DNA of 33,228 nt from Promethearchaeota archaeon (lineage in GTDB: Archaea; Asgardarchaeota; Lokiarchaeia; Sigyniarchaeales; SOKP01): the NCBI GenBank assembly GCA_016839915.1, contig JAEOTH010000089.1:1-33228 (forward strand), written 5' to 3'. The notes beneath the pieces are model-generated. The model saw only the letters and a program-made list of their open reading frames with translations. It was not told where the DNA came from and made no database searches. This document shows positions 1-33,228 of the stretch, one piece after another. The position numbers were made by a program, and so were the translations under genes. Numbering within the stretch: the first letter of the stretch is position 1; the number at the start of each line of letters is the position of its first letter.

Positions 1-3000
1 CTAATAATTTAAAGAGGTAAGCGATCTCCAGGATAAGGATAATAATAATGATAGGAATCACCGTAAAAAAGAAAGCAATAAAATAGGTACTATAAAGCCA
101 TACTAAATAGGTTGAAGTGAAGGTCATAATCGAGATCCAAGAGATAACTTTAATGTAATCAGCGTATTTTCCTACAAATTTTAATAAATAGCTATCTATC
201 ATCATTAATACGTGGATAACAAAACTTAAGATTAATAAGACCAATTGCAATTCAGGCCTTAGTAATATTAGAATTTGGAGTAAAAAGACACATATAGTAA
301 TATAGAAACCTGTACCTATTAGTCTGTGAATAGTTAATTGAATTTTACTTAGAGAATCTTTTCTGTTTGGATAAAATTCCTTTAGGGAAGTAAATAGTGA
401 ATAATTTGTGTAGAATTGCATTATCATAAAAACAAAAATTCCTAGACCAAGAAAAAACGGATATTGAGCTATATAATTGTATAAAATTAGAAATGTCATT
501 AATGATACAGTGAAAAAACTAATAGCATGAACCAATCTAGCATATCCTATTTTTATTTTTTTGATTTGATAAATGTCTATTAGAGTTAAAAAGAATAATA
601 CTGATAGAGATACCATGATGCTTTCATATACCCCTATAACTCCACTTAATAAGCCATATATCATAATACTTATTTCACAATACAGTATCAATATCAATAA
701 TGAATGTATTTTTATCAGAAAATTTGGATATTTTTGTTCGGGTAATATAATATTGAAATAATAAACGGGTATGAACGATAGAGATACTTCTATAAATATT
801 ATTAAATTAATTGAGATAAAATTTAAAAGTCCAAACAGGCTGAAGATGTAAAGTAAATTCATTGCTAATAGTCCTTGAAATATAACGAAAAGGATGAATT
901 CGATTCTATTTTTTATATTTTTTTCAACTTTAACGAAAAGGTAACTCAAGATATAAAGTATTAGCAATGAGTTTTGGAATAACAATGAATAGTAAGCAAA
1001 TCCTCTTAAATCTGCAAAGACCAATATCAATCCTTCAGAGATTAATGACCCTATATAAAAAGAACTCCAAACAAATAAATTATAAACAAGGATTACACGA
1101 AGTTTAGAAATTGTTTGTTTTGATATAACCAAGAAAGATAAGAAATGTAGAGTGATAAGATTTAAAAATGAGATTGTTAAAATTAATAGAAAAATATTTG
1201 GGTAAAATAAATAGAGAAACAAAGACGCTGTATTACAAAAAGCAAACCAGGACCATAGAATGAACTTATTACGGGTTGAATTAAATAAGAAGTAAAAGAA
1301 ACTCCTATCCACCACTGCAACTTCAATAAATACTCCTCCACTAACGATTAATAAAACCACATAAATTGAAATTATATAATTAACACTAATAAAAATCATA
1401 TAAAGAAGAACATTGATACTTAAAGCTACAGGAGTTAAAAGATATAAAATTCTGCTAATTTTACTGAAATAACGTAATAAATCCTTAATCTTGATGTCTA
1501 ACTCTGATTTTATTACATATTTCATACAAAGTAAAAACAAAATTGGCCAAATTATTAGGAAATCACATATCTGATAAATTATTAAAATATGAGAAAAGAG
1601 TAAATACTGCAATAAATTTGGCAAAATAATTGCTAAAAACAAGGAAACACAAATTGAATTTAATAGAAAGCATGTAAGATTGAGCCATTTTACTTGATTT
1701 GTATCTTGATAAATCTTCAATATGCTATTTTTTATTTCTTTGGTTCCTTCTTTTACAGAATTTTTAAATAAGTTAATTATAATCTGAAAAGTAATAAGAT
1801 ATAACATTGCCCATGTTAAAAGCCAGAAAGGTCGAATAATTTGAAATGTTAACAGAAATTCTAAAATGGGGGTTGTAATAGGAATTGGTATACAAAACCA
1901 TAGAATATATCTATATTCAGTAAATATAAAATACAAGAATATAATAAACACTGTAGAAAATGTTGAAATTAAAATACCAGTAGGTGCTTGGAATAGAATA
2001 GAAGTGAGAGAAGTAATTGATAAGGATGTTCCTACTGCCATGAATAAATATGGAATTATTTTATTAATATGTAACTTCATTTTATAACGATTGAAGATAA
2101 AAAATGAGCATCCAAAAACAGTTAACGCCAATGAAAAGGCAAAAATTACAAAACCAGGAAATAAACTAAAAGTGTTAAAGGTTAACCATGAAAAGTTAAA
2201 GATTAAGATCCAAGAAAGGCATAAGTTTATTATTCTTTTAGGTAATTCTAAATATTTAGAGGAAAAGAGAGTAAATCCAAATATAATTAAACTAATATTT
2301 ACGGCAAATATTGGATGTTGTATTATAGAGTAAAGAATGAAAAAGATCGTTAGAAAAATACCTAATAAAGTTATGAAATATGCACTTATTAACACAACTC
2401 CAACAGATCTGATATTAGGGAAAAATGAATAAACGATTAGAAATAACCCTATAACTAAGATAACAATTGAAATAGTAATTTGTAACGAGAGTCCAATTGA
2501 TAATAAATAGAAAAGTAAAAATGATGCATTAACAAATGTTAATGGAAAAATCCAAAATATTGAAAGAATTTTCCAAAATTTAAAAATCGCAAATAATGGC
2601 ATCAATAGCGTTACTGAAAACAAAACAAAAAATAAATTCCTTAAAAGAATATCTGTCAAAAATAAATTCTGACTAAACCAATAAAGTAAGAATAGGCTTT
2701 CTCCCCATATAGTAAATACAATTAGAGGAAGGTGTTTCTTGATTTTAGTATATACCACTGGTAGGAAAAATAATGAACAAATAATTAGAGTTAAAAAGAA
2801 AGAGCCACCAAACCTAAGAGTATAACCTAAGAGTTCAATACTAAAAAGCTCAGTTGTAAAAATATCCATTCCTGTTAGACTTTCATATATAATAAACCAG
2901 TTTACAATGGGCAGTATATTCCAAACATACCACCCTGATTTCCATATAGCCCAGGATATCTTCCATTGATAAATACCAATAGAAAGATAAAATAGGATAA

Positions 3001-6000
3001 CACCAACATTAATAGATACTATTAAAGGGATTAATGAAAATAAGGGCATAGATAAAGCAGCGATTATGAGGAAATATAAAAAGGTTGGAAAAGAAAATAT
3101 AATTGATATTAGAATTATATAAAAGGATTTCTTCCTAAACCGTGCTGGAGCATCATTATACAATAGAACAAATCCAAATCCTGTAAATGTGAGTGTTAAA
3201 GTGAATGTCAATATAGGATTGTAGAGTTGAAAAATTGGGTTGCTAAAAAGCCAAGCATATGAAATAAAACTAACAAGGTCAAAAATAAATAAAATAACAC
3301 AAGGATTAATGAACCACTTGTATCTTTCATCTTGTTTACGATAAAAGGATATTCCTATAAATAATAATAATATGAAAAGTGATATTGTTATGTTATAAAT
3401 AGAGAAAATATTGGTAAATAGACTGAGAGAGGTAAATGACAAGATTGAGATGAGAGAATATAAAGAGTATTTTTCAAGATTATTATTCTTTTTAATATTT
3501 AGGAGAATTGAAAAGAAAAAAACCACAATCAAAGATAATAGATAAATGACAGTGAAAAATCCTATTAAAGCAATATCGAATCCTGTCATCACTCCATATC
3601 CAATTAGAATAACTATAATCTCAACGAAAGTAAAATAACTTAATAGAAAGTAGGATAAAAATCGGAATATTGGAAATATACTCCTTTGAGAAAGAATAAG
3701 TAAATATGAAATTAATATGAGGAAAACTGATAAAATTGAGGGAAAATAAAGAAGACTTATGAATAAGATGAAAGATAAGATGTAATATCTAAATAAAATT
3801 AAAACAGAACGCTCTTCAACTATTTTGTTAATCCTTAAAGCAAAATAATATAAAATTAAAATAAAATTTACAATAACAGTAAATATATAAAATGTAGAAT
3901 TTTGATAAAAAACAGGGATTTGATTTGTTATATTTATAAGAATTTCACAATATAGACTTAATATTGATATTATAAATATCATCAGTGTAATTCTTTTCAT
4001 TATAAATTGGTTTTTAGATGAAATATATTTCAAATTCTTTAAAATATATAGACTAATTGGAGTAAAAAATGTAAACATTAAAGAAAATAAAGCTATTTTA
4101 TTTATAATAAAGAAAGGATATGCAAAATAGTCAATTAGAGAAAATAGCATTGTACATAATATTATTTTAATAAATAACCATGCTGTTAACTCAATGATTG
4201 TCTTTAATTGTATTAATTTAAATTTCCTATAATTATCGCAAATAACTAAGAATAAAAGAAAAACAGCAGAAAAGAACCCTAATAATGTTGAAATTTTTAT
4301 TAATAGAGGTAGAGTGTTAAGAAACGCAAAAAGATTAAACGAAAGACTCAAAAAAGTAAAGATAGATGCTATTGATAGGATTATTGCATAAATGATAATG
4401 TCTTGATAACTACTTAACTTCGATAATTTAGTAGAATAGTTAGATGCCAGTATTAAAGTATAAGTACTTAAAATGAAAAATATAAAAGAGCAACAACTTA
4501 TTACTAAGAATGTAAGTGGTGTTAACTCTATTCTAACGATAAATAAAGAAGCAATATAATAAGATAGAAACAATGTAAATGAAAACCAAGTAATTAAGCC
4601 AGTTAATTTAAAAAACTTGATATAATATTCTTTTAATTTAATTTTTACACTTATAATCTCAGAGATTTTTAGAAAGCAGAATGATAAAATAATTGTTGCT
4701 GTAATTATAAGACTTAGATTTGCCTCTAATCCAATTCTAATTAATTCTAAACCAATAACTACTGGTAAAGATGTAATTAAGCAGGATAAAGCAATAAAGT
4801 TATATATTGTTAATTTTTTGACCCCAGCTAGGTTAAAATATTCTCTTTTATAAGAATAATAAAATAAGAAAAACCATGAGAAGAGCAGTGCAATTAAAGG
4901 TAAGAAAAAACTATAAAAAGTTCCAAGTAAATATAAAAAGGGGTAAAAGAAAACTGTTGTGAAAGAAATGATAAGTAATGTAATAATATGAAGCCGTTTC
5001 AACCCTACTATCAAAGCTTCTGTTAATTTGAATTTTTTTGATATGCTTGTGAGAATTAACGAGAAAACAAAGAAAATATACAGGGAGGAATTTAAAATAT
5101 TCAATATGAAGAGATTTATATCAAAAACAAAGCCCAAAGAAAGTAAATTTAAACCAATTATTAATGGAATTGAAGTAAATAAACTTGTTAAAATTACCAT
5201 ATTTGAAAGGATTGCTCTTTTTACTGATCCTAAATTGAAAATCTCTTTTTTGTAAGAATAAAGGATCGGGATAAATAAAAAGCTGAAAGTGAAAATTAAT
5301 GGTAATATTACATTATACGTGGTATCAATTAATAAGTAAAAGGAATAATAGAAAATAGTTGTAGCGCTAATACAAATTGCTATTAATACCTGTAATTTTA
5401 GATGAAAATCTACTCTTTTCTCGCCACTTTTGAATATTTTTAATATATAATAATAAATATAGGATATTATCAACAAGATATATAAAGTAAAATTAATTAC
5501 AGTCATTATTAAGAAAATTATATCGAAATAAATACCCAAATAGAATAATTGCAATCCTATAGTACTAGGAATTAGCGAAATCGTCACGGAAAATAAAATA
5601 CTATTTATTTTTATAGCTTTGGAAGTAAGTTTAGGGTATAACCTTTTCATTCTTAAATATAAGAGAGGGAGAAATAGAATTATGCTTGAAACCATAAGTG
5701 GAATTGTGAAAACGTAAAAGGTTTCAAATGTCAGCATTAAAAAAAAGTAAAATGCTATAAAAATGCTATATAATAGAACAAAAACATTTATTTTAATATA
5801 GAGGTCTTCAGAAAATATCCCTTTTTTCGAAAATAGGTTAATGATTCCACAAACTATCGCTAAAGACAAAAATATTGAATAAATTATATTGTCAAACAAG
5901 GAAAGTGCTTGAAAACTTGTATAAAATAATGTAAAAAATAGATAAAGAAGCTCTACTGTGATAAAATAAGAATTAATTTTAATATATTTTTTAAATTTTG

Positions 6001-7891
6001 ATTCTTTCACACGTTCTATTTTAAGTCCAAATTTTAAAACAAAATAATAAAGAACAGATGCAATAAGGAAGTCAAATGCTAAAATAAGAAAGTAGGTTGT
6101 GAGTAGAGAAATTATCAATAGAGATATAAATAAATCACTCAATAATATCCATAGCGAAAAATAACTATGTTTTAAGAAATATTCCATTGAAAACACATGT
6201 AAACTATAATTTAAATATAGGAAAACCAAGAAAACAATAGGAAATAAGATAGAAGAAATACATACTCCCTGTAAAAATGGAATAAATTCAATTAAGAAGT
6301 AGACTCTAAAATTTATGAAAATAAAAATAGCTAGCTCAATTAAAAAACTATTTACTAATACAACCCTTCTGAATAATTTGGGGCTCTTTGTTTGAAAATA
6401 CCTTACTCCCAATATATATTGTGAAATTAAAAAGGTTCCCAAAATAAATATTGAGTGGAGAAGAATATTTGAAATGAGGAGTAAAAGAGGATTCGAAGTA
6501 AAAGTCGTATACCCTAAAATAGCTATAGGGAAGAAAGAATATAATATTAATCCAATACTGGTAATTGCAAGTAAATTTTGATAGATGAGAATATTTTCTT
6601 TAATGAAATATTCAAATTTAACAAAGATTTGTAAAACAAAATATAGAGAAAGACAAAATACTAGGAAATTCAATAAAATAGTACCCAAGAACACAGGAAT
6701 TATTCCAAACGAGATGGAAATTAAAATCAAAATTGAATTCAACAAAATTACATATTTATTGTATTTTTTAGAACAAAGGCCTGATTTCTGTTCATAATGA
6801 AGGAGGATATAAATGAGTGGAAGAATAATTAAGAGTAATAATGGAATTTCAATTAAAAATGAGAATAAAGTGATTAATAAAACTAGAATACAGGATAAAT
6901 AAGAATTGTACTTTTGATACTTAGAATCTTGGATTGGAGAACTTTCGCCAGATATTTCTATTTTTTCAGGCTTATCAAATAATTCAAGTTTTGAAGTATA
7001 GTGAAAACTGACATAAAACCTAGATTTAAAATAAAACAAGAGAAATATAATGGTTAAGAAAATATTGCTTAGTATTTCAAGACTCCAAGAAACGCCCGAA
7101 AGAATGAGAGTGATAATCACAATTGAAGGGATCAGGATTAAAACCAAGAAAATTAAGCTAACTATTGAAATCACAAATTTCTGTTTGAACCTTGTTAACT
7201 CATTCAAAACAGGGCCTTTCTTTTCTATTGACTCTCGAATTCTATTGACTTGACTCTTTGTACCTATTAATGTAATAATATATATAAGTAAGTTAGATAT
7301 AAGCGCATAGAGCCAAGAAAAGTTAGTGGGGGCTGTAAAGGTTAAGAAAACAATGTGAATTATGTAATTAACAATTATCAAGAAGTTGTAAGGTTGCTTA
7401 ATCATTAATTCCAAACTTTTAGCAGGTTTGAATTCTTCTTCACTTAGGTTAAAAAAGTCTATTGGTTGGTAATAATAATAGTAATAAACTATATTGTAGA
7501 GAATCGCATAGCTAATCAGGGGAAGATATATAAATGATTCAAAACCCCAAATGAATATAAAAATAGGAGTGGTAACAAATGATCCAATAGAAATTAGAAA
7601 TACTATATGAATTCTAGCAGTAAGATTATTCTTTTTATTAAGAAAAAAGGGATTATGTCTATATTTGTCGAATGCTTTATAAAAGAAAAGTAAAGCAAAT
7701 ATAAAGGTTACCAATGAGAGAGATAATGCAATGTATTCCCCAACTCTGGCAAAATTAAATATATAAAAAAAAACAATAGCTACTACTAAAGGAGCAATAA
7801 TTAAAAAAAATGAAAACCACCAAAATTTCTGAAGTAATTCTGTGGCTTTTCTAATTCTTTCTTGAGAATTATTACTATTTTTTGAGTTCAT
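1..7891 (-). CDS. Giant polytopic membrane protein (>=2630 residues, C-terminus beyond the window)
   Basis: I read every in-phase codon (plus-strand triplets starting at positions 2, 5, 8 and so on) and found no TTA, CTA or TCA from 7891 down to 2, so the frame is open for 2630 codons and continues past the left edge. The ATG at 7889-7891 is the chosen start; the first in-frame upstream stop is at 7940-7942, and a TATA-like TTTATAAA lies about 50 bases upstream. The product begins with a short polar stretch (MNSKNSNNSQERIRKA) and is then almost continuous hydrophobic helices rich in I, L, F, Y and S, separated by short K/R/N loops. My rough estimate is 70-80 membrane segments. The longest polar loop is near residues 303-330. 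Three repeats spaced 134 residues apart carry the pattern [IL]P..IGL.L...G, with the IGL glycine at 779, 913 and 1047. I see no enzymatic motif, signal peptide or soluble domain. I do not recognise the family. The frame is certain; transport, scaffold or envelope roles would all be guesses. Confidence 0.9.
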   Translation of the reverse strand, partial: MNSKNSNNSQERIRKATELLQKFWWFSFFLIIAPLVVAIVFFYIFNFARVGEYIALSLSLVTFIFALLFFYKAFDKYRHNPFFLNKKNNLTARIHIVFLISIGSFVTTPIFIFIWGFESFIYLPLISYAILYNIVYYYYYYQPIDFFNLSEEEFKPAKSLELMIKQPYNFLIIVNYIIHIVFLTFTAPTNFSWLYALISNLLIYIITLIGTKSQVNRIRESIEKKGPVLNELTRFKQKFVISIVSLIFLVLILIPSIVIITLILSGVSWSLEILSNIFLTIIFLLFYFKSRFYVSFHYTSKLELFDKPEKIEISGESSPIQDSKYQKYNSYLSCILVLLITLFSFLIEIPLLLLIILPLIYILLHYEQKSGLCSKKYNKYVILLNSILILISISFGIIPVFLGTILLNFLVFCLSLYFVLQIFVKFEYFIKENILIYQNLLAITSIGLILYSFFPIAILGYTTFTSNPLLLLISNILLHSIFILGTFLISQYILGVRYFQTKSPKLFRRVVLVNSFLIELAIFIFINFRVYFLIEFIPFLQGVCISSILFPIVFLVFLYLNYSLHVFSMEYFLKHSYFSLWILLSDLFISLLIISLLTTYFLILAFDFLIASVLYYFVLKFGLKIERVKESKFKKYIKINSYFITVELLYLFFTLFYTSFQALSLFDNIIYSIFLSLAIVCGIINLFSKKGIFSEDLYIKINVFVLLYSIFIAFYFFLMLTFETFYVFTIPLMVSSIILFLPLLYLRMKRLYPKLTSKAIKINSILFSVTISLIPSTIGLQLFYLGIYFDIIFLIMTVINFTLYILLIISYIYYYILKIFKSGEKRVDFHLKLQVLIAICISATTIFYYSFYLLIDTTYNVILPLIFTFSFLFIPILYSYKKEIFNLGSVKRAILSNMVILTSLFTSIPLIIGLNLLSLGFVFDINLFILNILNSSLYIFFVFSLILTSISKKFKLTEALIVGLKRLHIITLLIISFTTVFFYPFLYLLGTFYSFFLPLIALLFSWFFLFYYSYKREYFNLAGVKKLTIYNFIALSCLITSLPVVIGLELIRIGLEANLSLIITATIILSFCFLKISEIISVKIKLKEYYIKFFKLTGLITWFSFTLFLSYYIASLFIVRIELTPLTFLVISCCSFIFFILSTYTLILASNYSTKLSKLSSYQDIIIYAIILSIASIFTFLSLSFNLFAFLNTLPLLIKISTLLGFFSAVFLLFLVICDNYRKFKLIQLKTIIELTAWLFIKIILCTMLFSLIDYFAYPFFIINKIALFSLMFTFFTPISLYILKNLKYISSKNQFIMKRITLMIFIISILSLYCEILINITNQIPVFYQNSTFYIFTVIVNFILILYYFALRINKIVEERSVLILFRYYILSFILFISLLYFPSILSVFLILISYLLILSQRSIFPIFRFLSYFLLSYFTFVEIIVILIGYGVMTGFDIALIGFFTVIYLLSLIVVFFFSILLNIKKNNNLEKYSLYSLISILSFTSLSLFTNIFSIYNITISLFILLLFIGISFYRKQDERYKWFINPCVILFIFDLVSFISYAWLFSNPIFQLYNPILTFTLTLTFTGFGFVLLYNDAPARFRKKSFYIILISIIFSFPTFLYFLIIAALSMPLFSLIPLIVSINVGVILFYLSIGIYQWKISWAIWKSGWYVWNILPIVNWFIIYESLTGMDIFTTELFSIELLGYTLRFGGSFFLTLIICSLFFLPVVYTKIKKHLPLIVFTIWGESLFLLYWFSQNLFLTDILLRNLFFVLFSVTLLMPLFAIFKFWKILSIFWIFPLTFVNASFLLFYLLSIGLSLQITISIVILVIGLFLIVYSFFPNIRSVGVVLISAYFITLLGIFLTIFFILYSIIQHPIFAVNISLIIFGFTLFSSKYLELPKRIINLCLSWILIFNFSWLTFNTFSLFPGFVIFAFSLALTVFGCSFFIFNRYKMKLHINKIIPYLFMAVGTSLSITSLTSILFQAPTGILISTFSTVFIIFLYFIFTEYRYILWFCIPIPITTPILEFLLTFQIIRPFWLLTWAMLYLITFQIIINLFKNSVKEGTKEIKNSILKIYQDTNQVKWLNLTCFLLNSICVSLFLAIILPNLLQYLLFSHILIIYQICDFLIIWPILFLLCMKYVIKSELDIKIKDLLRYFSKISRILYLLTPVALSINVLLYMIFISVNYIISIYVVLLIVSGGVFIEVAVVDRSFFYFLFNSTRNKFILWSWFAFCNTASLFLYLFYPNIFLLILTISFLNLITLHFLSFLVISKQTISKLRVILVYNLFVWSSFYIGSLISEGLILVFADLRGFAYYSLLFQNSLLILYILSYLFVKVEKNIKNRIEFILFVIFQGLLAMNLLYIFSLFGLLNFISINLIIFIEVSLSFIPVYYFNIILPEQKYPNFLIKIHSLLILILYCEISIMIYGLLSGVIGVYESIMVSLSVLFFLTLIDIYQIKKIKIGYARLVHAISFFTVSLMTFLILYNYIAQYPFFLGLGIFVFMIMQFYTNYSLFTSLKEFYPNRKDSLSKIQLTIHRLIGTGFYITICVFLLQILILLRPELQLVLLILSFVIHVLMMIDSYLLKFVGKYADYIKVISWISIMTFTSTYLVWLYSTYFIAFFFTVIPIIIIILILEIAYLFKLL

Positions 7892-7938
7892 CGCCGAACA
7901 CAATTTTAATTGGATCTTGAGAATAATGAAAATATTTG

Positions 7939-7946
7939 TTTATAAA
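7939..7946 (-). promoter_or_regulatory. TATA-like box of the giant membrane protein gene
   Basis: TTTATAAA, 48 bases upstream of the ATG at 7891. Typical archaeal spacing would put the transcript start near 7915, leaving a leader of about 25 bases. The leader has only a weak GTG-type Shine-Dalgarno site. Assigned by spacing and composition only. Confidence 0.4.
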
Positions 7947-8004
7947 TATATCAGAACTATATTTACTAATGTGTTAAGAACATTTAAAAGGTTTTATCCA
8001 ATTA

Positions 8005-8056
8005 GGGGGGTATATTAAAAATTTGGGTGGTATATTAAAAATTTGGGTGGTATATT
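8005..8056. repeat. 20-bp tandem repeat, about 2.6 copies, in the divergent intergenic region
   Basis: The unit GGGTGGTATATTAAAAATTT occurs at 8005-8024 (with GGGGGG for GGGTGG), 8025-8044 and, partially, 8045-8056. It lies between the giant membrane protein gene (leftward) and the GH4 gene (rightward). Each unit joins a G-rich block to a TATA-like block and covers about two helical turns, so a protein-binding array or repeated promoter element is plausible. The rest of 7892-8246 shows only AT-rich sequence and the promoters listed separately. Confidence 0.8.
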
Positions 8057-8201
8057 CTAGAAAAAAAATTCAGAAATTTGAAAAGAACAAGGCTATTTTT
8101 ACAATATTTTTAGATATAAATTTGCTTAATTTGCATTAAGCATTAATGGTGGTTTTAGGTTCTATTATTTTTAAAATTGTTTAAAATGTTTTCTTGATTT
8201 A

Positions 8202-8209
8202 TTTAAATA
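8202..8209 (+). promoter_or_regulatory. TATA-like box of the GH4 gene
   Basis: TTTAAATA, 38 bases upstream of the TTG start at 8247, in the position expected for an archaeal promoter with a short leader. Confidence 0.4.
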
Positions 8210-8246
8210 TTCTCATAATTTAATTAGAAAATTTAGGGAGATAAGT

Positions 8247-9551
8247 TTGACAAGAAAAGAGAAGATCGTCCTAATTGGTGCTGGATCTTTGCAATTTGGT
8301 GTAGGTTCAGTAGGGAGTATACTTAATAGCGATACATTACAAGGTTCTAACATAATCTTGCACGATATAAATGCTTCAAATTTAGAATTGGTATCTCAAG
8401 CTTGTAGAGACGCAATAGAAGTAAAAAATTTAGATTTTGAATTAGACGCTACTACAGATAGAAATCAAGCTTTAAGGAATGCTACTTTTATTATAAATTC
8501 AATAGAAATTGGACCCCGCTTTAAATGGTTTGAATTGGATTACCAAATACCTAGAAAATTTGGTAATAAGCAAGTTTTTGGTGAAAATGGTGGTCCAGGG
8601 GGTCTTTTTCATTCACTAAGAGTTATTCCACCTATCCTTGAAATATGTGAAGATGTTAATAAAATATGCCCAAACGCTTTCTTTATTAATTTTTCAAATC
8701 CTATGAGTAGAATTTGTTTAGCAATAAAACGTAAATTCCCCTCATTAAAATTTGTTGGATTATGTCATGAATTTCAGGATTTTGAACATCATTTTTCAAA
8801 AATTCTTGAAACTCCTCTTAAAAATCTTAAATTAAAGGCAGGTGGATTAAATCATTTTGGAGTACTATTAGAAGTGAAATATATTGATAAAAATATTGAT
8901 GCTTATCCAGATCTTAGAAAAAAAGCCCCACAATATCTTAGTAATTTAAAAGGATATACAGGCGACGTCGATTTGATTAAATACATCCTTGAGAAGTTTG
9001 GTTACCTCCCCTATACACAAGATTCCCATTATGGAGAATATATTTCATGGGCATGGGAAAAAGCAAATATTGAAGGTGTAAGATATTTTTATGATGGATA
9101 TAAAAAAGCGATATTATCGATGGGAAAAATACTACGAAAAACGATTCAAAGGGGTAAAGGTTCAAGACTTGTAAAACCAGATCATGAAAGAGCAATTCCT
9201 ATTATTGAAGGAATAATAACAGATTCGAATCATGAAGAAGTTTCTGTTAATTTACCAAATGATGATGTTATTACAAATTTACCGCGTGATTTAGTTGTAG
9301 AGTGTCCAGCTATTGTTAATAAAAATGGAATGCAAGCGATTAAACTTGGAGAATACCCAAAAGGATTAGCTGCTCTTTTACGAAATCAAGCCTCAGTTCA
9401 AGATTTGGTGGTAGAAGCAATAATACAAAAATCAAAAGAAATTGCTTTTCAAGCTCTTCTTTTAGATCCAACAATTGACGATACTTCAAAGGCAGAAGAG
9501 ATTTTTGATGAAATGCTTAAGCTTAATGAAGAACATATAATTTTAGAGTAA
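8247..9551 (+). CDS. Glycoside hydrolase family 4 enzyme (NAD- and metal-dependent)
   Basis: A 434-residue protein of normal GH4 length. These enzymes cleave alpha- or beta-glycosides by an oxidation-elimination mechanism that uses NAD+ and a divalent metal, in the cytoplasm. The N-terminus has the Rossmann dinucleotide loop (IGAGS, residues 10-14). Further family signatures are GENGGPGG, NPM at about 151-153, GLCHEF with the metal-ligand cysteine at 173, and GGLNHFG with the metal-ligand histidine at 203. The start is TTG at 8247, six bases after GGGAG. Nearest relatives are alpha-galactosidase/alpha-glucosidase-type enzymes (MelA/AglA) and related uronidases; the sugar cannot be read from sequence. 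No phosphotransferase or sugar-transport gene is adjacent, so it probably acts on an unphosphorylated substrate made or imported elsewhere (inference). Confidence 0.9.
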   Translation: MTRKEKIVLIGAGSLQFGVGSVGSILNSDTLQGSNIILHDINASNLELVSQACRDAIEVKNLDFELDATTDRNQALRNATFIINSIEIGPRFKWFELDYQIPRKFGNKQVFGENGGPGGLFHSLRVIPPILEICEDVNKICPNAFFINFSNPMSRICLAIKRKFPSLKFVGLCHEFQDFEHHFSKILETPLKNLKLKAGGLNHFGVLLEVKYIDKNIDAYPDLRKKAPQYLSNLKGYTGDVDLIKYILEKFGYLPYTQDSHYGEYISWAWEKANIEGVRYFYDGYKKAILSMGKILRKTIQRGKGSRLVKPDHERAIPIIEGIITDSNHEEVSVNLPNDDVITNLPRDLVVECPAIVNKNGMQAIKLGEYPKGLAALLRNQASVQDLVVEAIIQKSKEIAFQALLLDPTIDDTSKAEEIFDEMLKLNEEHIILE

Positions 9552-9710
9552 ATTATTAAAGTGTTTCTTATAAATATCTTTTATCCTCTAATGTTGTATT
9601 CTTCAATAAATCAGATTGTTATTAGATAGGAATTTATACAAAATTGACAATTGATTTGATTAGATATTGAATCAAATGGGAAGGAAATGGGAATGTTTAT
9701 AAGGTTATTG

Positions 9711-9745
9711 TCACATCATATATATAATGAGTTTTTCACATCATA
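9711..9745 (+). promoter_or_regulatory. TATA box framed by two TCACATCATA direct repeats
   Basis: TCACATCATA occurs at 9711-9720 and 9736-9745 (25-base spacing). A TATA-like TATATATAA (9719-9727) lies between them, which would place transcription start at about 9750. The second copy would sit between the box and the start, a usual place for a repressor site. The rest of 9552-9937 holds a candidate structured RNA and a T-rich stretch, both listed separately. Confidence 0.35.
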
Positions 9746-9749
9746 ATAC

Positions 9750-9797
9750 AACTTGTTGGGCAGGCTATAAGAAAGCCTTTATTATCCCATTAAAGTT
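9750..9797 (+). ncRNA. Candidate structured RNA or structured leader upstream of the 64-residue protein
   Basis: Three nested complementary pairs occur in order: AACTT (9750-9754) with AAGTT (9793-9797), TGGG (9757-9760) with CCCA (9786-9789), and AGGCT (9762-9766) with AGCCT (9774-9778) around the loop ATAAGAA. The start coincides with the transcription start predicted from the TATA box at 9719-9727. T-rich tracts follow at about 9823-9840. It could be a small RNA or the folded head of a roughly 190-base leader for the gene at 9938. I recognise no known RNA family; folding was judged by eye. Confidence 0.3.
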
Positions 9798-9937
9798 AGT
9801 ATTATGAGAGAGAATAAATCCTGACTTTTTCCCTCTTTTTTATGATCTTTGGATTTGTTCTCTTAACATAATATTTCTGAAAATTATAAAATTTAGGGAT
9901 TATAAGGATTGATTCTTATGTGTAGACTCAATAAAAT

Positions 9938-10132
9938 ATGGAGGTGAAAATACTGGAAAAAGAATCTAACGAGAAAGATATGATATTAGATTATTATAAG
10001 GACTGGGATTCTTATAATGCTCCAGTCTTAATGATGTTAAACGCCCCAAATGAATTTTCAGAAAGTTTAGAGGCGGAAGAGAGTAGAAAGTTGGAGCATC
10101 TTAGGAAAAAGTATCAAAGATCTTCGAGATGA
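9938..10132 (+). CDS. Small charged hypothetical protein
   Basis: A 64-residue protein, acidic in the middle (FSESLEAEESRKLEHL), ending in a basic tail. It has no cysteines, membrane segment or recognised domain; the C-terminal half looks helical. The frame opens with ATG at 9938, but a strong Shine-Dalgarno sequence, GGAGGTGA (9940-9947), overlaps that ATG. Five bases after its GGTGA core comes CTG at 9953-9955, in the same frame, so translation may begin there and give a 59-residue product. The gene follows a TATA box and a candidate structured leader, and ends facing the aminotransferase gene. The strong ribosome site is the main reason to believe it is expressed; the function is unknown. 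Confidence 0.55.
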   Translation: MEVKILEKESNEKDMILDYYKDWDSYNAPVLMMLNAPNEFSESLEAEESRKLEHLRKKYQRSSR

Positions 10133-10138
10133 CGATAA

Positions 10139-10171
10139 ATTTTTTAGATCTAATAAAATAATAGTTTTTTT
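10139..10171 (+). terminator. T-tract terminator between convergent genes
   Basis: Two T runs (about 10139-10145 and 10165-10171) follow the stop of the 64-residue gene, in the short gap before the oppositely oriented aminotransferase. Archaeal transcription often ends at such tracts without a hairpin. Confidence 0.35.
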
Positions 10172-10183
10172 AAATTTTATTTT

Positions 10184-11374
10184 TTAATTAAGAAAAGCTT
10201 TAATTCTTTCTAATGCCTGTTTAATACGCTCTTCAGGTTGGGTTAAAGTAAATCTAACAAATCCTTCTCCATATTGACCAAATCCTATTCCTGGTGTGAT
10301 CACTACTCCAATATCAATTAAATTTTTTACAAAATCCATACTGCTAGTATCACTATATTTCTGAGGAATTTGAGTCCACACATAAAATGTTGCTTGAGGA
10401 GTGTCCGTTCTCCAACCTATTTCATTTAAACCCTTAACAAGGAGATCTCTACGTTTTTCATATATTTCAATTGTTTTTTGAACAATGTCTGGTTTTTTCT
10501 CTGATTTATATTCATTTAAACCTTTAGCTACAGCTCTTTGTATAAACTTTGGACAACCAGAGTCAATTTGTGACTTAATATTTCTTAAACCTTTAATAAT
10601 ATCTCTATTACCAGCAATCCAACCACATCGAAATCCTGTCATATTAAACATTTTAGAAGCACTATTAATTTCAACATGATTCTGATCTACTTGTAATATC
10701 GAAGGAGCAATATAATCTCCAAATGTAAATTCGGAATAAGGATTATCATGAATTATGAAAAAATTATAATCTTCAGCATAATCTACTGCTTTTTTTAAGA
10801 ATTCCTCTTGTATAATTGCACCAGTAGGGTTATTTGGATAATTTAAGTACATTATTTTAGTTTTTCTAAGAATTTTTTTATCAATTGCATCTAAATCAGG
10901 TAAAAATTGATTTTCTCTTAATAAAGGCATCAAATATGGTTCTGCATCACACAATTTTGTTGCTCCATTCTCATAAACTGGATATCCTGGGTTAGGACAA
11001 AGAACAATATCTCCTGGATTTATAAATGCTCTAGCAATATTTGCAACTCCTTCTTTACCTCCAATTACATTTGATATCTCAGTTTTTAAATCTAAATCAA
11101 TATTAAATCTAACTCTATACCATCTTGCTACAGTTTCTCTAAAAAATTCTTCTCCCATACTTGCGGGATAATTATGATTCTCCGGTAATTTAACTTGTTT
11201 TATTAATTCGCTAACAATTAGTTCAGGAGCAGATAAATCAGGATCTCCAATACCAAGAGGAATTAAATCAATCCCTCTCTTTTTTTTTTCTGAAATTAAC
11301 TTTTCAATCTCTACAAAGATATAAGTTGGTAGTCTTTTTACTCTCTCAGAAAATTCAATTTTAATGTAAAACAC
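10184..11374 (-). CDS. dapL: PLP-dependent class I/II aminotransferase, LL-diaminopimelate aminotransferase-like
   Basis: About 396 residues, fold-type I. DapL-type enzymes convert tetrahydrodipicolinate to LL-diaminopimelate using glutamate, a one-step route toward lysine. Visible signatures are ERVKRLPTYIFVEI at the N-terminus, IGDPDL, the GGKEG cofactor loop, PGYPVY, YPNNPTGA, HDNPYSEF, SASKMFNMTGFRCGW with the PLP-binding lysine, and a C-terminal FVRFTLT containing the carboxylate-binding arginine. The GTG at 11372-11374 gives this frame, but it lies inside the only Shine-Dalgarno site (AAGGGTG). The best-placed codon is the ATT at 11363-11365, which would give MKIEFSERV. The gene stands alone between the small protein and the MFS transporter. 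Other archaeal aminotransferases (aspartate or alanine type) share much of the pattern, so the class is certain and the DapL call is likely. Confidence 0.75.
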   Translation of the reverse strand: MFYIKIEFSERVKRLPTYIFVEIEKLISEKKKRGIDLIPLGIGDPDLSAPELIVSELIKQVKLPENHNYPASMGEEFFRETVARWYRVRFNIDLDLKTEISNVIGGKEGVANIARAFINPGDIVLCPNPGYPVYENGATKLCDAEPYLMPLLRENQFLPDLDAIDKKILRKTKIMYLNYPNNPTGAIIQEEFLKKAVDYAEDYNFFIIHDNPYSEFTFGDYIAPSILQVDQNHVEINSASKMFNMTGFRCGWIAGNRDIIKGLRNIKSQIDSGCPKFIQRAVAKGLNEYKSEKKPDIVQKTIEIYEKRRDLLVKGLNEIGWRTDTPQATFYVWTQIPQKYSDTSSMDFVKNLIDIGVVITPGIGFGQYGEGFVRFTLTQPEERIKQALERIKAFLN

Positions 11375-11490
11375 CCTTCTTTTAAAATTTGCTTAAGAAT
11401 ATGTGAAACTAATCGATATAAAATGATATAAATTTTTCGAAAAAACGAGGTCGATAAATGATTAAAAAAAAAGAATTAAATTAAAGTCTA

Positions 11491-12804
11491 TTATTGGCTT
11501 CTTTCAATATTTATTTCATAATCGTTAGGATCCAACGTAAAGAAGGTACCCAAACCAATATTCATAATAATCGCCATAAACAAGAAAATAATTGCATAAA
11601 TCCAAAATGCTTGTAACCCTGCTAAAACCCCAATTAATATACTTGTTAGTTGTAATCCGATTGTTGATCCTAAATTTGTGAATGAATTACATGTAGCATA
11701 ATAAGTACTATCCATTTCAGGATATTGTTGTGATTCTTGACCTATGACAGCAGAAAAAGCAGAATTTCTCCAACCAGCAGAGGTTCCTAATATTAAGGAG
11801 AATATCAATAAAAAAGGCCAACTAATTGGTATTATGAATAATAAGAAAGAGATTGATGTTAAAATAAATGATATGTAAACACTTCGTTTCCTAGACTGTA
11901 AATCTGCTATTCTCCCTCCAATAAGAGCTCCAGTTATTACTCCTAAACCAATGATAAAAGCAATTAAAGCTTGTGGCGCATATAAATGTTCTTGGGTTGG
12001 ATCCCCAATAAGATCCATTGTTGCTCCGCTAGCAGTGACTAAACCCCATTGAATAAGTATAAAGAGAGGTATAAGTACGAAAACTATTCCATCACAGAAA
12101 GAATTAAATAAAGAGAATGCATATACTTTCCAATTCTTTCTTTTTCCAAAAATTACTTTGAGATTCTCTACCGCATTTACTTCTATGTTTTTTACTCTTT
12201 CTTTAACAATCAAAGTTGTAAATGAAAAAATCATCATTGCAATACCTAATCCAATGAAAATTATTTCTGTGGTTCCTCCTGTCAATAAAATCAATATTAC
12301 TAATAATGGTCCACCAGCGATAATACCTACAGATCTAAATCCCCAACAAATTCCTTGCACTCGTCCAAGTCTTTCTTTGGGATATAAATCTAGGATTAAT
12401 CCATCAATCGCAGTATCTCCCATTGCAACTCCTATCACGATTATAACACCCAGAATTGTTACTAAACTCATTGCATTACTTGCTGTTAAGATAAACGGAA
12501 ATAATATCCAAATCAAACCTGATGCTATTGATGGGCCGATTATCCAAGGTTTTCGCCTTCCGAACTTTTTAAACCCTATTTTATCTGATAAGATTCCATA
12601 AATAAATTTAACTCCAAAGGGAAGTAGGATGATTGACATCATGGATGCGATTTGTCCCGCATCAACTGGTAGAGGGTCTAATAAGTAAAATAGAAATATG
12701 GGAATAATAGTTGTAAACATCGACTGATTAATTCCTTGAACAAAATAGTTGAGTGAAAAAATACCAATATACGATTTCTTTAATTCAACCTCACTTTCTC
12801 CCAT
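11491..12804 (-). CDS. Major facilitator superfamily transporter
   Basis: 437 residues with about 12 hydrophobic segments, the normal MFS length. The loop after the second segment contains GILSDKIGFKKFGRRKPW, the MFS motif A (G-x-L-x-D-...-GRR). A related second-half motif, IGGRIADLQSRKRS, marks the internal duplication. The loop between halves is short and basic (KERVKNIEVNAVENLK). The ATG at 12802-12804 has GGGTT six bases upstream. The substrate is unknown; overall it resembles sugar/cation-symporter or biopterin-transporter-like branches, but no substrate-specific residue stands out. It is followed at 116 bases by the aminotransferase gene on the same strand, so co-transcription is possible but not shown. 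Confidence 0.88.
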   Translation of the reverse strand: MGESEVELKKSYIGIFSLNYFVQGINQSMFTTIIPIFLFYLLDPLPVDAGQIASMMSIILLPFGVKFIYGILSDKIGFKKFGRRKPWIIGPSIASGLIWILFPFILTASNAMSLVTILGVIIVIGVAMGDTAIDGLILDLYPKERLGRVQGICWGFRSVGIIAGGPLLVILILLTGGTTEIIFIGLGIAMMIFSFTTLIVKERVKNIEVNAVENLKVIFGKRKNWKVYAFSLFNSFCDGIVFVLIPLFILIQWGLVTASGATMDLIGDPTQEHLYAPQALIAFIIGLGVITGALIGGRIADLQSRKRSVYISFILTSISFLLFIIPISWPFLLIFSLILGTSAGWRNSAFSAVIGQESQQYPEMDSTYYATCNSFTNLGSTIGLQLTSILIGVLAGLQAFWIYAIIFLFMAIIMNIGLGTFFTLDPNDYEINIERSQ

Positions 12805-12990
12805 GATAATAACCCAAATTTTTCTAATATTTTATTAAATATGTAATTTAAAAAGTAATATTGTTTTTATATTTAATAATTTTAATGTATCAAACATGAA
12901 GCCTTTATAAATAAAAACGGGTTCTGTTTATAGAAAAAAGATTTAACCCTCAGTTGTAATAAATGAGATTAAAAAAATAGATTCAAATTC

Positions 12991-13164
12991 TTATATTGGA
13001 TAATCTCTCCTTATTTGGAGTTCTCGTTTATAGTATTTAATCTGACTTTTAATAAACCTAAAAGGTCGGGGTTGTATGAGATGGCCATACTTATGTAAAT
13101 GATCTTCTAAAAGATTTATAGTAAGTTCTATTTTATTTATTCTTTCTTGGGTTTCTCTCATCAT
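12991..13164 (-). CDS. Small basic hypothetical protein (57 residues)
   Basis: The ATG at 13162-13164 opens a 57-codon frame ending in TAA at 12991-12993, and an in-frame stop lies four codons upstream of the ATG. The product is basic and probably helical: a short amphipathic N-terminal part (ERINKIELTINLLEDHL) is followed by a K/R/Y-rich C-terminal part (RFIKSQIKYYKRELQIRR). GAGGTAAG lies upstream, slightly far from the start. No domain is recognised; nucleic-acid or membrane-surface binding is only a guess from the charge. It lies between the MFS transporter and the ferredoxin protein, more than 180 bases from each. Confidence 0.5.
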   Translation of the reverse strand: MMRETQERINKIELTINLLEDHLHKYGHLIQPRPFRFIKSQIKYYKRELQIRRDYPI

Positions 13165-13236
13165 AAATTTCTCTTACCTCAATCCCTTAAATTTAGTTTA
13201 TAAGGATTTAAGAAATATTAATTAAAAAAAAGTGAG

Positions 13237-13290
13237 AGTGCTTAGATTTTATAGATTTTAAATTAAATTAACAGTTTACATCAAAGCACT
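13237..13290. repeat. Inverted repeat in the region upstream of the ferredoxin protein gene
   Basis: AGTGCTTAGAT (13237-13247) and ATCAAAGCACT (13280-13290) are complementary at 10 of 11 positions across a 32-base gap. A TATA-like TTTATAAAAT lies farther down (about 13330-13339), 43 bases before the ATG at 13382. It may be an operator for either flanking gene. Nothing else is visible in 13165-13381. Confidence 0.4.
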
Positions 13291-13381
13291 AATCTAATTG
13301 TACTCATAATTTAATTAAACTAAGAATTCTTTTATAAAATAAAAAATATCTAAGTAAAAATTAAACAGGGAAATAAATTTA

Positions 13382-14494
13382 ATGATTGATAAATTTTGGT
13401 ATAAAGTAGCAAGAACTATTGTCAAAGCAGGAACACTTCCATTTCCTATTACCGAGACTCTTATTCAATTTCTTCAGACAATTATTACTCAAGATCAAGC
13501 TAAATTCCTTCTAAATTTTAAAAAACCATCATTAAAAATTGAACAGATTAAGGAATATTCTGATTTAAATGACGAAGAGATTAAAAAAATGCTAAATGAA
13601 TTAATGGATAATGGAGTAATAGTAGGTTCTCTGAGCAGGAGAACAAAGATTATGGTTTATAGATTAATGGGCCCTTACCCTGGAATTTTGGAATATTCGC
13701 TAATGAGGGGTGAGACTAGCGAAAGGAATAAAAAAATCGCAAAATTGATTGAAAAAATTTTTATTGAATTGTCGGAAAAATCTCAAAGAAATTATGATTC
13801 TTTTTCCAAATTATATAAACAGGTACCCGCTGTTGATAGGACCATTCCAGTTGAAAAAGAGGTTGAAGTAGGAACTGAAACAGTGTTACCTTATGAAGAG
13901 ATAGAAAGATATTTTGAAGAATACGGTAAAGAAGAAAATTGTATCGCTCTCGCTAATTGTTATTGTCGTCATGAACAGGATCTACTCGATAACCCCTGCA
14001 AAGTGAATCCACCAAAATTAAGTTGTATTCCTCTTGATAAGTCTGCACAATTTGCTATAAAGCACGGTTTCGCTCAACCAATATCTAAAGAAGAAGCATT
14101 AAAAATATGTAGGGAAGCAGAAGATTATGGTCTTGTTCATAAAGCATTTCACGTTCATTCTGATCCAAATAAAGGGCTTGAGGCAATCTGTAATTGTTGT
14201 AAATGTTGCTGTGGTATTTTTCAAATGTATCATCGCGGGGTTACTCCTTATCACACTATAAGTTCATACATCGCAAAAGTGAATGATGAATGTATCGGTT
14301 GTGGGACTTGTATTGAGAAATGTCCCGTGGAGGCACTTGATTTAATCGATGATCAATCAATTGTAGATGAGGATAGATGTATTGGTTGTGGAGTTTGTGC
14401 TCATCTTTGCCCAGAAGAAGCTATACATCTTAAAAGAACAGGTCTTAGAGAAGTTTTTCTTCCCTTAAAAAGAATTAAAGTAGGACGAGCATAA
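13382..14494 (+). CDS. Winged-helix and cysteine-rich protein with C-terminal 2x[4Fe-4S] ferredoxin domain
   Basis: 370 residues in three parts. Residues about 40-100 look like a winged helix-turn-helix (EEIKKMLNELMDNGVIV is typical of the recognition region). The middle has an unusual cysteine set: NCYCRHEQ near 195, further single cysteines to about 217, and CNCCKCCC near 270. The C-terminus is a bacterial-type ferredoxin with two full CxxCxxCxxxCP motifs (CIGCGTCIEKCP near 304, CIGCGVCAHLCP near 333), expected to carry two [4Fe-4S] clusters. It probably passes electrons or senses redox state. It is followed 40 bases later by the metallo-beta-lactamase-fold gene, so the two are likely one transcript. 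The pairing with the convergent flavin oxidoreductases suggests a shared redox role (inference). Confidence 0.8.
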   Translation: MIDKFWYKVARTIVKAGTLPFPITETLIQFLQTIITQDQAKFLLNFKKPSLKIEQIKEYSDLNDEEIKKMLNELMDNGVIVGSLSRRTKIMVYRLMGPYPGILEYSLMRGETSERNKKIAKLIEKIFIELSEKSQRNYDSFSKLYKQVPAVDRTIPVEKEVEVGTETVLPYEEIERYFEEYGKEENCIALANCYCRHEQDLLDNPCKVNPPKLSCIPLDKSAQFAIKHGFAQPISKEEALKICREAEDYGLVHKAFHVHSDPNKGLEAICNCCKCCCGIFQMYHRGVTPYHTISSYIAKVNDECIGCGTCIEKCPVEALDLIDDQSIVDEDRCIGCGVCAHLCPEEAIHLKRTGLREVFLPLKRIKVGRA

Positions 14495-14534
14495 TATTTA
14501 TTAATTTTAAAATTCAAATGGGTGATATTGATTT

Positions 14535-15425
14535 TTGGTTGTTCGTATAACATATCATTGTAATCAAGAAATATTAGAATGGCAATGGGCATCAGATAGC
14601 GAAATAATGCCTTATCCTTATTTTACATCATGTTATTTAATAGATGGACTTCTCATTGATTCTGGAGCACCTGGAGGGGAAAATGATTTTAGAGAATTTG
14701 TGAAATCACTAAATCATGACCAAATGATTGAAAAATGTTTTATTACTCATGCACATGAGGACCATGCCGGTGGAGCCCATATGTTAAACAAAGAATTCGG
14801 AATACCGATTTACACAAGTAACAAAACAATAGATCTTTTAAAAAAAGGTAATACATATCCTGAATATCGTCAAATAGCATGGGGTTCAAAATTACTACCT
14901 GTTAATGCCGAGCTTATTGATAAACCAATAATCACAAAATCAAAGAAGTATAAATTTGAAATTCTTCCAATGCTTGGACATGCTCCAGAATTAGTTGCAT
15001 TACTTGAAATAAAAGAACAATGGGCTTTTGTCGCAGATGCTGTACAACCAAAATACAAAATGATATTTGGTAAGAACAGTGATATCCAAGAGGATATATC
15101 ACAAATATACCAATCTCTCTCTGACTTATATGATATAACAGAAGGTATGGATCATTTAATAATCTTCTCTGCTGGGAATGGAGTAATGCAGGGGAGAGAT
15201 ATTCTTATAGAAAAAATGGAAGAGATCGAAAAATTACACATAAAGGTTCATAATTATAATAAACAATTCCAAGAAGAGGGGATTTCTGGAAAAAAGTTAA
15301 TAAGAAAAATATTAAAAAAATTATTTGGTAGAGAAAGTATCATAAGTCAATTAACGCAAGGCGACTTATCACGGGAAAATCTGATTATTTCTTTACTTAA
15401 ATGGAAAAAAAATAAGTGTTTATAA
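14535..15425 (+). CDS. Metallo-beta-lactamase-fold hydrolase
   Basis: 296 residues. The metal-binding motif THAHEDHAGG is at about 71-80, a following histidine is in LGHAPE near 149, and the bridging aspartate is probably in VADAVQ near 168. In most glyoxalase-II-like members the last ligand is in a GHG-type motif; here the equivalent stretch reads IIFSAGNG, so that histidine appears to be replaced. The C-terminal 60 residues are a basic helical tail. The start is TTG at 14535, nine bases after GGTGA; an in-frame TGA two codons upstream rules out a longer product. It shares a transcript with the ferredoxin protein, and its end overlaps the stop of the convergent reductase gene by six bases. 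The substrate is unknown; thioester hydrolases and oxygen- or NO-related flavodiiron relatives share this fold, but no flavodoxin domain is present. Confidence 0.8.
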   Translation: MVVRITYHCNQEILEWQWASDSEIMPYPYFTSCYLIDGLLIDSGAPGGENDFREFVKSLNHDQMIEKCFITHAHEDHAGGAHMLNKEFGIPIYTSNKTIDLLKKGNTYPEYRQIAWGSKLLPVNAELIDKPIITKSKKYKFEILPMLGHAPELVALLEIKEQWAFVADAVQPKYKMIFGKNSDIQEDISQIYQSLSDLYDITEGMDHLIIFSAGNGVMQGRDILIEKMEEIEKLHIKVHNYNKQFQEEGISGKKLIRKILKKLFGRESIISQLTQGDLSRENLIISLLKWKKNKCL

Positions 15426-16649
15426 GTGTCTTGGAATTATTATCTCAAGATCAGATATTGGATAAGAGTAACAAGGATGGAAGTAGTTAAATTTTTTATC
15501 TGCCTTACGTCTCCAATCTGAAACAGGACTAACATAAACTTTACCAGATATAAGCAGAGATCGACAAAATCCACATTCCCCAGATCGACATTTCGATGGT
15601 GGTGCAAAGTTTGCTCTCTCCATTGCAACAAGAACAGATTCTGTTGCCTTTGCAGGTATTTCTTCTTTTATATCTCCAACATGTGCTATAATTTTAAATG
15701 TCTTTTCAGCGACTTCTTTAGGGAATCCTGGATAGTTTACAATATCTTTGATTTCACCAAATGCCTCCCTTCGAATTCTTTTACCAGGAAGTTTAAATGA
15801 TGTCAGTTCTTTCTCTATTAAATCATACATTACTTGAGGACCACATATGAAGAATGTACTATTTTTAACATCACAATATTTTTCAATAATTTCTGCTGTA
15901 ATAAAACCAGTTTCACAACCCTCTAAAGATACTTCGTCACAACTTAATATGTGGACAATTTCTAATTTATCAGGATGTTCTTTCTCGAGTTGTTTAAACT
16001 CATTATAATAGATAATATCATCTTCCTCACTGCTCCCATACAATATTGTGAGTTTAGCATCGATTTTTTTCTCTATAAATGATTTGACCATTGAACGAAA
16101 CGGTGTTATTCCAGACCCTCCCGCAATACCTACTATGTGCTTTGTATCTCGTAAAGGTTCAGAATAAAAGAATCCTTCAGGTCCAGAACTTACCACCTTC
16201 GTACCAACCTTCCAATTATCCCATATATAGTTTGTTAAGAATCCGTGTTCTTCTTTTCGTATAGTTATTTCATAAAAGCCTTTTTGAGAATCATTAGGTG
16301 AGGATGCGATTGAATAAGGACGTGTAACTTCTACCCCATTTACTGTTACTTTTAAACTTAAATATTGACCCGCTCTGAAATATGCTAATCTTTTAGTGTT
16401 AGATTCTGGATCAGGTAATAGTTTAAAAGTTTTTGCTGATTTTGTTTCATCTTTTATTTCTTTTATTATCAAATATTGTCTTTCTGGATGTAATGCTCTT
16501 GCAAGGTCATTTATAGAATCCGATTTTATTGGTTCGTTAGATGCCTTTTCGATTCTTTTCTTTCTGTTAGGAACAAGTTTCATAAAGTTGTATAAATCTT
16601 TCGTATTACTTTTTACAGTAATACTAAACTTTTCTTTATCTTCAGTCAC
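15420..16649 (-). CDS. Flavin reductase (FNR fold) with C-terminal plant-type [2Fe-2S] ferredoxin domain
   Basis: 409 residues. After an unusual polar N-terminal stretch of about 50 residues comes the FNR core: RPYSIASSPND binds FAD, GIAGGSGITPFRSM starts the NAD(P)-binding domain, and FICGPQVMYDL closes it. The C-terminal ferredoxin has CRSGECGFC (C-x4-C-x2-C) and a last cysteine in FHPCYSYP, the full set for one [2Fe-2S] cluster. Such proteins move electrons from NAD(P)H through FAD and the cluster to a partner enzyme. The start is GTG at 16649 with GAGGG six bases upstream; it overlaps the end of the upstream FAD oxidoreductase by eight bases, so the two are translationally coupled. The obvious partner is therefore that oxidoreductase (inference). 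Confidence 0.9.
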   Translation of the reverse strand: MTEDKEKFSITVKSNTKDLYNFMKLVPNRKKRIEKASNEPIKSDSINDLARALHPERQYLIIKEIKDETKSAKTFKLLPDPESNTKRLAYFRAGQYLSLKVTVNGVEVTRPYSIASSPNDSQKGFYEITIRKEEHGFLTNYIWDNWKVGTKVVSSGPEGFFYSEPLRDTKHIVGIAGGSGITPFRSMVKSFIEKKIDAKLTILYGSSEEDDIIYYNEFKQLEKEHPDKLEIVHILSCDEVSLEGCETGFITAEIIEKYCDVKNSTFFICGPQVMYDLIEKELTSFKLPGKRIRREAFGEIKDIVNYPGFPKEVAEKTFKIIAHVGDIKEEIPAKATESVLVAMERANFAPPSKCRSGECGFCRSLLISGKVYVSPVSDWRRKADKKFNYFHPCYSYPISDLEIIIPRHL

Positions 16650-18189
16650 TTCGAACCCTCACTTTTACCTTTAGTTTATTTAATACTAGTAATGCTGCAA
16701 TTTCACCGTCTTTTAATGCACTACTATACCCATGGCATCGTCTTCCAAAACCACCTGCAAATTCTAAACCCTTAATATAATTATGTTCACCCATCATCAT
16801 TAATCGTGGTATTAATGAATCCCAAGATTCTGGTTCATAGCCATAAACTATCCCATTATAGGTCCGAGTATACCTTGCGAAAGTTTCAGGAGTTGCTACT
16901 TCGATTTCTTCGATATAATCTCTAATAGAAATTCCTAGCGCATTTTCAAAATCAGTTATTAGCCCATCGGCAATTCTGTTTTTAATATCTACATAATCCT
17001 CAGGTTTCACATCCTTCCATACTTCTGGTTTAAAAAGAGTAGTAATATATATGATTGAAGTCCCAGGAGGAGAGCAGTCTGGTATCGCAACATTTAAACA
17101 AACGGTAGCTTGACCTTTTGGCACTCTAAGTTCCTTCCATTGATCATAAAGATTTGCAGTGTCCATATCCTCCATAATGAAGTAACTATACTCATTTATT
17201 CCTAATTCTTCAGCGGAAGCGTTCAATCCTAAATATACCACAAGTGCAGAGAGACCATGAATTCTAGCATTCACTTCTTTATATGCTATTTCAGGAACTT
17301 CAGATTTTGGATGGATTAAATTGTTATATACCAATGTTTGGGAGGAATTGGAAATTACGTAATTAGTATTAATTTTATCACCATTTGAGGTTTCTACTCC
17401 AACGACTCTACCTTTCTCTACTAAAATTTTCTCAACTCGAGTATTATACATGATTTCGCCACCCAATTCTCTAATTCTTTTATCGAGGGCTAATGTAAAC
17501 TCAGTTGAGCGGTATTTAGGAATATAAGCACCCCTTTTAATATATGTGTTAACCATAGCAGCAAACAGTGTGAAATTAATTCTATTCATAGGAAGTCCTA
17601 AGTAAGCCCAATATGCATTGAGAATATCCTGTGCTTTTTTAGGGATCCCTAATGCTTCTTCTACTTCTAATGTGGAATAAGATGCAGTCTTGAGAAAATT
17701 AGAATGCTCTTTAATTAAAATTGTTTGATCTGGATTTCCTTTAGATTTTCCAATGTACGCAAAAGCATTTGATATCTCTTGAGCAATCTTAAAAAAATTT
17801 TCTACAGATTCTCTACATCCAGGAACTTGCTTTTCAATCTCATTTAGAAAATTCTCTATTCCAAATGGCATTGTTACATCAAGATCTTTCGTAATTATTC
17901 TATAAGCTTCAGGAACTTCTAAAAATTCCGCATCAACTCCAAGCTTATTGAATAAAACTCTAATACCACCAGGATTAGAAACTGAGCCAAAATCTGCGAG
18001 TTCATGCAGAGAAGTCTCAAACTCAAATCTACCCCTTACAAAACTTGAAGCAAAACCACCAGGTAAGTTATGCTGTTCGATCAATAATACTTTAATCCCA
18101 GCTAATGCTAATCGTGCGGCAGCAACCAGCCCACCATTTCCTGCTCCAATGATTACAACTTTATAATCTTCACTTTCTTGCGAATTCAT
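16642..18189 (-). CDS. FAD-dependent oxidoreductase of the phytoene desaturase / retinol saturase family
   Basis: 515 residues from the ATG at 18187-18189, which has GGTTT five bases upstream; a TTG four codons earlier (18201) is less well placed. The N-terminus has the dinucleotide loop VVIIGAGNGGLVAAARLA followed by E and the family GGFASSF. The C-terminus has LEFAGGFGRRCHGYSSALKDGE, trimmed here to the key G-G..G.R..G...A...G pattern that contacts FAD. The length and layout fit CrtI/RetSat-like enzymes, which desaturate or saturate long isoprenoid chains. With the coupled NAD(P)H:FAD:2Fe-2S reductase, a saturase supplied with electrons is more likely than an oxidative desaturase (inference). 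Possible substrates are archaeal lipid or quinone isoprenoid chains; none is shown. Confidence 0.85.
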   Translation of the reverse strand: MNSQESEDYKVVIIGAGNGGLVAAARLALAGIKVLLIEQHNLPGGFASSFVRGRFEFETSLHELADFGSVSNPGGIRVLFNKLGVDAEFLEVPEAYRIITKDLDVTMPFGIENFLNEIEKQVPGCRESVENFFKIAQEISNAFAYIGKSKGNPDQTILIKEHSNFLKTASYSTLEVEEALGIPKKAQDILNAYWAYLGLPMNRINFTLFAAMVNTYIKRGAYIPKYRSTEFTLALDKRIRELGGEIMYNTRVEKILVEKGRVVGVETSNGDKINTNYVISNSSQTLVYNNLIHPKSEVPEIAYKEVNARIHGLSALVVYLGLNASAEELGINEYSYFIMEDMDTANLYDQWKELRVPKGQATVCLNVAIPDCSPPGTSIIYITTLFKPEVWKDVKPEDYVDIKNRIADGLITDFENALGISIRDYIEEIEVATPETFARYTRTYNGIVYGYEPESWDSLIPRLMMMGEHNYIKGLEFAGGFGRRCHGYSSALKDGEIAALLVLNKLKVKVRVRSD

Positions 18190-18430
18190 ATCATAAACCA
18201 AAATTGAGTAATATATTCAATAATAATCTAAATAGTGTAAGTTATAAGAATTTTGATTATTAATTTGAATTTATAACATTTTGGTTAGAGAGATTGAATA
18301 TTCATTTATTTAATCTCCCTTGCCCCTCAATTGTCATTTGTATCAAAAAATTATTCCTAAACTATTGTATAGACCCCCAGAATATTAAATTATGAATATT
18401 AATTACCTTATTAATGATATTACTCTACCC

Positions 18431-18438
18431 TTTAAATA
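18431..18438 (+). promoter_or_regulatory. TATA-like box of the small cysteine-pair protein gene
   Basis: TTTAAATA, 59 bases before the TTG start at 18497, which would give a leader of about 35 bases. It lies in the 307-base divergent region 18190-18496, which otherwise shows only AT-rich sequence and no gene. Confidence 0.3.
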
Positions 18439-18496
18439 GAATGTTTAACTATATTGCAGAAATTCAATAATTAAAATAATGAAAATGTGATTTAAA

Positions 18497-18814
18497 TTGC
18501 CAAAATGCCCATATTGTAAAGAAGAGCTCGAATTGAAAATCGAAATAAGCCCAGCACCTATCAATGACAAGTTTAAAAATGATCTAATAAAAGCTTACGA
18601 GAGTTTCATAGATATTCAAGCTGAGGTTGTCCCATTTGGTGGAAAGATGCTAAAAAGAATGGCAAAATTTAGTCTAAAATTTGTTGACCGATATTTAGAT
18701 CGAGTTGGAGCCATACCTCTAATATTGCACTCCTGCTCAAAATGCGATTCTGTAATAACATCCGAATCTTTGTTTGATTTAATGTCTTCACGAAGCTCAG
18801 GCTCATCATCATAA
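18497..18814 (+). CDS. Small putative zinc-ribbon protein
   Basis: 105 residues. A CPYC pair at residues 4-7 and a CSKC pair near 80-83 can form one zinc-binding ribbon, with a helical, basic stretch between them (KMLKRMAKFSLKFVDRYLDR). The C-terminus is a serine-rich tail (SSRSSGSSS). The start is TTG, five bases after GTGAT. It is divergent from the FAD oxidoreductase operon and is followed by a clear hairpin terminator, so it is a single-gene unit. The zinc-binding call follows from the cysteine pattern; the role is unknown. Confidence 0.7.
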   Translation: MPKCPYCKEELELKIEISPAPINDKFKNDLIKAYESFIDIQAEVVPFGGKMLKRMAKFSLKFVDRYLDRVGAIPLILHSCSKCDSVITSESLFDLMSSRSSGSSS

Positions 18815-18823
18815 AAAAAAAGA

Positions 18824-18859
18824 CACTTTATTTTCAATAAAGTGGAATTTTGAATTTTT
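18824..18859 (+). terminator. Hairpin plus T-tract terminator
   Basis: A perfect 9-base stem, CACTTTATT (18824-18832) with AATAAAGTG (18836-18844) around the loop TTC, is followed by a long T run after 18850. It lies ten bases after the stop of the zinc-ribbon gene. The rest of the gap up to 18960 shows no other feature. Confidence 0.75.
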
Positions 18860-18959
18860 TTTTCCTTATTTATCCCTACTGAGAATGTAAGAGTACAGAC
18901 CGCGAAATTCTATCGCATAAATATTTTTTTCTCACAGTAATTTTTTCTCATATATTGGG

Positions 18960-19964
18960 TTAAACTAAATTATTTATGATAATCTCTGAGATATCTCCGG
19001 CGTATTCTCCTGTTCTTCTAATACTTTCAATAATATACCCTATTGCAATTGATAGTTCTGCACTAATTGTCGTATCAAAAGTAATCTTTTCAGTATTCGC
19101 TATTAAATCTTTTATGGATTCTATATTTTCGTTAGCGAGCATAATACTTTTTTGAAGCCAGGCATCAAGACTTTTATCTAATAAATCTAATGATATTTTA
19201 CTTGCTTTTAAGATGTCTTTAATTAAATCTTTGTCGATCTTCTTGTAATCAATTAATATAAAATTCTTAGCTATTCTCACAGCATGGTCTCCAATACGTT
19301 CCAAGAATTTACTCATTGAATGATAATGGCTTGCTTGTTCTAAAGTTATCCCCATTTTCTGGCATAAAATAATATCTCTCAATACGACATGAGACTGACG
19401 ACCAATTAACCAGAGTAATCTGTCAACATCATTGTCTCTTTTTATAACTTCTTTTGCTAATTCTGTATCACCGGTTTCAAAGGCTCTAATTGCATCCTCA
19501 TGCATATCATGTACAAGAATATACATCCTTTTTATAGTTTTTTCAAACGGCATTTCAGTAGGATTGAGTAAATCCTTAATAGTAATGATATTGCTAGATT
19601 CCTCCACGATCTCAGGACCTATAGCAATTTGAGTAAAATTGGTAATACAATCTCTAATGAAAGGCTCAAATTTTCTGCTGGATTTTATTATAATTTTAGA
19701 AAAACCCATTATATATACTCCAATTAAGATACGAAATAAATAGTTATCATCTTTATAATCATCAACAATAATCTCCTTTATTTTAATCATTTTTTCGGTG
19801 TCAATCTGAGGTGTTATTAATAAATTACCATCTGGTTGCGAAAGAATTCCCAATGTATCGTGATTTTCAACACCATGTTTGTCTATCCATACTTTAGGTA
19901 AAGAAATGATATAACTTGAACCCCCTGTCTTTTGAACTTTCCTTGTTTCTATATGAAGTGGCAT
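18960..19964 (-). CDS. phoU: PhoU-type phosphate regulator with N-terminal AbrB-like DNA-binding domain
   Basis: 334 residues, the usual length for this archaeal type. Residues 1-50 (RKVQKTGGSSYIISLPKVW and what follows) form a swapped-hairpin SpoVT/AbrB domain. The rest is two PhoU helical bundles with the typical helix starts DTELAKEVIKRDNDVDRL and SMSKFLERIGDHAVRIAKN; the acidic D/E positions bind metal in PhoU proteins. It is expected to sense or control phosphate uptake, here probably acting on the PiT transporter three genes upstream. The ATG at 19962-19964 has only a weak TGAT-type ribosome site. Upstream lies a tandem TCTATATAT repeat that could be its own operator (inference). Confidence 0.88.
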   Translation of the reverse strand: MPLHIETRKVQKTGGSSYIISLPKVWIDKHGVENHDTLGILSQPDGNLLITPQIDTEKMIKIKEIIVDDYKDDNYLFRILIGVYIMGFSKIIIKSSRKFEPFIRDCITNFTQIAIGPEIVEESSNIITIKDLLNPTEMPFEKTIKRMYILVHDMHEDAIRAFETGDTELAKEVIKRDNDVDRLLWLIGRQSHVVLRDIILCQKMGITLEQASHYHSMSKFLERIGDHAVRIAKNFILIDYKKIDKDLIKDILKASKISLDLLDKSLDAWLQKSIMLANENIESIKDLIANTEKITFDTTISAELSIAIGYIIESIRRTGEYAGDISEIIINNLV

Positions 19965-20023
19965 GATTTAATCATTTTTTTTCTGATTATATAAAACAAA
20001 TAAACAATATATTTAAACTCTAA

Positions 20024-20041
20024 TCTATATATTCTATATAT
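20024..20041. repeat. Tandem 9-bp repeat TCTATATAT x2 upstream of phoU
   Basis: TCTATATAT occurs at 20024-20032 and 20033-20041, 60-77 bases upstream of the phoU ATG. Similar 9-bp units lie upstream of the PhoU-like/PiT genes. The surrounding 19965-20241 also contains a doubtful 37-codon frame (20102-20215, minus) and nothing else I can support. Confidence 0.5.
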
Positions 20042-20241
20042 TATCTTATTCTTCCACTAATTTTTGTATCAATCTTCAATATTAAATGTATAGATCAGAT
20101 TTTAATAGAGACTATTAGAGATTTTTAGTTTTTTTTGTTTTTTTGCATTTTGTTTTATAAGAATAATCGATTCTTCTCTCGCTTTTAATAAAGATCTTTC
20201 CTTAATTCCAGCCATTTCTTTTGAAGGTAAGATTTTTTCTT

Positions 20242-20730
20242 TTAATATTTTTTATATAGTAAATACTCCTCCTTTCTGCTGATAAATGGATCTACTTTTT
20301 CTTCATGAATGAAATCTTCGATAGTGGTATTTTTTCCGTTGCAATTACCTTCCGTAAGATCAAATCGATAGTCCTGATACACTAAAAAGCAATGTACTAT
20401 TGGGACATAAGGGAGGTTATATTTTTTTAAAATTTCATTTGTCCCCGTCGAGATTTCCTCATTAAGTTTATAAATACCTACATGCTTGTAAAGTGGTACA
20501 TTAAGTTCTTTAGCGAGACCTGCGATTACGGCATGTTTAGATGTACAAGAACCTTTATTCTCTTTAAAAAAGATTAATTTATCATCATAATTCGTATTAT
20601 AACCATATTCAATATTATGTACATAATCGCAAGCCTCCTTGAAGGATATTATTCCTAGCTCTATAAATTTTTTTGACATTTCTCCTGCAGATTTAATCTC
20701 AGCGTCTGGGATTTTGTTATATGAATCCAT
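20242..20730 (-). CDS. Transglutaminase-like (papain-fold) protein
   Basis: 162 residues. The catalytic triad order of the transglutaminase-like superfamily is visible: cysteine in GSCTSKHAVIAGLAKEL (about 62), histidine in IVHCFLVYQDYRF (about 113) and aspartate in FDLTEG (about 123). The protein is compact, without signal peptide or membrane segment, so it is probably cytoplasmic; members act as proteases or amide-modifying enzymes. The start ATG at 20728-20730 has no clear ribosome site. It sits within the phosphate block, between the DUF47 and phoU genes, which is unusual. An upstream direct repeat TGACTATATCAAA x2 may be its regulatory site. The fold is likely; the substrate is unknown. 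Confidence 0.75.
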   Translation of the reverse strand: MDSYNKIPDAEIKSAGEMSKKFIELGIISFKEACDYVHNIEYGYNTNYDDKLIFFKENKGSCTSKHAVIAGLAKELNVPLYKHVGIYKLNEEISTGTNEILKKYNLPYVPIVHCFLVYQDYRFDLTEGNCNGKNTTIEDFIHEEKVDPFISRKEEYLLYKKY

Positions 20731-20799
20731 ATGAATATTCTTAGAAAATTCAATTATAAATTTAATCTACATCTTTTAAATCCCAATCGAATTATCAAA

Positions 20800-20826
20800 T
20801 GACTATATCAAATTGACTATATCAAA
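20800..20826. repeat. Direct repeat TGACTATATCAAA x2 upstream of the transglutaminase-like gene
   Basis: Identical 13-base units at 20800-20812 and 20814-20826 (14-base period), 70-96 bases upstream of the ATG at 20730. Each contains CTATAT, the core also repeated upstream of phoU and of the PiT operon. The rest of 20731-20972 shows nothing else. Confidence 0.6.
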
Positions 20827-20972
20827 ATAAAACCGTATAATTTAGATTTAGTAAATCATGTGCTTTACCATTGACGAAATTTTATCCTTTCTTTGCTAAA
20901 ATTAATATTGCTTGATAAAGATCTCCAAATTGTTATCATCTTAGATAACGTTAACGTTTTAACCTTTTGAAT

Positions 20973-21656
20973 TTAGATACCCTTCTCGCTAGTCAAAAGA
21001 ACTAAAATATAATCTGCAACACCCTCAATTGAATCGGAAATTGCCTCAAGAATATCGAAAATATTGCCTACGGTAAAGATAGTGAAAAAATTAACGTCAT
21101 AGTGAGTTTCTTGAAGACTTTTTCTCAATTGAATATTCATTAGATCAACTTTATGTTCAAGGTCATTTATTTGTGTAGCTATCTCTTTAACATTTTTCCT
21201 ATCTTCAACAAGATCCATAACAATTTTATCTAAGAATTGACCACAATCTACAGTAGTTTTCATAATCTGGCTAATCAAATCTATGGTTTTTTCACTACTT
21301 TGTTCCCAAAATTTAACTGGTATTGTAGCGATTCGCCGAGCAACTCCAGTACAACAGTTAGCTACATCATCCATTCTCTTAACTAAATGAGAAAGATTCT
21401 GTCTAATACTAGGATCTAATTCTCCTCTAGAAATATCTTGCTGTATTTTTCTTCTTAAATTATCTGCTTCTCTTTCTAAAACATCAACATTATGAAAAAT
21501 GCCATATGATTTATCAAGATTTTTTTCTTTTAGAAGCATTTGCAATCCAGTGTCTAACTCCCTTACACATTCTTGTACTTTTTGGGCGTGCTCTATAGTC
21601 TGTTCTAAAGCATTTAAAGCAGTTTCTCTTTTCAAATATTCAATTAAAGATCCTAT
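20973..21656 (-). CDS. DUF47 (PhoU-like) phosphate transport accessory protein
   Basis: All-helical, 220-227 residues, typical DUF47 length. Family features include the early ALEQTIEHAQKVQECV helix, DVLEREADNLRRKIQQDI and LEHKVDLMNIQLRKSL, with E-x3-D pairs as in PhoU metal sites, and VGNIFDILEAISDSIEGVAD near the end. DUF47 proteins sit beside PiT transporters and are thought to modulate them. The TTG at 21633-21635 would give a product lacking the usual extra N-terminal turn. Seven codons upstream, an in-frame ATA (21654-21656) is five bases after GGTGA and gives (M)GSLIEYLKRE; I chose it, though it needs a non-standard start. It follows the PiT gene by 76 bases on the same strand. Confidence 0.85.
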   Translation of the reverse strand: MGSLIEYLKRETALNALEQTIEHAQKVQECVRELDTGLQMLLKEKNLDKSYGIFHNVDVLEREADNLRRKIQQDISRGELDPSIRQNLSHLVKRMDDVANCCTGVARRIATIPVKFWEQSSEKTIDLISQIMKTTVDCGQFLDKIVMDLVEDRKNVKEIATQINDLEHKVDLMNIQLRKSLQETHYDVNFFTIFTVGNIFDILEAISDSIEGVADYILVLLTSEKGI

Positions 21657-21732
21657 TCAAATCACCTTTAGTTTTCAATCATTATAACCTCTTTATAATT
21701 ATATATATTTTACATTTATTTTTAATAATATA

Positions 21733-22770
21733 TCATGATAATCCAAATGAACTTAACCCAAAATAAATAAAACCTGCTAAAACCCCAGCTATTGGAAAGG
21801 TAAGCACCCAATAGAGTCCCATCTTACCTAATCCTTTATAATCCACTTCTTTTTTTTGGGCAAGGCTCATACCAATTATACAGAAAACAATCACATGGCT
21901 ATGTGAAATTGGAAGAGCGAATAGTGTGGCGATCATTAAAATAAGTGCAGAACTTATCTGTATAATAAACCCTTCACTAGGGCGTGTATCGATCATATGA
22001 GATGCTAGATTTCTGATAACATATCGGGCAGCAAAGTAAATACCTAGAAATGTAAATATTCCACAGAAAACTGCAAAAATAAGGTATTGACTACTGGATA
22101 TAGAATTGTTTTGCCTAAGACCTAAAAGGATACCTAAAGCTTCTCCTGAGTTAGCTCCGACCCAAAGTTCTGCAAATATAACAGCAATTAATAAGAGCCA
22201 TTTAAAAGTTTTCTCAGATTTTTCAATCTGATTTAAACCCTTTAGCCGAGATAATATAAATTTAGCACTTATTTTAAAAAGAACGTATGTTATTAATAAA
22301 CCTGATAATGGAGATATAAACCAACTTAACACTACATCTCTTAGTTTTTCATAATTAAATGCAGTATTAAGATCTACCCCTCCTTGAAAGATAGCATAAA
22401 CTATAACAACACCTACAATGCTCCCAATTAATGAGTGAGTACTGCTCAAAGGAATACCAGCAAAACTGCCTATCACAAGCCAGATAATACTACTTATCAA
22501 TACTGCTAAAAGCATATAATTAGTATATTGTTCTTCTAAGCCTTCACCTAAAAGGCTTTTACCTACTGTTTCTGGGACAAACCCTCCGCTAAAAAGTATC
22601 ATACCAGAACCTATTGCGATTCCACCTAATATTAGTGCAATTTTAAATTTTAAAACACCAGCGCCAACTATAGAAGCAAGAGTTTCATCATTCGCGCCAA
22701 TACTAAAGGCTAAACCAATAGCCATAGCTACTAAGACTATAACTAAGATTATAGTTAATTCTTCAGCCAT
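21733..22770 (-). CDS. pit: PiT-family inorganic phosphate transporter
   Basis: 345 residues with about 10 membrane segments. PiT signatures occur in both halves: FSIGANDETLASIVG near residue 22 and GIPLSSTHSLIGSIVG near 105, then GANSGEALG near 208 and the inverted-repeat counterpart LPISHSHVIVFCIIGMSLAQ near 285. These proteins import phosphate (or metal-phosphate) with cations. The ATG at 22768-22770 is six bases after AGGA. It starts 24 bases after the diverged PhoU-like gene and is followed by the DUF47 gene, so transporter and two helical accessories form one unit. Confidence 0.9.
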   Translation of the reverse strand: MAEELTIILVIVLVAMAIGLAFSIGANDETLASIVGAGVLKFKIALILGGIAIGSGMILFSGGFVPETVGKSLLGEGLEEQYTNYMLLAVLISSIIWLVIGSFAGIPLSSTHSLIGSIVGVVIVYAIFQGGVDLNTAFNYEKLRDVVLSWFISPLSGLLITYVLFKISAKFILSRLKGLNQIEKSEKTFKWLLLIAVIFAELWVGANSGEALGILLGLRQNNSISSSQYLIFAVFCGIFTFLGIYFAARYVIRNLASHMIDTRPSEGFIIQISSALILMIATLFALPISHSHVIVFCIIGMSLAQKKEVDYKGLGKMGLYWVLTFPIAGVLAGFIYFGLSSFGLS

Positions 22771-22793
22771 ATTTATTCCTGACTTTATATTTT

Positions 22794-23456
22794 TTAATCA
22801 AAGATAAGGTATTTGGTCGCAAGAAACTGAATATATTCAGAGAAATTTTTAATATGATCAGCCAACATCATTATATCTTCAATTAATTCTTTCAAATATA
22901 TGAAAGTTCGAGATAAGTAGTCCATATCATAATTATATAAACGATTTAATAATTGCCATTCCTCGTTTCTCATTTTTCTTCGTTCGTCTTTTATTTCTTC
23001 ACATATGTCGTGAGCTCTGCTAAGATCAGAACCAATTGATTTCACTGCATTCGATAAATTGTTAGAAATTATCTTTAACATTTTAAGGATACTTAAAATG
23101 TGAGATTTAAATTGCTCATCCGGGAAAACTGCTTTATAAAGAAGCATTTTATTTGCTAAAAATTCTCCAATATTTTTTATATCATTTATTTTAGTGAATA
23201 ACTTCAATCGATCAGCTTTAGAGAACATTAATTTTGATTTGAATATTTTAGATTCAAACTTTTTTTTAATCTGAACCTCAGTATTAGTATCTATAACATA
23301 ATTCATATTAGTATTAAATTTATCAAAATCCTCTTGAACAAGAAATTCAATCCCTTCTATTAACTTTAGATTTTGTTCATTAATGTTATCCATAAATAAC
23401 TGAGTTAATTCATCAATACTTAGCTTTTTTAATTCCGTATCCTCAACCTTTTTCAT
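22794..23456 (-). CDS. Diverged PhoU/DUF47-like helical protein
   Basis: 220 residues, all-alpha, highly charged, with no membrane segment. It has the same length as the DUF47 protein on the other side of the transporter gene and the same periodic helix pattern (IKDERRKMRNEEWQLLNRL, IEDIMMLADHIKNFSEYI), ending in a helix that resembles DUF47 C-termini, but the acidic metal-site pattern is weak. I infer a distant paralogue acting on the same transporter. It is the first gene before pit, 24 bases apart. The ATG at 23454-23456 is preceded by GGAATTTT. A structure prediction is needed to confirm the family. Confidence 0.6.
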   Translation of the reverse strand: MKKVEDTELKKLSIDELTQLFMDNINEQNLKLIEGIEFLVQEDFDKFNTNMNYVIDTNTEVQIKKKFESKIFKSKLMFSKADRLKLFTKINDIKNIGEFLANKMLLYKAVFPDEQFKSHILSILKMLKIISNNLSNAVKSIGSDLSRAHDICEEIKDERRKMRNEEWQLLNRLYNYDMDYLSRTFIYLKELIEDIMMLADHIKNFSEYIQFLATKYLIFD

Positions 23457-23480
23457 TTTCTTTAAAATTCCATTTTATCT

Positions 23481-23521
23481 TCTATATGCTTTAATATATT
23501 TTCTATTAAATTTCTATATAT
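23481..23521 (-). promoter_or_regulatory. TCTATAT sites in the promoter region of the PhoU-like/pit genes
   Basis: TCTATATGC (23481-23489) and TCTATATAT (23513-23521) lie 25-65 bases upstream of the ATG at 23456, with TTTAATATATT between them as a possible TATA box. They match the units repeated at 20024-20041 and 23625-23651. Confidence 0.35.
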
Positions 23522-23624
23522 TGTTTTATTTTATTGTTGATTTATTAATCTCTAAATATCAATGCAGGATTTAAATCAAACTTATATTTAAGATTAAATA
23601 GTTAGAAGTAATTTGAATAGTTAT

Positions 23625-23651
23625 ACTATATATACTATATATCCTATATAG
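23625..23651. repeat. Three tandem 9-bp units ACTATATAT / ACTATATAT / CCTATATAG
   Basis: Adjacent units at 23625-23633, 23634-23642 and 23643-23651, between the phosphodiesterase gene and the PhoU-like/pit operon, 170 bases upstream of the operon start. A 9-base period is close to one helical turn. Possible operator array; AT-rich drift cannot be excluded. Confidence 0.6.
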
Positions 23652-23675
23652 AGTCAAATAGCTTGAAATCGTTTA

Positions 23676-25250
23676 TTATAATAAACTTTCACCAATTACA
23701 CTTTTATGCGGTCTTTTTCCTATAAGCTTTAATAAAGTTGGAACTATATCAGTGATTTTACAGACTTTGATTTGCTTTTTAGGAATTTCTAAAGAGCCCC
23801 CAATAATTAATGGAACAGCCATGCATTTTCGCAAGCCAAGATCATGATCATAAAGATTTTTGCTTTTTTGCTTTCCATGATGTATGCCAAATTTTATAGA
23901 TTCATTGTTACTCAGGATAACATCAGCACTTCTCGGATTTTTAAAGTGGCGTGGTATCAAATCGGGATGCAGTGGATAATCCAGATGGTATGTAGCTTCT
24001 AACCATTCTTGAATCGAGTGGAATTTATTATCTAATATTTTATTTGCTAAATTATCATTAATAAAACCGAATATATCGACATCGTCATTATCTAAAATAT
24101 AGCGTGTCTTATAATCCATACCTGTTCCTTCATACTCAATTCTTCCCGTTATTATTTTTCCTGTATCTTCAATTTTCCTTTTAAGATGGATTATCCCTTT
24201 ATTGTGGGTGTTATTATCATCTTTATAAAACATTAATCGGCTACCATCTATTTTGAATAAATCTTTTAACAAATTTACTCGATTGGGACCATATCGCTCA
24301 AGTTCTTTGATGGTAGGATGACACCAACTATTTTTAAAATTGTTAGTATTAGAACCTTTAAAGTAGAAAAATCCTACACTGGCATAATAAGCAAGATCCA
24401 CATTTCCTCTTATCTTTTTAAGGGGGTGATAATTTACTAAACATTTTTGTCTTAAAAAGGGAGCTATATTTCCAACCTTTTCCGCTTTATAATTTCCATG
24501 ATCTGAAGTGATTGCAATAGCAGTGTCATTTAAATAACCCAATCTCTCTAAATTATCAATTAACACCCCAATAACTTTATCAATGTGAAGTAAATTTAAT
24601 TTATATATATGTGAGTCAAAGCCAAATTTATGCATTAAAAGATCTGATGACATAAACCATAATAATGAAGCAATAGGGGGATCTGAATCATCAAAAAATT
24701 TCTTAGGTCTTTCAAAAACCTTAATTAACTTTTGAACAATAACAGAATTAGATCGAACCATCCTCTTTCTAACACTGGGAAAATATTTTAAAAATAAGTA
24801 AAACATAGCAAGTTGTGTTTTTCTCTCTGGAAAAATATAATCGGCTCCTCTATTAATAAACTGAGCTATACTGGCTGTATTTCCATCTCCAGCCATTTCA
24901 AGAATCGTCCTACAATTATTACCCATATCTTCATTGATATTATAAATTTGTAGGTTTTTAGATGCATATTCTCTTAATATTGGTGGTGTTACATCACGAT
25001 CCATCCAATTCAATAAAGGTACACCATGGCTTAATTCTTTTTTATAATTTCCTGTATAAGTTCCTGTAAGTAGAGATACTTGAGTAGGGTATGTAATAGG
25101 AGGAAAATCAGTTATACAATTTTCAGAATAAATTCCGTTTCCCATCAACTTCTTGAGATTAGGAAGTAATCCTCTTCTTATGAAATTAAAGAAATCTTCA
25201 GATTTAACATCGTCGATAATGCACACAATTATTCTATTGACTTTATTTAT
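23676..25250 (-). CDS. Alkaline-phosphatase-superfamily phosphodiesterase/phosphatase
   Basis: About 524 residues. The fold's metal sites are visible: an Asp pair at the end of the first strand (IIVCIIDDV), the nucleophile region FPPITYPTQVSLLTG with its conserved threonine, SDHGNYKAEK with Asp-His, and HHGKQKSKNLYDHDLGLRK near the end. This resembles nucleotide pyrophosphatase/type I phosphodiesterases. No signal peptide is seen, so it is probably cytoplasmic. The only standard start in frame, GTG at 25224-25226, would cut into the first strand. Eight codons upstream, ATA (25248-25250) is six bases after GGTGA and restores the strand as (M)NKVNRIIVCIIDD; the next upstream in-frame codon of note is a TGA. 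It lies upstream of the phosphate transporter genes, fitting phosphate scavenging from organic esters (inference). Confidence 0.8.
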   Translation of the reverse strand: MNKVNRIIVCIIDDVKSEDFFNFIRRGLLPNLKKLMGNGIYSENCITDFPPITYPTQVSLLTGTYTGNYKKELSHGVPLLNWMDRDVTPPILREYASKNLQIYNINEDMGNNCRTILEMAGDGNTASIAQFINRGADYIFPERKTQLAMFYLFLKYFPSVRKRMVRSNSVIVQKLIKVFERPKKFFDDSDPPIASLLWFMSSDLLMHKFGFDSHIYKLNLLHIDKVIGVLIDNLERLGYLNDTAIAITSDHGNYKAEKVGNIAPFLRQKCLVNYHPLKKIRGNVDLAYYASVGFFYFKGSNTNNFKNSWCHPTIKELERYGPNRVNLLKDLFKIDGSRLMFYKDDNNTHNKGIIHLKRKIEDTGKIITGRIEYEGTGMDYKTRYILDNDDVDIFGFINDNLANKILDNKFHSIQEWLEATYHLDYPLHPDLIPRHFKNPRSADVILSNNESIKFGIHHGKQKSKNLYDHDLGLRKCMAVPLIIGGSLEIPKKQIKVCKITDIVPTLLKLIGKRPHKSVIGESLL

Positions 25251-25382
25251 TAAAATTCACCACTACTTAATCAATTTAAATTCAGAAATTCTTCGATACT
25301 AATAAATGAATTTATTGAATTACATCATTTTATAACGATATAAGAAAATTAAGAAGAAATATAAATAATAATAATTTAAAAT

Positions 25383-25402
25383 ATCTCTTTTAAATAAGAG
25401 AT
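25383..25402. promoter_or_regulatory. Palindromic site upstream of the phosphodiesterase gene
   Basis: ATCTCTT (25383-25389) and AAGAGAT (25396-25402) are perfectly complementary across TTAAAT. No T tract follows on either side, so an operator is more likely than a terminator. It lies 133 bases upstream of the phosphodiesterase start, in a gap (25251-25500) with no gene. Confidence 0.4.
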
Positions 25403-25500
25403 GAAAACAAATATATGGTTATATTAAAGTTGAATTCCCTCAAACTAGCTCCCAAAACTTAAGAGAGAAAATAAATTTGTAAAAAGTCAATCATCATAAA

Positions 25501-25571
25501 GCCCCCGGGGGGATTTGAACCCCCGACCTTCCGATTACAAGTCGAATGCTATACCGCTAAGCTACGGAGGC
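25501..25571 (-). tRNA. tRNA-Thr (anticodon UGU)
   Basis: 71 bases folding into a complete cloverleaf: acceptor GCCTCCG/CGGGGGC, anticodon stem TTCGA/TCGGA with loop CTTGTAA (anticodon TGT, reading ACA), and T arm GGGGG-TTCAAAT-CCCCC. CCA is not encoded and there is no intron. TTTATAGA about 42-49 bases upstream (25612-25620) may be its TATA box. Confidence 0.97.
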
Positions 25572-25726
25572 TTGTTTAATTTTTTTTTTTCTCAATAATA
25601 TTTCTAAAATTCTATAAATTTTTAATTTTGTGGTTTTAGACGCCTTAAAAAATCAATGGAAATTATTATAAGTTTAACTTACTTTTTGTTAAACAATTAC
25701 TATATTATTGATTGGATATATTATCT

Positions 25727-26065
25727 ATGTTTACAAAAGAAGAAGTTACTAAATTGGCTTTTAAGATATACAAGGAAGGAGATCCGCTGGAGAAGTCAAT
25801 ATGGCGCCTAGCAGAGCTTTGCGTGGTGATCAACAAAAATATTAAAAATGGTTATGATATTAAACCCTTAGAAACCGATAATTTGGTATTATTGATAAGA
25901 GAAAATGTAGATGGCCAATTACTTAAACCCTCTGAAGATGAAATTAGAGACGTCGCAGAAATTATTTATCATGAAAATCCGTCAAGAAGTCAACTTGATT
26001 GGTATATAGCTGAAAAACAGCTTCTTTTAAAAGAATTAAAGAATATAATTAATAATAACAGATAG
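25727..26065 (+). CDS. Small protein with two copies of a helical repeat
   Basis: 112 residues from the ATG at 25727; a TTG five codons earlier (25712) is an alternative, and neither has a strong ribosome site (GGATA is eight bases before the ATG). The protein contains two related segments: EEVTKLAFKIYKEGDPLEKS with W..AE, and DEIRDVAEIIYHENPSRSQL with W..AE. The pattern (helix, IY.E, P, W, AE) recalls DUF2934-like motifs found in short bacterial proteins, but this is resemblance only. No cysteine or membrane segment. It stands alone between the tRNA and a decayed gene. Confidence 0.65.
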   Translation: MFTKEEVTKLAFKIYKEGDPLEKSIWRLAELCVVINKNIKNGYDIKPLETDNLVLLIRENVDGQLLKPSEDEIRDVAEIIYHENPSRSQLDWYIAEKQLLLKELKNIINNNR

Positions 26066-26186
26066 TTTTAATATTTTCTATTAGTATAATTAACAAGTTT
26101 GATAAAAAGCCTTTTTTATTCTATTTCTTGATTTGTGATCTTAAACCTTAAAGTATAAGTGAGATATTTTTGATGTAATGGTAACA

Positions 26187-26363
26187 ATGTGAGAAAAAAA
26201 AATCCATGACGTATGTATAGTTGGTGCCGGACCGGGAGGTTCAACATGTGCCTATTATTTAGCGTAAAAAGGGCTAAATTTTTTCCTTCCAAAACTTGCT
26301 TTACATTTAGCTTTTGAGGCTCTAAGGTTGAAACGCAAGTTCAAGAAAGAGAAAATAAATTAA
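26187..26363 (+). pseudogene. Remnant of an FAD-dependent (geranylgeranyl-reductase-like) oxidoreductase
   Basis: One frame reads ATG, TGA, then EKKIHDVCIVGAGPGGSTCAY, a classic FAD-binding N-terminus, a TAA at 26265-26267, KGLNFF, and then a C-terminal-looking basic tail (LALHLAFEALRLKRKFKKEK) ending in TAA at 26361. Two in-frame stops and the loss of some 350 residues between the FAD loop and the tail show a gene that has decayed by internal deletion. The GAGPGGSTCAYYLA pattern is closest to geranylgeranyl/digeranylgeranylglycerophospholipid reductases, which saturate archaeal lipid chains; that family call rests on about 20 residues. The nearby gaps 26066-26186 and 26364-26379 hold nothing else. 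Confidence 0.75.
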
Positions 26364-26379
26364 ATATGGGCAATTAAAC

Positions 26380-27258
26380 TTATTCTGCCAATTTTTCTTT
26401 AATCTGTTCTACAAGTTTTTCAGCATCTTTAGAGTCACAGATAAATTCAACTTCATTTGGTGATGTAATTCCAACTCCGAGTTTTACTGCTCTTTTAATT
26501 TGGTCCTGATCAAAAATAGAGCCTTTAGAGACTTCGAGGGTTGTTCCTAGAATTCGTAAAATCGCAACTCCAACAGCATCAATAGCGATTTTATCTGTAC
26601 CTGCAACAAAGACATTTGCTTCTTTTCGGGTACCTTCCATTGGTCCACCATCTACAAAAGCAACAAGTCCATCCATGATAACTAAGTCAGGTTTATAGAC
26701 AGCATTTATCTCCGCGATCATTTTTCTCTGATACTTTGAAGAATGCAACTCACTCATGTTTTTTTTATGTACTAATCCCACTGCGTTCTTTAGTGATAGA
26801 GTAAAATGACCCCCATACATATGAGTCTTTAAACAACATGTTTCGATGATACACTCTGCTTCATCATAAATTTTGGCAAATTGAAATCCACCTTTCCAAT
26901 GACAACCTTCTGGATTTTTAATGACATATTCTTCATCTGGGATGTCAGTCAAATCAACAATCTTAAAATCTAATTCTTTTGCTAATTCAAATAATCCTTT
27001 TTTTTTAAAGGTTTCTGCGGTTTTAGCTGGACCACTTCGTTCTGCAACTATGATAGTTTTTGCACCCATTTCTTTTAACTTTATTATAAAATGCTTTACT
27101 GTTTCCATTGAGCTTGAAGCAGGAAAGGGATCCGCAGTATTAAAATTAGGTTTGAAAATTACATTTTTATCTTTGACAGGATTGATTCCTAATAACTCTA
27201 ATGATTTGTTTACACCATAAACACGATCTTTAGTTGATATAACAGCAACTTTCGTCAT
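26380..27258 (-). CDS. DUF362 domain protein
   Basis: 292 residues covering one DUF362 domain (PF04015). Signatures are VIFKPNFN near 33, ERSGP near 73, ETCCLKTHMYGGHFTLSLKN near 138-157 (the conserved K-TH......SLKN stretch) and VIMDGLVAFVDGGPMEGT near 193-210. There is no C-terminal ferredoxin motif, unlike many relatives. The domain is often near iron-sulfur proteins and anaerobic redox genes; its reaction is not established. The ATG at 27256-27258 is five bases after AAAGGTGT, the clearest example of the local ribosome-site spacing. It is divergent from the DNA polymerase gene and convergent with the decayed reductase. Confidence 0.88.
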   Translation of the reverse strand: MTKVAVISTKDRVYGVNKSLELLGINPVKDKNVIFKPNFNTADPFPASSSMETVKHFIIKLKEMGAKTIIVAERSGPAKTAETFKKKGLFELAKELDFKIVDLTDIPDEEYVIKNPEGCHWKGGFQFAKIYDEAECIIETCCLKTHMYGGHFTLSLKNAVGLVHKKNMSELHSSKYQRKMIAEINAVYKPDLVIMDGLVAFVDGGPMEGTRKEANVFVAGTDKIAIDAVGVAILRILGTTLEVSKGSIFDQDQIKRAVKLGVGITSPNEVEFICDSKDAEKLVEQIKEKLAE

Positions 27259-27417
27259 ATTTTACACCTTTATTTAGTAATTAACTTGTAACAATAAAAT
27301 TAAAATTTGCCTGTTTGAAAATATAAGGATACTGTGAATATTTGTGCTTTTATTGGAAAATTTCTTGACTTTAGAGTTATTAAAGAGAGGTTATTATAAT
27401 AAATATTATAATAATAA

Positions 27418-27426
27418 TTTATATTA
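27418..27426 (+). promoter_or_regulatory. TATA-like box of the DNA polymerase gene
   Basis: TTTATATTA, 34 bases upstream of the TTG start at 27460, within the AT-rich divergent gap 27259-27459 shared with the DUF362 gene. Confidence 0.35.
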
Positions 27427-27459
27427 GACATTAAAATTATATTTTAATTGGTTTGAAAA

Positions 27460-30366
27460 TTGCCAAGTCCAAAAAAGAAAAAGTCAGATGATAAAGAACA
27501 GAAATCAATTTTCTCTTTTGTTCACGAAAAAAAAGAGAAAGAAGAGAAGCTTGTAGAAACTAAAGATTATACAAAAACTGAAAAAATTAAAGAAGAAAAG
27601 ACAGTCAAAAAGGCGGCCATTAAAGAGGAGAAAATTAAAAAAGAGATACCTGTAAAATTTTCCTTTACCGGGAAGGAGGAACCTTTTGGTTTAAAGTCTA
27701 GGAATATTAAATTGACCAAGTTGTTAAGAGAAAGTGTTTCATCTAAATATATTCGATATCTTATTGAAAATGGCGAAATCATTGAAGATATGGAACGAGG
27801 TTTTCTACTTGATGTTGATTATGATGGTGGTCAAAATAAAGCATATTGCAAATTTTATGATTTAGATACTGACGAGATAAAGATTTGGATCGATACGACT
27901 AATCATGAGCCTTATTGTCTAAGTAAAGAACCTATTTCAGAGTTAGAAAAACTTTATTATACTGAGTCTCCGGAACATCAGAAAAAACTGACTGATTATG
28001 AAGGATTTAAACGTTTTGAAGAAATTAGACGCTTTGATTTATTAAATGATCAAGAGATTGACATAACCAAGATTTATGGTAGAACTCCAATGAATATTGG
28101 GGGTTCTGGATTAAATATACGTAATATATTAGGTAATAATGAGATAAAAGCTTGGGAAGCAGATATTCGGTACCACTTGAATTACATATTTGATAGACAA
28201 TTAATCCCGGGACTTATTTACAAAGTTGAAAATGGTAAGCTCATAAAATTAAATTTCGAGAAAACAGATGAAAATTCGAAAAAAATGGCTAATGAGCTTC
28301 GAGAGTTATTCAAGAATGAATCTCCAGAAATACAAGAATTTACTGAGGAATTTTTAGATATTTTCATTACTCCAATCCCTGATATTAAACGAATGGCTAT
28401 GGATATTGAGGTAATGGTTGGTGAAAGAGATTTTAAAATCCCTGATCCACGTTTAGCAAAACAAGAAGTTATTAGTATCTCATTTGTAGCCACAGATGGC
28501 TTAAAATTAGTCTATATACTTGAGCGAGAAGGATATACATTTGAGAAATTACATAAGGATTTTCCTTCTGATGCAAAAATTGTTTTCTTCAAATCTGAAA
28601 AAGAGTTACTAACAGAAACTTTTCGACTTATCTGGGAATATCCCGTAGTTATTACTTTTAATGGTGATAATTTTGATTTGAATTATTTATTCCATAGAGC
28701 AGAAAAATTAAAAATTGATAAAGATTTAAATCCTATTCATGTAAAACGAGGTTTTGGAATTTTATCTAAAGCTGAATGTGATTTAAGAAAAGGAATACAT
28801 ATAGATATATTTAATTTATTTTTCAATAGAAGTATTTCCGGTTATGCTTTTGGTGGTGCTTATGAGAGTGCATCTCTTAATGCTATTAGTGCTGCTTTAT
28901 TAGGAGAAGAAAAACTTCAACATGATGAGATAATTCATGAAATGGAATACGATGTTCTTTCTTGGTATAATCTTAAAGATTCTATCTTAACATTAGATTT
29001 AACGAGATTTAATAATTCCTTGGTTTGGAATCTAATAATTCTTTTATGTAGAATAACTAAAATGCCTATACATGATATGATTCGTAGACAAATCTCAACT
29101 TGGATTCAAAATATCTTTTATTTTGAACATCGTAGAAAAAACGCACTTATCCCTCACCGATCAGAAATAAAGGAAAAAAAACCAGGGGGGATCCTCTCCT
29201 CTAAATTTGATGATGGGAAATTTTTAGGTGCTTATGTAGTACAACCAGTTCCAGGAATTCATTTTGATGTTGTAGTTATGGATTTTGCCAGTCTATATCC
29301 TTCTATTATAAAAGAATATAATTTATCATATGAGACAGTTCTATGTCCTCATAAGGATGATGAAGATAATCTTGTTAAAGGAACACCATACCATATATGC
29401 ACTCAGAAAATGGGAATATTTGCATATGTTGTAGGCTTTTTCAGAGATATTAGGGTTAAATACTTTAAACCAAAATCAAGTGATAAAAATTTGACTGAAA
29501 AACAACGAAGTTACAATTTAACAATTCAACAAGCGTTAAAAGTGTTTATTAATGGTTCTTATGGTGTTTTTGGCTCTCAGAATTTTCCACTGTTTTGTCT
29601 ACCAGTAGCAGAGAGCACTACGGGAATAGGGCAATATTCAATTAAACAAACTATAAATAAAGCAGAAGAATTAGGAGTAGAAGTTTTGTACGGTGATACT
29701 GATTCTGTCTTTCTTAAAAACCCTACTAAAAACCAAATGAAAGAAATATCTGATTGGAGCAAAAAAGAACTTGATCTTGATCTTGAAGAGGAAAAAACAT
29801 ATCAGTTTTTAGCTCTCTCTGAGAGAAAAAAGAATTATGTCGGCATTTATAAAGATACTAAATATACAGATATAAAAGGCTTAGTGGCTAAAAAGAAAAA
29901 TACTCCTGATTTCATCAAGAAAGTTTTTAGTGAAATGATTGATCTCCTCAAAAATATTACTAACAATGATGAATTTTTAAAGGCTAAAGATAAAATTATT
30001 GAAATTGTGAGGAGTAATCTTAAAAAAATAGGAAAACCAGATGTTTTCACTTTAGAAGATTACGCAATAAATATTGGATTGCAAAAGGATCTTAAGAACT
30101 ACACAAAAGTAGTTCCACAACATGTTAGAGCTGCATTAGAATTACAAAAAGTAACTGGAAAAGAATTCCAAAAAGGCGAAACAATAAGTTTTATCAAAAG
30201 TAAAGGAAATGTTGGCGCTAAAGCGCTTGAATTAGCTAAACTTCAAGATATTGATCCAAAAAAATATAAGGAACTTCTGATATCTGCCTTGGAACAAGTC
30301 TTAGATGCCCTAGGTATTACATATGAAGAGATAAAGGGAATTAAAAAGATGGATGCTTTTTTTTAA
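27460..30366 (+). CDS. polB: Family-B DNA polymerase with proofreading exonuclease
   Basis: 968 residues. The 3'-5' exonuclease motifs are intact: AMDIEV near 313-318, FNGDNFD near 401-407 and YNLKDS near 510. Polymerase motifs are intact: DFASLYPSII at about 608 (motif A), KVFINGSYGVFG (motif B) and YGDTDSVF near 743 (motif C), followed by KKNYVG. It is thus an active replicative or repair polymerase. The first 80 residues are a lysine/glutamate-rich extension not needed for the fold; within it QKSIFSFV (14-21) resembles a PCNA-binding motif, and the protein ends in IKKMDAFF, a second PCNA-box-like sequence. The start is TTG with GGTTT five bases upstream. A T-rich terminator region follows directly. 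The uracil-sensing N-terminal domain is probably present but not confirmed by eye. Confidence 0.95.
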   Translation: MPSPKKKKSDDKEQKSIFSFVHEKKEKEEKLVETKDYTKTEKIKEEKTVKKAAIKEEKIKKEIPVKFSFTGKEEPFGLKSRNIKLTKLLRESVSSKYIRYLIENGEIIEDMERGFLLDVDYDGGQNKAYCKFYDLDTDEIKIWIDTTNHEPYCLSKEPISELEKLYYTESPEHQKKLTDYEGFKRFEEIRRFDLLNDQEIDITKIYGRTPMNIGGSGLNIRNILGNNEIKAWEADIRYHLNYIFDRQLIPGLIYKVENGKLIKLNFEKTDENSKKMANELRELFKNESPEIQEFTEEFLDIFITPIPDIKRMAMDIEVMVGERDFKIPDPRLAKQEVISISFVATDGLKLVYILEREGYTFEKLHKDFPSDAKIVFFKSEKELLTETFRLIWEYPVVITFNGDNFDLNYLFHRAEKLKIDKDLNPIHVKRGFGILSKAECDLRKGIHIDIFNLFFNRSISGYAFGGAYESASLNAISAALLGEEKLQHDEIIHEMEYDVLSWYNLKDSILTLDLTRFNNSLVWNLIILLCRITKMPIHDMIRRQISTWIQNIFYFEHRRKNALIPHRSEIKEKKPGGILSSKFDDGKFLGAYVVQPVPGIHFDVVVMDFASLYPSIIKEYNLSYETVLCPHKDDEDNLVKGTPYHICTQKMGIFAYVVGFFRDIRVKYFKPKSSDKNLTEKQRSYNLTIQQALKVFINGSYGVFGSQNFPLFCLPVAESTTGIGQYSIKQTINKAEELGVEVLYGDTDSVFLKNPTKNQMKEISDWSKKELDLDLEEEKTYQFLALSERKKNYVGIYKDTKYTDIKGLVAKKKNTPDFIKKVFSEMIDLLKNITNNDEFLKAKDKIIEIVRSNLKKIGKPDVFTLEDYAINIGLQKDLKNYTKVVPQHVRAALELQKVTGKEFQKGETISFIKSKGNVGAKALELAKLQDIDPKKYKELLISALEQVLDALGITYEEIKGIKKMDAFF

Positions 30367-30389
30367 ATTTTTTTCAAAAACTTTTTTTA
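30367..30389 (+). terminator. T-tract terminator after polB
   Basis: Two T runs (about 30368-30374 and 30382-30388) follow the polB stop codon immediately; no hairpin is seen, as is common in archaea. Confidence 0.4.
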
Positions 30390-30410
30390 ATATGTGAAAA
30401 ATAGAAGAAC

Positions 30411-31025
30411 ATGGAAAAACCAGTAAAACAAGCCAAAAGCCTTACTTATTTTATTGTTTTAGACATTGTTATTTTAGTAATTTCAATATTAATACCATTG
30501 ATGTTAGTGAAAGCAAACCAAACTGGAAGTTGTTTACACCATTTAGAAGAAGATAATGGAATACTTTGGGTTGTGGGTAGAAGCTTCGGATTTACTACCT
30601 TCATTTGGTTCATAATAAGCACCTTATTTGGTATTAAAACAAAAAAACTTGCTAAAGTTTTAAAATCTTATAAAAGCGCACGAGATCTACACTGTTTGAA
30701 CGCTACTATAATGATTGTGGTTTTTCTAGTTCATATTGGGACTCTTCTAGGCTCTGAACCATGGAGTGATCTAATATTTGATGGAGAATATAATCATATC
30801 CCCTACCCCCTATTTTTAATCAAGATATGGACAGGCGTACTATTTGGAATCATAATGGTTTCTGTGTCAGGGAGCGCTTTTTATTTTAGAGATTTAAACA
30901 AAATGAAAAGGTTTGGGTTCAAGAAATTCATAAAATTACATTATATAATGCTTTCCTTATCCATCATTCTTGGAATACATATTTTCCTGATAAATACTGA
31001 ATTATTAATAATATTTTGGGGTTGA
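30411..31025 (+). CDS. Ferric-reductase/NOX-like di-heme membrane protein
   Basis: 204 residues with about five membrane segments. Two segments each carry a histidine pair: one runs from HCLNATIMIVVFLVH (His pair 14 apart), the other from HYIMLSLSIILGIH (13 apart). The same 14/13 spacing is known for the heme ligands of NADPH oxidases and ferric reductases, so two stacked b-hemes across the membrane are likely. There is no cytosolic FAD/NAD domain, as in YedZ/MsrQ-type stand-alone proteins, so electrons must come from another protein. It starts 45 bases after polB, and its stop is four bases before a small exported protein gene, forming a likely two-gene unit. The role could be metal or quinone electron transfer (inference). 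Confidence 0.75.
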   Translation: MEKPVKQAKSLTYFIVLDIVILVISILIPLMLVKANQTGSCLHHLEEDNGILWVVGRSFGFTTFIWFIISTLFGIKTKKLAKVLKSYKSARDLHCLNATIMIVVFLVHIGTLLGSEPWSDLIFDGEYNHIPYPLFLIKIWTGVLFGIIMVSVSGSAFYFRDLNKMKRFGFKKFIKLHYIMLSLSIILGIHIFLINTELLIIFWG

Positions 31026-31029
31026 TAAT

Positions 31030-31290
31030 ATGAAAAAAGTACTTTTACTTATACTTATAGGGTTTACTGTTGTTTCAATATTTACAATTATGTTCACAAT
31101 ACAAGAAAGTAGCACATTTACTAATTTCGAGGATGATAATGGTGATAACGGAGACGATCATATTATTATAAGTCATCTGAATATAAATCATATTGATAAT
31201 ATTGAGAAAGTATTTGAAATACCAAAAGATTTGGGTTATCACCCTTCTTTCGACTACTTCAGGGTTTCTAATTTGAATATAATTCATTAG
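31030..31290 (+). CDS. Small exported acidic/histidine-containing protein
   Basis: 86 residues. An N-terminal hydrophobic segment (about 3-23, KK before it) acts as signal peptide or anchor. The exposed part has a D/N-rich stretch (NFEDDNGDNGDDH) and several histidines (ISHLNINHIDN and further ones), a composition able to bind metal ions. No known domain. The ATG follows GGGGTTGATAAT and is four bases after the stop of the di-heme protein gene, so the two are probably co-translated and may work together (inference). It ends three bases before the convergent kinase gene's stop. Confidence 0.6.
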   Translation: MKKVLLLILIGFTVVSIFTIMFTIQESSTFTNFEDDNGDNGDDHIIISHLNINHIDNIEKVFEIPKDLGYHPSFDYFRVSNLNIIH

Positions 31291-31293
31291 AGA

Positions 31294-32379
31294 TCATATT
31301 TGCATTATAATAATTACTAATGTCATTATATAAGCGCACAAAATTGGATTTAAAATATTATCATCAATTTTAAGGTTTAGAATATCAATAATTAAAAAAG
31401 TTAAAGCCCCAAAAAAACCAGTAATGATAATTTGAGAAATGATCAATATTTGTTCAAATACCCATAATACTAATATACTGATTCCAAACGACACTATAAA
31501 TCCAGATATATATCCAATTAATGTTTTATTCGAAGATTTTGGAATATGAATCTTACCAAATCTTAATCCACAAATTGATGCTGCACCATCACCTAATGTC
31601 GCAATTAACGCAGCAGCTGTAAATACCCCAAAGGAAAGAAAAAGAGTAGGTATTAAGGATAAAACTAAAGCAACAGGTCTAGTAAATTCATAAATCTCAT
31701 TTTTCTTTAAAGTCTTCCCTAATGTATTGGAAATACAAGTAGGAAGTAAGTGATAAATACTACTTTTGTTAAAAATGTGTGATAAACGAATATAATCTAA
31801 AGCAGCAAATATGATTATTCCAGTATAACCAACCGTTAATATCAAAAATATACCATATTCTGTCCCTGAAATTCCCCAAAATTGATCAGCATCCCATAAT
31901 TCATCCCAAATATGCACAGCAAAAACCCACAAAAGAATAATGATTACAGCAGGCAATAAATGGAATGCTTTTCTATGAAAATCAGTTTTCAAAGCTATTT
32001 TTCGATCATTGAGATTCTTTACATCCATTAAAGTAAAATGATCTGTAAATTTTTCTATAGTTCTCTCATCTCTTAGATGTGGTTTTTTCTTTAGGATAAA
32101 TTGATATTGATAATATAAAATAAAAAAAACTAACAATGGGGCGTATATACATATAATTTGAAGAGCTAATCCTTCAAACCATCTTACTTGATTCGTGTCT
32201 CTTATAAAAAATAATGGATATACAATACCAGCTGCAATCCATAGTATAAATATCAAAAATGAATTTGTAAAATTATGATTCGGGTACTTTTTTTTCATTT
32301 TTAAAGCATAATATAGGTGAGCAAATCCATTACATATATAAAAAATTGTTACTGGTAAGGTGAGCCAGTTATAAACCAT
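31294..32379 (-). CDS. Dolichol-kinase/CTP-transferase-family membrane protein
   Basis: 361 residues, about nine membrane segments. The N-terminal third is a separate group of membrane helices ending in a polar loop (DERTIEKFTDHFTLMDVKNL). Then comes FHRKAFHLLPA, the RK..H motif of dolichol kinase, phytol kinase and CTP-dependent diacylglycerol kinase (SEC59/VTE5/DGK1), and the nucleotide-binding loop GDGAASICGLRFGKIHIP with SNKTLIGY, the family's G-D..A...G..FG......KT..G pattern. It should phosphorylate or cytidylylate a lipid alcohol in the membrane. Polyprenol, geranylgeraniol and diacylglycerol-like (archaeol-type) substrates are all possible. The ATG at 32377-32379 has no strong ribosome site. 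Confidence 0.8.
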   Translation of the reverse strand: MVYNWLTLPVTIFYICNGFAHLYYALKMKKKYPNHNFTNSFLIFILWIAAGIVYPLFFIRDTNQVRWFEGLALQIICIYAPLLVFFILYYQYQFILKKKPHLRDERTIEKFTDHFTLMDVKNLNDRKIALKTDFHRKAFHLLPAVIIILLWVFAVHIWDELWDADQFWGISGTEYGIFLILTVGYTGIIIFAALDYIRLSHIFNKSSIYHLLPTCISNTLGKTLKKNEIYEFTRPVALVLSLIPTLFLSFGVFTAAALIATLGDGAASICGLRFGKIHIPKSSNKTLIGYISGFIVSFGISILVLWVFEQILIISQIIITGFFGALTFLIIDILNLKIDDNILNPILCAYIMTLVIIIMQI

Positions 32380-32522
32380 AGTATATCTAAACCATGATTT
32401 TAAAAATACGTTATGAAAAAATATAACTAAATTTAATTTATATTTTAAGTTTACTCTAAGTTCGTCATAATAAAATTAGGAATTTTAAAATAAAATATTA
32501 AAAATTAGAAAGTAAAATAAAA

Positions 32523-32810
32523 TTAGAGTCCTAATAAAAGGATATCATCAATTGCTTTATGAAGTTTCTTTATGTTCTCTTCTCCAAGAACTTTATCAAC
32601 TTGGAGTTTTAAATCTAAAGCAGTACTAAATGCTTTAAAGAATGTGTTTTGAAGGAAATCATTGAATTGCGAGTCTTGTCCTTTGACATGCTTAAACTCC
32701 TCGACACGTCTAAGCATAGCTTCTTCATAATCCTTAGTTGTAGTAGTTTTCAACTCTGCCAATTTACGGATTTTCATCCCATCTTTATCTTCCACATATT
32801 CTTCTGACAT
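32523..32810 (-). CDS. Hypothetical helical protein (95 residues)
   Basis: Charged N-terminal part (EEYVEDKDGMKIRKLAELK) followed by predicted helices (DFLQNTFFKAFSTALDLKL). No cysteine, membrane segment or known motif. The ATG at 32808-32810 directly follows the stop of the upstream gene (TAA then ATG), with GGGAG just before, so the two are translated as a pair. The gap 32380-32522 downstream is low-complexity AT sequence with nothing I can identify. Confidence 0.65.
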   Translation of the reverse strand: MSEEYVEDKDGMKIRKLAELKTTTTKDYEEAMLRRVEEFKHVKGQDSQFNDFLQNTFFKAFSTALDLKLQVDKVLGEENIKKLHKAIDDILLLGL

Positions 32811-33228
32811 TTAGACTCCCTCTTCTTTCTTAATTCCACCATTTTGAGCTACTTCTTGTCCAATTTCTTCCACTGATTCTCCCGTAGAGGTGTCAAATTC
32901 GTCCCTTACTTTTGCTGTAATTTGTTTGGCAATTTGCTTTTCAATAATTGGTCTGTGGATTGTGTTCATTGTACAAAAACTAACTTCTTTTACGCTTCCA
33001 TCAGGCATAGCGATACCAAAATGCACAATACATCTCTTAACTCTTTCCAGATCCATGTTATAAGCATCCTGAAAATGCATACTAGAGAGTAACAACGCTC
33101 CATAGCTAAAAGAGCTAACACTTTCCCAATCACCGCGCATTAAAAGTCTTGTAAACATTTCCATGAGCTTTCCCGGTTTTTTCATGTATTGTAATATACC
33201 CAAAAGGAAACGGGCACGTAGTTGTGTC
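32811..33228 (-). CDS. Hypothetical protein, N-terminus beyond the window
   Basis: The frame is open from the right edge (139 codons seen). A TTG at 33201-33203 could start it, but the open upstream codons (TQLRARFLL) suggest the true start lies outside. The visible part has a basic helical stretch (KKPGKLMEMFTRLLMRG), then CIVHFGIAMPDGSVKEVSFC, which looks like a beta-rich core, and an acidic tail. I recognise no family. It ends in TAA immediately followed by the ATG of the 95-residue gene, showing an operon that continues to the right. Confidence 0.65.
   Translation of the reverse strand, partial: TQLRARFLLGILQYMKKPGKLMEMFTRLLMRGDWESVSSFSYGALLLSSMHFQDAYNMDLERVKRCIVHFGIAMPDGSVKEVSFCTMNTIHRPIIEKQIAKQITAKVRDEFDTSTGESVEEIGQEVAQNGGIKKEEGV

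Follow-up and report, generated by a model that had tools for sequence, protein, structure and literature searches.

The window analyzed here, 33,228 nucleotides long, is contig C37 of a draft genome in 221 contigs (Table 1). As the initial annotation had stated, its minus strand is open for 2630 codons without a stop, from an ATG at position 7891 down to position 2, and the 3′ end of the ORF lies beyond the window edge. Leftward extension, which that annotation had proposed, located the stop: contig C191 starts with the reverse complement of window positions 1–127 (an overlap of exactly 127 bases) and adds 357 codons before the stop, which brings the whole product to 2987 residues. When window positions 1–3000 were searched against the DNA of the same genome, the only matches were C37 itself, C191 and one match of 33 bases. 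The junction between C37 and C191 is crossed by orthologues on single unbroken contigs, and the alignment to the orthologue in locus L039 covers 2981 of the 2987 residues, spanning the junction. The genes that follow the giant gene on C191 are amino-acid ABC transporter genes, and the same order is found in many relatives of the same genus.

The neighbors of the giant gene are GH4, aminotransferase, MFS and amino-acid ABC transporter genes. An operon partner was considered and rejected because no neighbor is constant across genera. The GH4 glycosidase gene of the window is divergent from the giant gene; in most other family loci, GH4 relatives are encoded in the same direction as the giant gene. 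Farther along the window lie a phosphate cluster and a gene for a family B DNA polymerase of 968 residues with an exonuclease domain. A hydrophobic protein of 361 residues is also encoded in the window and had no Pfam match at E ≤ 1e-5; by eye, it may resemble phytol or dolichol kinases. On C191 (L004, positions 7118–8458), a gene flanked on one side by the amino-acid ABC transporter genes and on the other by an acyl-CoA ligase-like gene encodes a 446-residue protein with the look of HEAT repeats by eye.

Table 1. Coordinates of features in the window; residue and helix numbers are those of the giant protein
Feature	Position	Strand	Basis or remark
Overlap of 127 bases, identical to the start of C191	1..127	.	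C191 carries the frame to its stop
Open frame, residues 1–2630 of 2987	2..7891	-	Residues 2631–2987 and stop on contig C191
C-terminal arm within the window, residues 1887–2630	2..2233	-	Counterpart region in relatives with unit duplications
Conserved hub, residues 1645–1880 (helices 51–58)	2252..2959	-	Alignment of 42 rows
Three tandem four-helix copies, residues ~697–1084 (helices 21–32), offset 134	4640..5803	-	Last two copies 41% identical
Predicted cytosolic linker, residues 289–327 (39 residues), ORF break point elsewhere	6911..7027	-	Predicted topology and split loci
N-terminal module, residues 1–327 (helices 1–8 and linker)	6911..7891	-	Separate ORF in 10 loci
GH4 glycosidase	8247..9551	+	
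Phosphate cluster	18960..23456	-	
AbrB/MazE-PhoU regulator	18960..19964	-	
PhoU_div/DUF47	20973..21635	-	
PHO4 phosphate transporter	21733..22770	-	
220-residue protein in the phosphate cluster	22794..23456	-	
Family B DNA polymerase	27460..30366	+	
Hydrophobic 361-residue protein	31294..32379	-	

Maintenance and distribution of the giant frame

From the base composition, about 7% of codons are expected to be stops, and the chance of 2630 stop-free codons is ~1e-83; the other five frames of the region contain 140 to 350 stops. Against the closest relative (L039, 73% identical over the full alignment), dN/dS was 0.205, far from the value of 1 that the initial annotation had named as a sign against a real gene. 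Comparison with nine relatives gave values from 0.19 to 0.35, with the more distant pairs near saturation at synonymous sites. The frame is conserved in related genomes and is maintained by selection. Some observations might suggest that the assembly is wrong or that the frame is open by chance in AT-rich DNA: the frame crosses a contig end, the draft genome has 6.89% contamination, and among the relatives an in-frame TGA interrupts the gene in L066 and a single in-frame TAA splits it in L065. However, 22 of the 40 loci fetched outside family f2 contain one closed, nearly full-length frame, and an intact homologue of 4297 codons is present in a single-contig genome of 4.36 Mb. Stop statistics, dN/dS and the closed frames in relatives refute an artifact of this kind, and we regard its probability as negligible.

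Among the 227 genomes of the phylum, 56 were matched by the window protein (E ≤ 1e-5) and 59 by a profile of the conserved core (E ≤ 0.001). All matching genomes fall within one order (families f1 to f4 in our numbering), and the named records among them include Candidatus Lokiarchaeia archaeon ABR06 and Candidatus Lokiarchaeota archaeon LW40_87. The core profile gave a single match in 57 of its 59 genomes and two matches in the others, G155, where both are pieces at contig ends, and G039, where the second is a short piece. The window protein matched 18 of the 19 genomes of its own genus. Genus g5, with five genomes, was matched neither by the window protein nor by the core profile, and likewise several other relatives gave no match; the gene appears to be absent or unrecognizable in these genomes, so that some lineages seem to do without the giant protein.

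Counted from the first ATG, the closed frames outside f2 encode 2535 to 3331 residues; in the rest of the 40 loci, the gene is split or interrupted, runs into a contig end or contains N. Four of the seven f2 loci, including the one in the single-contig genome, hold closed frames of 3516 to 4297 codons. A phage, plasmid or viral origin was also considered and rejected, as no relative was found in phages or plasmids by tblastn of the window protein, or in viral contigs by one degenerate-pattern scan.

Predicted topology and internal organization

The initial annotation described the product as almost only membrane helices, and the analyses agree. The GRAVY of the giant protein is 1.16, and plain hydropathy gave 83 non-overlapping peaks, compared with 0, 1 and 0 in three soluble neighbors and 10 in an MFS neighbor. 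AlphaFold models of residues 1–1110 (model A) and 1480–2630 (model B), for which 33 and 34 alignment rows were used from 37 and 38, were nearly all helix, with 33 and 37 helices, pLDDT of 80.0 and 75.7, and pTM of 0.51 and 0.54, respectively. In the first stretch (32 loops), the family mean of Lys plus Arg per loop was 0.33 on one side of the membrane and 3.44 on the opposite side; over the 36 loops of the second stretch, the corresponding means were 0.21 and 2.96. The values of the two sides did not overlap in either stretch. In the models, the positive-inside rule holds at each of the 68 loops and predicts that the N-terminus is inside.

A segment model trained on the AlphaFold helices called 93 helices in the whole chain and placed the C-terminal end outside. 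In a cross-test, it recovered 35 of 36 and 32 of 32 helices. The segment model is tuned to the giant protein and is no general predictor; in controls, four soluble proteins were each assigned 2 to 6 helices, and an MFS protein 8 of the 12 expected. On the basis of the AlphaFold helices, the cross-test and hydropathy, a polytopic membrane protein with a predicted ~93 helices and its N-terminus inside is strongly supported. The longest predicted loops are 39 residues on the inside, where there are two of them, and 27 residues on the outside, which fits the earlier claim that no soluble domain is present. By eye, one of the two long inner loops (residues 2801–2839) has the look of a charged amphipathic helix.

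Across the family, the estimated number of helices ranges from 81 to 127, and the f2 proteins account for estimates of 97 to 127 made with the segment model outside its training. Among 35 proteins outside f2, 32 had an odd count and 23 a count of the form 4n+1, although the proteins are related and their counts not independent. Three loci, L053 and L054 because of runs of N and L066 because of its interrupted frame, were left out of the pairwise-length alignment (figures for L039 and L051), of the 42-row alignment described below, together with L055, and of the helix counts, together with L055, L040 and L068 (contig-end cuts).

In ten loci, the part corresponding to residues 1 to 306–320 (helices 1–8) is an ORF of its own, just before or overlapping the long ORF, and in five of the ten the two ORFs overlap by 8 bases. 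The lowest-confidence residues of model A (310–318) lie within the linker at residues 289–327. The long frames of L060 and L061 are open from the junction onward, but their first ATG is 320 to 343 bases downstream. In L065 (3053–12224), the giant gene is split after residue 306 by the in-frame TAA, possibly a sequencing error; L064 belongs to the same genus and has the gene fused. The two-ORF form suggests that assembly from pieces is tolerated, as might be the case for a membrane platform that gathers surface-layer, respiratory or cytoskeletal partners and has no mechanical role. The predicted soluble parts, which are all short and inside, and the positive loops that recur along one face would also suit such a platform. 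However, no partner gene is conserved and the neighbors vary between genera, and we consider a platform of this kind improbable.

The 42-row alignment takes in f2 members at 19–21% identity. When charged residues, N, Q, H, W, P and G were examined for invariance, 14 positions were kept in all 42 rows, and 13 of them lie within residues 1650–1879 (W1650, W1657, P1661, N1664, G1696, P1711, W1729, W1738, P1765, W1773, W1780, P1825 and K/R1879). The hub is rich in Trp, Pro and Asn and is conserved through the family. If the very start of the modeled fragment is set aside, model B was least confident at residues 1643–1694, as would be expected if the hub folded only in an assembly with copies of itself or with a partner.

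The hub is flanked by two arms that vary in length and consist in part of units duplicated in tandem, and this organization is strongly supported. The duplications are mostly 120–135 residues or twice that length. In the window protein, the repeat at residues ~697–1084 gave a z of 11.7 in profile self-comparison versus ≤5.6 in the reversed control, and the hhalign probability was >99 for each of the three pairs among its copies. Helices 17–20, which gave 82.6 and 70.3 against the following copies (hhalign), are likely a fourth copy. The arms change length in blocks, as in L050 and L051: the two proteins are 91% identical over 2745 aligned residues, yet L051 is 379 residues longer, and its self-comparison revealed a 250-residue tandem copy at 83–97% identity and a 128-residue copy at 89%. 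Duplications were also found in L043 (135 residues at 75% and 179 residues at 69%), L064 (128 residues at 93%), L047 (250 residues at 65–76%) and L069 (121 residues at 43%).

When 25 family members were compared with themselves in fragments, tandem copies were found in both the N-terminal and the C-terminal arms; self-repeats were absent in three of the 25, and 20 block-shuffled controls gave one hit in total. Some weak matches had offsets that were not unit-sized (e.g. L059, L062, L063 and L100), and some duplications, such as the 179-residue copy in L043, are not multiples of four helices. The idea that the whole chain arose from one four-helix unit was not supported. A probability above 50 was reached by 11 of 253 in-register unit pairs, little better than the 7 of 300 and 8 of 300 shifted pairs, and by 0 of 300 reversed pairs (first 300 pairs of each of the three control lists).

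Comparison with known families and systems

No Pfam match above the curated cut-off was obtained with the window protein, with 34 and 33 family members or with three hub fragments, and NCBIfam gave no match with the window protein. Weak Pfam matches were to TadF (0.24), LisH_TPL (0.02), COX14 (0.045), DUF2730 (0.077), LapA_dom (0.015) and, in one member each, TgpA_N (0.0017) and DUF6844 (0.014). A possible likeness of the hub motif GW...P..N to DUF5684 was dismissed, since the three hub fragments gave no such match. Long polytopic proteins of unidentified family are often GT-C glycosyltransferases or other lipid-linked enzymes, and a GH4 gene adjoins the giant gene in many family loci. However, GT-C glycosyltransferases carry a conserved acidic residue in one of their outer loops, and of the six acidic positions at 85% conservation over the 42 rows none is in an outer loop. 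As the protein also has no large predicted outer domain and no matching Pfam family, we regard a membrane enzyme of the GT-C or another lipid-linked type as highly improbable.

One PDB sequence match was obtained, to ActF of quinol:cytochrome c oxidoreductase (8k9e_F, E 9.5e-4, 89 columns). It came from the profile of residues 1480–2630, lay outside the hub and was absent with profiles A1 and A3. Together with the invariant Trp, Pro and Asn residues within helices 51–58, this weak match could point to a giant transporter or channel in which the hub would move a lipid, polymer or ion and the arms would stabilize it or form a long conduit. Against this, no transporter family was matched in Pfam or NCBIfam, the ActF match is isolated and could come from common hydrophobic composition, and arms that vary by hundreds of residues would not obviously be needed. 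A transporter or channel seems to us a possible but rather unlikely reading.

Foldseek gave no match at E ≤ 0.001 (best E 0.063 and 0.024 for the two models, TM-scores 0.21 or below). The neighbors were mostly helical repeat or designed proteins, and a few membrane proteins ranked below them. The giant protein resembles alpha-solenoid and designed helical proteins in its repeated antiparallel helices, but these top neighbors are by name soluble or designed, and there is no fold match.

The nearest architectural analogue is Piezo. Both are very long chains that consist largely of membrane helices and have consecutive four-helix units, although in the giant protein the four-helix copies are seen in helices 21–32 and not over the whole chain. 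The most conserved part of the giant protein is mid-chain, whereas the Piezo pore is C-terminal. A large external cap and a long cytosolic beam as in Piezo are not predicted, since outer loops have at most 27 residues and inner loops at most 39. Piezo has 38 helices per chain (114 per trimer) and nine four-helix units, compared with the ~93 helices predicted here, and a review calls it the membrane protein with the most passes found so far (PMC9256749).

Kinship with Piezo was not supported by model, PDB-chain and fold searches and was rejected. No Piezo model matched the window protein at E ≤ 1, none matched the sets of 34 and 33 family members at E ≤ 0.1, and PF24871 matched none of three genomes at E ≤ 1. 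No solved Piezo chain in the PDB was found with profiles A1, A2 and A3 at E ≤ 10, and no protein named Piezo was among the best 50 of 62 and the best 50 of 139 Foldseek matches.

Giant Asgard proteins have been listed before. According to PMC8813620, its Extended Data Fig. 7b lists Asgard giants of >3000 residues, which may include members of the present family, and the aloposons described there, elements inserted at tRNA sites, carry Otus and Ephialtes as giant genes in tandem. The present family shares with Otus and Ephialtes that it comprises Asgard genes for proteins above 3000 residues; it differs in that the giant gene is single, its split form aside, and lies among metabolic genes. The aloposon layout of two tandem giant genes with a MinD/ParA-like gene upstream was not found at the family loci, and no second, unrelated giant gene adjoins. 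In the literature searched, whose coverage lacked many journals and preprints, we found no description of the giant family. With the listed giants of PMC8813620 as a caveat, the Pfam, NCBIfam, PDB sequence and Foldseek searches agree with the initial annotation that no described family matches. Neither its sequence nor its fold nor its number of passes fits a described family.

Possible function and significance

No enzyme or surface domain was found in the giant protein. Since it has no recognizable aqueous domain, no conserved acidic residue in its outer loops and no fixed partner gene, its work is probably done in the membrane itself. The number of units in the arms varies and the hub is held constant, which suggests that the length is tuned and the center is functional. 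Our favored, though tentative, reading is a length-tunable membrane solenoid or scaffold that senses or sets tension and curvature. The protein would form a helical solenoid embedded in the membrane, with the arms as long blades lying in the bilayer and the hub as the place where copies or partners meet. The whole would sense or set membrane tension and curvature, working like Piezo without being its kin. The low pTM values of 0.51 and 0.54, the absence of Piezo from the best Foldseek matches, the proteins without self-repeats, the duplications that are not multiples of four helices and the related genomes without a match count against this reading, and the conserved Trp/Pro/Asn hub would fit a transport site equally well. 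A bolder proposal, which we think unlikely, is that the family founds an archaeal class of membrane solenoids, an independent counterpart of Piezo in which a hub and two tunable blades feel or impose curvature.

Beyond what the initial annotation had seen, these analyses place the stop 357 codons farther on and reveal two arms that duplicate in units and a conserved central hub. The estimated number of passes per chain is more than twice the 38 of Piezo, and the known range is a single Asgard order. Whatever its function, the protein raises the questions of how such a chain is inserted, why the number of units varies between proteins that are 91% identical, and what the hub binds. If the mechanical reading is true, membrane sensing or shaping by many helices in a row would have been solved a second time and independently, in archaea that are central to ideas on the origin of eukaryotes.
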